Positions 1-64,000 of a DNA stretch of 64,000 nucleotides are shown here, in pieces. This DNA comes from an uncultured Pseudomonadota bacterium (GTDB lineage Bacteria; Pseudomonadota; Gammaproteobacteria; Steroidobacterales; Steroidobacteraceae). The translations under genes and the position numbers were made by a program. Below the pieces are notes generated by a model that made no database searches, had not been told where the DNA came from, and saw only the letters and a list, made by a program, of their open reading frames with translations. The DNA lies in assembly GCA_937920275.1 (NCBI GenBank), contig CALGVD010000029.1, positions 17,834-81,833 on the forward strand, written 5' to 3'. Position 1 is the first letter of the stretch. Each line of letters begins with the position of its first letter.

Positions 1-460
1 GGACCTCCCAACGCGCTGCTGCGGCAGCGATGAGCATCGCCCTTGTGCTCGCTCCGGCCCGGCGCATCACATCCCCGTAGCTGCTGATCGAATCGCTGCT
101 CGCGGTACGATGACGGCCGGTCGCGGGATGGCGGAAGGCGTCATCGCCGCTCGGCAGGTGGATCACGACCTGCGCCCAGTCGGCGTCCAGTTCCTCGGCG
201 AGGATCTTGGCGAGACCGTCGTGCGTCCCCTGCCCCATCTCCGACTGTGGCCCGGTGATGTGCACCACGCCGTCCGCTGCGATCGTCAGGAACACGCTGA
301 AGCGGGCACGGATCGCGGCATCCGAGACGCTGCTCGGTGCCAGCACCTCGGCGTGAGCGGAACCTGTCCTCACGCCCAACCACAATCCCCCGGCGGTGAG
401 TGTAGCCGTCTGCAGGAATCGGCGCCGCGCAAGCGAGTCAGGTGTCGTTGACCGGGCCAT
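1..460 (-). CDS. Xanthine dehydrogenase/isoquinoline 1-oxidoreductase-like molybdopterin-binding subunit, N-terminal part (truncated by window edge)
   Basis: Minus-strand reading from ATG at 460: MARSTTPDSLARRRFLQTATLTAGGLWLGVRTG (Tat-like RRRFLQ signal) then FSVFLTIAADGVVHITGPQSEMGQGTHDGLAKILAEELDADW, typical of Tat-exported Mo-binding subunits; GGAG ribosome site upstream. Confidence 0.82.
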   Translation of the reverse strand, partial: MARSTTPDSLARRRFLQTATLTAGGLWLGVRTGSAHAEVLAPSSVSDAAIRARFSVFLTIAADGVVHITGPQSEMGQGTHDGLAKILAEELDADWAQVVIHLPSGDDAFRHPATGRHRTASSDSISSYGDVMRRAGASTRAMLIAAAAARWEV

Positions 461-463
461 TTT

Positions 464-1111
464 TTAAGCTCCTCGAAGTTGCTGTAACGCAGTCTGCTGC
501 CGCCCCTTCATCCAGGCCTCGGCCTTCGCACGATCGATGATGTCGGCATAACGACGCCCCACATCCCGCAGCGTGTCCTCGTGGGGACCGGCTTCGGCGT
601 CGCCACAACAGTCCGCCACCACCTGGACACGCAATCCGTAGGAGAACGCATCGATGATCGTGGCGCGCACGCAGCCGCTGGTGGTGCAGCCCGTCACGAA
701 CACGGTGTCGATCCCTTCACGCACGAGATAGCTGATCAGCGGCGTGTGGAAGAACATCGACGGACCGTTCTTGCAGTAGGTGAAATCGGTCGGGTCGAAG
801 ATCTTCGGATCCATCTCCGTACAAGGATGGCCGTAGAAGAACTCGCGACGGACCGCGCCGACCTTCCAGAGCGGCATGTCACGCGTGCTGCAGTAGGCGG
901 TGTAGCACGCGGCGACCGGTAAGCCTGCAGCCCGCGCCACTTTCAAAAAATCGGCTGTCTCGTCACGCGCACGATGTAGACGCTCCAAGCCGCCGAGCTC
1001 GTAACGCGGATCGGTGAACGCCAGTTGCCAGTCGACCACCAGGACCGCGGCACGGTTGCCGAAGCCGATGTCACCGCTCGAGTAGCCGACTTGCCGATAT
1101 CTGTCGTCCAT
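464..1111 (-). CDS. Isochorismatase-family cysteine hydrolase (N-carbamoylsarcosine amidase-like)
   Basis: ORF 464..1153, likely start MDDRYRQ at 1111; catalytic D (VLVVDWQ), K (YCKNGPS), C (VTGCTTSGCVRATIIDAF). Confidence 0.85.
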   Translation of the reverse strand: MDDRYRQVGYSSGDIGFGNRAAVLVVDWQLAFTDPRYELGGLERLHRARDETADFLKVARAAGLPVAACYTAYCSTRDMPLWKVGAVRREFFYGHPCTEMDPKIFDPTDFTYCKNGPSMFFHTPLISYLVREGIDTVFVTGCTTSGCVRATIIDAFSYGLRVQVVADCCGDAEAGPHEDTLRDVGRRYADIIDRAKAEAWMKGRQQTALQQLRGA

Positions 1112-1136
1112 CCGTCGCTCCCGAGCGCTCGATGTC

Positions 1137-1168
1137 AAAAAAAATCCCCGCACCTTGCGGAGCGGGGA
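1137..1168 (-). terminator. Rho-independent terminator after hyuB
   Basis: Minus strand TCCCCGC-N10-GCGGGGA followed by T8; lies between hyuB stop and the next gene. Confidence 0.85.
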
Positions 1169-1195
1169 CCGGTGTCATCACCCGCAGGCACGCCC

Positions 1196-3175
1196 TTAGG
1201 CGGCCTTGCGGCGTTTCTTCTTCGTGGCCACGCTCTTGGTGGCGAGGCTCTTGTTGGCAAGCTTCTTCGCCGCCAGTTCCTTCGCCAACAGGGCCTCCGC
1301 CGCGACCTTCGCCCACTTGGTGAAGACCGGCGTACGCGGCGGCTCGAAGCCCGTCTCGGCCTTGCAGCGCGCCTTGAGCTCTTCGATGGACTCGAAGCCA
1401 CGGTCGAAGATCTTCTTCGGCCCGCGCTTGGCACGCATCTCGTCACGCAGGGCGACCGTGGCGGCGTCGTTGACCTTACCGGCAGCGGATACCACCACGC
1501 CGTAACGCCGTGCGCCAGCAGCCGTCACCAAGCCCGCCGCCACATCGAACGCCACCTGTTCGGTCGCACGCTCGAGCGGATCGCCCCAACCGCCACCGCC
1601 CCAGGTGTCAGCGATCAGCAGATCGCCGGCCTCGACCTTGACGTGATCGATCTTGGAGGGCAGCAGCGACTCGGTGCCGTCCGCGCGTTGCAGGAGCTTG
1701 CGGCTGCGGGCGCCCGGCTCGCCGCCGTTCGCACCCCAAGGATAGGTGAGCCAACGATCGTCGTGGATCGAGATCTCGCCGGGTTCGAGGAAGCGGTAGC
1801 CGATCCGCAGCCCGTTGCCACCACGGTTCTTGCCGGCGCCGCCGGTGTCCGAGATGGTCTCGTAGATGTCGATGCGCAACGGGAAATAGCTCTCGAGGAA
1901 CTCGTTCGGCACATTGGTGAACGAAGGCCAGAGCGAGTGTCCGTCCGGGCCATCACCGAAGGGTTTGCCCGGGATGCCGCCGAAGGTGATCTGGTAGAGC
2001 TGATACCACTCGCCGTTCTTGTCGTATCCCGAGTACATGAAGTGCGGGCTGTCCGAGAAGCCGGCGCCACACATGAAGTCCGGGTTGCCCTGACCGAGCA
2101 GACCCGCAAGGATGTCGAAGATGCGGCCGAGCGCGTGGGTGCGGCAGGAGAGCGCGGCAGGCTTCAGAGGCTTGAGCAGGCTTCCCGGCGGGATACGCAC
2201 TTCCATGAGGTCGTAGAAGCCGTCGTTGAAGAGGATCTGCGGGTCGAAGACCATGATCATGTAGATGCCGGCGAACATCTTGAACATCTCTTCGTTCAAC
2301 AAGAAGTTGATCGAAGAGATCGACTGCGGGTCGGTACCCGCGAAGTCGAAGATGCACTTGTCACCCTCGCGCCACATCGCACACTTGATGCGGTAGGGGC
2401 CCATGTTCAGACCGTCATCGCAGATGTAGTCCTCGAAGAACTGCTTGGTCTCCGGGACGTTCTGGCGGATCAGCACACGCATCGCCCGCTTGTTGCGCTC
2501 GAGCATGGCGTCCATCGCCGAATAGAGCACATCGTCACCGAAACGCTCGGCGATCTCGATGCAACGGGCGGCCGCGGTGCGCAGAGCCGCCGTGATCGCG
2601 TTGAAATCCGACAGGTTCCATTCCGGCAAGCGGCAGTTGTGCAGGACGACGCGCAGCACATCCTCGTTGAGTTTGCCTGCCTTGAAGATCTTGGTGGGCG
2701 GGACGACGATCCCGTCCTCGTAGATCGTGGTGCCGTCGGTCGGCAGCGATCCCGGGACCTTGCCGCCCACATCCGTCATGTGACCGAACATCGCCGACCA
2801 GGCGATGATGCGGCCGCCGCGATAGACCGGCATCAGCATGAGCCAGTCGTTGGCGTGGCTGATCGCGCCGTTGACCGAGTACGGGTCGGAGGTGAGGAAG
2901 ATGTCGCCCTCTTCCACCGTGCCGTCGTAACCCTGCATGAAGCCCCAGATGAACGAACCGAACTGCCCGACGACCATCTTGCCGTCGGTGTTGGCGATCA
3001 TCGGGAACTCGTCATGCTGCTCGCGGATACCGGGCGACATCGCCGTCCGGAAGAGCACGGTGTCCATCTCGTAGCGCGCATTACGGAGCGCGCTCTCGAT
3101 GATGTCGATGGTGACGGTGTCGACCTTCGTCTTCTTGAAGGGCTTCTTGTTGCGCTGGATGATCGTTGCGGGCAT
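1196..3175 (-). CDS. hyuB: Hydantoinase B/oxoprolinase family protein with Lys/Ala-rich C-terminal tail
   Basis: Start MPATIIQRNKKPF at 3175; MDTVLFRTAMSPGIREQHDEFPMIANTDGKMVVGQFGSFIWGFMQ, DIFLTSDPY; HyuB family features. Confidence 0.9.
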   Translation of the reverse strand: MPATIIQRNKKPFKKTKVDTVTIDIIESALRNARYEMDTVLFRTAMSPGIREQHDEFPMIANTDGKMVVGQFGSFIWGFMQGYDGTVEEGDIFLTSDPYSVNGAISHANDWLMLMPVYRGGRIIAWSAMFGHMTDVGGKVPGSLPTDGTTIYEDGIVVPPTKIFKAGKLNEDVLRVVLHNCRLPEWNLSDFNAITAALRTAAARCIEIAERFGDDVLYSAMDAMLERNKRAMRVLIRQNVPETKQFFEDYICDDGLNMGPYRIKCAMWREGDKCIFDFAGTDPQSISSINFLLNEEMFKMFAGIYMIMVFDPQILFNDGFYDLMEVRIPPGSLLKPLKPAALSCRTHALGRIFDILAGLLGQGNPDFMCGAGFSDSPHFMYSGYDKNGEWYQLYQITFGGIPGKPFGDGPDGHSLWPSFTNVPNEFLESYFPLRIDIYETISDTGGAGKNRGGNGLRIGYRFLEPGEISIHDDRWLTYPWGANGGEPGARSRKLLQRADGTESLLPSKIDHVKVEAGDLLIADTWGGGGWGDPLERATEQVAFDVAAGLVTAAGARRYGVVVSAAGKVNDAATVALRDEMRAKRGPKKIFDRGFESIEELKARCKAETGFEPPRTPVFTKWAKVAAEALLAKELAAKKLANKSLATKSVATKKKRRKAA

Positions 3176-3179
3176 GGGA

Positions 3180-5270
3180 TCACTTCCTCTTGCCGGCGGC
3201 CTTCTTGGGCGCCTTGAAGTTATCGGGGTAGATGAGGATGCAACCGGACTTGTCCACATGGCCGGTGTGTTTCGGCAGGATGACCGAGGTGGAGTCCATC
3301 TCCATCACGATCGCCGGACCTCGGACCTTGTTGCCGGCTTTGAACTTGGCGCGGTCATAGACGATCGCATTGACGTCCTTGCCGTCCATGAAGGCCTTCT
3401 GCTTGCCGACGATCGCCGCCTTCGGATCAGTGCCGCCCTTGGCGAGCAAGGGACGCTTGATCTTGATGCCCTGGCCCTGGACGGCGGCGCGCAGCGTGAC
3501 GAGTTCGTGTTCACGCGGCAGCGTGAAAGTGAAGAGCCGCTTGTGCTCCGCGTCGAACTTGTCGGAGATCGCCTTCAATCCCTTCTTCTGGAGATCCCCG
3601 AGGTTCACCTCGACCGACAGGCGCAGGCCTTGGCCGTGGTAGCGCACATCCACTTGGTAGGTGGTGCTGATCTCCGACTTCTTGACGCCCTCGGCCTCGA
3701 TGCCCTTCGAGGCGTCGGTTGCGAGCCCCTTCAGGATCTTCTCGATCTCCTTGGCGGTGGTCTCGCTGAACTTGCGGACATAGGTGCGGGCACGCTCATC
3801 GCGCACCGCCGTGGTGGCATCACCCAACGCGCAGAGCACGCCAGGGCCGGGCGGGATGATCGACGGCCATGACCCGAGCAGACGCGACAGCGCGTTGGCA
3901 TGCAACGGACCCGCTCCACCGAAAGCGATCAGCGCGTACTCGCGGGGGTCATAGCCCTGTTCCACGGACACGAGGCGCAGCGCGCCGACCATGTTCTCGT
4001 TGACGATGTTGTAGATGCCTTGCGCCGCTTGCCGGGTGTTGAGCCCGAGCGCATCGCCGATCTTCTTGACGGCTGCCATGGCAAGCGAGCGGTCGAGGAC
4101 CATGTCACCGCCGAGTTTCTGCATCTCGGGCAGATAGCCGAGGACGATGTTCGCATCGGCCACCGTAGGCTCCGTACCGCCGCGGTTGTAGGCAGCCGGG
4201 CCCGGGTCGGCGCCCGCCGACTGCGGTCCGACGCGCAGCGCCTTGGTGAGCTCAGGGACGTGGGCGATCGAACCGCCACCTGCGCCGACGGTGCGGATAT
4301 CGACGGAGGAGGCGCGCACGGTGACATCGCCGACCGTCGTCTCACGACGCAAGCGAGGCTGACCACCGCTGATGAGGGCGACGTCGGTCGAGGTGCCACC
4401 GACATCCACGGTCAGCAGATTCGGGAATCCCGCCTGCACGGCGACCCAAAGCGCGCCGGTGACGCCGCCCGCAGGGCCGGACATCAGCAGGTTGACCGGG
4501 AACTCCGCGGCTGACGAGGCCGACGCGAGACCACCGTCCGACCGAAGGATGTGCAGCTTGGCGTTCTTGGCGACCTTGGCGAGTTTGTCCTTGAGGTTGC
4601 GGACATAGCGGTCGACGCGCGGACGGACATAGGAATTCGCGACCGTGGTGACGGTGCGCTCGTACTCTTGCATCTCCGGGACGACATCGGACGACAGCGA
4701 GACCGGCGTATCCGGCAACTCCTCGATCGCGATCTCGCGCACCCGCTGCTCATGCGCCGGATTGGCGAAGGAATTGATTAGGGAGACGGTGAGCGCTTCG
4801 ATCTTCTGCACCTTGAGGGTCCGCAGGCTCTTGCGCAGCGCCTCCTCGTCGAGACCGCGCACGACTTCACCCTTTGCGCTCACGCGTTCGTCCGCTTCGA
4901 TGGTGCAGGCGAGCGGCGCCATCGGCAGGGACTTGTTGTAGATGATCCAACCGCCGAGACCACCCGGGACGTAGGAGCGCGCGATCTGCAGCACCTGCCG
5001 GTAGCCTTTGGTGGTGACCAAGCCGACCCGGGCGCCGGTGCCGGTGAGCACCGTGTTGGTGGCGACGGTCGTGCCGTGCATCACATGGTCGATGATCTGC
5101 GGGTCGATGCCCGCACGCTCACAGACGCGGAGGATGCCGTTGAGCACGCCGATCGATTGATCGGCCGGCGTGGAGGGGACCTTGGCGGACCAGGTCTTCC
5201 CCGTTTTTTCGTGGACCAGCAGCAGATCTGTGAACGTGCCGCCGACATCTACACCCAGACGATATGACAT
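3180..5270 (-). CDS. hyuA: Hydantoinase/oxoprolinase family protein, ATP-binding A subunit
   Basis: MSYRLGVDVGGTFTDLLLVHEKTG, GTTVATNTVL, NLLMSGPAGGVTGALWVAVQAGFPNLLTVDVGGTSTDVALI. Confidence 0.93.
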   Translation of the reverse strand: MSYRLGVDVGGTFTDLLLVHEKTGKTWSAKVPSTPADQSIGVLNGILRVCERAGIDPQIIDHVMHGTTVATNTVLTGTGARVGLVTTKGYRQVLQIARSYVPGGLGGWIIYNKSLPMAPLACTIEADERVSAKGEVVRGLDEEALRKSLRTLKVQKIEALTVSLINSFANPAHEQRVREIAIEELPDTPVSLSSDVVPEMQEYERTVTTVANSYVRPRVDRYVRNLKDKLAKVAKNAKLHILRSDGGLASASSAAEFPVNLLMSGPAGGVTGALWVAVQAGFPNLLTVDVGGTSTDVALISGGQPRLRRETTVGDVTVRASSVDIRTVGAGGGSIAHVPELTKALRVGPQSAGADPGPAAYNRGGTEPTVADANIVLGYLPEMQKLGGDMVLDRSLAMAAVKKIGDALGLNTRQAAQGIYNIVNENMVGALRLVSVEQGYDPREYALIAFGGAGPLHANALSRLLGSWPSIIPPGPGVLCALGDATTAVRDERARTYVRKFSETTAKEIEKILKGLATDASKGIEAEGVKKSEISTTYQVDVRYHGQGLRLSVEVNLGDLQKKGLKAISDKFDAEHKRLFTFTLPREHELVTLRAAVQGQGIKIKRPLLAKGGTDPKAAIVGKQKAFMDGKDVNAIVYDRAKFKAGNKVRGPAIVMEMDSTSVILPKHTGHVDKSGCILIYPDNFKAPKKAAGKRK

Positions 5271-5389
5271 GCGCCCCCCTTGGGCTCTCGTTGCAGTGAG
5301 AAGTACCGAGTATCCAGCCTAGCGGCCGCCCACGCAATGCGTGGCCGTCCGCATGACTTGAGATATCGAGGCAGACCGTCGCGTAGCGG

Positions 5390-6301
5390 TCAGACCGCGC
5401 GCGCGGCCGCCGGAAAATTGCCCGCCTTCAGCAGCATCCCCGGGACGGTCCGTCCCAAGGTCTGCTGCAACCATTCGCCGGTCGCGAGGAGCCGATCGAG
5501 ATCCACGCCCGTGGCGATACCGGAGCGCTCGAGCAGATAGACCAGATCCTCGGTCGGGATGTTGCCGGTCGCCGCCGGCGCGAAGGGGCAGCCGCCGATA
5601 CCGCCTGCGCTCGCATCGAGCGTCACCGCACCCGCCTCGACCGCCGCATAGGCGTTGGCCAGACCGGTGTTGCGTGTGTTGTGGAAATGACCGCGCAGCC
5701 GGAAACCGGGCAGCGCTTCACGGGCTCGGCCGAAGACTTCCGCGACCTGAGCCGGGACGCCGACGCCGATGGTGTCGGCGAACGCGATCTCGTAGGGCCC
5801 CGCCTCGGCGACCCGTCGAGCGATGTCGATGACCCGCTCGACGGGGACCTCGCCTTCGAAGGGGCAGCCGAACGAGGCGCCGATCGTGATGGTCGGGCGC
5901 AACCCTGCCGCATTGGCCTCGCGCGCGATCTCAAGCCACGCAGCGATGGATTCATCGGTGCTGACGCCCTGGTTGCGGCGGTTGAAGGTGTCGCTTGCGA
6001 CCACCGCCATGCCGATCTCGTTGCAACCGGCGGCAGCAGCACGCTCGTAGCCACGGCGATTGAGCACCAAGCCGATGAAGTGGACGCCCTCGCGTCTACG
6101 AAGACCGCTGAGCACCGCTTCCGCATCCGCCATCTGGGGGACCTTCTTCGGATTCACGAAGCTCGAGACTTCGATCCGGCGCAGACCTGCATCGAACAGT
6201 CGTTCGATGAACTCGATCTTGGCGGCCGTCGGGAACACCCCGGGTTCGCTCTGTAGGCCATCACGCGGGCCGACCTCGACGATCTCGACACTCGCGGTCA
6301 T
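5390..6301 (-). CDS. Hydroxymethylglutaryl-CoA lyase-like (HMGL/DRE-TIM family)
   Basis: VEIVEVGPRDGLQSEPGVFPTAAKIEFIERLFDAGLRRIEVSSFVNPKKVPQMAD; GGIGGCPFAPAATGNIPTEDLVYLLE. Confidence 0.9.
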   Translation of the reverse strand: MTASVEIVEVGPRDGLQSEPGVFPTAAKIEFIERLFDAGLRRIEVSSFVNPKKVPQMADAEAVLSGLRRREGVHFIGLVLNRRGYERAAAAGCNEIGMAVVASDTFNRRNQGVSTDESIAAWLEIAREANAAGLRPTITIGASFGCPFEGEVPVERVIDIARRVAEAGPYEIAFADTIGVGVPAQVAEVFGRAREALPGFRLRGHFHNTRNTGLANAYAAVEAGAVTLDASAGGIGGCPFAPAATGNIPTEDLVYLLERSGIATGVDLDRLLATGEWLQQTLGRTVPGMLLKAGNFPAAARAV

Positions 6302-6417
6302 GGGCGTTCCTCGTAGATCAAGAGATGGGCAGATGGGTGACGCGCAGTTGGCTCAGTAGACGCGCCCGTAGTTTAGTCCATCCTGTCGGTGATGCGCCCC
6401 CGGGGGACTGGGCCACC

Positions 6418-6446
6418 TTGACCCGCGACGATGTGGTGGGTACAAA
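6418..6446 (+). promoter_or_regulatory. Candidate sigma-70 promoter for the CoA-transferase operon
   Basis: TTGACC-N17-TACAAA, about 32 bp before the ATG at 6478. Confidence 0.6.
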
Positions 6447-6477
6447 CGCGAGCGTCTGTCACCGTCAGGAGTACTGC

Positions 6478-7692
6478 ATGTCCGCCGACCCGAAATTCAA
6501 ACATGGTCCGTTGTCCGATCTGCGGGTGATCGAGATGGGGACGCTGTTGGCCGGACCGTTCTGTGGCCAGCTGCTCGGCGACATGGGCGCGGAGGTCATC
6601 AAGATCGAACCGCCGGGTCAGGGCGACCCGCTGCGGGTGTGGGGCCGTCAGAAAGCCGGGGAGCCGTCCCTCTGGTGGCCGGTGGTCGCCCGCAACAAAA
6701 AAGCCATCACTCTCGACATGCGGCAAGAAGACGGACAGAGCATTCTCAAGGACTTAGTGAAGAATGCTGATTTTTTACTTGAGAACTTCAGGCCCGGGAC
6801 CTTGGAGAAATGGAACTGCGGTTACGAGGAACTCTCCCGCATCAACCCGCGGCTGATCATGATCCGGGTCTCCGGCTATGGCCAATCCGGCCCCTATTCC
6901 CACCGCGCCGGGTTCGGTGCGATCGGCGAGGCCATGGGCGGCATGCGCTATGTGGTCGGCGATCCGTCGACCCCGCCGTCACGGATGGGTATCAGCATCG
7001 GCGATGAACTGGCGGCGACCTTCGCTTGCCTCGGCGCCCTCTCCGCCCTGCACTATCGCGAGCGCACCGGTCGCGGGCAGGTGGTCGATTCAGCGCTCTA
7101 TGAAGCGGTGCTGGCGATGATGGAGTCGCTGATCACCGAGTACGACAAAACCGGCTTCATCCGCGAGCGCACCGGCGCGATCCTTCCGAACGTCGCACCG
7201 TCCAATGTCTACAAGACACTCGATGGCCTCGTGCTGATCGCCGCCAACCAGGACACCGTCTTCGCGCGCCTGTGCGAGGCGATGGAACAACGGGAATGGC
7301 CGAAAGATCCGCGCTTCGTCAATCATCAAGCCCGCGGCACCCACCAGCGCTTGCTCGACGGGCTGATCGAGGCCTGGACCCAGACGCTGACCACCCGCGA
7401 AGTGCTCGAATCGATGGACAAACACGGGGTGCCTGCGGGGTTGATCTATCGTGCGCCCGACATGCTCGAGGATCCGCACTTCAAGGCCCGCCAAGCCATC
7501 GTCACCACCCAGCACCCCTACTTCGGCGACCTCAAGATGCAGAATGTCGCGCCGAAGCTCTCCGAATCACCCGGTGGGATCCGCTCCGCCGCGCCGACGG
7601 CGCTCGGCGAACACAACGACGAGATCTACAGCCGGATCTTGGGGTATACCGCTGAACGATTGGCCGCCCTGCGCGCTGCAAAAGTGATCTGA
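6478..7692 (+). CDS. Class III CoA-transferase (CaiB/BaiF family)
   Basis: LSDLRVIEMGTLLAGPFCGQLLGDMGAEVIKIEPPGQGDPLR...DMRQEDGQSILKDLVKNADFLLENFRPGTLEKW. Confidence 0.93.
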   Translation: MSADPKFKHGPLSDLRVIEMGTLLAGPFCGQLLGDMGAEVIKIEPPGQGDPLRVWGRQKAGEPSLWWPVVARNKKAITLDMRQEDGQSILKDLVKNADFLLENFRPGTLEKWNCGYEELSRINPRLIMIRVSGYGQSGPYSHRAGFGAIGEAMGGMRYVVGDPSTPPSRMGISIGDELAATFACLGALSALHYRERTGRGQVVDSALYEAVLAMMESLITEYDKTGFIRERTGAILPNVAPSNVYKTLDGLVLIAANQDTVFARLCEAMEQREWPKDPRFVNHQARGTHQRLLDGLIEAWTQTLTTREVLESMDKHGVPAGLIYRAPDMLEDPHFKARQAIVTTQHPYFGDLKMQNVAPKLSESPGGIRSAAPTALGEHNDEIYSRILGYTAERLAALRAAKVI

Positions 7693-7696
7693 CCCG

Positions 7697-8356
7697 ATGA
7701 ACGAATCACTGGCTGACAACTACGCCCGCGGAGGCTTCGGGCAAGGGCTCGCTTGGGGGCGCCGCCCCGCGCTGCTGGTGATCGACTTCGTACAGGCCTA
7801 TCTCGTCCCCGGTTCCCCGCTCTACGCGGGAGTCGAGCAGACCCGAACGGATTGCGAGGTGTTGTTGCGGGCAGCGCGCGTGGCGGGCATCCCCATCGTC
7901 CACACCTCGGTCGCCTACCAACCGGGCGGCCGAGATGGTGGCGTGTTCTTCCGGAAAGTCCCAGCGCTCGCCTGTTTCGAGGCCGGTCGACACCCTGAGT
8001 TGGCGCAGTTCGCGAGCGGGCTTGAGCCGATCGCGGGGGAGACCCACATCATCAAGCAGTACGCCAGTGCGTTCTTCGGCACCCCCCTCGCCTCAACGCT
8101 GACGGCGCTCGGTGTCGACACGGTGCTGATCGCGGGCGTCTCCACCAGCGGCTGCGTACGGGCAAGCGCCGTCGATTGCTGCCAGCACGGTTTCGTCCCG
8201 GTCGTCGTCAGGGAGGCGGTCGGTGACCGCGCACCCGGCCCGCACGAGGCGAATCTCTTCGACCTGCAAGCCAAGTACGCCGAGGTCACGACCTTAGAGC
8301 GTGCGCGGCGGTACCTTGCCGAGCTGTCGCCCCCTCACCCGGATAAAATACCATGA
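7697..8356 (+). CDS. Isochorismatase-family cysteine hydrolase (second copy; N-carbamoylsarcosine amidase/maleamate amidase-like)
   Basis: LLVIDFVQAYL (D), HIIKQYASAF (K), VLIAGVSTSGCVRASAVDC (C). Confidence 0.87.
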   Translation: MNESLADNYARGGFGQGLAWGRRPALLVIDFVQAYLVPGSPLYAGVEQTRTDCEVLLRAARVAGIPIVHTSVAYQPGGRDGGVFFRKVPALACFEAGRHPELAQFASGLEPIAGETHIIKQYASAFFGTPLASTLTALGVDTVLIAGVSTSGCVRASAVDCCQHGFVPVVVREAVGDRAPGPHEANLFDLQAKYAEVTTLERARRYLAELSPPHPDKIP

Positions 8357-9252
8357 CCACACTCGGTCCGATCTCCTGCGTCACCCTCGCCACCCCCGAC
8401 GTACAACGCTTGGTAGACGCCTATAGCCTCTATCTCGGCCACCAACTCATCGACCATGGGCGGATCAGCCCCCGGCAGGCACGGCTTTGGGCGCGCCCCC
8501 TGCTCGCCGACCGTCGCTACGCGACGATGTTGCCGCAAGGTGATGGGCCGACCTTTCTGCGATTCGTCGAGAGCCGCACACCCGCGAACTACAAGCCCTT
8601 CTGTCATTTCGGTTGGAATGCGGCGGAGCTGATGGTCCAGGACACGGATGCCTGTGCCGAACGACTGGCGGGTTCACCCTTTCCGATCATCGGTCCGCCT
8701 GCCGATCTTTCGTTCTCCGACAAGATCCGGGCGTTGCAAGCCCTCGGGCCTGCCGGCGAATCCCTCTATCTCACTTCCTTCAAGGAACGGTTACCGGAGT
8801 TCGACACGCCGGAGGCGCGTCATGCCATCGATCGGGTGTTCATCGTGATCTTGGGGGCACCCTCCGCTGCGGCTGCGAATGCGTTCTATTCGACGCATTT
8901 CGGCGTGGCCACAGCCCCGGTGATCCCTGCCGTGATCTCGGTGCTCTCGGGTGCGCAGCAGCTGCCTGTCGACACCCTGCATGACCTTGCGGCGTTGACG
9001 CTGCAGGGACAATCATTCATCGAAGCCGACACGATGCCGGCGGCCACGCTTGCGCGGCCCGCGATCGACGGCGAGCTGCCGCCCGCGATCGCGATGGTGA
9101 GCTTCGATGTCGACTCTTTCCCGACCGACCTCGATTACCTTGCAGCGCCTGAGGCCTTGCCTGAGGCGCCCTATCATGGCCGCCGAGCCGCAGTCTGCCT
9201 CGGCCCTGCGGGCGAGTGGATCGAGCTGATAGAGCGGCGCTCATCCCCCTAA
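8353..9252 (+). CDS. VOC (glyoxalase/extradiol dioxygenase fold) family protein
   Basis: ISCVTLATPDVQRLVDAYSLYLGHQLIDHGRIS and a second module FIVILGAPSAAAANAFYSTHFGV. Confidence 0.75.
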   Translation: MTTLGPISCVTLATPDVQRLVDAYSLYLGHQLIDHGRISPRQARLWARPLLADRRYATMLPQGDGPTFLRFVESRTPANYKPFCHFGWNAAELMVQDTDACAERLAGSPFPIIGPPADLSFSDKIRALQALGPAGESLYLTSFKERLPEFDTPEARHAIDRVFIVILGAPSAAAANAFYSTHFGVATAPVIPAVISVLSGAQQLPVDTLHDLAALTLQGQSFIEADTMPAATLARPAIDGELPPAIAMVSFDVDSFPTDLDYLAAPEALPEAPYHGRRAAVCLGPAGEWIELIERRSSP

Positions 9253-9310
9253 AACGGACGTTGGGCCTGAACGGCCGCCGGGCCTGAACCCGGCAGCCGC
9301 ACAAAGGCGA

Positions 9311-10573
9311 TCAGCGCGTGCGAAGCTTCCAGTACCCAGCGAGGCGCTCGACGAAGGGGTTGCCCGTGACGGCGTCGAACGCGGTGGCGGCGCCTGCCTT
9401 GTCACCCGCCTTCAGTCGCGCGATACCCAACGACAGATTCGCATCGGCGAGATCCTTTACGCCACCGCGCGCAAGCCCTCGATCGATGGAGGCAGCGGCC
9501 TCGGCCGGTTGACCGTAGCTGAGGTAGGCCTGTCCCAGCCGGACCTCAGGCGTACCGGTCTTGGCGGCTGCCGCGTCCTTCGCCTGCTTCGCGAGCGTTG
9601 CGCGGTCAGGCGCTGCCGCGGCCTTGGCCGACTGCAGGAGACTGTTGGCGCCCGGTGTCGCCTTCCCGGGCTCACCGAATTTGCCGGCGGCGATCGCGGC
9701 CTCCATGACCGACTGGGCTTCGCCAGGGAAACCCTTCTCGAGGGCGAGCGACGCGTACTCGGTCACATCGTCGCCGGCCTTGAGGGCACCCACTTCGTGG
9801 CCCAGCCGCAGCACATTCAAGGCCTGATCGGCTGGCGCAGATCGGATCAGCAAAAGATACAGGTTCGTCCACGCTTCGTCGGACGGCGCATAAACGACCT
9901 GCTTATCGACCGCACGGAATGTGCACGCGTTGTCTTTGGAGCGGACGCAGGCACTGGTCCAAAGCCCGAGCGCGATCTCCGGCGGCGTCTCATTGCGCTG
10001 GGCCATCTCGGCCACCCACGGCTCGATGAAGGCCACCGTACCCGGGTAGTCCGGAGTCAGATAGAGGGCCTGACCCACCATGACCCGGAGATCGTTGTTG
10101 GCGGGCTCGGCGGCGATGGCGAGTTTGCCGTACTCGTTGACCTTCGCGTAGTTCTTGAGCTGGTAGTTGACCTGCATCAATTGTTTATGTCGCTGCTTGA
10201 TCGCTGCGTCATCCATGAAACCGTTCGCCTGACCGATCTCGAGCCCCTTGACGAGCGACGCCTCCGCGGTCGGGAGGTCGTTGCGACGCGCCGCGCACGG
10301 GACTCGCAATTCGTTGATCGCATAATCATCGTAAGGTGTGCGCTCGGGCATCGCCCCCGCTTCAGCCAACGCGGCGAGGCACGCGTTCCAATCCTCGGCT
10401 TTGATGGCTGCCTGCGCAGCTTGCGCTTGCTTCGCGATCGTTTTCGAAACGGACGGCCCTTTGGCGGCCGGGGGCGGCTTCCCGTCCTTCGCCCTTTGAG
10501 CGTGGAGCGAGGGCGCCGCGCCGAGCAATGCAGCGGAGAGTACGACGATACGGACGGCCTGGCTGAGCGTCAT
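9311..10573 (-). CDS. Secreted TPR-repeat protein, paralogue of the adjacent gene
   Basis: Signal peptide MTLSQAVRIVVLSAALLGAAPSLHAQ; repeat-rich helical sequence; shared blocks with 10624..11820 (ALEKGFPGEAQSVME / ALERGLPGEAAAVME). Confidence 0.75.
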   Translation of the reverse strand: MTLSQAVRIVVLSAALLGAAPSLHAQRAKDGKPPPAAKGPSVSKTIAKQAQAAQAAIKAEDWNACLAALAEAGAMPERTPYDDYAINELRVPCAARRNDLPTAEASLVKGLEIGQANGFMDDAAIKQRHKQLMQVNYQLKNYAKVNEYGKLAIAAEPANNDLRVMVGQALYLTPDYPGTVAFIEPWVAEMAQRNETPPEIALGLWTSACVRSKDNACTFRAVDKQVVYAPSDEAWTNLYLLLIRSAPADQALNVLRLGHEVGALKAGDDVTEYASLALEKGFPGEAQSVMEAAIAAGKFGEPGKATPGANSLLQSAKAAAAPDRATLAKQAKDAAAAKTGTPEVRLGQAYLSYGQPAEAAASIDRGLARGGVKDLADANLSLGIARLKAGDKAGAATAFDAVTGNPFVERLAGYWKLRTR

Positions 10574-10623
10574 GGTGGTCTCCAGAGCGTGGCGTTTGAT
10601 GTGGGGGACGGCCTAGGGATGGA

Positions 10624-11820
10624 TCACTGAGCGCGAAGCGCCCAAAGCTTGGCCACCCGCTCGAGTCCGGGATCACCCTTGACCGACTTGAAGGCCTTCA
10701 CTGCAGCAGGCTTGTTGCCTGCTTTGTACTGCGCCAAACCGAGCACGAGTTGGGCTTCGCCGGGCGTCTTCCCGTTGCCCTTCTTGACCGCGCGCTCAGC
10801 CGCGACAACCGCTTGGGCATTCATCCCGTAGCTCATGTAGGCCTGCGCGACGCGCAGATCGTCTTCGGCGGAGGCACCCGCCGCGGCAGCACGATCGGCG
10901 GCAGCCAGCCCGGCCTTGTCAGCCGCCACCTTCGCCTTCGCCGAGTTCAGTAGGCGGGTATTGCGGTCGATGTCGCGCTGCTCGGTGAAGATCTTGCGGG
11001 CGAACGCGGTCTCCATGACCGCGGCCGCTTCGCCGGGCAGTCCACGCTCGAGTGCCAACTGCGCAAGTTCCGTGTAATCGCTGCCACGCGACAACGCGCC
11101 GACCTCCGACGCAAGCCGGAAGGAATTCATGAGGGTGACATCCGGACCGCCCTTCAGCATCGACTGCATGAGGCTCGCCCAGCCCTCCGGGTTCGGATAA
11201 TAGGTGACGAGCTTCTCGAACCCTGCGGTCTCGCAGGCGGTGTCCTTCAGCTTGATGCAGGCGTTCAGGTTGAGCTGAAGATAGTTCTGCCGAGGCGGCT
11301 GCCCGCGTCGTTCCGCCTGACTGATGAGTTCAGCGGTGAAACTGCGGGTCGCCTTGAAGTCCCCTTGCTGATAGTAGGACTGCGCGAGCAGCGTATTGAC
11401 ATCGGCGTCCGCAGAACCGGCCTTCTGAGCCTGACGACCGTACTCGATCGCACGGGGGTAGTTGCGGTTGTTGTAGTGGAGTTGCATGAGCGCTTTGATG
11501 CGGGCGCCCTTGTTGGCGGCAAACTGCGATCCGAGGTTCGACTCGTAGGCGCGGATCGCGGTATTGCTGTCCCCTGAGGACAAAGCGCAGTAACCGCGGA
11601 GCTCGTTGATGACGAACGAGTCGTAGGAGTTCAGACCACCAGCGCCCTCGGCCTCACGCAGCTTCGATAGGCATTCCCCCCATCGACGCGATTTGCTGGC
11701 CGTCTGCGCGGCAGCCAAGGTCTTGGCCACGCCTTTGCTGACCGACTGTGCCTTGACGACCGGAGTCGCCAGCAACAAGGCCGCCGCTGCGACCGCCCAA
11801 CCGAACACTCGAGTCATCAT
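10624..11820 (-). CDS. Secreted TPR-repeat protein
   Basis: Start at MMTRVFGWAVAAAALLLATPVVKAQ (11820); AYESNLGSQFAANKGARIKALMQLHYNNRNYPRAIEYGRQA; TPR-like spacing. Confidence 0.78.
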   Translation of the reverse strand: MMTRVFGWAVAAAALLLATPVVKAQSVSKGVAKTLAAAQTASKSRRWGECLSKLREAEGAGGLNSYDSFVINELRGYCALSSGDSNTAIRAYESNLGSQFAANKGARIKALMQLHYNNRNYPRAIEYGRQAQKAGSADADVNTLLAQSYYQQGDFKATRSFTAELISQAERRGQPPRQNYLQLNLNACIKLKDTACETAGFEKLVTYYPNPEGWASLMQSMLKGGPDVTLMNSFRLASEVGALSRGSDYTELAQLALERGLPGEAAAVMETAFARKIFTEQRDIDRNTRLLNSAKAKVAADKAGLAAADRAAAAGASAEDDLRVAQAYMSYGMNAQAVVAAERAVKKGNGKTPGEAQLVLGLAQYKAGNKPAAVKAFKSVKGDPGLERVAKLWALRAQ

Positions 11821-11852
11821 GTATCCCCTCTGGTGCGACCCGAGAGCCGCAT

Positions 11853-11886
11853 AAAAAAACGCCGCATCCTTACTGGGGATGCGGCG
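11853..11886 (-). terminator. Terminator/attenuator-like hairpin between exbD and the TPR genes
   Basis: Minus strand CGCCGCATCC-N7-GGATGCGGCG followed by T7. Confidence 0.82.
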
Positions 11887-11926
11887 AGGTGTTGATTGCT
11901 GTCCGACCCCCGCCGACGGGCGGGGC

Positions 11927-12349
11927 TCAATCAGCAAATTCGGAGACGTTCACGAAGCCGATCTTCTGCATCCGGTTCCGTTGCGCCGACGCCAGGACAC
12001 GCGCGACGACATCGTACTTCGAACGCTTGTCAGGCCGCATGTGCAACTCAGGCTGCGGGTCCTTCCGCGACTCTACCCTGAAATACTTCTCGAGTACCTC
12101 GAGGTCTTGGACCGTGGTGCCGTTCCAGAGCACCGTACCATCGAAATCGATCTCGATGGTGATCACTTCCGGTTGGACCGGCGGCGGCGGCGCGTTGGTC
12201 GGTCGCGGCATATCGAGTTTCACCGCATGCGTCATCACCGGGATGGTGATGATGAACATGATCAGCAGCACCAACATGACGTCGATGAGCGGCGTCGTAT
12301 TGATGTCGCACATCTCATCGCCTTCGGTGCTTCCTACACTCATTCCCAT
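11927..12349 (-). CDS. exbD: ExbD/TolR family biopolymer transport protein (second copy)
   Basis: INTTPLIDVMLVLLIMFIITIPVMTHAVKLDMP; ExbD signature. Confidence 0.92.
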   Translation of the reverse strand: MGMSVGSTEGDEMCDINTTPLIDVMLVLLIMFIITIPVMTHAVKLDMPRPTNAPPPPVQPEVITIEIDFDGTVLWNGTTVQDLEVLEKYFRVESRKDPQPELHMRPDKRSKYDVVARVLASAQRNRMQKIGFVNVSEFAD

Positions 12350-12367
12350 GTTACGGATCCCCTTGTG

Positions 12368-12802
12368 TCAGCGAACGCCGCGGATGCCGCGATCGGGTTC
12401 GGTGATGAAGCCCACTTTCACGACACCGCCCCGCTGGATCGAGTACATCACTTTACCGATGTCTTCGTACCGCGCCTCCGCATCCCCGCGGATGTGGATC
12501 TCAGGCTGCGGATCCTTCACCGCCTCCACCTTCACGAGCTCGATGAGCGCCGTCGTGTCAGGGACAGCGGTGTTGTTCCAGTAGATCGCCCCGCTGGAAT
12601 CGACCGCCACGGTGATGTTCTCCGGCTTGGTCGCTGTGGGGATGTTCGCGGCCTTCGGCAGCGTCACCTTCACGGTCTTTGTGATCACCGGGATGGTGAT
12701 CAGGAAGATGATCAACAGCACCAGCATGACATCCACGAGCGGCGTGGTGTTGATGGTGGAGATCGGCTCATCAGCCTCTGAGGATCCAACGCTCATCGCC
12801 AT
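12368..12802 (-). CDS. exbD: ExbD/TolR family biopolymer transport protein (first copy)
   Basis: INTTPLVDVMLVLLIIFLITIPVITKTVKVTLPKA. Confidence 0.92.
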   Translation of the reverse strand: MAMSVGSSEADEPISTINTTPLVDVMLVLLIIFLITIPVITKTVKVTLPKAANIPTATKPENITVAVDSSGAIYWNNTAVPDTTALIELVKVEAVKDPQPEIHIRGDAEARYEDIGKVMYSIQRGGVVKVGFITEPDRGIRGVR

Positions 12803-12882
12803 GTCAGGTCACCTCTGCCGGGACAGGTCGGGGTGGCAGAGCCCACCCCGACACTGATCCGGAAACTTGTCGATGCGGATGA

Positions 12883-13611
12883 TCACTTCTTCGCTGCGGC
12901 GACTGCGGCGGCCTGGGGCACCGCGATGCGGGCACCCGTGACCAACGAATCGTGCAGGTCAGAGGTGAAATTTGCCAGATCGCCCTGGATCGCCTTGTTG
13001 CGACGACCAAGCCAGTTGTACGCCATGACCGCCGGCACTGCGACCGCAAGGCCGATCGCCGTCATGATGAGGGCTTCGCCGACCGGGCCTGCGACCTTGT
13101 CGATGCTGGCCTGACCAGAGGTGCCGATCGCCACGAGCGCGTTGTAGATGCCCCACACCGTGCCGAACAGGCCCACGAACGGCGCCGTAGAACCGATCGT
13201 CGCGAGAGCGGCCATACCGCCCGCCAAGTTGAAGTTGATGGCGTCAAGCGACCGCTGCAACGACATCACCGTCCAATCGTGGAGACCGACGCGATCCGAG
13301 GCCGAACGCCCCTCGAGGTGCTGCGTGGCGCGCAGGCCGTCCTCTGCGATCGAGCGGTAGGTGTCGCCCTTCGGCAGCTTGTCCACGGCCTCGCGCAGCG
13401 AACCGGCGGTCCAGAACTTCTCGGACGCAAGCTTGGCCGAAGCGATGAGCTTGCGCTGGTCGATGAGCTTCATGATCAGGATGTACCAGGTGACGAGCGA
13501 CATGATCACCATGATGAACAGTGTTCCCTTGATGACCCAGTCTCCCGAGGCCCACATGGCCTCCAGACCAAACGGGTTCTCGACTACGACGGTGGCGGCT
13601 TGGTTTTCCAT
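12883..13611 (-). CDS. exbB: ExbB (MotA/TolQ/ExbB proton channel family)
   Basis: LATIGSTAPFVGLFGTVWGIYNALVAIGTSGQASIDKVAGPVGEALIMTAIGLAVAVPAVMAYN. Confidence 0.93.
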   Translation of the reverse strand: MENQAATVVVENPFGLEAMWASGDWVIKGTLFIMVIMSLVTWYILIMKLIDQRKLIASAKLASEKFWTAGSLREAVDKLPKGDTYRSIAEDGLRATQHLEGRSASDRVGLHDWTVMSLQRSLDAINFNLAGGMAALATIGSTAPFVGLFGTVWGIYNALVAIGTSGQASIDKVAGPVGEALIMTAIGLAVAVPAVMAYNWLGRRNKAIQGDLANFTSDLHDSLVTGARIAVPQAAAVAAAKK

Positions 13612-13674
13612 GTTTTCCTCTGCGGTGGTCGGACGAGGGCATGACCCCTCGTCACAAAAAAAATTAGGTTGGTA

Positions 13675-14307
13675 TCAGTCGGTCAATTTGAAACGGACAT
13701 TGAAAGAGGGGCAGATTTCGACGGGGTTTCCGTCCTCGGTGCCCGGCGACCAGCGGGCGCGACGGGACCACCTCAAAGCGGCCTGGTCGAGGGAGGTGTT
13801 ACCCGAGCTGTTTGCCACGGTCGGCTCTTGGGACATCCTTCCGTTCGCACCGACGCACATCCGGACCGTGGTCACACCCTGGATCTCTGCGCGTCGCGCC
13901 GAGGCGGGGTAGAACTCATCCGTGGACGGGGAGCGACGCAAGTCAAGCTTGGGAGCGACGCGGACGGGTCTCCGCTCGACCACTGCGACCGGTGCGGGCG
14001 GTGATACCGGCCGGTCGGTCACGTTGCTGATCGCGGTGGTGTTGGTCTCCATCGGGATGTCGATGGAGATGTCCGGCGGAGGCACCTGCACCGGCGGGCG
14101 CTCCATCTGCGGCGGCGGCGGCGGCGGCGGCTTATCCTCCGGCTTGATGTCTTCGAGCAATTCTGTCTGGATGGGCGCAACGACCACCTCGATGACCTTG
14201 CGTGCCAGACCGGACATGAGTCCATATACCAACAGGATATGGAAGAGGCCGATGCCCACCAGGACGCCCATTCGGCGGGAATTGTTCTGCTGTACGTATG
14301 AAGCCAT
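13675..14307 (-). CDS. tonB: TonB energy-transducing protein
   Basis: N-terminal TM anchor, proline-rich KPEDKPPPPPPPQMERPPVQVPPPDI, C-terminal TonB domain FYPASARRAEIQGVTTVRMCVGANG. Confidence 0.9.
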   Translation of the reverse strand: MASYVQQNNSRRMGVLVGIGLFHILLVYGLMSGLARKVIEVVVAPIQTELLEDIKPEDKPPPPPPPQMERPPVQVPPPDISIDIPMETNTTAISNVTDRPVSPPAPVAVVERRPVRVAPKLDLRRSPSTDEFYPASARRAEIQGVTTVRMCVGANGRMSQEPTVANSSGNTSLDQAALRWSRRARWSPGTEDGNPVEICPSFNVRFKLTD

Positions 14308-14567
14308 GGTCTCTCGCGCCGTTGTGCGGCGATTGCTCGCCCGGTTGTGCCTGCTGGTGCGGGAAACTACCCGTGTTCCATGACAGGTGCAACCTCAACC
14401 TCGACATCATCTAGACCGTGAGGCCCGGATGACGCCGAAGACCCTGCTAACTGATATGACAATTGTGTCACTGCGGGGTTCACGAGATGGAGCCTGCGAA
14501 AATCGTCGCGCCCCCCGCACCACTGCACTCTAACCGCCCCGATGCGACCTGACAACCGTCCGAACGG

Positions 14568-16319
14568 TCAATCGGTGATGGCGCCTTCCGACGCGCTGCG
14601 GACGATGCGCGCGTACTTGGCCAGCACGCCGGTCGTCGCATAAGGCTTCGGCGCTTTCCACGCCTTGCGGCGCGCACGCCATTCCGTTGACGAGACCTCT
14701 GCATCGATACGCCGACGCACGGCGTCGATGGTGATGCGATCGCCGTTACGCAGCAGCGCAAGCGGCCCGCCGAGCGCGGCCTCCGGCGAGATGTGCCCGA
14801 CGACGAAGCCGTGGCTACCGCCCGAGAAACGCCCATCAGTGATCAGCGCGACCTTATCGCCGAGACCGCGACCCATGATCGCCCCCGTGGGACTCAGCAT
14901 CTCGCGCATGCCCGGCCCGCCCCGCGGGCCCTCGTGGCGGATGACGACCACATCACCCGCTTTGACGCGGCCCGCGAGTATCGCCGCGGTGGCGCGCTCC
15001 TCACCGTCGAAGACACGCGCCCGTCCGGTGAACGCGAGGCCTTCCTTACCGGTGATCTTCGCCACCGCACCCTCGGGCGCGACATTACCGCGCAGCACGA
15101 CCAGATGACTGTCGGCCTTGATGGGGTTGTCGGCGCTTCGGATGACCTGCTGTCCGGGCGGATAATCGGTGGCGCCTTCGAGGTTCTCCGCCATGGTCTT
15201 GCCGGTCACGGTCAGGCACTCGCCGTGCAGCAGACCGCGGTCGAGCAGACGCTTCATCAGTGGCCGGATGCCGCCGATGGCCACCAGATCGGACATCGAG
15301 TGACGACCGCTCGGCCGCATGTCCGCGAGCACCGGTACGCGCCGACCGACGCGGGTGAAGTCATCGAGTGTGATGCGTACACGGGCGGCGTGCGCCATGG
15401 CGATGAGGTGCAGCACCGCGTTCGTAGAGCCACCGAGCGCGATGACCACGGTGATCGCGTTCTCGAAGGCCTTCCGGGTGAGGATGCGACGGGGCGTGAT
15501 CCCTGCTGCGACGAGACGCACCACCGCCTCGCCCGCGCGCCGGCAATCCTCGAGTTTCACCGGGCTGACCGCCTCCTGCGCCGAGCTTTCGGGCAACGAA
15601 AGACCGAGCGCCTCGATGGCCGACGCCATCGTGTTGGCGGTATACATGCCACCGCAACTACCGGGTCCGGGGATCGCCGTGCGCTCGACCTCGGCCAGTT
15701 CCTCGTCGCTCACCGTTCCTGCCGCATGACCGCCGACGGCCTCGAACACCGAGACGATGTCGCGCTGCCGCACACCGGGACGGATGGTGCCGCCGTAGAC
15801 GAACACGGAAGGACGATCGAGACGCGCGATGGCGATCGCACAAGCTGGCATGTTCTTGTCGCAGCCGCCGATGGTGATGAGTCCATCGAACCCTTCGGCG
15901 CCGGCCACGGTCTCGATGGAGTCCGCGATCACCTCGCGGGACACCAATGAATAACGCATCCCGGGCGAGCCCATGGAGATGCCATCGGACACCGTGATGG
16001 TGTTGAAGAGCACGCCCTTGCCGCCCGCGGCATCGACGCCCCGGACCGCTTCGCCGGCGAGCTCGTTGATGTGCATGTTGCAAGGCGTGAGGTTCGCCCA
16101 AGTCGACGCGACGCCGATCTGGGGTCGCTGGAAATCGGCATCAGTGAAACCGACCGCCCGCAACATCGCGCGTGAGGGGGACTGCTTGGCGCCATCGACG
16201 ACCAACCTCGACCAACGGCGCGGGTCATGGACCGCGGCCGTCGCTTTTTTGCGTGCGGCTGCTTGAGTCTTCGCAGCCCCGCTCTTGCGTGGCGTGGGTC
16301 GGACGGTCTTTGCTTTCAT
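14568..16319 (-). CDS. ilvD: Dihydroxy-acid dehydratase
   Basis: [78 protein letters not shown]; basic N-terminal extension. Confidence 0.95.
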
Positions 16320-16365
16320 GGGTTGGCAGGCCTTGGGTGGGTGGTAGGTCGATCGATCGTTGGCG

Positions 16366-17859
16366 TCAGCCGCAGCGCTCGCGGATCAGGCGGTCGGCAA
16401 GGCGCAGGCATTGGGCCTCACCACCAACCGGTCGTCCCGGGCGCTCGCGGACGTTCCAAGCGTACAGGTCGAAGTGCGCCCACGGGACATCCGGTGCCAC
16501 GAAGCGGCGCAGGAACAGCGCGCCGAACACGGCACCGGCGAAGGCGGACGGCGCGACATTGCTGAGGTCGGCCACCCTGCTTGAGAGCTCGTCGTCGTAA
16601 CTGTCCCAGAGCGGCATCGGCCAGACGGGGTCGTGGGACTCGACGCCGCAGCGCTGCGCGATCGCCGACAACTGCGGATCGTTGCTGAACAACGCCGGAA
16701 GCTCTGGCCCGAGCGCCGTGCGTGCCGCGCCGGTCAGGGTCGCGAAATCAAGCAGCAGCGCCGGGCGCTCAGTACAGGCTTCCCACAGCGCGTCCGCGAG
16801 CACCAAGCGACCTTCGGCATCGGTGTTGTTGACCTCGACGGTCAGACCCCGCCGAGACCGTAGTACATCTCCGGGCCGATAGGCGTCGCCGCCGATCGAG
16901 TTCTCGACCGCAGGCACCAGCAGGCGCAAACGGATCGGGGCGCGGCGTGCCATCAATAATCCCGCAAGCCCGAGCGCGACCGCAGCGCCGCCCATGTCTT
17001 TTTTCATCAGCGCCATCGCAGCGCCCGGTTTGATGTCGAGTCCACCCGAATCGAAGCAGACCCCTTTGCCCACGATCGTGACCTTGGGATGCCGCTCGTC
17101 ACCCCACCGCAGATCGATGAGGCGCGGCGCGCGTTCAGCGGCGCGCCCCGCCGCGCGGCCGACGGCATGGATCATCGGATAGTCAGCGGCCAACAGGTCG
17201 TCGCCCACGATGACTTCCGTACGGGCGCCGCACCCCGCGCCCATGGCGACCGCGACAGCAGCCAATTCGGCGGGTCCCAACAGGTTCGGAGGGCGGTTGA
17301 TCAGATCGCGCGCCCAGCCCAGTGCAAGCGCCTCCCGGGTCACCGCGTCGAGATCACAGGACGACGGCGGACAGAGCCGTGCGCGACGGGGGACGCTCGC
17401 CCCTACCTTCGACCCGTTGCGCAGTGGTGGCGGCGGCAACGAGCCCAACAGCCAACCGAGCACCGCGTGGTCCGCCGTGACGGGCGGCAGGTCGCGCGCA
17501 AAACGGTAGGAGCCGGGTGGCAGCTTTTCAGGCAGCCCTGCGAGCGTCCAAGGAGACAAGGCCTCGATGGCAGGCAACGCGCCTAGTCCCAGCACGACCC
17601 CGGCGACTGCGCCGTCGGGTCGCGGCAGAAGCAGCACGCGGTGGCGCTCGCCCCGAAACTCGTGGGTGTCGAGCCATGCGGCCACCGCTGCGGTCTGGGT
17701 CGCGCGCCAGGATGCCGTCTCGGAATCGCGCAACAGCCAGATCGGCACCGACTCGCTAGCACTGTCCTCCGGGGCGACTGCCAGCGCATCGGCCAAATGG
17801 GCGTGGATCGCCGGAAGGATCATCTCAACAGATAGGTCAACGGGTGGGTCGGATGTCAT
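16366..17859 (-). CDS. Leucyl aminopeptidase family protein (M17)
   Basis: VTIVGKGVCFDSGGLDIKPGAAMALMKKDMGGAAVALG; VNNTDAEGRLVLADALWEA. Confidence 0.93.
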   Translation of the reverse strand: MTSDPPVDLSVEMILPAIHAHLADALAVAPEDSASESVPIWLLRDSETASWRATQTAAVAAWLDTHEFRGERHRVLLLPRPDGAVAGVVLGLGALPAIEALSPWTLAGLPEKLPPGSYRFARDLPPVTADHAVLGWLLGSLPPPPLRNGSKVGASVPRRARLCPPSSCDLDAVTREALALGWARDLINRPPNLLGPAELAAVAVAMGAGCGARTEVIVGDDLLAADYPMIHAVGRAAGRAAERAPRLIDLRWGDERHPKVTIVGKGVCFDSGGLDIKPGAAMALMKKDMGGAAVALGLAGLLMARRAPIRLRLLVPAVENSIGGDAYRPGDVLRSRRGLTVEVNNTDAEGRLVLADALWEACTERPALLLDFATLTGAARTALGPELPALFSNDPQLSAIAQRCGVESHDPVWPMPLWDSYDDELSSRVADLSNVAPSAFAGAVFGALFLRRFVAPDVPWAHFDLYAWNVRERPGRPVGGEAQCLRLADRLIRERCG

Positions 17860-17909
17860 GGAGGCCCTTATTTTATCTGATTATCGCGCAGACGCGGGCA
17901 GCGGGAAGT

Positions 17910-17939
17910 TTGACAGCGGGGCTTCGTCGATGCTTGAAT
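17910..17939 (+). promoter_or_regulatory. Candidate sigma-70 promoter for the ilvC-leuACDB leader
   Basis: TTGACA-N18-TTGAAT; predicted start coincides with the leader-peptide ATG at 17945. Confidence 0.6.
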
Positions 17940-17944
17940 AGCGC

Positions 17945-18061
17945 ATGGCTTGCATCCAGTCCACCTCGGTTTCTGTCGCCGGTTCTCTTCCCGGTCGGCA
18001 GCTATCGTTTGGGCTATCGCTGCGTCTACGCAGCGGGTGCGGGTCGCGCGCCGGGTTCTGA
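17945..18061 (+). CDS. Putative leucine-rich leader peptide (38 aa) of an attenuator
   Basis: MACIQSTSVSVAGSLPGRQLSFGLSLRLRSGCGSRAGF; five Leu codons, three of them CTA, clustered before the antiterminator segment. Confidence 0.5.
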   Translation: MACIQSTSVSVAGSLPGRQLSFGLSLRLRSGCGSRAGF

Positions 18062-18102
18062 GCCAAACGCCAAATTACCGGCAGACGCTAAGACACCAAA
18101 GG

Positions 18103-18141
18103 ACCCCGCACCGGCACCTCGCCGCTGCGGGGTTTTTTTTT
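18103..18141 (+). terminator. Rho-independent terminator/attenuator upstream of ilvC
   Basis: ACCCCGCA-N15-TGCGGGGT followed by T-tract (9 T including the last stem base), about 60 bp before the ilvC ATG. Confidence 0.88.
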
Positions 18142-18202
18142 ACGGCCCGATGGCGGGCGCTGATCCAACGCAACGACAGACACACAATCAGGGAGTCGGG
18201 AC

Positions 18203-19192
18203 ATGAAGATGTTTTCTCGTAAGGACGTCGACAAGAAGGCGCTGAAGGGCGCGCGCATCTGCGTGCTCGGTTACGGCAGCCAGGGACGCGCTCATGCGCT
18301 GAACCTGCGCGACAGCGGCTATGACGTCGTGGTCGGCGTCCGCAAGGGTGACAGCTTCAAGAAGGCCAAGAAGGACAAGCTTCCGGTCGCCGAGCCGATC
18401 GATGCGGTCAAGGGCGCAGCCCTCATCGCGATGCTGGCGCCGGACCTCGCCCAGAAGGACCTGTACAAATCCGTCCTCGGGAACATCGACAAGGGCGCGA
18501 CATTGCTGTTCGCTCACGGGTTCAACGTGCACTTCAAGCAGATCAAGCCACGCAAGGACCTCGATGTCGTGCTGATCGCACCGAAGGGCCCGGGCGATCT
18601 CGTCCGCCGCCAATTCGAGCAAGGGCGCGGTGTGCCGGCGTTGCTCGCCGTACATCAGGACGCCTCCGGTAAAGCGTTCGCGAAGGCGCTGTCCTATGCG
18701 GACGGCATCGGCGGAACCCGCGGCGGCGTGCTGCAGACGACCTTCGCCGAGGAGACCGAAACCGACCTCTTCGGGGAACAGGCCGTGCTCTGCGGTGGTG
18801 CGACCGAACTCGTCGTGCGCGGCTATGAGACGCTGGTCGAGGCCGGTTACCAGCCCGAGGTCGCCTACTTCGAGTGCATGCACGAGCTCAAGCTCATCGT
18901 CGACCTGCTGCACGAGGGTGGCATCTGGAAGATGCACAAGTTCATCAGCGAAACCGCCAAGTACGGCGATCTCACCCGCGGGCCGCGGATCGTCACGCGC
19001 CAGACCAAGGCGGAGATGCGCAAGATCCTCAAAGAGATCCAGCAAGGCAAGTTTGCCCGGCAATGGATCCGTGAGAACAAGAGCGGCCGCAAGAAGTACC
19101 AAGCCATGCTCAAGGCCGATCTCGACCGTCCGATCGAGAAGGTCGGCTTTGCACTGCGCGCCCGCATGCCTTGGCTCGACCAGGGCCGTTGA
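18203..19192 (+). CDS. ilvC: Ketol-acid reductoisomerase
   Basis: [76 protein letters not shown]. Confidence 0.96.
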
Positions 19193-19227
19193 GCGCCATA
19201 CGACCCCGCCAATCCGGAGCATTAAGC

Positions 19228-20763
19228 ATGTCTGTCCAAGCCGACCGAGTGATGATCTTCGACACCACGCTGCGCGATGGCGAGCAATCGCCGGGATGCA
19301 GCATGACGCAGCCGGAGAAGCTGCGGGTGGCGAAGGCGCTAGCCGATCTCGGCGTGGATGTGATCGAGGCCGGCTTTCCGGCCGCCTCGCCGGGCGATTG
19401 GGCGTCGGTCAACGCGGTCGCGCGCGAGGTCCAGGGCCCCATCATCTGCGGCCTCGCGCGCTGCAACCGGGACGACATCGAAAAAGCCGCGCGGGCGCTG
19501 CGCGATGCTGACAAGCACCGCATCCATGTCTTCCTCGCCACCAGCGCCATCCATCGCCAGTACAAACTCAACATGGCCAAGGAAGAGATCCTGCGCAATG
19601 CGGTGGAGGGGGTGCGGATCGCCCGTGAGTTCTGTGACGATGTCGAGTTCTCGCCTGAGGACGCCTCGCGCACCGAACTCGAGTTCCTCGCCCAAGTGGT
19701 CGAAGCCGTGATCGATGCCGGTGCGACGACGGTGAACATCCCCGACACCGTCGGTTACACCGTGCCGCACGAGTTCGCCGAGCTCTTCCGCTACCTGCGC
19801 AAGAACGTGCCCAACATCGATCGCGCAAGGCTCTCGGTGCATTGCCACGACGATCTCGGGATGGCGGTCGCCAACAGCCTGATGGCCGTGGTGTCCGGCG
19901 CGAGGCAGGTGGAGTGCACGATCAACGGCATCGGCGAACGGGCCGGCAACTGTTCGCTCGAGGAGGTCGTGATGGCGTTGCGCACCCGCGAAGCCTTCTT
20001 CAACGCCCGTACCGGTATCCAGACCGAACGCCTCTACCCCACCTCGCGCTTGGTCTCGAGCATCACCGGCATGCCCATCCCCCGCAACAAAGCGGTGGTC
20101 GGCGAGAACGCCTTCGCGCACGAATCGGGCATCCACCAGCACGGCATGCTCAAGCACGCCAGCACCTACGAGATCATGCGTCCGCAGGATGTCGGACTTG
20201 CGCGCTCGAGTCTGGTGCTCGGCAAGCACAGCGGCCGCCACGCGCTGCGCGAACGCATCCGCGAACTGGGCTTCACGCTCGAAGATGCTGAGTTCGCGCG
20301 GGTGTTCGAGGAGTTCAAAGCCCTCGCCGACAAAAAGAAAGAGCTCTTCGATGGCGATATCGAAGCGCTCGTGCTGCGGGCCGAGAACGGCGACCAAGGT
20401 CCCTGGGCGCTCGCCGCCTTGCGGACCGCCTCACAGGGCGGTAGCGGCGAGGCGACGATCACCCTCACACACACGGACGGTTCCCGCATCGAACGCAGCG
20501 CCCGTGGCGATGGTCCGGTGGATGCCGCGTTCAAGGCCGTCGAAGAGGCCACCGGCATCCGACCGAAGCTGCAGAAGTTCGAGCTTCGCAGCCTGTCCGA
20601 GGGCGAGGACGCGCAGGGTGAGGCGGTGGTGTATGTCGAGTACAACCAGCGCAGCTACCGTGGTGCGAGCGCGACCACCGATATCGTCGAGTCCGCGACG
20701 CGCGCCTTCCTCGAGGTCATCAACCGCATCGAGCAGTCGCGGCGCGCGCAGGCGGTGGCCTGA
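19228..20763 (+). CDS. leuA: 2-isopropylmalate synthase
   Basis: [61 protein letters not shown]-terminal regulatory domain. Confidence 0.96.
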
Positions 20764-20764
20764 G

Positions 20765-22171
20765 ATGCCCTCGCCCCGCACGCTGTTCGAGAAGGTCTGG
20801 TCCGCCCACGAGGTCGCACCGCAGTCCGCAGATACACCCGCGGTGATGTTCGTCGATCTGCACCTGACGCATGAAGTCACTTCGCCGCAGGCATTCACGA
20901 TGCTGCGCGAACGGGGCCTCAAGCTGCGACGGCCGGATCTCACGCTGGCGACGATGGACCACTCGACGCCGACCCGCACCGAGCAGGTGTTCGGCGGCGC
21001 CCCCATCACCATCGACTCGGCCGCGAAGCAGATCCGGCAGCTGGAGCAGAACTGCGCGGAGTTCGGCGTCGAACTGCTCGGCATGCAGGATGCACGCCGC
21101 GGTATTGTGCACATCATCGGGCCGGAGCTCGGCGTCACACAGCCCGGTAAGACCATCGTCTGCGGCGACAGCCACACCTCGACGCACGGTGCGTTCGGCG
21201 CCCTCGCCTTCGGCATCGGCACGACCGAGGTCGGGCATGTGCTCGCGACGCAGTGTCTGCTGCAGAAAAAGCCTCGCACCCTTGCAGTAGAGGTCGCGGG
21301 TCGACTGCCCGCCGGGGTCACGGCCAAGGACCTGATCCTCGCGTTGATCGGCCAGATCGGGGTCTCGGGCGGCACAGGGTATGTCCTCGAGTACCGCGGC
21401 GAGGCGATCCGTGCGCTCTCCATGGAAGAGCGTATGACCGTCTGCAACATGTCGATCGAAGCCGGTGCGCGGGCGGGCATGATCGCGCCGGACGAGGTCA
21501 CTTTCGACTACCTGCGCGGGCGTCCGCGGGCGCCGCAGGGCGCAGCATGGGACGCCGCCCTCGAGCGTTGGCGCGCCCTGCCCTCGGATCCCGGCGCCGT
21601 GTTCGACAAGACGGTGCACCTGGATGCCTCCGCGCTCGAGCCCATGATCACCTACGGCACCAACCCCGGCATGGTGGTGCCGGTGAGCGGCCGCATCCCA
21701 GCGCGTGGCGGTGATCCGGTGTTCGACGCCGCGATGAAGTACATGGGGCTTGTCCCGGGCGAACCGATCGGCGATGCGCCGATAAACGTGGTGTTCGTCG
21801 GCAGTTGCACCAACGGTCGGCTCAGCGACCTGCGTGCCGCCGCGAAAGTCCTGCGCGGCCGAACCGTGGCGGCCGGCGTGCACATGCTGGTCGTGCCCGG
21901 CTCCCAGTCCGTGAAGGCCGCGGCGGAAGCGGAGGGTCTGGATGAGATCTTCCGTGCCGCAGGCGCCGAGTGGCGCGAGTCAGGCTGCTCGATGTGCCTC
22001 GGCATGAACGGCGATACGGTCGGCAAGGGCGAGTATGCGATCAGCACCAGCAACCGCAACTTCGAGGGTCGGCAAGGCGTCGGTGCCCGCACGCTGCTCG
22101 CCAGCCCCGAAACCGCGGCGGCCTCCGCCATCCGCGGACGCGTCACCGACCCGCGAGAGTTCCTGTCATGA
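20765..22171 (+). CDS. leuC: 3-isopropylmalate dehydratase large subunit
   Basis: [17 protein letters not shown]...; [51 protein letters not shown]; Fe-S cysteines CSMCLGMN. Confidence 0.96.
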
Positions 22172-22761
22172 AGCCGATCACCGTCATCCGTTCACGCACC
22201 GTCGTCATGCCGTCGACCAACATCGACACCGACCAGATCATCCCGGCACGCTTTCTGACGACGACCGTCAAGGAAGGACTGGGAAAATCCCTGTTCGCCG
22301 ATTGGCGCTACGACGCCGATGGGCGGCCGAAGCCGGATTTCATCCTGAACCGCCCTGAGTCGGCCGGTTGCCGGATCCTCGTCGCCGGTCGCAACATCGG
22401 CTGCGGCTCGTCACGCGAGCACGCGCCCTGGGCGTTGGTCGACCACGGCTTCCAAGCGATCGTCAGCACCGAGATCGCCGACATCTTCCGCAATAATTCT
22501 TTGAAGAACGGCCTGCTGCCGGTCGTCGTCGACGAGGCCACCCACGCGTGGCTGCTCGCGAACCCCGGCGCCGAGATCGAGATCGACCTCGCGGAAGCAC
22601 AGTTGCGGATAGACGGACGGGACCCCGCGCCCTTTCCCATCGAGGCGTTCTCGCGTTATTGCCTGCTGAACGGCGTGGATGAACTCGGTTACTTGTTGTC
22701 GCAGGATGCCGCGATCTCGGCCCATGAATCCGTCGCGCCGGATGCGCGCCGTAGCGGTTGA
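22168..22761 (+). CDS. leuD: 3-isopropylmalate dehydratase small subunit
   Basis: [47 protein letters not shown] overlap with leuC. Confidence 0.95.
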
Positions 22762-22770
22762 TCGGCGGCC

Positions 22771-23886
22771 ATGAAAGCACTCATCGCAGTGCTCGGGGGC
22801 GATGGTATCGGACCTGAGGTCGTGGCCGAAGGGCTCCGGATGCTGCATGCCGTCGCTGCCGCCGGTGGGCATGATTTCACGATGCAGGAGCTGCCGTTCG
22901 GCGGCGCGGCCATCGACGCGCATGGCGATGGCCTACCGCCGCAGACCTTGGCCGGCTGTCTCGCCGCCGATGCCGTGCTGCTCGGCGCCATCGGCGGGCC
23001 TAAGTGGGGCCCCGCGGCGCCGGTCCGTCCGGAGCCCGCCCTGTTGCGCTTGCGCGCGGAACTCGGCGTCTACGCCAACCTGCGTCCCGTGACGGTGTTG
23101 CCGGAGCTTCGGGCCGCCTCGCCGCTCAAGGCGGCAGTGATCGAGGGCGTCGACCTGCTGTTCGTGCGTGAACTCACCGGTGGCATCTATTTCGGCCGCA
23201 AGTGGCGCGAAGGGGATCGGGCGTTCGATGAGTGCTCCTACTCGGTCGCGGAGATCGAGCGTGTGTCCCGCGTCGCCGGGCGTCTCGCGAAGCAGCGTCG
23301 CAACCATGTCACACAGGTGGACAAGTCGAATGTCCTCGAGACCTCGCGGCTCTGGAGGGCGGTGAGCGAACGCGTGATGCGCGAGGAGTTCCCGACCGTC
23401 ACCCTCGCGCACATGCTGGTGGATTCCGCCGCCATGCATCTGCTGCGTCGCCCGCGCGACTTCGATGTGATCCTCACCGAGAACCTCTTCGGTGACATCC
23501 TGACCGACGAGGCGTCGATGATCGCAGGGTCGCTCGGCGTACTGCCCTCGGCAGCGCTCGGCGATGGCCGGCGTGGTCTTTATGAACCGATCCATGGCTC
23601 AGCGCCAGACATCGCCGGTCGCGGCATCGCCAACCCCTGCGGCACGCTGCTCAGCGTGGCGCTGCTGCTGCGGCATTCGCTCGGACTGGACGCTGAGGCG
23701 TTGCGGGTCGAGGCGGCGGTGCGCGCTGCCATCGCGGGCGGCGCTCGGACCGCAGACATCGCTGATGTCGACGGCGACGCTGTGTCGGACAACGCTTCGC
23801 TTACCGGGGTCCGAGGCACGACCTCCGTGCTCAGCACCCGGCAGATGGGCGATGCGGTGTTGCAGGCGTTCGCTGCACTCAGCTGA
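22771..23886 (+). CDS. leuB: 3-isopropylmalate dehydrogenase
   Basis: [60 protein letters not shown]. Confidence 0.96.
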
Positions 23887-25036
23887 GCGCGGCCAGACCT
23901 GCCGCAAGATCACGCTGCAGGTCGGGCAGCGCTTCGATCCCCACCGACAGACGAAGCAGACCGTCCGATAAGCCGGCCGCAGCGCGGGCTTCAGGGGTCA
24001 TCGCCGCGTGGGTCATGGTCGAGGGGTGGGCGATCAAGCTCTCCACGCCCCCCAAAGACTCGGCCAACGAGAACAGCTTCACCGTTTCGACAAACCGCCG
24101 GACGGCTGTCTCCCCGCCCTCGAGTTCGAGCGTGATGATGGCGCCGAAGCCGCGCTGCTGTGCCTGTGCGAGGGCGTGGCCGGGATGCGAACGAAGACCG
24201 GGGTAAAGCACGCGCCGGACGCCTCGCTGTCCCTCGAGCCACACCGCCAAGGCGCCCGCATTCGACTCGTGTATCGCCATGCGGGCATGCAGGGTTCGCA
24301 ATCCCCGCAGCACCATGAAACTGTCGAACGCGGAACCGGTGACCCCCGTGGCATTGGCCCACCACGCGAGCTCCGCATGCCGCTCGGTCGTCGCAGCGAT
24401 CACGGCACCCCCCACCACATCGCTGTGCCCATTGAGGTATTTGGTGGTCGAATGGACGACCAGATCTGCACCGAAAGACAAAGGCTGCTGCAGCACCGGC
24501 GACAGAAAGGTGTTGTCCACGGCGACGAGCGCCCCGGCGGAGCGCGCGAGTGCAACGGTCGCAGCGATGTCGGTGATGCGCAGCAGCGGGTTGCTCGGCG
24601 TCTCGACCCACACCAAGGCGGCGGGTGCCGCAAGCGCAGACGCCAGCGCACCTGGAACGCCGAAGTCGACGAACTCGACCTGAAGGTCACCTCGTCGCTG
24701 CCAGGCGCTGAACAAGCGGAAGCTGCCGCCGTAACAGTCGTGCGGAGCGATCAGTCGCGACCCGCGAGGCAGCAACTGACCGACGAGCGCGATGGCCGCC
24801 ATGCCGGACCCGGTGACGACGGCCCCTGCGCCGTTCTCGAGATCGGCGAGCGCCGCAGCGAGGAGGTCACGGGTAGGATTACCCGATCGCGAGTAATCGT
24901 ACGGACCCTTCTCGCCGAACGCTGGAAAGCTGTAGGTCGAACTGAGGTGCAGCGGCGGCACCACCGCACCCGTGGACGGATCGGTCTCAAGACCGGCGCG
25001 CACGGCGGCGGTACGGGGGTCGAGGGGGGATGTCAT
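23879..25036 (-). CDS. metB: Cystathionine gamma-synthase/trans-sulfuration PLP enzyme
   Basis: Start [19 protein letters not shown] at 25036; [53 protein letters not shown]. Confidence 0.92.
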
Positions 25037-26046
25037 TCGTTCTCCTCGAGCAGTCGCTCGAAAATAGGTTGCAGCAGCAGTCGTTCCTTGAGGAAGGCAT
25101 CGTGGCCGAACGGGGATGAGATCTCCGTCAGGCGTGCGTTCGGCAGTCGCGCCGCCATGGCGCGGACATCCCCGATCGGGACGAGTTGGTCCTGCAGCAC
25201 GGCGACCGCCTCGACCGGGACGACGATCCGGGCGGTCTCCACCCGGTGCAGGTCGATGGACTCCGAGAGACAAAGAAAACCGCCTGGCGCGAACCGTTCT
25301 GCGTAGTCCGTGCCCCGGGCAAGCAGATAGGATTCCACCGGGAAGACGAACTGACCCGTGGCGTCGTCACGCAACGCGCTGCCCGGGAAACGCAACGCGA
25401 ACTCCTCGCGACTGCGGTAGGTCGCCTGCGCCAATGCACGGGCGAGGCGCAGGCCCTCGGCGCTGTGCCCGACCGATGCGCCGAAGCGGATCACCTGACG
25501 CTGCACGCTGCGCCAAGCGGTCGACATCGGATCGGTACGGTCGGCCGCGCTCACCACCATCAGACGCCGCAACCGGTCGGGGAACAACGCTACGAAGGCG
25601 AGACCGACCATGCCGCCGTAGGACGCACCGACGAACGCCGAGAGCGAGGCGACACCGAGATGATCGAGCAACATGGCGAGCAGCCGGGCTTGATCGCTGG
25701 TGTCGACCGAGGGGAAACCGACCGACCCGTGACCGGGAGCCGCCACCGGTCCGGTGGTTTCACCGCTGCCGCCGAGGTAGTCGAACGAGAGGATTTGCAG
25801 GCGTTCGCTCGGGAATCCGCCGACGCCACCTGCGATCTCCTGCCACCAACCCGTCGGCTCGCCGGCGCGGCCGTACACCCGGCGGTGGCCGGAGATCCCG
25901 CCGAGCACAAGGACAAGGGGCGCCCCTGGGGGGCCAGCGAGACGCCATGCCACCCGAACTTGCGGCAGCTCGCCCCCGTGTCGCAATGAAAAAACGCCGG
26001 GGACCTCGAACATCCCTTCGCGCATCGTCCAGTCGCCGCCGTTCAT
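25033..26046 (-). CDS. metX: Homoserine O-succinyl/acetyltransferase (MetX-type alpha/beta hydrolase)
   Basis: Start MNGGDWTMREGMFEVPG at 26046; FVGASYGGMVGLAFVALFPDRLRRLMVVSAADRTDP; overlaps metB start; preceded by a SAM riboswitch. Confidence 0.87.
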   Translation of the reverse strand: MNGGDWTMREGMFEVPGVFSLRHGGELPQVRVAWRLAGPPGAPLVLVLGGISGHRRVYGRAGEPTGWWQEIAGGVGGFPSERLQILSFDYLGGSGETTGPVAAPGHGSVGFPSVDTSDQARLLAMLLDHLGVASLSAFVGASYGGMVGLAFVALFPDRLRRLMVVSAADRTDPMSTAWRSVQRQVIRFGASVGHSAEGLRLARALAQATYRSREEFALRFPGSALRDDATGQFVFPVESYLLARGTDYAERFAPGGFLCLSESIDLHRVETARIVVPVEAVAVLQDQLVPIGDVRAMAARLPNARLTEISSPFGHDAFLKERLLLQPIFERLLEENE

Positions 26047-26175
26047 CCTTGTCCTGACCTTCGTTGATCGATCGCCCAGCCCGGTCATCGAGACCGCCGG
26101 AGCGGCCGCACGAAGCGGCGAGAGCGCCCACGCGCCGTCGTAGGACGGCACTGCACTCCGGGCTTAGAAGCCCCG

Positions 26176-26287
26176 CTCATCTCGTGGCGACCGCGCGGTC
26201 GCTACCGGAGTTGGCACCGTGCGGGTCGTGGTGTCCCGCGGGTTGCCCCGGCGTCAAAGGGCCTGTCCCTCAGCCGGTCTCGATGAG
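26176..26287 (-). promoter_or_regulatory. SAM-I (S-box) riboswitch upstream of metX
   Basis: Minus strand CTCATCGAGACCGGCTGAGGGACAGGCCCTTTGACGCCGGGGCAACCcgcgggacaccacgacccgcaCGGTGCCAACTCCGGTAGCGACCGCGCGGTCGCCACGAGATGAG: P1 CUCAUC/GAUGAG, GAGGGA...GGCCC, GCAACC, GGUGCCAA-UCC, P4 GACCG/CGGUC. Confidence 0.94.
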
Positions 26288-26294
26288 AGCCCGG

Positions 26295-26323
26295 ATGCTA
26301 AGTGCAGGGCTTGTGCGCGTCAA
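26295..26323 (-). promoter_or_regulatory. Candidate sigma-70 promoter for metX-metB
   Basis: Minus strand TTGACG-N17-TAGCAT; predicted start falls at riboswitch P1. Confidence 0.7.
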
Positions 26324-26382
26324 CCCTAGGACACTTTACTAAGTGGCACTTGCTGAGGGGCGCTTGCGGAAGATGATGTCAT

Positions 26383-26416
26383 GTAGTATTGTGTTAATAC
26401 ATTAGTACAACACTAC
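26383..26416. promoter_or_regulatory. 34-bp dyad operator candidate upstream of the TrpR-like gene and his operon
   Basis: GTAGTATTGTGTTAAT-AC-ATTAGTACAACACTAC, arms match at 13/16 positions. Confidence 0.72.
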
Positions 26417-26475
26417 GCCCTCGGGGAAACCCCCCTGCCCCCGAGGCGTTCGCCCAATCCCCGAGGCCGAACCGC

Positions 26476-26805
26476 ATGAAGCCGCACCCCGCGATGACAC
26501 CCCGCCAAGAGGCCCGCGCCGAACGCAACCTCTACGGCGCCATGTTGACGCTGCGCAGTGTCGAGGAGTTGCGGGCGTTCTTCCGCGACCTGTGTACGCC
26601 AGCCGAGATCGAAGCCATGGCCGGGCGATGGTCGGTCGTCGAGTGTCTGGAGCGTGGACTTCCCTATCGCGAGATCCACCGGCTCACCGGTGTCAGCGTC
26701 ACGACCGTGGCGCGGGTCGCCCGCTGCCGAACAGACGGTGCCGGCGGCTATGGTCTCGCGGTGCAGCGTGGCGGTGCGCGCAGTTCAGCCGGTACGCCGC
26801 GATGA
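26476..26805 (+). CDS. YerC/YecD-type TrpR-related DNA-binding protein
   Basis: LRSVEELRAFFRDLCTPAEIEAMAGRWSVVECLERGLPYREIHRLTGVSVTTVARVARC: TrpR-superfamily helix-turn-helix. Confidence 0.88.
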   Translation: MKPHPAMTPRQEARAERNLYGAMLTLRSVEELRAFFRDLCTPAEIEAMAGRWSVVECLERGLPYREIHRLTGVSVTTVARVARCRTDGAGGYGLAVQRGGARSSAGTPR

Positions 26806-27698
26806 GCGCACCGCGGCTGAAGATCGCGATCCAGAAGTCGGGTCGACTGACCGACGCCTCCACCGATCTGCTGGTGCGCTGCGGACTCAAGTTCTCGCGC
26901 GGCAAGGATCAGTTGATCGGGTATGGCGACAACATGCCGCTCGACCTGCTGTTCGTGCGCGACGACGACATCCCCGACCTCGTCGAGGAGGATGTCTGCG
27001 ACCTCGGTCTGGTCGGGCTCAATGTCCTCGAAGAGAAGCGCCTGGCGCTGGCCGCCCGCGGGCACGACCCGCAGCTGCGCATCCTTCGCTCGCTCGACTT
27101 CGGACGCTGCCGCCTCGCCATCGCCCTACCGGAAGGGACCGCTTGGGAGGACCCCTCCTCGCTCGCCGGGCGGCGCATCGCCACCACCTACCCGTTCACG
27201 CTCAAACGCTGGCTCGGCGAGCAGGGCGTCAACGCCGAGATCGTGACGCTTTCCGGCGCGGTCGAGATCGCACCGAGACTCGGACGGGCTGATGCGATCT
27301 GCGATCTGGTGTCGACCGGCTCGACCCTGATCGCCAACCGCCTATATGAAGTCGCGACGGTGATGGACAGCCACGCCGTACTGGTGCAGACACCCGTCGG
27401 ACTCCCGGACGCCAAAGCCACCTGGGTCGATCGCATGTTGCTGCGCATCGACGGCGTGCAACAAGTCCGCGAGAGCAAGTACATCATGCTGCACGCACCG
27501 CGCAGCGCGTTGCCCGCGATCCGGTTGCTGCTGCCCGGCAGCGAGTCGCCGACCATCATCCCGCTCGAGGGCCATCCTGACCGAGTCGCCGTGCACGCGG
27601 TCTGCCGCGAGAACGTCTTCTGGGAGACCCTCGAGCAACTCAAAGCGGCAGGCGCCAGCGCCTTGCTGGTCTTGCCGGTCGAGAAGATGCTGGCATGA
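26802..27698 (+). CDS. hisG: ATP phosphoribosyltransferase (long form)
   Basis: MSAPRLKIAIQKSGRLTDASTDLLVRCGLKF; EDVCDLGLVGLNVLEE; C-terminal regulatory domain. Confidence 0.95.
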   Translation: MSAPRLKIAIQKSGRLTDASTDLLVRCGLKFSRGKDQLIGYGDNMPLDLLFVRDDDIPDLVEEDVCDLGLVGLNVLEEKRLALAARGHDPQLRILRSLDFGRCRLAIALPEGTAWEDPSSLAGRRIATTYPFTLKRWLGEQGVNAEIVTLSGAVEIAPRLGRADAICDLVSTGSTLIANRLYEVATVMDSHAVLVQTPVGLPDAKATWVDRMLLRIDGVQQVRESKYIMLHAPRSALPAIRLLLPGSESPTIIPLEGHPDRVAVHAVCRENVFWETLEQLKAAGASALLVLPVEKMLA

Positions 27699-29014
27699 AC
27701 GCCGAGGTCTTGTTGCCCATCCTCGACTATGCGCGGCTCGATGCCGAGCAGCGTCGTGCTGCGCTCGGACGCCCCGCCGCAGTGGATCGCTCACTCGTGT
27801 TCGCGGCCGTGCGCGAGACGGTGCGCGCGGTACGGCTCCGGGGCGACGAGGCGGTGCTCGATTACGCCCGCCGCTTCGACGGCGGTGCACCGGATCGATT
27901 GCGCGTGCCGAACTCCGAGATCGAGGGTGCGCTCGAGGATCTGCCCCGCGCACAGCGCGAGGCGCTCGAGCGTGCCATCTCGAATGTTCACCGCTTCCAT
28001 GCCGCCCAGATGCCCTCGCCGCTCGTCGTCGAGACGGAGCCCGGTGTCCGTTGCGAGCGGATCGTCCGTGCGCTCGACTCGGTCGGCTTGTATGTGCCCG
28101 CGGGCAGCGCGCCATTGCCTTCCGCGCTCATCATGTCAGCGATCCCCGCGGCGATCGCAGGCGTCGCGCGCCGCGTGTTGTGCAGTCCCGCCCGAGGCGG
28201 TCGAGTGCATCCGGCGATCCTCGCCACCGCCCGTCTGTGCGGTATCGACGAGGTCTACGCCGTCGGCGGGGCGCAAGCGATCGCAGCCCTCGCTTACGGG
28301 ACGGAGACCATCCCCAAGGTCGACAAGATCGTGGGGCCCGGCTCTGCGTGGGTCACTGCCGCCAAGCAAGTGGTCGCAGAAGACCCCGATGGCGCTGCGC
28401 TCGATCTGCCCGCGGGTCCCTCCGAGGTGCTGGTGATCGCAGATGATTCCGCACGGGCGGAATTCGTCGCGGCTGACCTCTTGGCTCAAGCCGAACACGA
28501 TCCGCTGTCGCAGGCGCTACTGCTCACGCCGTCGCGTCATCTGGCGGAGTCCGTCAGAGCTGCCGCGTTGATCCAGCTGGAGGGATTGTCGCGCTCGACG
28601 GTATTGCAGCAATCTTTGGCCCGCAGTCGCATCATCATCGTCCATGACCTCGACGAGGCGTTGTCGCTCTCCAATTACTACGCCCCGGAACACCTGCTGC
28701 TGCAATGCGCCGAACCGCGTGCGCGCTTGGCGCAGGTCCGTGCAGCGGGTTCGGTGTTCCTCGGCCCTTGGAGCCCGGAGCCGGTCGGCGACTACTGCTC
28801 GGGGACGAACCATGTGCTGCCCACCTATGGCTACGCCCGCGCCTACAGCGGTCTGTCCGTGCTCGATTTCCTGCGGCGCATCACCGTCCAAGAGCTGACG
28901 GCGGAGGGTCTTCGCGGCCTCGGCCCGACCGCCAAGACCCTGGCTGATCTGGAAGGGCTCGATGCCCATGCGCTCGCCGTCCAACTGCGCCTCGCCGCCT
29001 TGGGTGTGGCATGA
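27695..29014 (+). CDS. hisD: Histidinol dehydrogenase
   Basis: [75 protein letters not shown]. Confidence 0.96.
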
Positions 29015-30105
29015 CGCGCCCCGACACCGTCCCCGCGGACGCTGCGGCAGCGGTCTTGCAGCTCGCCCGTGCCGATATCCGGGCGATGGACCCCTATCGC
29101 CATGCGAGCGCAGACCGCTCGTTGATCCGTTTGCACGCCAACGAGTCGCCATGGCCACCGGTCACGGCGACGATCGGCGCAGCCGAGGCTCTGAACCACT
29201 ACCCGCCGCCCCAACCGCCAGCGCTGCTGGAGGCGCTGGCGCGAGCATGGGGCATCACGCCCGCCCAGATCCTGGTCGGTCGGGGCAGCGATGAAGGGAT
29301 CGACCTGCTGACCCGTGCGTTCTGCGCGGCCGGTCAGGACTCGGTGGTGATCTCTACGCCGACCTTCGGCATGTATTCCGTCGCCGCTCGCATCCAAGGC
29401 GCATCGATCCTCGATGTGCCGTTGCTTGCCGATCAGGGCTTCGCCCTCGACCTGCCCGGCATCCGCCGAGCCCTCGATAAGGGACCCAAGATCCTCTGGC
29501 TTTGTTCACCGAACAACCCCACCGGGAACGCGCTCTCCTCGGCGGACATCGAAGCGGTGCTCGCGGCGGCCTCGGGGCGGGCCGTGGTGGTGGTCGATGA
29601 AGCGTATGTCGAGTTCACCGGCGAGACGCCTTGGACGCTCGCCGTGGCCCGGTATCCCCATCTGGTCACGCTGCGCACGATGTCCAAGGCCCACGGCCTC
29701 GCCGGCGCGCGGCTCGGCGCCCTGATTGCGCACCCGGACATCATCGGATTGCTGCGCCGGATCGTCCCGCCCTACGCGGTGGCTGGGCCGACGCTCGAAG
29801 CAGCCCTCGCGGCGCTGACCCCCGCCGCACTCACCGTGACCACCGAGCGCATCGGGCAATTGTTGCGCGAGCGAGAGCGCCTCGCGGCGGCGTTGTCCCG
29901 ATCGGCGCAGGTCCGTCGGGTCTTGCCGAGCGATGCCAATTTCCTGCTCGTGCAGTTCGACGACGCCGGGGCGGCATTGCAGAAACTGCGTGACGCAGGC
30001 GTCTTGGTACGCGATTTCCGCGGCCATCCCGGGCTTGGCGAAGCGCTGCGACTGACGGTCGGCACGCCGCCTCAGAACGATCTCATGATCCGGAGTCTCA
30101 CATGA
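29011..30105 (+). CDS. hisC: Histidinol-phosphate aminotransferase
   Basis: LIRLHANESPWPP; WLCSPNNPTGNALS; VVVDEAYVEF; TMSKAHGLAGARLGALIA. Confidence 0.95.
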   Translation: MTRPDTVPADAAAAVLQLARADIRAMDPYRHASADRSLIRLHANESPWPPVTATIGAAEALNHYPPPQPPALLEALARAWGITPAQILVGRGSDEGIDLLTRAFCAAGQDSVVISTPTFGMYSVAARIQGASILDVPLLADQGFALDLPGIRRALDKGPKILWLCSPNNPTGNALSSADIEAVLAAASGRAVVVVDEAYVEFTGETPWTLAVARYPHLVTLRTMSKAHGLAGARLGALIAHPDIIGLLRRIVPPYAVAGPTLEAALAALTPAALTVTTERIGQLLRERERLAAALSRSAQVRRVLPSDANFLLVQFDDAGAALQKLRDAGVLVRDFRGHPGLGEALRLTVGTPPQNDLMIRSLT

Positions 30106-31163
30106 AGGTCTTGTTCGTCGATCGTGACGGCACCCTGATCGAGGAGCCGCCTGACGAGCAGGTCGACTCGCTCGAGAAGGTGCGTTTTTTGCCTGGTGTC
30201 TTCGCCGCCCTCTCACGACTGCGTGATGCGGGCTACACGCTTGTCATGGTGACCAACCAGGACGGCGTCGGCACCGCCTCCTTCCCCACCGACCGTTTCG
30301 AGCTGCCGCAGGCCTTCGTGATCGAGGCCTTCCGCTCGCAGGGATTGGAGTTCGAAGCCGTGTTCGTCTGCCCGCACACGCGCCATGACGGTTGCCGTTG
30401 TCGAAAGCCCGGCACCGCGCTGGTGGATGACTGGATACGCGATCGCGGCGTGGACCTCGCCGCCAGCGTGATGATCGGCGACCGGGACACCGACCTGCAG
30501 TTCGCCCAGAACCTCGGTATCCGCGGCATCCGGGTGCTGGTCGATGGTGGTCCCGCAGAACGCTGGCCAGCGATCGCGACGGAGCTCTTGGCTCGGCGCG
30601 CCTCGGTGGAACGGATCACCCGGGAAACCGCGGTGACGGTCAGCGTCGATCTCGACCACGACGGCGCGCCACACGCGCGGACCGGCATCGGTTTCTTCGA
30701 CCACATGCTCGAACAACTGGGCAAGCACGGTGGCTTCAAGCTCGAACTCGAGTGCAAAGGCGACCTGCAGATCGATGAGCACCACACCATCGAGGATTGC
30801 GCGATCGCGCTCGGTGAAGCGCTGCGCAAGGCCTTGGGTGACAAGCGTGGCATCGCGCGCTATGGGTTCCTGTTGCCGATGGACGAATCCCGCGCGCAGG
30901 TAGCGCTCGATCTGTCGGGGCGGTCGTATGCGGTCTTCGAGGGACGCTTCGGACGCGAGTCGGTGGGCGGCCTACCGACCGAATTGGTGCCGCATTTCTT
31001 CCGCTCACTCGCCGATTCGCTCGGCGCAGCGCTGCATGTGTCGGTCTCCGGCGACAATGCCCACCACATGATCGAAGCCTGTTTCAAAGCGGTCGGCCGG
31101 ACCCTGCGCCAAGCCATCCGACGCGAGGGCGATTCGCTGCCCACGACCAAGGGCGTGCTGTGA
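30102..31163 (+). CDS. hisB: Bifunctional histidinol-phosphatase/imidazoleglycerol-phosphate dehydratase
   Basis: HAD N-domain LFVDRDGTLIEEPP; IGPD domain GIGFFDHMLEQLGKHGGF, DEHHTIEDCAIALGEAL. Confidence 0.96.
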   Translation: MKVLFVDRDGTLIEEPPDEQVDSLEKVRFLPGVFAALSRLRDAGYTLVMVTNQDGVGTASFPTDRFELPQAFVIEAFRSQGLEFEAVFVCPHTRHDGCRCRKPGTALVDDWIRDRGVDLAASVMIGDRDTDLQFAQNLGIRGIRVLVDGGPAERWPAIATELLARRASVERITRETAVTVSVDLDHDGAPHARTGIGFFDHMLEQLGKHGGFKLELECKGDLQIDEHHTIEDCAIALGEALRKALGDKRGIARYGFLLPMDESRAQVALDLSGRSYAVFEGRFGRESVGGLPTELVPHFFRSLADSLGAALHVSVSGDNAHHMIEACFKAVGRTLRQAIRREGDSLPTTKGVL

Positions 31164-31771
31164 TCCAAGATGAGACTTTGATCATCGACTCGGGCGGCGC
31201 GAACGTCGCGTCACTGTTGTTCGCCTTCGAGCGGCTGGGTGTCCCGGCGCGCCTCAGCAACGACCCTGCGGACCTCGCAGCGGCCCGCCGTGCGGTCCTC
31301 CCCGGAGTCGGTGCAGCCGGCGATGCGATGGCGCGCCTGCGCGCCTCAGGGATGGATGTCGCTGTACGCGCATTCCGAGGTCCTCTGCTGGGTATCTGTC
31401 TCGGTATGCAACTGTTGTTCGAGCGCTCGGATGAAGGCGATACGCCGACCCTCGGTCTCGTGCCGGGAAAAGTGTCGGCGTTGACGCCAAGTCCGCGTCT
31501 GCCGTCGCCGCACATGGGCTGGAACACCCTGCAATCGCTCCGGGACGATCCCCTGCTTGCCGGGATCGGCCCGGATGACTGGTTCTATTTCGTGCATGGC
31601 TACCATGTCGCCGCTGGCGTCGATTTCCCGTCCCTGTTGGCCCGCACCGACTACGGCACCGCCATCGCTGCCGCCGTCCGATGCGAGAACTACTGCGGGG
31701 TGCAGTTCCACCCCGAGCGGTCCGGCGAGGCCGGCGCGCGCGTGCTGCGCAACTTCCTGGAGCGCTGTTGA
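31160..31771 (+). CDS. hisH: Imidazole glycerol phosphate synthase, glutaminase subunit
   Basis: IIDSGGANVASLLFAFERLG; LPGVGAAGDAM; GICLGMQLLFERSDEG; CGVQFHPERSGEAG; GTGA start overlap with hisB. Confidence 0.95.
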   Translation: MIQDETLIIDSGGANVASLLFAFERLGVPARLSNDPADLAAARRAVLPGVGAAGDAMARLRASGMDVAVRAFRGPLLGICLGMQLLFERSDEGDTPTLGLVPGKVSALTPSPRLPSPHMGWNTLQSLRDDPLLAGIGPDDWFYFVHGYHVAAGVDFPSLLARTDYGTAIAAAVRCENYCGVQFHPERSGEAGARVLRNFLERC

Positions 31772-32508
31772 TGCGCCTGCTGCCCTCCATCGACCTGCGC
31801 GACGGTCAGTGCGTACGACTGCTTCACGGCGACTTCGACGCCGAGACCCGCTACGACATCACGCCACAAGCGCTGCATTCCCGATACCGCACGCTCGGCG
31901 CTCGCTGGTTGCACTGCGTCGATCTCGACGGCGCGCGTGACGGACAGCTCGCCAACCGTGATCTGATCGAAGCGATGGCTGCCGACGGCCTGCCGCGATT
32001 GCAGGTCGGTGGCGGCGTGCGGTCGCGGGAGATCGTCGAGGACTTGCTGCAGGCGGGCATCGGTCGCGTCATCGTTGGCAGTGCTGCGATCGAAACCCCC
32101 GAGGAGGTCGCCCGCTGGATCGAGGTGTTCGGACCCGAGCGCATCGGCTTGGCGATCGATGTCCGACTCGATGCCGACAGCGTGCCCCGGGTGCAGACGC
32201 GCGGTTGGCTTCAATCGACCTCTGCGACGCTCTGGGACACCGTACAACGGTTCGTTCCTCATGGACTTCAGCATGTGCTGTGCACCGATATCGCCCGCGA
32301 CGGCGCACTGCAGGGGCCGAACCTCGGGCTCTATGCCGATTGCGTGCGCCGGTTCCCCGCGATCGAATGGCAGGCATCCGGCGGTGTGCGCGACGCGCAG
32401 GATCTCGAAGCCCTCGCAGAGGTCGGCGTGGCGGCGGCGATCAGCGGCAAAGCATTGCTGGAGCGGCGGTTCGACGATGCGACACTCGTCCGTTGGCTTG
32501 CTGACTGA
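31771..32508 (+). CDS. hisA: Phosphoribosylformimino-5-aminoimidazole carboxamide ribotide isomerase
   Basis: [59 protein letters not shown]. Confidence 0.95.
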
Positions 32509-32509
32509 G

Positions 32510-33337
32510 ATGCTCGCCCGTCGTCTCATCCCCTGCCTTGATGTGCGCGACGGCCAAGTCGTCAAGGGTGTCCGCTTCCGCGACCACCGCGTCGTCGGCG
32601 ACATCCTTGGACTCGCCGAACGATACCGCGACGAGGGTGCCGACGAACTGGTGTTCTACGACATCACCGCCAGCCCGCAAGGACGGAGCGTCGATCGCAG
32701 TTGGGTGGCGCGTGTGGCGCGGGTGCTCGACATCCCGTTCTGCGTCGCCGGAGGGATCCGCTCGGTGGCCGATGCCGAAGCGGTGCTCGCTGCGGGCGCC
32801 GAGAAGGTGTCGGTGAACTCGCCGGCACTCGAGGATCCCTCGCTGATCGACCGCCTTGCCCAACGCTTCGGCTCGCAGTGCGTGGTCGTCGGTATCGACA
32901 GCGCTGCAGAGCGCTCCACGAGCCCTGCGACGCGCTGGCGCGTGCACCGCTACACCGGCGATGTCCGACGCTCCGGCGAGGCGGACCGCGACACCCTTGA
33001 GTGGCTGCGCGAGGCGCAGGACCGGGGTGCCGGGGAGATCGTGCTCAACTGCATGGGCAGCGACGGTGTCCGGCGTGGCTACGACATCGAACAACTCGCG
33101 GCAGCGCGCGAGCGCTGCCATGTGCCCTTGGTCGCCTCGGGTGGCGCAGGTGAGACCGCCCACTTCATCGAGGTCTTCCGTGCGGCAGGCGTGGACGCCG
33201 CACTTGCCGCGAGCGTCTTCCACAGCGGAGAGCTACCGATCCCCCGACTGAAAACCGAACTGCGCGGCGCGGGGATCCTCGTCCGTCCGCCCACCACCGC
33301 CTCGAGACCGCCATGCACATCACCGCCGACAATCTAG
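32510..33337 (+). CDS. hisF: Imidazole glycerol phosphate synthase, cyclase subunit
   Basis: [69 protein letters not shown]. Confidence 0.96.
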
Positions 33338-33960
33338 ACCGCCTCGATTTCCAGAAGGGCGATGGCCTGCTGCCCGCGGTCGTCCAGGACGCGACGAGCG
33401 GCGCCGTGTTGATGGTCGGTTGGATGAACCCTGACGCACTGCGCGAAACGCTGCGCCGCGGACGGGTGGTGTTCTGGAGCCGTAGCCGGGGCTCGTTGTG
33501 GGAGAAGGGCGAGACTTCGGGCCACACCCTCTCAGTGCACACCCTCACCGCCGACTGCGACCTCGACACACTGCTGGTGACCGCCTCGCCCGCCGGTCCG
33601 ACCTGTCACCTCGGCACAACCACCTGTTTCGGTGAGCCGCCGCTCGTCACGGGCGCCTTCATCGGACGGCTTCAAGGCATCATCGCGTCACGCCTCGCGG
33701 ACGCCCCGACAGACAGCTACACGGCGCGGATCGCCGAGGCTGGCGTGCAACGCGCCGCACAGAAAGTCGGCGAAGAAGGGGTGGAGACAGCGCTGGCTGC
33801 GGTGTCGGGGGATCGCGAAGCGCTGACGGCTGAGGCGGCAGATCTGGTCTACCATCTGTTGCTGCTGCTGAAGCTCGGCGGGTCGTCGCTGGAAGAGGTC
33901 GAGCGGGAACTGTCCCGCCGGCACGATGCCCGTCAGAGCGCGAACTCGGGCGCGGGCTGA
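33313..33960 (+). CDS. hisI: Bifunctional phosphoribosyl-AMP cyclohydrolase/phosphoribosyl-ATP pyrophosphatase
   Basis: [63 protein letters not shown]-terminal pyrophosphatase [36 protein letters not shown]. Confidence 0.95.
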
Positions 33961-36533
33961 CGCAGATTGTAGTCGGATGACATCGCCGCGCCATAGGCGC
34001 CCGCCGTCGCGACGAGGATGACATCACCTTCGCCGGTCGATACCGGCAGCAGGCGTCCGTGGCCGAGCACATCGCCGGTCTCGCAGATCGGCCCGACGAC
34101 ATCCACCTCACGCATCGGCCCTTCGCCCAGGCGACTGAGGTTCACGATGTCGTGGTGAGCGCCATAAAGCGCCGGTCGGATCAACGAATTCATACCGGTC
34201 GCGATGCCGACATAGGCGCTCGCGCCTTTCCTCTTCAACTGCGTCACGCGTGCGAGCAGCACGCCCGCCTCCGCCACCACGAAGCGCCCAGGCTCGAGCC
34301 ATAACTCGCGTCCGCCGAGACCGGGAAGCAGTGCCTCGAGCGACGCATCAAGGGCACCGAGATCGATCGCTGCCCGCCCCTCACGATCCGGTACGCCGAG
34401 CCCACCGCCCAGATCGAGGACCCGCGCCTCGGGAAAGAATGCACAGACCTCCAGCAGCAGCCGTCCGACGCTCGCCCAATGCGCTGCATCGAGGATCCCG
34501 CTGCCTGCATGCACATGCAGCCCGGTGATACGCACACCGTGCGCCTTCGCAAGCGACGCAGAACGCTCGAGATCATCGACCGCGATGCCGAACTTCGACG
34601 CCGTTCCACCGGTGCGCACATGCGCATGATGGCCACGCCCGACGCCGGGATCGATCCGCAGGAACAACGACCGACCCGAGAAGATCGAACCCCATTCGAG
34701 CAGAGGATGCAGATTGTCGAGCGTGAGTTGCACCCCGAGCCCGAGCGCCCACTCGTACTCATGCCGCGGCGCGAAGTTGGGGGTGAAGAGGATCTGCGCC
34801 GGCGACAGATCCGGGAGCACGGTGAGCGCCTGCTCGATCTCACCGCGTGACACACATTCGATGCCGAAACCCGCCGCGTGGACCGTGCGCAACACAGCCG
34901 GGTGCGGATTCGCCTTCATGGCATAAGAGAGGTGCGTAACGGATCGCAGGGATCGGAGCGCCGCGCAACGCGCGGCCACGGTCGCGGTGTCGTAGACATA
35001 GGCGGCATCGCGGTCAGCCATCAGCGCCAGCAGCTCCGGTCGGCGACGATGCCACCAGGCAGGCGCGCTGTTCGGGGCGGTGACCGAGCCCTCGGTCAGT
35101 GACTGCCAAGACCTGCCGAGCACACGATCGTCAGGCGCCGTCGCGATCAGCAGTTCGTGCAGGTCAGCGACCAAGCGCGCACCTTGAGCCTCATCGACCA
35201 CGAAGGTGAGATTGAGGTCATTGGCCGCCTGGCTTACGAGGTGGATCCGTTGCTCAGCGAAAAGCTCCAGAGCGCCGCCCAAGCCATGCAGGATGCCGCG
35301 GATGTTCCGCCCGACCAAGCTGACCGATGCGCAGGGACCGATGATCTGCGCGCGGCAGTGCGGCAGCAGATCCCGCTGCAGCGCGTCGAGCACGGCATCC
35401 CCCAAAGAATTCGCTTGCGGATCGAGCGACACGGTGACGTTGGTCTCGCTGGTGGAGATCAGATCGACCGACAAGCCGTGCTGCTTGAAGACCTGGAACG
35501 CATCGGCCAGGAAGCCCACCTGATGCCACATCCCCGGGCTGTCCATCGAGACGAGCGTGACGCCGTTCTTCGCGCAGATGGCCTTGACTTGGCCGCCCTC
35601 TCCCGCCGGGGAGTCACTGATGCGGGTGCCGCCGAGCGCCGGCGCCTGGGTCGCGTAGATGGACAACGGTATGCCGTATTGACGCACCGGCAGCAGGCAT
35701 CGCGGATGCAGCACTTTCGCGCCGGCGGTGGCGATCTCCTGCGCCTCGTCGTAGGACAGCTCCAACAATTGCCGAGCAGCCGGCGTGGCGCGTGGATTGG
35801 CGCTGAACATCCCGGGGACATCGGTCCAGATCTCCAGCTCCCGAGCCTGAAGGATCGCTGCGAAATAGGCCGCTGAGGTATCCGAGCCACCGCGACCGAG
35901 CAGCACGGTGTCACCGGCGGCGTCACCGGCGATGAAGCCCTGCGTGACGACGACCGACCCCAAGGCGCAAAGCCGCGCCCGTAGCGCGGGATCGGGACGG
36001 AACTCGCAGGTGGCGGAGAGGTACGCGGCCTGTTCGGTCGCGGCCTCTCGCCGCACCGCGCGCAGCACCTCGCGTGCATCGAGCCATACCGCTGGCAGAC
36101 CCTGGGCACGCAGATAGGCCTCGCCCAAGGCAGTCGCCAGCAACTCTCCGTACGCGATCACCGCTGCTCGATCGCGCGCGGTCGGCGCCCCGCGCTCGGC
36201 GATCGCCTCAAGGCGTGATCGTAACGACGAGAACTGCGCCTCGAACGACGGGATCTCACGAAGACCGAGATCGAGGGCGAGGGAAAGATGACGCTCGCGC
36301 ACGGCGAGCAGGTCGGCGGACGCGCCCTGATGGATCGCCGCGGTGAACGCGCGCTCCAGCAGGTCGGTGACCCCGCTGAGCGCCGAATGAACGATGAGGA
36401 CAGGACTGCCGTCGTCGCTACGCTCTCGGACCGTGGCGGCGATGTTGCGCCAATTGGCGAGGCTCGAGACGCTGGTGCCGCCGAACTTAAGGACCCGCCA
36501 CTCGGTCGACCCGCGGTGATCCGCGCTCGCCAT
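33933..36533 (-). CDS. Bifunctional aspartate kinase/diaminopimelate decarboxylase
   Basis: N-terminal AK (VLKFGGTSVSSLANWRNIAATV; TVLLGRGGSDTSAAYFAAIL), ACT-like middle, C-terminal LysA (YAMKANPHPAVLRTVHAAGFGIECVSRGEIEQAL; HVHAGSGI; GPICETGDVLG). Confidence 0.95.
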   Translation of the reverse strand: MASADHRGSTEWRVLKFGGTSVSSLANWRNIAATVRERSDDGSPVLIVHSALSGVTDLLERAFTAAIHQGASADLLAVRERHLSLALDLGLREIPSFEAQFSSLRSRLEAIAERGAPTARDRAAVIAYGELLATALGEAYLRAQGLPAVWLDAREVLRAVRREAATEQAAYLSATCEFRPDPALRARLCALGSVVVTQGFIAGDAAGDTVLLGRGGSDTSAAYFAAILQARELEIWTDVPGMFSANPRATPAARQLLELSYDEAQEIATAGAKVLHPRCLLPVRQYGIPLSIYATQAPALGGTRISDSPAGEGGQVKAICAKNGVTLVSMDSPGMWHQVGFLADAFQVFKQHGLSVDLISTSETNVTVSLDPQANSLGDAVLDALQRDLLPHCRAQIIGPCASVSLVGRNIRGILHGLGGALELFAEQRIHLVSQAANDLNLTFVVDEAQGARLVADLHELLIATAPDDRVLGRSWQSLTEGSVTAPNSAPAWWHRRRPELLALMADRDAAYVYDTATVAARCAALRSLRSVTHLSYAMKANPHPAVLRTVHAAGFGIECVSRGEIEQALTVLPDLSPAQILFTPNFAPRHEYEWALGLGVQLTLDNLHPLLEWGSIFSGRSLFLRIDPGVGRGHHAHVRTGGTASKFGIAVDDLERSASLAKAHGVRITGLHVHAGSGILDAAHWASVGRLLLEVCAFFPEARVLDLGGGLGVPDREGRAAIDLGALDASLEALLPGLGGRELWLEPGRFVVAEAGVLLARVTQLKRKGASAYVGIATGMNSLIRPALYGAHHDIVNLSRLGEGPMREVDVVGPICETGDVLGHGRLLPVSTGEGDVILVATAGAYGAAMSSDYNLRQPAPEFAL

Positions 36534-36540
36534 CGCGACC

Positions 36541-36768
36541 TCAGCCTTCGTCGTCGTAGACTTCCCGCAAGTCTTTGGCGAGCCGTTTTTCAGCCAAGAC
36601 CTCTTCGAGCTTGCTCCAAGCCGCCTTACCGCGTTTGCCGGGGACAGGTCGGGAACGCCGGTCGACGCGATCCAGAAATCGGTCGTAATCCTGCCCTTCT
36701 TCCTGAGCCGGGGGTTCCCCGAGCAGGTCCTCGTCGATCTGGAAGCTGTCGGAATCCCGTTCGGACAT
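36541..36768 (-). CDS. PA3496-family-like small acidic protein
   Basis: 75 aa; C-terminal AAWSKLEEVLAEKRLAKDLREVYDDEG resembles the PA3496 family motif. Confidence 0.65.
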   Translation of the reverse strand: MSERDSDSFQIDEDLLGEPPAQEEGQDYDRFLDRVDRRSRPVPGKRGKAAWSKLEEVLAEKRLAKDLREVYDDEG

Positions 36769-36935
36769 GGGAGCGGCTGGTCCTTTACCTAGTGAAACCT
36801 GATTCTATTCGCCAATTAAAACAGAGGGTTACAAAAAACCATGCATCGGCGAAGGCCGCACTATATCGAAACCACGTCGCAGTGCAAGCGCGGCAGCGCC
36901 CGTCGCAATCAAGTGTCCGCCGCAGGCAAAGGGGT

Positions 36936-37760
36936 CTACCTGCGTCGGACCCCATCACGCACCACGACAGGAGCGCCCCGCGACAGCCCAAGCACGTCTG
37001 CCGCCCGCCCCTCCGCGACGGCGATCTCGATCACGCCGAACGAATTCACCAAGGCCAAGGCCACCCCTGGACGACAGTCCCCATAGGTCCTGCGTAGCAC
37101 CAACGCCAGGTTGCCGGCATGCACCACCGGCTCACGGAAAGAGGCGAGCGTCCCGGAGTCGATGTTGGTGATCAGATTGCCGAAGTGATCGATCGTGACG
37201 ATCGCACCGGCGATGCGATCCTCGGTGATGATCGGCTCATCGAGCCACGAGGGGACCAACTCGGCGATCGGCTCACCGACCTGCTCAGGGGTCAATCGTC
37301 CGGCTGCAAGTTCAGCCGCGAGCGGCGCAAAGATATCCCGACCGTGGAAAGTCGCGCTTGCGCGCCCGATGCCGCAGCGGGTCATCCCTTGCGGTGTGAG
37401 GCGCCATGCCACGGCCGCCGCATCGGACTGCTTCACCGGTGCCAGCAGTCCATTGTCAGGCGCAAGCAGCAGATGCCCCCTTGAAGCGAGCAGGACGATA
37501 TCGCGGGCGGTTCCGACCCCCGGGTCGACGACCGCGACATGCACCGAACCCGGCGGGAACCATCCGTACGACCGTGCCAACCAGAACCCCGCTTCAGCCG
37601 GCCAGTGGGCCAGCACCTCGTGGGTCAGATCGATGAGCCTTGCCGCCGGATGGCGCGCGAGGATGCAGCCTTTCATGACGCCGACGAACGGATCCCTCGA
37701 GCCGAAATCAGAGGTCAGCGTGATGACACCACTGGGCAGGACTGGAGAGGGGTTACCCAT
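36936..37760 (-). CDS. SAM hydrolase/SAM-dependent halogenase (DUF62) family protein
   Basis: ITLTSDFGSRDPFVGVMKGCILARHPAARLIDLTHEV; HVAVVDPGVGTARDIVLL; LLLAPDNGLL. Confidence 0.9.
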   Translation of the reverse strand: MGNPSPVLPSGVITLTSDFGSRDPFVGVMKGCILARHPAARLIDLTHEVLAHWPAEAGFWLARSYGWFPPGSVHVAVVDPGVGTARDIVLLASRGHLLLAPDNGLLAPVKQSDAAAVAWRLTPQGMTRCGIGRASATFHGRDIFAPLAAELAAGRLTPEQVGEPIAELVPSWLDEPIITEDRIAGAIVTIDHFGNLITNIDSGTLASFREPVVHAGNLALVLRRTYGDCRPGVALALVNSFGVIEIAVAEGRAADVLGLSRGAPVVVRDGVRRR

Positions 37761-37803
37761 CGCCCTAGGCTATCATCGTCTTTCTTGTATGGAAGGAAAG
37801 CTC

Positions 37804-38583
37804 ATGACGAACGACCCCACCCGCGCATTCCGACTGGACGGTCGTGTCGCTGTCATCACCGGAGCCTCGAGCGGCATCGGTGCCGAACTCGCCCGCGCGT
37901 TCGCGAGAGCCGGTGCGGGAGTCGCCGTGATCGCTCGCCGCGCCGACCGGCTCGAGACTCTGGTGAGCGGACTGCGGGCCGAGGGCGCAACCGCGCTGCC
38001 CGTGTCGCTCGATGTCCGCGATACGGCTGCACTGCCTGCGGCCTTCGACCGTATCACCGCCGAACTCGGCGTCGCCGATATATTGGTCAACAACGCTGGT
38101 ATCGCGAGGGTCGGCAGTTTCCTGCGCGCCTCGGCAGCCGAGCGCGACGACAGCTTTGCCGTCAATTTCGACGCCGCATGGGATCTTTCAGCCGAGGCAT
38201 CGCGTCGCATGATCGCCGCCGCCCGTCCCGGCTGCATCATCAACATCGCCTCGGTGCTCGCCTTGGGTGCGGCCCCCGGATATGCAGCCTACGCAGCGTC
38301 AAAAGCCGCCTTGGTGCAGTTGACGCGCTGCCTCGCCCTCGAGTTGCAGCGGCATTCGATCCGGGTCAACGGGCTCGCGCCAGGCTGGTTCGTGACCGAG
38401 ATGAATGACGACTGGCTCACCTCGCCGGAAGGGCTGGACTATCTTGCACGGACCCCCGCCCGCCGAGCCGGTCGACTCGAGGAGTTGGTGGGGCCCGCAC
38501 TGTTGCTGGCGAGTGACGCGGGGTCCTTCATCAACGGCGTGACGCTGGCGGTCGACGGCGCCCATCACGCGGCGCTCGCCTGA
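37804..38583 (+). CDS. SDR family oxidoreductase
   Basis: VAVITGASSGIGAELARAFARAGAGVAVIARR; ILVNNAGIA; YAAYAASKAAL; RVNGLAPGWFVTEM. Confidence 0.93.
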   Translation: MTNDPTRAFRLDGRVAVITGASSGIGAELARAFARAGAGVAVIARRADRLETLVSGLRAEGATALPVSLDVRDTAALPAAFDRITAELGVADILVNNAGIARVGSFLRASAAERDDSFAVNFDAAWDLSAEASRRMIAAARPGCIINIASVLALGAAPGYAAYAASKAALVQLTRCLALELQRHSIRVNGLAPGWFVTEMNDDWLTSPEGLDYLARTPARRAGRLEELVGPALLLASDAGSFINGVTLAVDGAHHAALA

Positions 38584-38589
38584 AAGGCC

Positions 38590-40062
38590 TCAGCGGCTGG
38601 CCAACCAACCGGCTGCGAAATACCCGACGGTCGAGATGACCACCGCTGCCGCGAGGTTGACCGACCATCCGGCGCGCAACATCTGGCCGATGCTCACCCG
38701 GCCCGAGCCGAACACCAGCGCATTGGCCGGCGTACCCACCGGCAGCATGAAACCGGCTGACGCGGCCATCGCAGCGGGGGCCACCAGCGCCAACACCGAG
38801 TGCTCCGAGCCGGCCGCGACAGCCGCCATGATCGGCATGAAGGTCGCCGCCGTCGAGACATTGCTGTTGAGCTCGGTCCAGACGATCAGCAGCAACACCA
38901 TCGCGATGATCAGCAGCGGCAACGGCCAACCGCCGAGGCCCGCGAGCAGAACACCCAGCGTCTGCGCGAGCGTGCTCTCCTGGATGGCCGCAGCGAGCGC
39001 GAGGCCACCACCGAAGAGCAGCAGCACCGTCCACGGCAGAGCGGCAAGGTCCGACGGACGCAGCAAGGCCTCGCGGCTGCTTCCGGAGGGGATGAGGAAC
39101 AGGCTCAGACCGGCGGCGACGGCGATGACCGTGTCATCGAGTCCCCCGAGTCCTGGGAGGTCGCTGAGCCAGGGCCGCGTGACCCAAAGGAACGCCGCCG
39201 CGATCGCCACGACCGCCACCCGTTTCTCCTGGATGCTCAGGCCACCGAGCCCGGCGAACCCGGCGTGCACCGCCGAGCGATCGATGGGGATGCGGCGCGG
39301 ATCGAACGGCAACCCGACCCGCACCAACAGGAACCACGCAGCCGGCAAGAGCAGCGCCACCGTGGGCAGGCCGAATGCAAGCCAATCGAGAAAGGTGATG
39401 TCGACACCGAAATTGCGCGCCATGAAGCCCTGTACGAGCGCGTTGGTGGGCGTACCGATCAAAGTCCCCATGCCACCGATGGTCGCGCCATAGGCGACCG
39501 CGAGCAGCAACGCCGCGGTGAAGTGCGCAAGATCACGACCCGGTGATGCGGCACCGATCGGCGCTGTCATCGAGGCGATGGCGATCGCGACCGGCAGCAT
39601 CATGAGGGCGCTCGACGTGTTCGACACCCACATGCTGATGAAAGCGGTGGCGAGCATCATGCCGAGCACCAGACGCCTGGGTTCGGTACCGACCTTGAGC
39701 ATGATCGCGAAAGCCATCCGGCGATGCAGCTGCCAGCGCTCCATCGCCAACGCGACGAGGAAGCCCCCGAGCAACAACAACACTGAAGGGTTCGCGTACT
39801 CGGCGAGCACCGTCCGTGCATCCGGAACGCCGAGAAGCGGCACGATGATGATCGGCAGCAGCGCCGTGGCGGCCAGCGGGATCGCTTCGAGCGCCCACCA
39901 AAGGGCCATCCAACCGACGAGGCCGAGGACCTGCCAGGAGGTGCCCTCGAACCCACTGGGCGCGGGCATCAAGAGCGTGGCGACGAAGAAGATCGGACCC
40001 GGGAGCAGGCGCCAAAGCGAGAGTCGCGGCGTGTTGGGCGACTCCTCGCTCTGCGCCCTCAC
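38590..40062 (-). CDS. SLC13/DASS family permease
   Basis: Multi-TM; WWALEAIPLAATALLPIIIVPLLGV; SNTSSALMMLPVAIAI; GTPTNALVQGFM; LPVGTPANALVFGSGRV. Confidence 0.9.
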   Translation of the reverse strand: MRAQSEESPNTPRLSLWRLLPGPIFFVATLLMPAPSGFEGTSWQVLGLVGWMALWWALEAIPLAATALLPIIIVPLLGVPDARTVLAEYANPSVLLLLGGFLVALAMERWQLHRRMAFAIMLKVGTEPRRLVLGMMLATAFISMWVSNTSSALMMLPVAIAIASMTAPIGAASPGRDLAHFTAALLLAVAYGATIGGMGTLIGTPTNALVQGFMARNFGVDITFLDWLAFGLPTVALLLPAAWFLLVRVGLPFDPRRIPIDRSAVHAGFAGLGGLSIQEKRVAVVAIAAAFLWVTRPWLSDLPGLGGLDDTVIAVAAGLSLFLIPSGSSREALLRPSDLAALPWTVLLLFGGGLALAAAIQESTLAQTLGVLLAGLGGWPLPLLIIAMVLLLIVWTELNSNVSTAATFMPIMAAVAAGSEHSVLALVAPAAMAASAGFMLPVGTPANALVFGSGRVSIGQMLRAGWSVNLAAAVVISTVGYFAAGWLASR

Positions 40063-41060
40063 GGCCTCTGCGCCGGGACGCTCGCCGCGGCGGTGGCGGG
40101 CACCTCGGGCTCGGCTGCGCCCTCCGGCACCAGCTCCAGGCCGACCAACACCGGCATGCCCGTCGCCTCGCGCAAAGCACGCAGCGCCATCTCCCAGTCG
40201 ATGATGACTTCGGACTCGCCCAACAATTCGTTCAGCCGCGCTTCGAACACCTCGATATCGACGGTGAGCACCTGCCCTTTTTCGTCGACCGGCGGATGGA
40301 CCTCGAGCCAGACCTCACCGCCGAAGCGGGAGATCTTCACCGGCTCGTTGATGAGGGTCACACGGGTACCGACCGGCGTGAGGTCGAAGAGACGCTCGAT
40401 GTCCTCGGGGTACATGCGCAGACACCCATGGGTGATCGCCATCCCGACGGCATCCGGGTTGTTGGTGCCGTGGATGAGATAGGCCCCACCGGGGATATCG
40501 AGTCGCATCGAACGAGTCCCGAGCGGATTGTCCGGCCCGGCGGGGACGACCGCGGGCAACGGCGGATCACCGCGCTTGATGTGCTCCTTGCGCACGGATT
40601 CGGGCGGATACCAAGGCGGATTCTTCTGCTTGCGCACCACTTTTGTGACACCGAGCGGCGTATTCCAGTCCATCTTCCCGACGCTCACCGGGAAGGTCAG
40701 CACGACGGGTGGCTTACCCTTCTCGGGCTTGGGAAAATAGAAGAGGCGATGCTCGGGCAGGTTGACCACGATCCCTTCACGCACCCCGGGTGGCAACAAA
40801 CGCTGACCCGGGATGAGGATCTCGGTGCCGGCGCCCGGCAGCCAAGGGTCGACGCCCTTGTTGACGCGCAGCAGTTCCTCGTAGCCGAGGCTGTGCTGGC
40901 GAGCGAGTTGGATCAGCGTGTCCTCGTAGCGGGTCTGGATGCGCTTGACCTCGCCGAACAAGCCACCGCCATCGTCACGCAATGGGTACTCGTTCGCCTG
41001 CGCCGACGGCAGGGATGACCACAGGCTCAGCAGGACCAGAAGCAGCGCGATACGGCTCAT
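40059..41060 (-). CDS. L,D-transpeptidase (YkuD domain) with N-terminal LysM-like region
   Basis: Signal peptide; EDTLIQLARQHSLGYEELLRVNKGVDPWLPGAGTEILIPGQ (LysM-like); YLIHGTNNPDAVGMAITHGCLRMYPEDIERLF (YkuD catalytic motif). Confidence 0.93.
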   Translation of the reverse strand: MSRIALLLVLLSLWSSLPSAQANEYPLRDDGGGLFGEVKRIQTRYEDTLIQLARQHSLGYEELLRVNKGVDPWLPGAGTEILIPGQRLLPPGVREGIVVNLPEHRLFYFPKPEKGKPPVVLTFPVSVGKMDWNTPLGVTKVVRKQKNPPWYPPESVRKEHIKRGDPPLPAVVPAGPDNPLGTRSMRLDIPGGAYLIHGTNNPDAVGMAITHGCLRMYPEDIERLFDLTPVGTRVTLINEPVKISRFGGEVWLEVHPPVDEKGQVLTVDIEVFEARLNELLGESEVIIDWEMALRALREATGMPVLVGLELVPEGAAEPEVPATAAASVPAQRP

Positions 41061-41102
41061 GGCACCATTCTAGCCAATTCCGGGCCGCCGCCGTCCAGCC
41101 GG

Positions 41103-41957
41103 TCAATCGCAGAGCGCCTCACGCACGGCACGGACCTCATCGGCCGATCGGAGGAACACGATATCCCGCTCGCGACCGCGCATGCCGAGCCGCGCTGCCG
41201 AGGACGAGGCCGTCAGGCGTCGGGTCAGCTCCACGGGGGAATCCTTGAACGCATTGAGTAATTGGCAGACGAAGAGCAGGTCCATGAGCGGCGACCCCTC
41301 GGCACCCCGCTGCTCGACCGACTCGTGATCACAGACCGCATCGATGAACTCGGGATCCAGACCCCAACCTTGCAGGAGCCGGCGCGTCGCCGGAACCCGC
41401 CACTCGTTCAACAGGATCTCGAACCGCATCGGGTCCTGCAGCACCGCCGGCATCGTGGCGGCTTTGGCCGTCACCCAGATGTGTCCCACCGTGTGGAGCA
41501 AGCCAGCCGTGTTCGCCCTCTCCCGCGGCACCCCAGCGAATTGGGTGGCCATCGCCCGGGCGATCGCAGCCAACCCGACGCTGCGTTGCCAAAGGGCGGT
41601 CATCCTGCCGTGCACCGCCTGGTATCGGGGTGCCTCTCGGACCTCGTGCAAGGCATAGACCAGCGAGAGCCGACGGACGGTATCGAAACCGAGTCGCCGG
41701 ACCGCCACGGCAAGATCGGCGGTCGGATCGACGGACGGGTTGTAATCGACGGAGTTGGCCGTGCGCAGCAGCAGCCCTGCGAGCGTCGGATCGGTCGCCG
41801 CCAAACGCGCGACCTCAGGTCCGGTCGCCGACAGGTCGGCGAGGCGGCGGACGATCCGAAGTGCGACTTCCGGCATACCCGGGATGGACAGTTCCTCGCG
41901 CAGGAACTCCACCTTCAAGCGTTGCTGGAAATCGCCGCTCATGATGGGTGACGACAA
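41103..41957 (-). CDS. HDOD domain-containing protein
   Basis: LSIPGMPEVALRIVRRLADLSATGPEVARLAATDPTLAGLLLRTANSVDYNP; VAVRRLGFDTVRRLSLVYAL. Confidence 0.88.
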   Translation of the reverse strand: MSSPIMSGDFQQRLKVEFLREELSIPGMPEVALRIVRRLADLSATGPEVARLAATDPTLAGLLLRTANSVDYNPSVDPTADLAVAVRRLGFDTVRRLSLVYALHEVREAPRYQAVHGRMTALWQRSVGLAAIARAMATQFAGVPRERANTAGLLHTVGHIWVTAKAATMPAVLQDPMRFEILLNEWRVPATRRLLQGWGLDPEFIDAVCDHESVEQRGAEGSPLMDLLFVCQLLNAFKDSPVELTRRLTASSSAARLGMRGRERDIVFLRSADEVRAVREALCD

Positions 41958-41958
41958 G

Positions 41959-42378
41959 TTACGCCACTTCGCGCGCGCGGCTGCCGTGCAGACGCCGCAG
42001 CAACGAGGCTTCCTCTCGGCTCATGCCGCAGGATGCAGCAAGCTCTGCCTCCGTCGCTCCGGAACTCGCCATCCGGATCGCCATCTCGAACCCCTGTGTC
42101 TGCGGACGCGGCGCTGGGGGGATATAGCGTGGTTCAGCGGCCTGCTTCTCCTCGTAGCTGCGCAGCAAGGTCCCGATACGCCGTGCTTCGGCCTCGCTGG
42201 CCGAGACTTGGTATTTTTGGCGTTGCAGCTCGGCGTCGAGACGGGCGAGTTCAGCGGCGGTACCGCGCCAGAAAACCGCCCACGCGCCGATCCACAGAAA
42301 AGCGAGCAGGATGGCCGTGTGGATGGCCGCAAAAGCGTAAGTCTGCAGGTCGTCGGTCAACAAGGCAGCCATGTTCAC
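41959..42378 (-). CDS. DUF2802 family protein, flagellar-locus associated
   Basis: N-terminal TM segment, C-terminal HTH-like MAIRMASSGATEAELAASCGMSREEASLLRRLH; position after motD. Confidence 0.75.
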   Translation of the reverse strand: MNMAALLTDDLQTYAFAAIHTAILLAFLWIGAWAVFWRGTAAELARLDAELQRQKYQVSASEAEARRIGTLLRSYEEKQAAEPRYIPPAPRPQTQGFEMAIRMASSGATEAELAASCGMSREEASLLRRLHGSRAREVA

Positions 42379-42462
42379 TCCCTAAAACAGATCTGAAGAT
42401 ATGGGTCACTCGGCAGCCATGCAGCGTCAGAACTTCGGCGCGGCATGCCTGGGGAGTGACTT

Positions 42463-42477
42463 GCAGATTCCGTGCCA
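42463..42477 (-). promoter_or_regulatory. Sigma-54 promoter candidate upstream of DUF2802-HDOD
   Basis: Minus strand TGGCACG-GAAT-CTGC; GG/GC separated by 10 nt; intergenic between motD and the DUF2802 gene. Confidence 0.72.
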
Positions 42478-42484
42478 CCAGAGA

Positions 42485-43330
42485 TCAAGGCCGTTCCCTC
42501 GGACCGACCGAGGGATCACCCCGGTTCATGCCGTAGGGCCCCTCAGCGACCTCGTCCTGACCGAGGATCGCGAGCAATACCCTTCGATTCGCGCTTCGAC
42601 CGGCCTCGGAGTCGTTCGGTTGCAGCGGACGATGCTCGCCGAAACCGAGCACCGCGAAACGTGCTGGGTCGAGGCCGCTGGCGACCAGCACCCTGACCAC
42701 CGCACCGGCCCTGGCTGCCGAAAGATCCCAGTTGTCCCGATAAAGACCGCCCTGGATCGGGACATCGTCCGTGTGGCCCTCGACCCGTATCGGATTCCCG
42801 AAACCGATCAATGTTTCAGCGAGCTGGGACAGCACGCGCTCGGCGGCCGGATTGAGGGTCGCCGAGCCGCTGGCGAACAGCACATCGTTCCGGATCTCCA
42901 CCTCCACCCACATCGGGTGCTGCCGGATGGTGACTTGGTCGCTCATCACGAGCGGCGCCGTCGCCCGAGCGATCCGCATCGCGATCCGTCCGGCATTCAG
43001 CTCCTCGAGCGAGGGAAGATCGGGCGAAGCGTTGGGGGTCTGGCTCAGCGGAATGGCTCCGCCAGGCTCGATCGTCGCGAGCGGGATCGGTCCAGAGATC
43101 GCGGAGCGCGGCAGTACCCCGGAGTCCGAATCAGGGCCCGCGCCGTTGAACGCCACCGACAGCGCATCCGCGACGACCCGATACTTGCCGGTGTTCAGCG
43201 AGGAGATGGCATACATGACGACGAAGAACGCCAAGAGTAGCGTCATCAGATCGGCGTAGGGGATGGCCCAGGCCTCATGGTTGAGTCGTTCCTCGGTCGG
43301 TCGCCGTCGTCGTCGGGGTTTGCGGATCAC
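42485..43330 (-). CDS. motD: Flagellar motor protein MotD (MotB family, OmpA-like)
   Basis: WAIPYADLMTLLLAFFVVMYAISSLNTGKYRVVADAL; GHTDDVPIQGGLYRDNWDLSAARA. Confidence 0.92.
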   Translation of the reverse strand: MIRKPRRRRRPTEERLNHEAWAIPYADLMTLLLAFFVVMYAISSLNTGKYRVVADALSVAFNGAGPDSDSGVLPRSAISGPIPLATIEPGGAIPLSQTPNASPDLPSLEELNAGRIAMRIARATAPLVMSDQVTIRQHPMWVEVEIRNDVLFASGSATLNPAAERVLSQLAETLIGFGNPIRVEGHTDDVPIQGGLYRDNWDLSAARAGAVVRVLVASGLDPARFAVLGFGEHRPLQPNDSEAGRSANRRVLLAILGQDEVAEGPYGMNRGDPSVGPRERP

Positions 43331-43340
43331 GCTGCAGCGC

Positions 43341-44096
43341 TCATGTCGACAGATACCCTTGTAGGCGTGCCTCCAGAACGCGCGGGTTCTCGCCTTGGGC
43401 GACCGCTGCCAATCCGTCGATGATCATGATGCGTCGACGCGTCTCCAGCTGGATGAGTGACCGTAGTTTTCCGGCCGTCGGCAGAAACAACAGGTTCGCG
43501 AATCCGATCCCGTACACCGTGGCGGTGAACGCAGCCGCGATCCCCTGACCCAGCAGCCGAGGATCTTCCAGGTTCTGCATCACCGTCATCAGGCCGAGCA
43601 CGGCACCGATGATCCCCAGAGTCGGCGCATAGACACCCATCGACTCGAACACCCGGGCCGCTGCCATCTCAGCGTCCTCACGGGCGTCGAGTTCGATCTC
43701 CATGATCGAGCGCAGTCGCTCGGGATCGGTCCCATCGACCACCAACTGCAGACCGCGACGCATGAACGGATCCTCCAGTTGGTCGATCTCCGGCTCCAGC
43801 CCCAGCAACCCGCTGCGGCGAGTGGTACGGCTCAATCCGACCAGCCTCGCGATGATGGATTCGTCAGCACTCGACGGTGGGTGGACCATCCACGACGACA
43901 TCGCGATGGCCCTGCGAAGGGTCGGTTCGGGCGTCTGCACCAGGACAGCGGCGACGGTGCCAAGCAGGACGATCATCAACGCCGCGATCGACAGCAACGC
44001 GGCGAGCGCAGCACCTTTCAGGATCGACCCGACCACCACTGAGACGACCGCAAGCAGCAGTCCCAGCAGCGTCACCCGATCGAGGTCACGCCTCAC
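43341..44096 (-). CDS. motC: Flagellar motor protein MotC (MotA family)
   Basis: MRRDLDRVTLLGLLLAVVSVVVGSILKG; FESMGVYAPTLGIIGAVLGLMTVMQNLEDPRLLGQGIAAAFTATVYGIGFANLLFLP. Confidence 0.92.
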   Translation of the reverse strand: MRRDLDRVTLLGLLLAVVSVVVGSILKGAALAALLSIAALMIVLLGTVAAVLVQTPEPTLRRAIAMSSWMVHPPSSADESIIARLVGLSRTTRRSGLLGLEPEIDQLEDPFMRRGLQLVVDGTDPERLRSIMEIELDAREDAEMAAARVFESMGVYAPTLGIIGAVLGLMTVMQNLEDPRLLGQGIAAAFTATVYGIGFANLLFLPTAGKLRSLIQLETRRRIMIIDGLAAVAQGENPRVLEARLQGYLST

Positions 44097-44823
44097 GGGT
44101 TGCGGGCATCTGATCCCGCCAATCTGCGAGCCGCGCCTTCAATCGTGCGACGGCTTGACCGTGAAGTTGCGAGACCCGTGATTCCGTCACGCCCATGACG
44201 CGACCGATCTCCTTGAGGTTCAGTTCCTCTTGGTAATAAAGCGCCATGAGCAACCGCTCCCGCTCGGGAAGGCCGGCGATCTCACGGACCAGCGCCGCGC
44301 GGAATCCCAGATCGGCCACTTGTCTGAATGGATCGGGACCGTGGTCCGGCGCGTCGAGGTTGTCCATCTCTTCCAAGCTCGCCAGCTGACAAGCGACGGA
44401 GTCTTGGACGATGTGGTGATACTCGTCGAGCTGGATCCCGAGTCGGGCAGCGATGTCGCCCGGTCGGGCCTCATTACCGGTCTCTCGCTCGATCTCGCGG
44501 ATCGCCTGCGCGACCTCGCGCGAACGGCGATGCACCGATCGAGGCGCCCAATCGAGCTTGCGCAAGGCGTCGATCATCGACCCGCGTATACGGATCCCGG
44601 CGAACGTCTCGAAGGTGGCCCCCTTTCCGTCCGTGTAGTGCGCCGCGGCCTCGAGCAAGCCGAGCATGCCCGCTTGGATCAGGTCATCGACCTCGACGGA
44701 GGCTGGCAGCCTTGCACAGAGGTGGTAAGCGATACGTTTGACGAGCTCGGCATGCCGTCGTACGAGCAAGTCCGCCTCACGCGCTCGGTCGAAGCCCGCT
44801 GGCGCGATCACCGCCGCGTTCAC
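44086..44823 (-). CDS. fliA: RNA polymerase sigma-28 factor FliA
   Basis: GTG start overlapping flhG stop; VDDLIQAGMLGLLEAAAHY; IRIRGSMIDALRKLDWAPRSVHRRSREVAQAI; ALYYQEELNLKEIGRVMGVTESRVSQLHGQAVARLK. Confidence 0.94.
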   Translation of the reverse strand: MNAAVIAPAGFDRAREADLLVRRHAELVKRIAYHLCARLPASVEVDDLIQAGMLGLLEAAAHYTDGKGATFETFAGIRIRGSMIDALRKLDWAPRSVHRRSREVAQAIREIERETGNEARPGDIAARLGIQLDEYHHIVQDSVACQLASLEEMDNLDAPDHGPDPFRQVADLGFRAALVREIAGLPERERLLMALYYQEELNLKEIGRVMGVTESRVSQLHGQAVARLKARLADWRDQMPATREA

Positions 44824-45680
44824 CGCACCACCTGCAACCGTGGCGCAGGGCGCGACACGCGCTCGGAGAAGAACCCGATGTTGCCCCGCCCCTCCGGCGT
44901 TTCCCAAGACTTGATGGTGCCCGCGAGGCGAGAGATCGCCTGCGCAGCATTGGAACTGGGGAACGCCTCGACCACCGGCCGCTGCTCACGGACCGCTCGC
45001 CGCAACAGATCATCCGCCGGGATATCCGCAGAGTGTTCGAGTGTCACATCGAGAAAGCGGCTGGTCACGCGCTGTAGCGCCGCGAACAACCGCGCGCCGG
45101 CCAACGGCCCCTGGGTCATGTTGGTGACCACGCGGAACTGTCGGACGCCGTGGCTGCGGCTGAGTATCTTGATCACCGCATAGGCGTCCGTGACCGAGGC
45201 GGGATCCTCGCAGACCACCACCAACACATGTTGCGCAGCCTGCACCAATTGCAGGACACCGTTCGAGATGCCCGCGGCGGTGTCGACCATGAGCAGATCG
45301 AGGTCCGCGGTCAGATCGCTGAAAGCCCTGACCAAGCCGAGATGCCCGTTGTCATCGAGACCCGCAAGGGGTGTCATGCCGGATGCACCCGCAACCATGG
45401 AAAGACCTGGCCGCACGGGCGTGAGCACCTCATCGAGACTCAGGCGTCCGAGCACCATGTCCGCGAGGGTGCGCCTTGGTGTGATGCCGAGCAGGACATC
45501 GGCGTTGGCCAAGCCCACATCCCCATCCAGCAGAACGACACGCCGACCCGCAGCGGCGCTGGCGATCGCGAGGTTGATGCTGAGCGTCGATTTACCGACG
45601 CCGCCCTTCCCGCCGCTGACGGCGACGACCTGCACTGGGTCGCGGCGCAGGATCCGTCCGGAGATATCAGGAGGCGACAT
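44820..45680 (-). CDS. flhG: MinD-like ATPase FlhG/FleN
   Basis: VQVVAVSGGKGGVGKSTLSINLAIASAAAGRRVVLLDGDVGLANADVLLGI. Confidence 0.93.
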   Translation of the reverse strand: MSPPDISGRILRRDPVQVVAVSGGKGGVGKSTLSINLAIASAAAGRRVVLLDGDVGLANADVLLGITPRRTLADMVLGRLSLDEVLTPVRPGLSMVAGASGMTPLAGLDDNGHLGLVRAFSDLTADLDLLMVDTAAGISNGVLQLVQAAQHVLVVVCEDPASVTDAYAVIKILSRSHGVRQFRVVTNMTQGPLAGARLFAALQRVTSRFLDVTLEHSADIPADDLLRRAVREQRPVVEAFPSSNAAQAISRLAGTIKSWETPEGRGNIGFFSERVSRPAPRLQVVR

Positions 45681-46893
45681 GCACACGACCCTCCAACCGG
45701 CTGACCAGCAGGTCCTCATCCGCCGTGTTTCCGTTGCGCTCCTGCAGCGCGACCGCCAAGGCGATCAATTCATCAGATCGCGCGGGGCGCAGGTCATCGG
45801 GCAACCTCGTGCCATCGGTCACATAGGCGAGCGGCAGACCGGCCGTGATCACCGCTGAGAGCAGACCGCCGAGGCTTGCCGCCTCGTCGAGTCGGGTGGC
45901 GATACAGGCCGTCACGCCTGCGCGTGCATAGCGCAGGGCGAGCTGGCGCGCTGCGGTGGCTTGTAGAGTCGCTGGCAGGACCGCAGCGATCGATCCGGCG
46001 CTGCGCAGGATGCTGAGATTCCGCTCTTCGAGACCTGGATCATCGCTGCGATCATCGCTGCGCAGCCCGACCGCACCGGTATCCACCAAGACGAGGCGCT
46101 GCTCACCGAGCCGCGCGAGCAGCGCAGGAAGCGCCTCGATCTCTTCGACCTGATACGTTGGGATGCCCAACAGCCGCCCGAGGCGGGCCAACTGCTCGAA
46201 CGCACCGAACCGGGGATCGCCGGCACTCACCAACACCGCGCCGTTCGGGCCGTTCCGCAGCACCCATCGCGCCGCGATGCCCGCCATTGCGCTGGACTTG
46301 CCGGATCCGGGACTGCCGATCAACGACAGCACCCCCCCTTGGGTCGTCCAACGATCGTCGATCGTCTTCAGTCGGTCGCAGAGCGCCGCGAGACCCTGCT
46401 GCCGTGCTCGCTCGAGTTCGTCGTCCGAAGTGACGCCCTCAAGCAGTGCGGCCCCGAGTTCGCGATCAAGTCCGAGCGATGCGAACTCGCGCATCAGAGC
46501 AGCCTTCACCGGGGCGCGACGCGTAAGGTCGTTCCACGCGAGCGCCGCCAGTTGGGTCTCGAGCAGATGCCGCAAGGACCTCAACTCACTGTCGATGGCG
46601 GGACTGCCTGCGACGGCTGGCGGAAGAACGCCTGGCGGGATACCGACTGGCGAGACGACGGCGGGTCGACTGGCCGATCGCGTCGGCATCGCGACCGTAT
46701 CCGCGCCGACCGCGCGTCTGGCCTCCGTCAATATCTCGACGTTGGCCATCGCCTCGGGGTCTGTGGCGACCGTCAACTCCACGACACCGGCGGTCCGGCG
46801 TGTCCACAGGATCAAGGCGTCCGGCCCATGCTCCGCACGCACTTTACGCAGTGCGGTACGCATGTCCGGCGCGGTGTATTTATGCATTTTCAT
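45667..46893 (-). CDS. flhF: Flagellar biosynthesis protein FlhF, divergent GTPase motifs
   Basis: MKMHKYTAPDMRTALRKVRAEHGPDALIL; LSLIGSPGSGKSSAMAGIAARW; position between flhA and flhG. Confidence 0.9.
   Translation of the reverse strand: MKMHKYTAPDMRTALRKVRAEHGPDALILWTRRTAGVVELTVATDPEAMANVEILTEARRAVGADTVAMPTRSASRPAVVSPVGIPPGVLPPAVAGSPAIDSELRSLRHLLETQLAALAWNDLTRRAPVKAALMREFASLGLDRELGAALLEGVTSDDELERARQQGLAALCDRLKTIDDRWTTQGGVLSLIGSPGSGKSSAMAGIAARWVLRNGPNGAVLVSAGDPRFGAFEQLARLGRLLGIPTYQVEEIEALPALLARLGEQRLVLVDTGAVGLRSDDRSDDPGLEERNLSILRSAGSIAAVLPATLQATAARQLALRYARAGVTACIATRLDEAASLGGLLSAVITAGLPLAYVTDGTRLPDDLRPARSDELIALAVALQERNGNTADEDLLVSRLEGRVHVAS
46038..46061. repeat. Two tandem 12-bp units (GATCATCGCTGC) inside flhF
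   Basis: gatcatcgctgc gatcatcgctgc, giving RSDDRSDD in FlhF. Confidence 0.9.
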
Positions 46894-46903
46894 CGCGTTT
46901 TCC

Positions 46904-48991
46904 TTAGTTCCCGATGGTGCTTACCAGGCGCACCCGGCGGCTGTCCGGTATCTCGTTCCAGGCGAGCACATGCATCTGCGGCACGGTCGCCCTGAGGAAC
47001 CTTGCAAGAATCGGGCGCAGCGCCGGCGGCACGAGCAGAACGGCCGGTTGCCCCGCCACTTCCTGGCGACGCGCTGCCTCGACGAGGTGGCCTTGGAGCC
47101 TCTCGGCCAGCCCCGGCTCGAGACCCGGCGAAGCCCCCGCGGTGCCGACGGAGTTGCCCAGCATCTGTTCGATACCCGGGTCGAGGGTGATCACCGGGAG
47201 CTCCTGTGAGATCCCGACGATGTCCTGCACGATCTGCCTTGAGAGCGCGATACGGACCTGCGCGACCAAGGCCTGGGGGTCCTGTATCCGGCCGGCATGC
47301 TCGGCCAGCGCCTCGAGCACACTGCGCAGGTTACGGACCGGGACCCGCTCAGCGAGCAAGGCCTGCAGGACCTTGACGACCACACCCACCGACAGGATTT
47401 TCGGCACGAGGTCCTCGACCAACTTGGGCGCGGTCTTGGCCAAGTTCGTGAGGAGATTCTGAGTCTCTTCATGCCCGAGGATCTCGTGGGCATGTTGCGC
47501 GATCAGTTGACTGAGGTGCGTCGCCACGACGGTGCTCGCATCGACCACGGTGTAGCCAAGCGACTGCGCGTGCTCGCGCTGCCCGGATTCGATCCAGACC
47601 GCCTCCATGCCGAACGCCGGATCACGGGTCGCCATGCCCTGCAGCGGACCGAACACCCGACCCGGATTGATCGCCATCTCGCGCTCGGGGTACACGCTCC
47701 CCTCGCCGACCGGTACACCAGAGAGCTGGATACGATAGGCGTTCGGCGACAGATCGAGATTGTCACGGATGTGGACGGCGGGGACGAGGAAGCCCAGTTC
47801 CTGCGACACCTTCAGCCGGACGCCGCGGATACGGGCGAGCAGATCACCGCCCTGCCCTTTATCGACCAGCGGCACCAGTCTGTAGCCGACCTCCAGACCG
47901 ACCAGATCGACGGGTTGCATATCATCCCAACTGAGTTCGCGGGACTCGCCGGCGGAGGCCGTCGGGACGACCGTCGCGGGTACCGCGGCTTCTCGGGTTC
48001 GGCGCCGGTGCATGAACCACGCGCTGACTCCCGCCAAACCGGCCATGGAGAGGAAAACGAAGTTCGGCATGCCTGGCACCACACCGAGCAGCGCCAGCAC
48101 GGCGGCGGCGACGCCGAGGAGCCGAGGCTCAGCGACCAGTTGCCGGGCCACCTCGCCGCCCATGTCTTGATCGCGTGACATGCGGGTCACGATCACGGCG
48201 ACCGCCGTCGCGAGCATCAACGCAGGGATCTGTGCCACCAGCCCGTCGCCGATGGTCAGCAAGACATAGATCTTGGCGGCCTCTGCGAACGACAGGTCGT
48301 GCATCATCCTCCCGATCGCCAGACCACCGATCACATTGATCATCAGGATGAGGATGCCGGCGGTGGCGTCGCCGCGTACGAACTTGCTCGCACCGTCCAT
48401 CGAACCGTAGAAATCGGCCTCCGAGCGGACCTCGACACGGCGCGTCCTGGCCTCTTCCTGATTGATCAGGCCGGCGTTCAGGTCTGCATCGATCGCCATC
48501 TGTTTACCCGGCATCGCATCGAGGGTGAAACGCGCACTGACCTCGGAGATACGACCGGCACCTTTGGTGATGACCACGAAGTTGATGATCGTGAGGATGA
48601 TGAAGACCACGATGCCGACGGCATAGTTGCCGCCGATGACGAAATCACCGAAGGCCTCGATGACCTGACCGGCTGCCGCCGTGCCGTTGTGCCCGTGCAT
48701 CAGCACCACCCGGGTGGAGGCGACGTTCAACGCCAACCGGAGCAATGTGGCGATCAGCAATACGGTGGGGAATATCGCGAAGTCGAGCGGCTTGCGGACC
48801 GTGAACACCGCGACCACGATCATCAGCGACAGGGCGATGTTGAAGGTGAAGAGCAGATCGAGTGCGAGCGCCGGCAACGGCAGGACCACCATCGCGAGCA
48901 AGCCCAGCACGCCGATCGGGATGCCGATCCCGCTCAACATCAATTGGCGAAGCGGAAGCACCGTCGATGGCGCCCCTGGCGGCGATATCAT
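46904..48991 (-). CDS. flhA: Flagellar biosynthesis protein FlhA
   Basis: RKPLDFAIFPTVLLIATLLRLALNVASTRVVL; ARFTLDAMPGKQMAIDADLNAGLI; GYTVVDASTVVATHLSQLI. Confidence 0.96.
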   Translation of the reverse strand: MISPPGAPSTVLPLRQLMLSGIGIPIGVLGLLAMVVLPLPALALDLLFTFNIALSLMIVVAVFTVRKPLDFAIFPTVLLIATLLRLALNVASTRVVLMHGHNGTAAAGQVIEAFGDFVIGGNYAVGIVVFIILTIINFVVITKGAGRISEVSARFTLDAMPGKQMAIDADLNAGLINQEEARTRRVEVRSEADFYGSMDGASKFVRGDATAGILILMINVIGGLAIGRMMHDLSFAEAAKIYVLLTIGDGLVAQIPALMLATAVAVIVTRMSRDQDMGGEVARQLVAEPRLLGVAAAVLALLGVVPGMPNFVFLSMAGLAGVSAWFMHRRRTREAAVPATVVPTASAGESRELSWDDMQPVDLVGLEVGYRLVPLVDKGQGGDLLARIRGVRLKVSQELGFLVPAVHIRDNLDLSPNAYRIQLSGVPVGEGSVYPEREMAINPGRVFGPLQGMATRDPAFGMEAVWIESGQREHAQSLGYTVVDASTVVATHLSQLIAQHAHEILGHEETQNLLTNLAKTAPKLVEDLVPKILSVGVVVKVLQALLAERVPVRNLRSVLEALAEHAGRIQDPQALVAQVRIALSRQIVQDIVGISQELPVITLDPGIEQMLGNSVGTAGASPGLEPGLAERLQGHLVEAARRQEVAGQPAVLLVPPALRPILARFLRATVPQMHVLAWNEIPDSRRVRLVSTIGN

Positions 48992-50133
48992 GGTGCCGCA
49001 CCGGTGGGGGCCGCGATGTGCTCGATCGAGTCATCGAAAATCGGTGGCGCAGGCGGTGCCTCGCCGCGTCGCCGGGCGACCTTGATGTGCCAGACATAAG
49101 TCAGCACCTGGGCCACCGCCACGAAGAGCGTGTGCGGGACCTGACGACCGATATCCACATATCGGAAGAGCGCTCTTGCCAAGGGCGGCGCTGAGACCAT
49201 GGTCACCCCATGCTCGCGGGCGACCTCGCGGATCCGCGCCGCGACCTCGTCCGAACCCTTGGCGAGGACGACGGGTGCGAAGTCGCGCTTCTCGTCGTAA
49301 CGCAATGCGACAGCGAAGTGCGTGGGATTCGTGATGACCACATCGGCCTGCGGGACATCCTGCAGCATCCGGCGCTTCGCCAAAGTCTGCTGCATGCTGC
49401 GTATCCGGGAACGGGTCTCGGGGGAACCCTCCGACTCCTTCATCTCCTCGCGGATCTGCTGCATGCTCATCCGTAATTCCTTGGTGTGCTGCCAGAGCTG
49501 GAAAGGCGCATCGAACGCTGCGATGATCGCGAGACCTGCCGACATCGCCAGCAGCGCATACAACGCGATCCGTCCTGACTCGATGATCGCGGGACCGAGC
49601 GGCTGGGTGGCAAGCGCCCGCACTTCACCGAGCTGGGATCGGATGACCAGCACCGCGATCCCGGCGACCAACGCGAACTTCGCCAATGATTTGCAGAGCT
49701 CCACGAGGCTTCTCAAGGAGAACATCCTGCCGAAACCCTTGACGGGATCGAGCCGCTCCGGCTTGAGCGCCAGAGCCTCGGTGCTGAAGTTCCAGCCACC
49801 GATGAGCGCCGGCGATGCGAGTGCGGCGACGAGCGTCGCCGCCAACAGCGGCATTATCCCGAGCAGTGCCAGTCCACTGGATGCACCGAGACTGCGGAGC
49901 ATGATGTCGTCGTGGATGAGATCGCTGCCGCGGACGGAGAGACTCGACGCGAGCATCTCCATCAGCGAGCCTGCGGCGTCCGCTCCGAACAGCAGCAACG
50001 CCCCGGTCGCCGCAAGCGTGACGGCTGCCGCACCCAGATCGACCGACCGAGGGACCTGACCCTTCTTCCTTGCGTCCTCGAGCTTCTTGGCTGTCGGGGC
50101 CTCTGTACGTTCTTGAGCGTCTTCACTGGCCAT
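48988..50133 (-). CDS. flhB: Flagellar biosynthesis protein FlhB
   Basis: QERTEAPTAKKLEDARKKGQVPRS; DVVITNPTHFAVALRYDEKRDFAPVVLAKGSDEVAARIREVA (NPTH autocleavage motif). Confidence 0.96.
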   Translation of the reverse strand: MASEDAQERTEAPTAKKLEDARKKGQVPRSVDLGAAAVTLAATGALLLFGADAAGSLMEMLASSLSVRGSDLIHDDIMLRSLGASSGLALLGIMPLLAATLVAALASPALIGGWNFSTEALALKPERLDPVKGFGRMFSLRSLVELCKSLAKFALVAGIAVLVIRSQLGEVRALATQPLGPAIIESGRIALYALLAMSAGLAIIAAFDAPFQLWQHTKELRMSMQQIREEMKESEGSPETRSRIRSMQQTLAKRRMLQDVPQADVVITNPTHFAVALRYDEKRDFAPVVLAKGSDEVAARIREVAREHGVTMVSAPPLARALFRYVDIGRQVPHTLFVAVAQVLTYVWHIKVARRRGEAPPAPPIFDDSIEHIAAPTGAAP

Positions 50134-50143
50134 GCGGATCCCC

Positions 50144-50926
50144 TCAACGCCCCGGCGTCTGCAGTGCGGCGGCCTCGGCGAGGACCTGCTGCAGCAGCGA
50201 GATGAATCCCTGCTGAACGCCCGGCAGCCCGATCTGCAGCACGACCAGACCGAACACGATCGTCACAGGGAATCCGACCGCGAAGATGTTCAAGGTGGGT
50301 GCAGCGCGGCTGATCAACCCGAACCCGATGTTGGCGATCAACAATGCCGTGAGCCCGGGCAGCGCGATCGACAACGCACCGGCGAAGAGGAACGAGCCGG
50401 TCGAGACGAGGCGCAGCATCCCGTCCGCGCCCAGCCCTTGCTGTCCGACCGGCAGTGTCCGAAATCCGTCGACCAGCACATGGATGATCGCGAGATGTCC
50501 ATCCAGTGCGAAAAAGGTCATCACCATCAAGATCACATAGAACTGACCGATGGCCGCCGTGGACGCGCCGCGCAACGGATCCACGTTGAACGCGAACGAC
50601 AGACCCATCGTGTTGGCGAGCAGCTGTCCCGCCAGCCCGACCGCGTCGAACACCAGTTGCAGGATGAACCCGATCGCGACGCCGATCAGTATCTGTTGCG
50701 CGATGACCAGCAGGCCGGGAAGCGAGAACGGTTCGATATCCGGTGCAGGCGGCAGCAAGGGCACCACCAACCACGCGATCGCGCCTGCCAGTACGATCCG
50801 CAATCGCGCCGGGACGAAGCCCGCGCCGAACGCGGGCGCCACCATCAGGCACGCGGCGATCCGGAAGAACGGCCAGATCCAATCGCCGATCCATCCCTGC
50901 AGTTGACCTGCTGCGATGTTCAGCAC
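50144..50926 (-). CDS. fliR: Flagellar biosynthetic protein FliR
   Basis: FFRIAACLMVAPAFGAGFVPARLRIVLAGAIAWLV; position between fliQ and flhB. Confidence 0.94.
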   Translation of the reverse strand: MLNIAAGQLQGWIGDWIWPFFRIAACLMVAPAFGAGFVPARLRIVLAGAIAWLVVPLLPPAPDIEPFSLPGLLVIAQQILIGVAIGFILQLVFDAVGLAGQLLANTMGLSFAFNVDPLRGASTAAIGQFYVILMVMTFFALDGHLAIIHVLVDGFRTLPVGQQGLGADGMLRLVSTGSFLFAGALSIALPGLTALLIANIGFGLISRAAPTLNIFAVGFPVTIVFGLVVLQIGLPGVQQGFISLLQQVLAEAAALQTPGR

Positions 50927-50930
50927 GGGA

Positions 50931-51200
50931 TCACCGGATCATCGACGGGATGCTCGCGATGAGCGTCCGTGTGTAGTTGACGATGACTTTGAGCATCCAT
51001 GGACCGGCCACCACGATGGTCACCGCCATACCGATCAATTTGGGGATGAAAGAGAGCGTCATCTCGTTGATCTGGGTCGCCGCCTGGAACACGCCGACCA
51101 GCAGCCCGATCCCTAGCGCCGTGAGCAGCAACGGCATCGCGAGCAGCAGCATCGTGCCGAGCGCCCCGCTGCCGAGCTGCATGAGCGCCTCCGGGGTCAT
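50931..51200 (-). CDS. fliQ: Flagellar biosynthetic protein FliQ
   Basis: 89 aa, two [36 protein letters not shown]. Confidence 0.95.
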
Positions 51201-51970
51201 CGGATGAAGCTCCCCGCCAAGGTACCCATCACCAGCGTCCAGCCATCGACGAGCACGAACAGCATCAATTTGAAGGGTAGCGAGATCAGGACCGGCGAAA
51301 GCATCATCATGCCCATCGACATGAGTACGCTCGCCACCACAAGATCGATGATCACGAACGGAATGAAGAGCAGGAATCCGATCAGGAACGCCGTCTTGAG
51401 CTCGCTGGTGACGAATGCCGGGACAAGGATCGATAACGGGACGTCGGCGGGCGAATTGAAGCCCTGCCCACCTGAGATCCCGACGAAGGTCGCGATATCA
51501 GCCTCGCGGGTCTGCTCCAGCATGAACGCCTTGAGGGGGATGACGGCACGGTCGAGCGCCGCGACAGTGTCGATGCTGCCGTTCGAATACGGGACGATGG
51601 CCTCGGTGTTGATGCGCTCGAAGGTCGGCGCCATCACGAAGAAGGTCAGGAACAGCGCGAGACCGAGCAATACCTGGTTGGGCGGGGTCTGCCCGGCACC
51701 GATCGCCTGCCGCAGGATCCCCAGCACGATGATGATGCGCGTGAACGCCGTCATCATCAGGACGACGGCGGGCAGCAGTGTCAGGGCGGTCATCAACAAC
51801 AGCACCTGCAGCGTCAGGCTGTAGGTCTGTCCGCCGCTGCTCGCCTGCTTCACAGTCATCGCCGGCAACCCGATGCTGATGCCTTGTTCTGCCGCTTGCG
51901 CAAGATCGGGCGCGATCGCCCACGCGAGCGCCGCGAAGACCAACGCCAGCAGCCGTCTGTGGATGCTCAT
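51197..51970 (-). CDS. fliP: Flagellar biosynthetic protein FliP
   Basis: [97 protein letters not shown]. Confidence 0.96.
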
Positions 51971-52455
51971 CGCCCGAACCCCTTGCCCAGCAATTCGGCG
52001 AACCGATAGGGCAACGGCGTGGCGGGCACCTGATCGAGCGCGGAAGACGACACGCTGGACGCGACCGATGGGTCGCTCTTGTGCAGCATCACCACCCTCC
52101 CGTCACCGACACCCAAGACCAAGCGGGCTCCGTCCACCTCGATGATCACGGCCCGCTCCTTCGAGCCGAGGGCCACTTCGTCCACGACCCGCAACGCACC
52201 GCCCCGTCCACGCGGCAGGACGCGCAACCGGCGGGCCAGCCAACCGAGCAACAGGATCGCCCCGACCACCAATGCAAGCGATAGCAACACCTGCAGAGCA
52301 CCGCTGCCGGAGTTGAGAGGCTCCCTGACAGACGCGACGGAGGGCGCCCCGAATCGCGCACCACCCGCACTCGTGACGCTGGGTGCGCTCCACATCGCAA
52401 CGGTCCCAATGGCCGCGAGAACTCCGGCATTGAGGGTCTTCAAGGGCGGTCTCAT
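51967..52455 (-). CDS. fliO: Flagellar biosynthetic protein FliO
   Basis: Single TM plus basic domain [50 protein letters not shown]. Confidence 0.87.
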
Positions 52456-52814
52456 TTCAGCTTTCGGATCCGTTCAGCCGGACTCACGACATCGGTGAGA
52501 CGGATACCGAACTTGTCGTTGACCACGACCACCTCACCGTGCGCGACCAATGTCCCATTGACGAAGACATCGAGGAGTTCCCCGGCGGCGCGGTCGAGTT
52601 CCACGACTGAGCCCTGATTGAGCTGCAGAAGGTTCCGGATCGGGATCCGGGTGCGACCGACCTCCATCGACAGCGTCACGGGCACCTCGAGGATGACCTC
52701 GAGATTGACGTCGCCTGCGGCGGGGTGACTCGCTGCGTCTGACGGTACCGGGTCGGCGGACAGTCGTTCGAAGGATGCTAGGTCGGCACCCGTGTTGTCA
52801 GGCGTCTGGTTCAT
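52452..52814 (-). CDS. fliN: Flagellar motor switch protein FliN
   Basis: LEVPVTLSMEVGRTRIPIRNLLQLNQGSVVELDRAAGELLDVFVNGTLVAHGEVVVVNDKFGIRLTDVVSPAERI. Confidence 0.96.
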   Translation of the reverse strand: MNQTPDNTGADLASFERLSADPVPSDAASHPAAGDVNLEVILEVPVTLSMEVGRTRIPIRNLLQLNQGSVVELDRAAGELLDVFVNGTLVAHGEVVVVNDKFGIRLTDVVSPAERIRKLK

Positions 52815-52827
52815 GGCGGCTCCGGTA

Positions 52828-53835
52828 TCAATTTCGGGTGGGAGAGGACGAGGGGTCGATCGAGCGGCCGCGCAACAGCCGTTCCTCGACCTTCACGGAC
52901 TGTTGTCCGCGCGATACGCCGAACTGACCTCGCAGCACCGGCACATCTTCAGCAAAGACGGTCACGCGACCCGTGAAATCACAGGGGATGATGTCGCCAG
53001 GTCGGAAGTCCAGAAGTTCCGACAGTCGGACCTGTGAGCGACCGACCACCGTGGTGAGTTCCACCTCGGCGTCCTCGATCTCCTCACGGAGGCTGCTGAT
53101 CCAACGCTCGGCGTCCTGCGGCCGTTGGTCTTGCACGCTCGCGCTCAGGATCTCGCGCAACGGTTCGACCGTGGCGAACGGCACCACGATCTGCATGCAA
53201 TTGCCCACGCCATCGATATCGATCTCGAAGTCGGTGACCAGCAACGCCTCGTTGGCCGACAGCACATTGGCGAACTGCGGGTTGCATTCGCTCGCCACGC
53301 ATTCGATCTTGAGCGGGCTCACCTTCGACCACGCAGTGGCCAGATCAGCACAGGCGGCATCGCGCAGAATCCCGACCAGACGATCTTCGACGGGTGTGAA
53401 CTCACGGTTCTCGATCCGGGCGATGCGTCCCTTGCCGCCGAAGAAGTTCTCGACGATCGCGCTGACGAGGCCGGGCGGCAGGACGAGAAGGGCCAGCCCG
53501 TGCAATGGGGTAAGACCGAGTACATTGATGCTGCTCGGCATCGGTAGCGAGGCGAGATAGTCGGCGAACCTCATGGTGCGCGACGACACCACTGAAAGGC
53601 CGACCGGGCGTCGCAGGACGCTGCTGAGGCTGGTGCGATACAACGGACCGAAGCGTTGGTGGATCAGTTCGAGCGTCGGCAGACGACCGCGGACGACACG
53701 GGCTTCATGACCGAGCTCGTAGCGGCGCACCTCACCGCGCGCCGCAGCGCCATCAGTGCTCACCCGCCCTTCGCTCATGCCGGTCAGCAGCGCATCGACC
53801 TCGTCTTGGTTCAGGACTGGTTCGCTGGCCATCAC
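52828..53835 (-). CDS. fliM: Flagellar motor switch protein FliM
   Basis: EPVLNQDEVDALLTGMSEG; LEIDIDGVGNCMQIVVPFATVEPLREIL-type FliM core; FRPGDIIPCDF. Confidence 0.95.
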   Translation of the reverse strand: MMASEPVLNQDEVDALLTGMSEGRVSTDGAAARGEVRRYELGHEARVVRGRLPTLELIHQRFGPLYRTSLSSVLRRPVGLSVVSSRTMRFADYLASLPMPSSINVLGLTPLHGLALLVLPPGLVSAIVENFFGGKGRIARIENREFTPVEDRLVGILRDAACADLATAWSKVSPLKIECVASECNPQFANVLSANEALLVTDFEIDIDGVGNCMQIVVPFATVEPLREILSASVQDQRPQDAERWISSLREEIEDAEVELTTVVGRSQVRLSELLDFRPGDIIPCDFTGRVTVFAEDVPVLRGQFGVSRGQQSVKVEERLLRGRSIDPSSSPTRN

Positions 53836-53842
53836 CTGTCCC

Positions 53843-54364
53843 TCACTGCATCACGAAGCTGGCGAAGAGCACGGACTCGACCGCCTTGGGATCACCTTGC
53901 AGATCCTTGACGATCCGGCGGATGGTCTCGAGCGACTCCGCACGCAGTTTCTCTTTCCCCTCGCGACTGCCGAGTGCGGCAGCGTCCTGCGCGCCGTAGA
54001 GCATCAGCAGGTCGTTTCGGACCAGGGGCTCGTTGGCGCGGATCAAGTCGATCGTCTCGACCGAGCGGCTGGCCACTCTCACATCGATCTGGAGGAACCG
54101 CGCAGCTTGACCCTCCTCGAAGTTCGCGACGAAGGGCGGCTCGAGCGCTAGGAAGAGCAGCGGTGTCTGTGGTGGCGCTTTTTTCGCGGGGGCAGCGTCG
54201 GCCTGCGATGCTTGCCAGAAATACCAACCGCCCGCGGCACCGGCCACCAGGACGACGAGTGCGAAGATCGACAGGAGCAGCTTCTTGCGCGATTTAGGCG
54301 CTGTCTCGTCAGTGACCGCCGCACTGCCCGTTGGGGGTGCTGCGGCTGCGGGTTTGGTTGCCAT
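53843..54364 (-). CDS. fliL: Flagellar basal body-associated protein FliL
   Basis: Single N-terminal TM, LEPPFVANFEEGQAARFLQIDVRVASRS; position upstream of fliM. Confidence 0.9.
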   Translation of the reverse strand: MATKPAAAAPPTGSAAVTDETAPKSRKKLLLSIFALVVLVAGAAGGWYFWQASQADAAPAKKAPPQTPLLFLALEPPFVANFEEGQAARFLQIDVRVASRSVETIDLIRANEPLVRNDLLMLYGAQDAAALGSREGKEKLRAESLETIRRIVKDLQGDPKAVESVLFASFVMQ

Positions 54365-54403
54365 GCTTGCTCCGATCGAACCTGTGGTGGACAGGCGATA
54401 GAA

Positions 54404-54418
54404 GCAAGGTTCATGCCA
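54404..54418 (-). promoter_or_regulatory. Sigma-54 promoter candidate for fliL-fliM-fliN...
   Basis: Minus strand TGGCATG-AACC-TTGC, 10 nt between GG and GC, about 40 bp before fliL. Confidence 0.82.
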
Positions 54419-54431
54419 GTGTCAAATCAGC

Positions 54432-55952
54432 TCATGCGTAGAGATCCACCATGCCGACAGGGCGTCGAACACCCGAGGCATCCTGCAGTTCCGCAGCCAC
54501 ACCCAATGAGATCCGCTGACTGACCGAGTTAGGTGAGGACTGTTCCTTCGATGATCTCGGTTCGTTCTCATGTTTATGTGATAAGTCACTGAATATATTG
54601 TATTCGGAAACCTCGATTCCTTCCGATGCCATCATCTCTCTGAGACGAGATTGCGCCAGTTCCAAGGCCTGACGGGTTTCGAGGCTGGCGGCCCCAAACT
54701 GCAGCGTTGCCTCAGAGCCGCGTACCTCGATCCGAATCTCGAGTTCACCCAACTCCGCGGGCGCCAATTTCATGACGGCCTCGGAGCGCTCGCCCTGCTC
54801 CGCCATGACGGATAACTGCGCGCTCAACTCGTCTTGCCACGCCTCGGTGCCGACCGGTTGACGCAACGCCGCCGTCCCGTCGAGGACCGCGCCCTCGGGA
54901 GCACCGGCAGACAGACCGACCGGCAACATCGGCGGCTCGGCGATCATCGGCCCGCCCACCGTTAGAACAGCGGCGGGGACCTCCACTGGACGGGTGGGAC
55001 GATCCGTCCGTTCGCCGACACTCTGGCGCGCGGGGGTGGCGGCGCCGATCGAATCCTGTAGAGCCCGATGAGCTGGGGACATCGTCAGCGCCTTCAACGC
55101 GGCAGGTTTGACCTCGGCGGGGGAACGGTTAGGTGTCGTAACGTCCACCGCCACGCCTTTATGCGGCGACTTTGTCGCGCCGTCCAGCGATCCTGCTGGG
55201 TCGAGGCGACTCCCGACATCGAAAGTCTTGCGTTGCAGCACCACAGGCTCTGCACCGGACATCGCGACGATACCCCGCCGTACCGCGGCCGCTGGGTCGC
55301 GTACGGTGGGTCGCTCGGAGGACGGGGCGGCAGCGATCATCCCTTGGGATGGGGATACCGCCTCGGTCGGTGCCTTGGCGGCCACCAGGAAATCCGGTAA
55401 ATCTGAGACTCCTTCCTGCTTGGCGACCGTGCGCACTCCGGCCCGTGCGAGGTTCTCGGGAAGACGGCGCACCGCATCGGCCATCGCGGGGTCTCGCGCA
55501 GCCGCGACCGCCACCGCCGGCCCCGAACCGGGAAGGACCCGCAAAAAAATGGGCAGATCGAATGCCACCCCAGGGGCAGGCCACGCGGGTGCGAGACCCG
55601 TCTCAGAGGCCGCTTGGGTCTCGACAGCCGATCGGTTCAACTCCGCGGGATCGATGGGCGACCCCACGGTCAGTCGATCTGCAGCGATCTCACCCACTGG
55701 TGGGAGGTCAGGGTTGACCGGCGGAGTCAGCACCGAAGGGGTAGCCGCTGTACCGATCGTCTCGTCACCCAGGTCCTGCATAGACATCAAAGTCGCGAAA
55801 GATGCACGGAGCGAAGTAGTACCTGGCTCAGCAGACACACCGAGCGGGTCAGCCTCGGACGATAAGCTGGCGACCTCGCCGCCGGTATGGACGCGCAAGG
55901 GCTGCGGCTCGAGCAACCGGTCGGTGCTCTTCAAACTCTTCGGCATCATCAC
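54432..55952 (-). CDS. fliK: Flagellar hook-length control protein FliK
   Basis: C-terminal hook domain MKLAPAELGELEIRIEVRGSEATLQFGAASLETRQALELAQSRLREMMASEGI. Confidence 0.88.
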   Translation of the reverse strand: MMMPKSLKSTDRLLEPQPLRVHTGGEVASLSSEADPLGVSAEPGTTSLRASFATLMSMQDLGDETIGTAATPSVLTPPVNPDLPPVGEIAADRLTVGSPIDPAELNRSAVETQAASETGLAPAWPAPGVAFDLPIFLRVLPGSGPAVAVAAARDPAMADAVRRLPENLARAGVRTVAKQEGVSDLPDFLVAAKAPTEAVSPSQGMIAAAPSSERPTVRDPAAAVRRGIVAMSGAEPVVLQRKTFDVGSRLDPAGSLDGATKSPHKGVAVDVTTPNRSPAEVKPAALKALTMSPAHRALQDSIGAATPARQSVGERTDRPTRPVEVPAAVLTVGGPMIAEPPMLPVGLSAGAPEGAVLDGTAALRQPVGTEAWQDELSAQLSVMAEQGERSEAVMKLAPAELGELEIRIEVRGSEATLQFGAASLETRQALELAQSRLREMMASEGIEVSEYNIFSDLSHKHENEPRSSKEQSSPNSVSQRISLGVAAELQDASGVRRPVGMVDLYA

Positions 55953-56402
55953 CTAAACCTCCATGGGCAGCGCATGGTGCTGCCGAAGCGCCCTTTCGTC
56001 GATCTCACGCTGCTCGGTACGACCCTCGATGACGCGTTCCTCGACGCGCCAGCGATCGATGACCGCCGAGACCGCCTTCAATTGGACGGCGATCTCCCGC
56101 CACCGGCGCTGGTCATCGTCGCGCTCGATATCGCAACGGACGATCGCCTGTCGCTGCTGGACGATGGCTTCATCAAGTCTCCCGAGGAACACGTGGTAGT
56201 CACGCAGCGCCGGACCGCTCATCCCGACAGCGACACGCTTGCCGAGCCCCTGCAGGTACTCGGCCCGGTAGTGGTCGAGATCATTCAGTTTCGTCCGAGC
56301 CTCGCGGGCACGCTGATCCGCCAACCGGGCCCGTCCAGCCCGTTCGCGCTCCGCGCCCTCTAGGCTGCACCGATATCCGTCGATACGCTGTTCACGCTTC
56401 AT
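55953..56402 (-). CDS. fliJ: Flagellar export protein FliJ
   Basis: 149 aa coiled-coil protein immediately after fliI. Confidence 0.8.
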   Translation of the reverse strand: MKREQRIDGYRCSLEGAERERAGRARLADQRAREARTKLNDLDHYRAEYLQGLGKRVAVGMSGPALRDYHVFLGRLDEAIVQQRQAIVRCDIERDDDQRRWREIAVQLKAVSAVIDRWRVEERVIEGRTEQREIDERALRQHHALPMEV

Positions 56403-56422
56403 TCATCGCTCCTGATACCGAC

Positions 56423-57763
56423 TCAAGTCTCACTCAGCAGACGCTGCATATCTGTGACGCTGTCCGCAAATCCCGCCCGCTCACCGGGCCGTTGGGCGAG
56501 CAGATGTTGGATGCGCGGCCACAAGGCCACGGCACGATCGAGAACGGGATTGGCGCCCGGCTTCCAAGCCCCGAGGTTCACGAGCTCACGCGACTGGTTG
56601 AACGTCGAAATCAGCTCACGAAGGTCTCGGGCGGTCTCCGATTGATCGACCGAGACGATATCGTTCATCACACGACTGATGGAGGCCTCGATGTCGATGG
56701 CCGGATAGTGTCCCGACTCGGCCAAACGACGCGAGAGCACGATGTGCCCGTCCAGGATCGCCCGGGCCGAATCGGCGATCGGATCCTGCTGGTCGTCGCC
56801 CTCGGTGAGCACGGTGTAGAACGCCGTGATGGATCCGCCGCCCGCCCTGCCATTGCCTGCGCGCTCCACCAATTGCGGCAATCGGGCGAACACCGACGGC
56901 GGATAGCCCTTGGTGGCCGGCGCCTCGCCGACGGCAAGCCCGATCTCTCGCTGCGCTTGGGCGAAACGCGTCAAGGAGTCCATCAACAGAAGGACTGAGC
57001 GACCCTGGTCACGGAAATGTTCGGCGATCGCAGTCGCAAGCCAGGCGCCCTGCAGGCGCAGCAGCGGTGGTGCGTCCGCAGGTGCAGCGACCACGACTGC
57101 GCGCGAGCGATCTGCGGGTCCGAGGATACGCTCGACGAACTCCTTGACCTCGCGGCCACGCTCACCGATCAGACCGACCACGATGATGTCCGCCGAGGTG
57201 TGTCGCGCCATCATGCCGAGCAGCACACTTTTGCCTACGCCGCTGCCCGCGAACAGACCGACCCGTTGCCCGCGACCGACGCTCAGTACGGCGTTGATCG
57301 CACGCACCCCCACATCCAGCGGTTCACTGATCGGCTCCCGCTCGAGGGGGTTGATGTCCACTCCCGACAATCGGCGTTGTGTGCTGCTCTCTATGGGACC
57401 GAGACCGTCGAGCGGCGCACCTGCGCCATCGACGATCCGCCCTAGAAGCGCATCGCCGACCTGCACCGTGCCGGCGCGGCGGAACGGGATCACCCGGGTG
57501 TCGGGTTCAAGTCCATCGGCTCGCCCCGTCGGCATCAGCAGCAACCTGTCACCGGAGAACCCGACGACCTCGGCCTCGGTCCGTACACCACTTCCGGACA
57601 ACAACAGACAGCGATCGCCCACGGCCGCATGACAACCTCGAGCCTCGAGCGCAAGACCGACCAATCGCGTCAAGCGTCCCTCGACAGGTGACATGGGAAG
57701 CACGGCGGCACGCCCTGCGTAATCCCGCAGTCGTCGACTGAAACGGGCCACAACAGCACTCAT
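56423..57763 (-). CDS. fliI: Flagellum-specific ATP synthase FliI
   Basis: VGLFAGSGVGKSVLLGMMARHTSADIIVVGLIGERGREVKEFVE; SGHYPAIDIEASISRVM. Confidence 0.96.
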   Translation of the reverse strand: MSAVVARFSRRLRDYAGRAAVLPMSPVEGRLTRLVGLALEARGCHAAVGDRCLLLSGSGVRTEAEVVGFSGDRLLLMPTGRADGLEPDTRVIPFRRAGTVQVGDALLGRIVDGAGAPLDGLGPIESSTQRRLSGVDINPLEREPISEPLDVGVRAINAVLSVGRGQRVGLFAGSGVGKSVLLGMMARHTSADIIVVGLIGERGREVKEFVERILGPADRSRAVVVAAPADAPPLLRLQGAWLATAIAEHFRDQGRSVLLLMDSLTRFAQAQREIGLAVGEAPATKGYPPSVFARLPQLVERAGNGRAGGGSITAFYTVLTEGDDQQDPIADSARAILDGHIVLSRRLAESGHYPAIDIEASISRVMNDIVSVDQSETARDLRELISTFNQSRELVNLGAWKPGANPVLDRAVALWPRIQHLLAQRPGERAGFADSVTDMQRLLSET

Positions 57764-58455
57764 ATCTGACCTGCCGATCGATCGATCGGCTGCTCCCCCA
57801 AGACGGTGGCGACTGCTGCCGCAACCCGGCTCTCGAACTGCGCATCGATCCGCGAGGCGTCCGCCTCGACGACGCAGCCGCCTCGCGTGATCCTTGGGTC
57901 TGCCACGACCTGGACTTCACACGGCTCGCTATCCGGATGCAGACTCTCCCGAAGTACAGAGGCATCGGCAGGAGCGAGTCGGATGCGCACCACGCGTACC
58001 GCGCTCGGCAAAGAATCGATGCACTCCCGGATGATGCTCAACACCTGTCGTGGATCGATCGACAGTTCACGCCGTGCGAGCTGGGCACCGACGACAAGCG
58101 CGAGATTCGCCATCTCCGCGGCGGTCTCGTCATCGTACCGCTCGAGGGGGGCGGCGATCTGCTGCACCAACCCATCAAGGAGCTGCCGACGCGCATCCAA
58201 GTCAGCCAGTCGCTGGGCGACCTCCATCGCGGCGGCCGCAAGTCCCTCACTTCGGCCTCTTTGAAAGCCTGCTTCGCGGGCAGCGCGTTCCTCATCGTCC
58301 AGTGCAGACGCTGAGGCTTGCTTGCCGCGGAAAGTGATCAGCGGACCGACCACCGCAGGGGGCGTCCAAGATGCGCCTTCCCCGAGGAGATCACGACGCC
58401 GGACAAGCGGCGGATCTTCGTTGCTGCGACCACGGGTGTCAGACATAGTCATCAC
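57760..58455 (-). CDS. fliH: Flagellar assembly protein FliH
   Basis: FliH-like AALVVGAQLARRELSIDPRQVLSIIRECIDSLPSAVR-type region; GCVVEADASRIDAQFESRVAAAV; between fliG and fliI. Confidence 0.88.
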   Translation of the reverse strand: MMTMSDTRGRSNEDPPLVRRRDLLGEGASWTPPAVVGPLITFRGKQASASALDDEERAAREAGFQRGRSEGLAAAAMEVAQRLADLDARRQLLDGLVQQIAAPLERYDDETAAEMANLALVVGAQLARRELSIDPRQVLSIIRECIDSLPSAVRVVRIRLAPADASVLRESLHPDSEPCEVQVVADPRITRGGCVVEADASRIDAQFESRVAAAVATVLGEQPIDRSAGQI

Positions 58456-59458
58456 CCGCTGCGGGCCCGAGGGTTATCGTGCCCTCTTCCGCGAGGCGTC
58501 TCGCCGTGCCGGTGATCTCCTTCTGCGCCGCCTCGACCTCGACCAGACGGACCGGACCGCGCGCCTCAAGATCATCGCGTAGGGTCTCAGCGGCACGCTG
58601 TGACATGTTCTTGAAGATCTTCTCTTTCAATGCGTCGTCGGTCGCCTTGAGCGCGATCAGCAGCATGTCGGTCGGGACCTGTCGCAGCAATTCCTGCATC
58701 GCCCGATCCTCAAGACCGATCAGATCGTCGAAGGTGTACATCAGGTCCTGTATCGTCGTGCCCATCACTTCGTCGGCCACGGAGATCTGATTGATGAGCG
58801 CCGATTGGGCCTTCGGACCGAGCGAGTTCAATATCTCTGCGACGGCTTTGGGTCCGCCGGACCCGGCAGCTTGGACGCCACCCGAACCTTGAAACTGACG
58901 CTCCATGACATGATGAAGCTCTTGCAGGGCTGCAGGTTGAACGCCGTCCAACGTCGCGATCCGCAACATCAGATCGCCGTGGGTGGGCTCCGGCAGCAGC
59001 GCGAGGATCTTCCCGGTCTTCTCGGGCTCGAGGTACGACAAGACCAAAGCGATGATCTGTGGGTGCTCGTTGCGGATGAGGTCGACCACAGTCCGCGGCT
59101 CCATCCACTTGAGCGCCTCGAGACCCTTGCTCGCGCGTCCGAGCTGGATCTGATCGAGCACGCCAGAAGCCTGGTCCTCACCCAATGCATTGATCAGCGC
59201 TTTACGGACGAAGTCGGTCGTTCCGGCGCCTAGCGAGGTGTGACGATCAGCCTCGACCACGAAGCTTCCGACGACCTCACTGATCTCATCACGGGTGACA
59301 TCGATGATCTGCGTCATCGCGGTGCCGACCCGCTGCACATCCTGTGCACTCATGTGTCGCAGGACTTCTGCAGCCTCTTTCTCACCGAGCGTCAGCAGGA
59401 AGATGGCGGCCCGATCGACACCGCTCCTGGATGAGTCGTCCCTGAGTGCATCAACCAT
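58439..59458 (-). CDS. fliG: Flagellar motor switch protein FliG
   Basis: VDRAAIFLLTLGEKEAAEVLRHMSAQDVQRVGTAM; NEHPQIIALVLSYLEPEKTGKILALLPE; MFTFDDLIGLEDRAMQELLRQV-like. Confidence 0.96.
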   Translation of the reverse strand: MVDALRDDSSRSGVDRAAIFLLTLGEKEAAEVLRHMSAQDVQRVGTAMTQIIDVTRDEISEVVGSFVVEADRHTSLGAGTTDFVRKALINALGEDQASGVLDQIQLGRASKGLEALKWMEPRTVVDLIRNEHPQIIALVLSYLEPEKTGKILALLPEPTHGDLMLRIATLDGVQPAALQELHHVMERQFQGSGGVQAAGSGGPKAVAEILNSLGPKAQSALINQISVADEVMGTTIQDLMYTFDDLIGLEDRAMQELLRQVPTDMLLIALKATDDALKEKIFKNMSQRAAETLRDDLEARGPVRLVEVEAAQKEITGTARRLAEEGTITLGPAAGDDYV

Positions 59459-61091
59459 TGGTCGACACCCACTTCTTCACGACCTGTGCAACCCGCGCCG
59501 GATCCTCTCCGACCAAGGCGCGTGCCTGCGCGATCTGATCCTCATAGGCTGTCGCCGACATGTTCCCTTCTCCTGACGCGTAGCCGGCGGAGGCCATGGT
59601 CGCCCGTCCGGCGCCGTCGGACATCGGCGGGAACCCGCTGTCTGCAGAGGAGACACCCGGTAATGCCAGAGGGGAAGGCAACGGTGACGAGGCGGCCAGT
59701 GCGCCGGCGAACTGCCGGGCGAGCGGTCGCAGCACCGTGAACACGAGTGCCAGCAGCACGATGAGTCCGATCAGCATCTTGGCGGCATCCCGCGCCCACG
59801 GCTGCTCCCATAACGGCAGGGACTCGAGTTCACCTGCTGCGACCCGCGGGTCACCGCTCCACGCACTGTTGATCACATTGACGCTGTCGCCGCGTTCCTC
59901 ATCGAAACCCACGGCATCCTTCACCAGCGTCGTGACTCGGGTGATCTGTTCCGGGGTCAGGGCGACCTCGGTCAACTTGCCGTCCTTGTCCTTGACCTGC
60001 ACGTTGTCGACGAGCACCGCGACCGAGATCCGCTTCAAGCGTCCGGAAGGCTGCCGGGTATAGGCTATGGTGCGATCGATCTCGTAGTTGCGGGTGCTCT
60101 GCGTGGAGCCGTCCTGCTTGGACTCACCCGCCGGCGCAGCATTCGGCGCACGGCCCTGCGGCTGGTTGCTCAACGACCCCGGAACGCCACCTGCCCCGCC
60201 ACCCCCGGCACGACGATCCTCAGAGACCTGTTCGCTTCTCACGATCTGGCTGTCAGGTGAATACTGTTCGCGGGCTTCCTCGACCGCGCTCATGTCAAAC
60301 TGCGCACTGACCTCCGCCCGGACCCGTCCGACACCGACGAGCGGTGCGATCAATGCCTCGACACGCTGCGAGTAGCTTTCCTCGAACTGTCGCGCGAACT
60401 CAAGCTGTTGGTCACGCGCTGCGAACTCATCTTGGCCCTGCGGCGATGACAATAACCGTCCTTGCTGGTCCACCACCGTGACCTGCGAAGCATCGATATC
60501 GGGCAGGCTTGAAGCCACCAGGTTCACGATCGCCGTGACCTGCTCCGAGGCGAGCCTTCGACCGGGCTTCATCTGCAGGAAGACGCTGGCACTGCCGGGA
60601 CTGCGGTCTCTTACGAAGGTCGAATTCCGCGCCACGGCGATGTGGACCCGCGCAGCGGCGACCTGTTGGAGGCTCGAAATGGTCCGTGCGAGCTCCTGCT
60701 CGAGCGCGTGCTGGTACCGAGCAGTCTCCATGAACTGTGAGACACCCAGACCCCCTTCTTTCGAGAGGCTCGCGAAACCACCGGACTGCAATACCCCCTG
60801 GCCCGCCAGCATCATCCGCGCCTCATTGATCCTCTCGACCGGCACCGAGATGCCGCCGGTACCGTTCTCCATCCGATATTTGATCCCTGCGGAGGACAAA
60901 GATTGGGTGATCGCCGCCGCATCCTCATCGGCGAGATTGGAGTACAGCAGCCCATAGGTGGGCCCCTGCGACCAGAGCATGATGCCGACACCCGCGGCGA
61001 CTGCTGCCGCCAGACCGACAAGCATCATGACCGGCTTGAAGCCGGCCCCGAGACTGGAAAGGGCGTCAGCGCCCGCTGCCTGCGTGGCCAT
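59451..61091 (-). CDS. fliF: Flagellar MS-ring protein FliF
   Basis: YGLLYSNLADEDAAAITQSLSSAGIKYRMENGTGGISVPVERINEARMMLAGQG; ARVHIAVARNSTFVRDRSPGSASVFLQMKPGRRL. Confidence 0.96.
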   Translation of the reverse strand: MATQAAGADALSSLGAGFKPVMMLVGLAAAVAAGVGIMLWSQGPTYGLLYSNLADEDAAAITQSLSSAGIKYRMENGTGGISVPVERINEARMMLAGQGVLQSGGFASLSKEGGLGVSQFMETARYQHALEQELARTISSLQQVAAARVHIAVARNSTFVRDRSPGSASVFLQMKPGRRLASEQVTAIVNLVASSLPDIDASQVTVVDQQGRLLSSPQGQDEFAARDQQLEFARQFEESYSQRVEALIAPLVGVGRVRAEVSAQFDMSAVEEAREQYSPDSQIVRSEQVSEDRRAGGGGAGGVPGSLSNQPQGRAPNAAPAGESKQDGSTQSTRNYEIDRTIAYTRQPSGRLKRISVAVLVDNVQVKDKDGKLTEVALTPEQITRVTTLVKDAVGFDEERGDSVNVINSAWSGDPRVAAGELESLPLWEQPWARDAAKMLIGLIVLLALVFTVLRPLARQFAGALAASSPLPSPLALPGVSSADSGFPPMSDGAGRATMASAGYASGEGNMSATAYEDQIAQARALVGEDPARVAQVVKKWVSTNG

Positions 61092-61107
61092 TCGAATCTC
61101 CGTGCCG

Positions 61108-61491
61108 TCAGACCGGCATGTTCATGATTTCTTGATAGGCGGAAATCATGCGATTACGCACTTCCACCGCGCCGCGGAAGGCGATGCTCGCCTTCTGCAT
61201 GTCGATCATCACCTGCGGCAGATCCATCCCGGGGTCACCGCGCTCGAAAGCGCGCTGGGAGGCGCTCGACTGGGCCTGCGTCTCGTTGATCCGCTCGAGA
61301 CCGTTGCGCAGCACCGATGCGAAACTCACCGCGCTGGTGGAGCCAGGCGCCGCAGATCCCCCGATCCCCGCGGGACCGGGCAACAACGCGCCAAGATCTC
61401 CGGGTCGAACAGCCTGCGCAGTCGGACCGCTCACTTGCACTCGTAAAGCGCGCATCTGCGTGACGACGCGATCGATCTCCATCTGGCTCAT
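61108..61491 (-). CDS. fliE: Flagellar hook-basal body protein FliE
   Basis: FASVLRNGLERINETQAQSSASQRAFERGDPGMDLPQVMIDMQKASIAFRGAVEVRNRMISAYQEIMNMPV. Confidence 0.95.
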   Translation of the reverse strand: MSQMEIDRVVTQMRALRVQVSGPTAQAVRPGDLGALLPGPAGIGGSAAPGSTSAVSFASVLRNGLERINETQAQSSASQRAFERGDPGMDLPQVMIDMQKASIAFRGAVEVRNRMISAYQEIMNMPV

Positions 61492-61606
61492 GAGGGGAAC
61501 CCCTCAATCCAGCTTTGAGTGAGCCGTAGGCAAGAATCAAAGTTGCGCAAAATGAAGTCTCCTAAGCATCGCCGACCCTTGACGGGGGGCGCTTGACCTA
61601 GGAGTA

Positions 61607-61620
61607 GCAAGAAGCATGCC
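61607..61620 (-). promoter_or_regulatory. Sigma-54 promoter candidate for the fliE operon
   Basis: Minus strand GGCATG-CTTC-TTGC, exact -24/-12 spacing. Confidence 0.8.
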
Positions 61621-61660
61621 GGGCAGGTACCGTCCTGCGTCCGTCAAGGAACCGTCAGCC

Positions 61661-62911
61661 TTAGCAGCTCTCGGATTCCGCCATGCCGAACTTGCGGAGC
61701 TTTTCCACCAGGGTGGTCCGCCGGAGGCTTAGAAGCCGCGCCGCATGGGCGACCGTTCCGCCTGAGCGCTCCAATGCCTCGGAGATCAAACGATGCTCGA
61801 TGGCGTACAAGTGCGCCCGAAGATCGACGCCATCGGCCGGGAGGCCTTCCGAGTCGGGTTCGGCGCTGTCGTCGAACTGACCCGCAGGGTCGGCGGGGGT
61901 GTATGCGATGACACGCTGGCTCTCAAGACGCTCCGCCAACGCCTCCCGCAGGCTTCTCTGGATGACCGTCCGCTCGAGCACCGCCTCGGAGACGACCTCG
62001 GAGACGGTCTCGGAGACGACCTCGTGGTTGACTGCCTCCGGACAGGCCACGATCTCAGGTACGAGCGGTGACTTGGGGTCACTGAACCCCTCTCGGTACC
62101 TTGGCGGCAGGTCCATGACCTCGACCCGCTGTTCGCCGTTGAGCACACTCAGGCGTTCGACGAGGTTGCCGAGTTCACGGACATTCCCCGGCCAACGATA
62201 GGCGCGCAGCGCTTGCATCGCCGATGGCGAGAACTCCAGCATCGGCCTTCCAGACCGGACGTTGGCCAAGGCAAACTCGTGCACCAAAGTCTCGAGGTCA
62301 TCCGCTCGCTCGCGGAGGCTCGGCATCTCGATGGGGAAGACATTCAAGCGATAGAAAAGGTCTCCGCGGAACTGGCCCTGCTCGATGGCCTCCTCGATGT
62401 TCCGGTGTGTGGCGGCGATGATCCGGACATCGCAACGGATCGGTTGGTGGTTGCCCACACGCTCGAAGACCCGCTCCTGCAGCACGCGCAGCAACTTCAC
62501 CTGCATCGGGGGGCTCATGTCGCCGATCTCATCCAGGAACAAAGTCCCGCCTTCGGCGATCTCGAAACGCCCCCGCCGTGACGCGTACGCTCCCGTGAAC
62601 GCACCCTTCTCATGTCCGAACAGCTCACTTTCCATCAACTCGGCGGGTATCGCACCGCAGTTCACCGCGACAAACGCACCGCGACGGCGTGGGCTCGATT
62701 CGTGGACGGCGCGGGCGACGACTTCCTTGCCGGTCCCGGATTCACCGAGCACCAGGACATTCGAGTCGTGGGAGGCCACTTTGCGGATCAGGGTCACCAC
62801 TTGCCGTATGGCTGCGGAGGGACCGCTCGGGTATCGGACCGACAGCGGCTCATCGACGGCAAAAGCCGTACGAGCCGATGACGCCGGATTGCGGTCGCCC
62901 GATCGCTTCAC
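61661..62911 (-). CDS. fleQ: Sigma-54-dependent flagellar regulator, FleQ-like, without N-terminal FleQ/receiver domain
   Basis: [37 protein letters not shown]-terminal Fis [24 protein letters not shown] start with GGGAGGGG ribosome site; in-frame stop upstream. Confidence 0.9.
61984..62019. repeat. Three tandem 12-bp units in the fleQ-like linker
   Basis: cctcggagacga cctcggagacgg tctcggagacga, encoding the [12 protein letters not shown] linker. Confidence 0.85.
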
Positions 62912-63015
62912 ATCCCCTCCCCTGTAAGTGACGGGGCTTTATAACGCACGGGGACTCAGAAACCGGACATATATATCCGAATCGGAACTAATAAATGACT
63001 ATCGGCAGGGTTATC

Positions 63016-63441
63016 TCAGGAACCTTTTAGGGAGGCCTGCCGACGCTGGGCCTGTTGCATGGGCTGCAACGCCGACCAGGCTGCCCGGATCTCATGCAGG
63101 ATCGATGCAGAACTCTCGAGCGGTTTGACCTCGCTGGCCAACTGGCCGAGCAGCAACTGACGACTGACGAACTCGTACAGATCATCAAGATTGCGGGCCA
63201 ACGGGCCTCGCGACAAGTCGAGACTGGCCCGCAGCTCACTGACGATGGCCACCGCACGCTCGAGGTGCCGGTTACGCTCGTGGCGTTGTGCTCGCGCGTT
63301 GCAAGCTTGCGCCTGCACGATCCTCGCGAGTGCTCCGTCGAGCAGCAGCATGATCAGTTGGTGAGGGTCTGCCGCGGCGACGCCACCATGGGCGGCGACC
63401 GACTGATAAGCGGACACTTTTCCTTGCAAGGCAGGTGACAT
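63016..63441 (-). CDS. fliS: Flagellar export chaperone FliS
   Basis: ALQGKVSAYQSVAAHGGVAAADPHQLIMLLLDGALARIVQAQACNARAQRHERNRHLERAVAIVSELRASLD. Confidence 0.93.
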   Translation of the reverse strand: MSPALQGKVSAYQSVAAHGGVAAADPHQLIMLLLDGALARIVQAQACNARAQRHERNRHLERAVAIVSELRASLDLSRGPLARNLDDLYEFVSRQLLLGQLASEVKPLESSASILHEIRAAWSALQPMQQAQRRQASLKGS

Positions 63442-63479
63442 GGCGACCTCGTCGTACGGGCACTGCGCCCTCACCCCCT

Positions 63480-63506
63480 TTATCGGCAGTCGATGCCCCG
63501 CCTTGA
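63480..63506 (-). promoter_or_regulatory. FliA (sigma-28) promoter candidate upstream of fliS
   Basis: Minus strand TCAAGGCG-N11-GCCGATAA; -10 is an exact consensus match, -35 partial. Confidence 0.6.
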
Positions 63507-63520
63507 GCGCCGCAGACGCG

Positions 63521-64000
63521 TCACTTCAACGCGCCCGCCAAGTACCGCCCCGTGGCTTGCATGTCGGTCAGCATCGCATCCAGCGCGCCGAACTGCCGCC
63601 GATAGCTGGCCTCGACCAATTGCATCCTCACCTCGAGGGCCTCCCGCTGTTTTTGCAGGTCGCGCCGCTGGGTCTGAAGGGAGTCCGTGCGTCCGACCAC
63701 CTGTCCACCCAGGCCGATCGCCCCTTCGATCGTGTCGTAGAGCCGCTTGGCGATACCGCCCTCCCCGGCAAGCACCTTGGCGACACCTGCCGCATCCGAC
63801 TGCAGCGCTGCCGTCAGCCTAGCGTCGTTGATCACCAGCCTACCGTCGACGCCGAATCCGATGCCGATCGCGCTCAGCGTCGACGGCGATCCCGGAAGGG
63901 GTTGGATGACCCCCGTGATGTCGCGGCGCATCCTCGACTCCACGCCGAGCAGCGTGCTGTCGCCAAGCAGCGGCCCTGCCTTGCGCGTCCCGCCGTCAAA
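63521..64000 (-). CDS. fliD: Flagellar filament cap protein FliD, C-terminal part (truncated by window edge)
   Basis: GGTRKAGPLLGDSTLLGVESRMRRDITGVIQPLPGSPSTLSAIGIGFGVDGRLVINDARLTAAL...; open to the window end. Confidence 0.93.
   Translation of the reverse strand, partial: FDGGTRKAGPLLGDSTLLGVESRMRRDITGVIQPLPGSPSTLSAIGIGFGVDGRLVINDARLTAALQSDAAGVAKVLAGEGGIAKRLYDTIEGAIGLGGQVVGRTDSLQTQRRDLQKQREALEVRMQLVEASYRRQFGALDAMLTDMQATGRYLAGALK

Follow-up and report, generated by a model that had tools for sequence, protein, structure and literature searches.

Flagella and chemotaxis are commonly regarded as a single package. In the Pseudomonas-type operon, the genes run in the order flhA-flhF-flhG-fliA-cheYZAB-motCD-parC, and this order was found to hold for Pseudomonas and for other gammaproteobacteria (loci L013-L015, L021, and L035). 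The DUF2802 membrane proteins are FipA, a partner of FlhF that is required for polar flagellum formation, occurs only alongside FlhF and FlhG, and has three invariant residues (PMC11620751). In Brucella, flagellar genes are present without chemotaxis genes, and the bacteria are reported to be non-motile (PMC12213604).

We analyzed a 64-kb stretch of DNA (the window) on contig C29 of genome G000, a 2.71-Mb draft in 137 contigs that is 99.75% complete. Gene calls were made from ORFs and Pfam, plus homology across relatives (Table 1). The results showed that the minus strand carries, in this order, fliF, fliG, fliH, fliI, fliK, fliL, fliM, fliN, fliO, fliP, fliQ, fliR, flhB, flhA, flhF, flhG, fliA, motC, motD, the DUF2802 gene, an HDOD gene, and a YkuD gene. 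The flanks flhB-flhA-flhF-flhG-fliA, motC-motD, and fipA (DUF2802) are shared with the Pseudomonas-type operon, and the order flhF, flhG, fliA, motC, motD, fipA is kept, but cheYZAB is not found between fliA and motCD, all che genes and parC are absent, and fliA overlaps motC. The original prediction had placed the fliA stop at 44086 and the motC start at 44096, with an overlap of 11 bp, and the ORF coordinates confirmed this; it was also right that motD is directly followed by the DUF2802 gene, as 106 bp without a che gene lie between the two. Neither this gap nor the fliA/motC junction contained a che gene by ORFs and Pfam. The motD product has the plug motif AIPYADLMTLLLAFFVVMYA with the Asp present, and no second stator besides motC/motD was found within the window; the accessory nature that the original prediction gave to this stator is therefore only putative.

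Table 1. Features of the flagellar operon in the window
Feature	Position	Strand	Basis or remark
HDOD-domain protein	41103..41957	-	Pfam HDOD 1.7e-25; closes the flagellar/che cluster in family relatives
fipA (DUF2802), predicted FlhF-interacting polar determinant	41959..42378	-	Pfam DUF2802 5.3e-12
motD-fipA gap, 106 bp	42379..42484		without che genes
motD, MotB-type stator subunit	42485..43330	-	Pfam MotB_plug + OmpA
motC, MotA-type stator subunit	43341..44096	-	Pfam MotA_ExbB 4.4e-31; GTG start 44096
fliA/motC overlap, 11 bp	44086..44096	-	slot of cheY-cheZ in che+ relatives
fliA, sigma-28 factor	44086..44907	-	Pfam Sigma70_r2/r3/r4; stop 44086
flhG (fleN)	44820..45719	-	Pfam ParA/CbiA; homology to other flhG
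flhF, SRP-type GTPase	45667..46893	-	Pfam SRP54 7.1e-18
flhA, export gate	46904..48991	-	Pfam FHIPEP 2.8e-262
flhB	48988..50133	-	Pfam Bac_export_2
fliR	50144..50926	-	position + homology across relatives
fliP	51197..51970	-	homology across relatives
fliN, switch protein	52452..52814	-	homology across relatives
fliM, switch protein	52828..53835	-	Pfam FliM 1.7e-50; sole FliM of the genome
FliM N-terminal CheY-docking peptide VLNQDEVDALL	53785..53817	-	
fliG, switch/torque protein	58439..59458	-	translation + homology
fliF, MS ring	59451..61091	-	translation + homology

Two further genes of the window were noted. At 61661-62911 lies a FleQ/FleR-like sigma-54 activator that lacks a receiver domain; two such matches occur at this position in the congeners G012 and G018 and one in the clade of the window. 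At 33933-36533, aspartokinase and diaminopimelate decarboxylase are fused into one 866-aa protein.

The window DUF2802 protein consists of a single DUF2802 domain, in which the G-x15-E-x2-L triad is kept at matching spacing, and a hydrophobic N-terminal stretch (TYAFAAIHTAILLAFLWIGAWAVFW, read by eye), a putative transmembrane segment. FlhF and FlhG are encoded in the same operon. The protein thus shares with the described FipA (PMC11620751) the combination of membrane segment and DUF2802, the triad, and a site adjoining the flhF operon, and it differs in that the adjacent che genes are missing. Judged by these sequence features, the gene is fipA, and it is the role of FipA in flagellar placement, not in chemotaxis, that accounts for its retention.

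The possibility of a false assembly join was checked against the congener G008. The right part of the window aligned with contig C34 of this genome without a break over 25.3 kb at 85.8% identity, and the fliA/motC offset was identical in the two independently assembled genomes. Thus, since the alignment is unbroken and the overlap is the same, the fliA/motC join is real and not an assembly artefact. The same gene order was present in the congeners G015, G018, G010, G007, and G006, and the presence of the same junction across the genus upheld the earlier view that the tight overlap marks a settled arrangement. The distance from the fliA stop to the motC match was 951-1451 bp in che+ loci, 412-413 bp in loci with cheY alone, -10 to +53 bp in che-less type-A and family loci (with G061 as an outlier at 215 bp), and -21 to +276 bp in the divergent type-B loci. 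The HDOD gene is conserved after fipA or cheB in the relatives, and in the window it directly follows fipA.

The type-B loci belong to a second, very divergent flagellar system that was observed in at least 11 members of the genus (G001, G003, G006, G007, G008, G009, G010, G011, G019, G020, and G022; loci L125-L135), in several of them alongside type A. This system is likewise without che genes, and decay is seen in the N-terminal peptide of its FliM. G001 and G007 have FlhA copies that are 99% identical, which hints at transfer.

In the che+ loci of the family (G026, G062, G063, G067, G073, G094, and G178), the order was fliA-cheY-cheZ-motC-motD-fipA-...-cheA-...-cheW-...-cheB-HDOD, and no ParC-like match was found in them. 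As these loci have the same operon and fall in the same flagellar clade as the window, they provide its immediate reference state. The Pseudomonas order, which the original prediction had taken as reference, proved wrong for this family, since its che+ members have only cheY-cheZ between fliA and motC, with cheA-cheW-cheB following DUF2802. The claim that cheYZAB and parA/parP/cheW are absent while the flanks are kept therefore stood with regard to the che genes, whereas the 'missing' ParA/ParP had been measured against an order that does not apply here. Compared with the che+ family loci, two blocks appear to have been removed from the window, one (cheY-cheZ) between fliA and motC and the other (cheA-cheW-cheB) downstream of fipA, so that the HDOD gene directly follows fipA. 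In G120 and G140, cheY was present without a detected cheZ. In the outgroup loci L012-L015, L017, L021, L035, and L051, cheY lay between fliA and motC, or directly after fliA where the contig ends early. The alternative that the che genes were ancestrally located elsewhere was thereby contradicted, as cheY(Z) occupies precisely this position in relatives and outgroups.

In a quick tree built from a concatenation of nine flagellar proteins (82 rows), the genus loci of the window type formed a single clade with a support of 100, and G012 and G018 came out as sister to the small genomes; 17 forks of this tree are open, and one long-branch join, of G064 with L016, is suspect. On this tree, in-operon cheY required at least 8 changes, and the genome-level presence of a non-Chp system at least 11 (CheW-based states), these counts carrying no direction. 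A count of 14 changes based on the CheA state was discarded, because H-kinase_dim is unreliable as a CheA marker, and was replaced by the CheW-based count. The outgroups argue for loss as the direction of change, though some genomes (G012, G061, G066, G099, and G151) have che clusters at other sites.

Domain searches of the whole G000 genome returned zero matches to CheW, MCPsignal, and H-kinase_dim (CheA dimerisation) under conditions where the positive controls were matched in E. coli and others. As H-kinase_dim missed a CheA-like gene of G066 that was found by homology, absence was judged on CheW. All ten receiver domains of G000 reside in proteins with DNA-binding outputs of the OmpR, NarL/FixJ, or NtrC type and none in a stand-alone receiver protein; thus, the genome has no CheY. 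No PilZ domain was found in G000, so there is no candidate for a c-di-GMP brake of the YcgR/FlgZ type, and a Pil-Chp-like system, although present in most of the family, was missing as well. The draft assembly of G000 is accordingly free of CheA, CheW, MCP, and CheY. Since this assembly is fragmented and lacks about 6.3 kb of flagellar sequence, absences at a single locus need support from relatives. Of the fates considered earlier for the che genes, namely relocation, replacement, or loss, the genome-wide lack of CheW, MCPsignal, H-kinase_dim, stand-alone receiver, and PilZ supports loss.

FlhA was found in 20 of the 24 genus members, and in 17 of these 20 flagellated genomes the search for the CheW domain returned no match at all. 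The exceptions were G018, with three CheW matches and a 1979-aa CheA frame, which is the Pil-Chp pattern; G021, with one CheW match (E = 6.5e-4); and G012, with an MCP-cheY-cheZ-cheA-cheY-cheW cluster on a separate contig. Given this cluster, the che-less state does not extend to every member of the genus. Exactly three CheW matches, consistent with Pil-Chp alone, were found in at least 22 flagellated genomes from other genera of the family; this count is approximate, as the Pil-Chp call rests on frame length and contig ends truncate some of the long CheA frames. Loss of chemotaxis is common to nearly the whole genus and has probably been repeated several times in the family.

G012 (L122 7863-9870, and L136) has no fliM at the usual place and carries a fliM-fliN-cheY block after motD. 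Its FliM falls outside the FliM clade of the genus, which suggests that chemotaxis was re-acquired together with its own switch protein. In G066, G061, G099, and G151 (L292, L293, L295, and L296), fliG-fliM-fliN and che genes form one block off the main operon, with cheA and cheZ and in most also cheY. An apparent loss of FliM in G032, G061, G066, G099, G106, G119, and G151 was rejected, since FliM is relocated in these genomes.

The flagellar genes themselves are under purifying selection, as dN/dS against G008 was 0.036-0.158 across 14 of them (fliM 0.036, fipA 0.036, fliG 0.052, and motC 0.089) and 0.10-0.28 against G015, which is more distant. The window holds export, C-ring, and stator genes, and contigs C38 and C76 of G000 hold rod/hook-type genes. 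Flagellin was not found in the G000 draft, but its matching place falls in an assembly gap: the right end of the window (64000) corresponds to position 25244 of G008 contig C34, and C38 of G000 to positions 31541-36291, which leaves 6.3 kb unassembled between them. In G008, these 6.3 kb hold two flagellin-family genes and a flgK-type match, and the G000 draft is thus without the flgK, flgL, fliC region. A 'loss' of flagellin in G000 was rejected on these grounds, since flagellin is encoded at the corresponding position in congeners and the gap lies at contig ends.

The possibility exists that the che genes reside at another site of the genome or on a replicon that was not binned, as relocation does occur in the family, both in the blocks off the main operon and in the separate che contig of G012, and the G000 assembly is fragmented. 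The complete lack of CheW, MCP, and CheA in a genome of this completeness, and of CheW in 16 further, independently assembled flagellated congeners, makes this very improbable; moreover, fliM moved along in the relocated cases, whereas in the window it is in place. It is also conceivable that the flagellum itself is non-functional and on its way out, given that FlhA is absent in 4 of the 24 congeners and that the draft yielded no flagellin. However, the genes for motor and export are intact and show dN/dS of 0.04-0.16, and the flagellin of the congeners maps to the unassembled 6.3 kb, so that we regard decay in progress as the least probable explanation of all.

The switch offers a third alternative. 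In E. coli, FliM binds CheY-P via an N-terminal peptide. The N terminus of the window FliM, VLNQDEVDALL, fits the pattern LxQxE[IV]DALL, although G000, which has no stand-alone receiver protein, lacks a CheY partner for it. Among the seven che-less type-A FliMs of the genus, the peptide was 86% identical and the rest of FliM 52%, and LNQxEVDAL was invariant (Q and D each in 7/7); this comparison was post hoc and covers a small sample of 11 residues in seven sequences. The ratio of peptide to rest divergence was 0.30 in this set, which resembles the che+ sets (0.42 in family members and 0.19 in outgroups), compared with 0.63 in che-less members of this flagellar clade outside that set; in type B, the other che-less flagellum of the genus, the ratio was 1.36, the Q is found in 0/5, and the motif is lost. 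A 12-residue version of the peptide ranked 6th of 322 FliM windows by conservation. Within one genus, two che-less flagella thus contrast clearly, type A keeping the peptide and type B having let it decay. Such conservation would be odd if nothing bound FliM, and it may mean that the peptide has a new ligand, serves a role independent of Che, or is decaying slowly. It could be that the place of CheY has been taken by an unrecognised regulator, which binds the peptide and governs switching or braking, in which case the peptide would be selected because a non-Che protein had taken over the switch input, and the flagellum would be steered or braked without chemosensory proteins. We consider this unlikely, though less so than relocation or decay, as G000 has no stand-alone receiver domain, PilZ, or Che protein and thus offers no candidate regulator, and the peptide might matter for folding or assembly.

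Taken together, the window most probably represents a selected and apparently working polar-flagellum operon whose host has lost chemotaxis outright and swims undirected. Under outright loss, a family ancestor with the order fliA-cheY-cheZ-motC-motD-fipA-...-cheA-cheW-cheB-HDOD would have been deprived of cheYZ and of the cheA-cheW-cheB block, which would have brought fliA to overlap motC and the HDOD gene to adjoin fipA. FlhF, FlhG, and FipA are retained for polar placement. The motor would still be built and rotate. Without CheY-P, a motor keeps to its default direction, and swimming would therefore be undirected, with changes of direction left to Brownian rotation or spontaneous switching. 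Motility would then serve dispersal, surface encounter, or nutrient flux, and not gradient climbing.

The family keeps the flagellar operon and repeatedly loses the steering genes, with similarly tight seams, and che+ sister lineages are at hand for comparison. Comparison within the family opens the question of what an unsteered polar flagellum is for, and of which parts of the switch, for instance the FliM docking peptide, are kept or decay once CheY is gone. Flagella without chemotaxis are already known from Brucella, beyond which we found little literature on flagellated bacteria described as lacking chemotaxis genes. The window shares with Brucella that flagellar genes are kept and chemotaxis genes are absent (PMC12213604), but it encodes a polar FlhF/FlhG/FipA flagellum of a gammaproteobacterium, and the losses recur across one family. 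What is new is that the flagellum is polar and belongs to a gammaproteobacterium, that one operon lost these genes repeatedly within a family, that chemotaxis is absent from nearly the whole genus, and that the docking peptide is retained.
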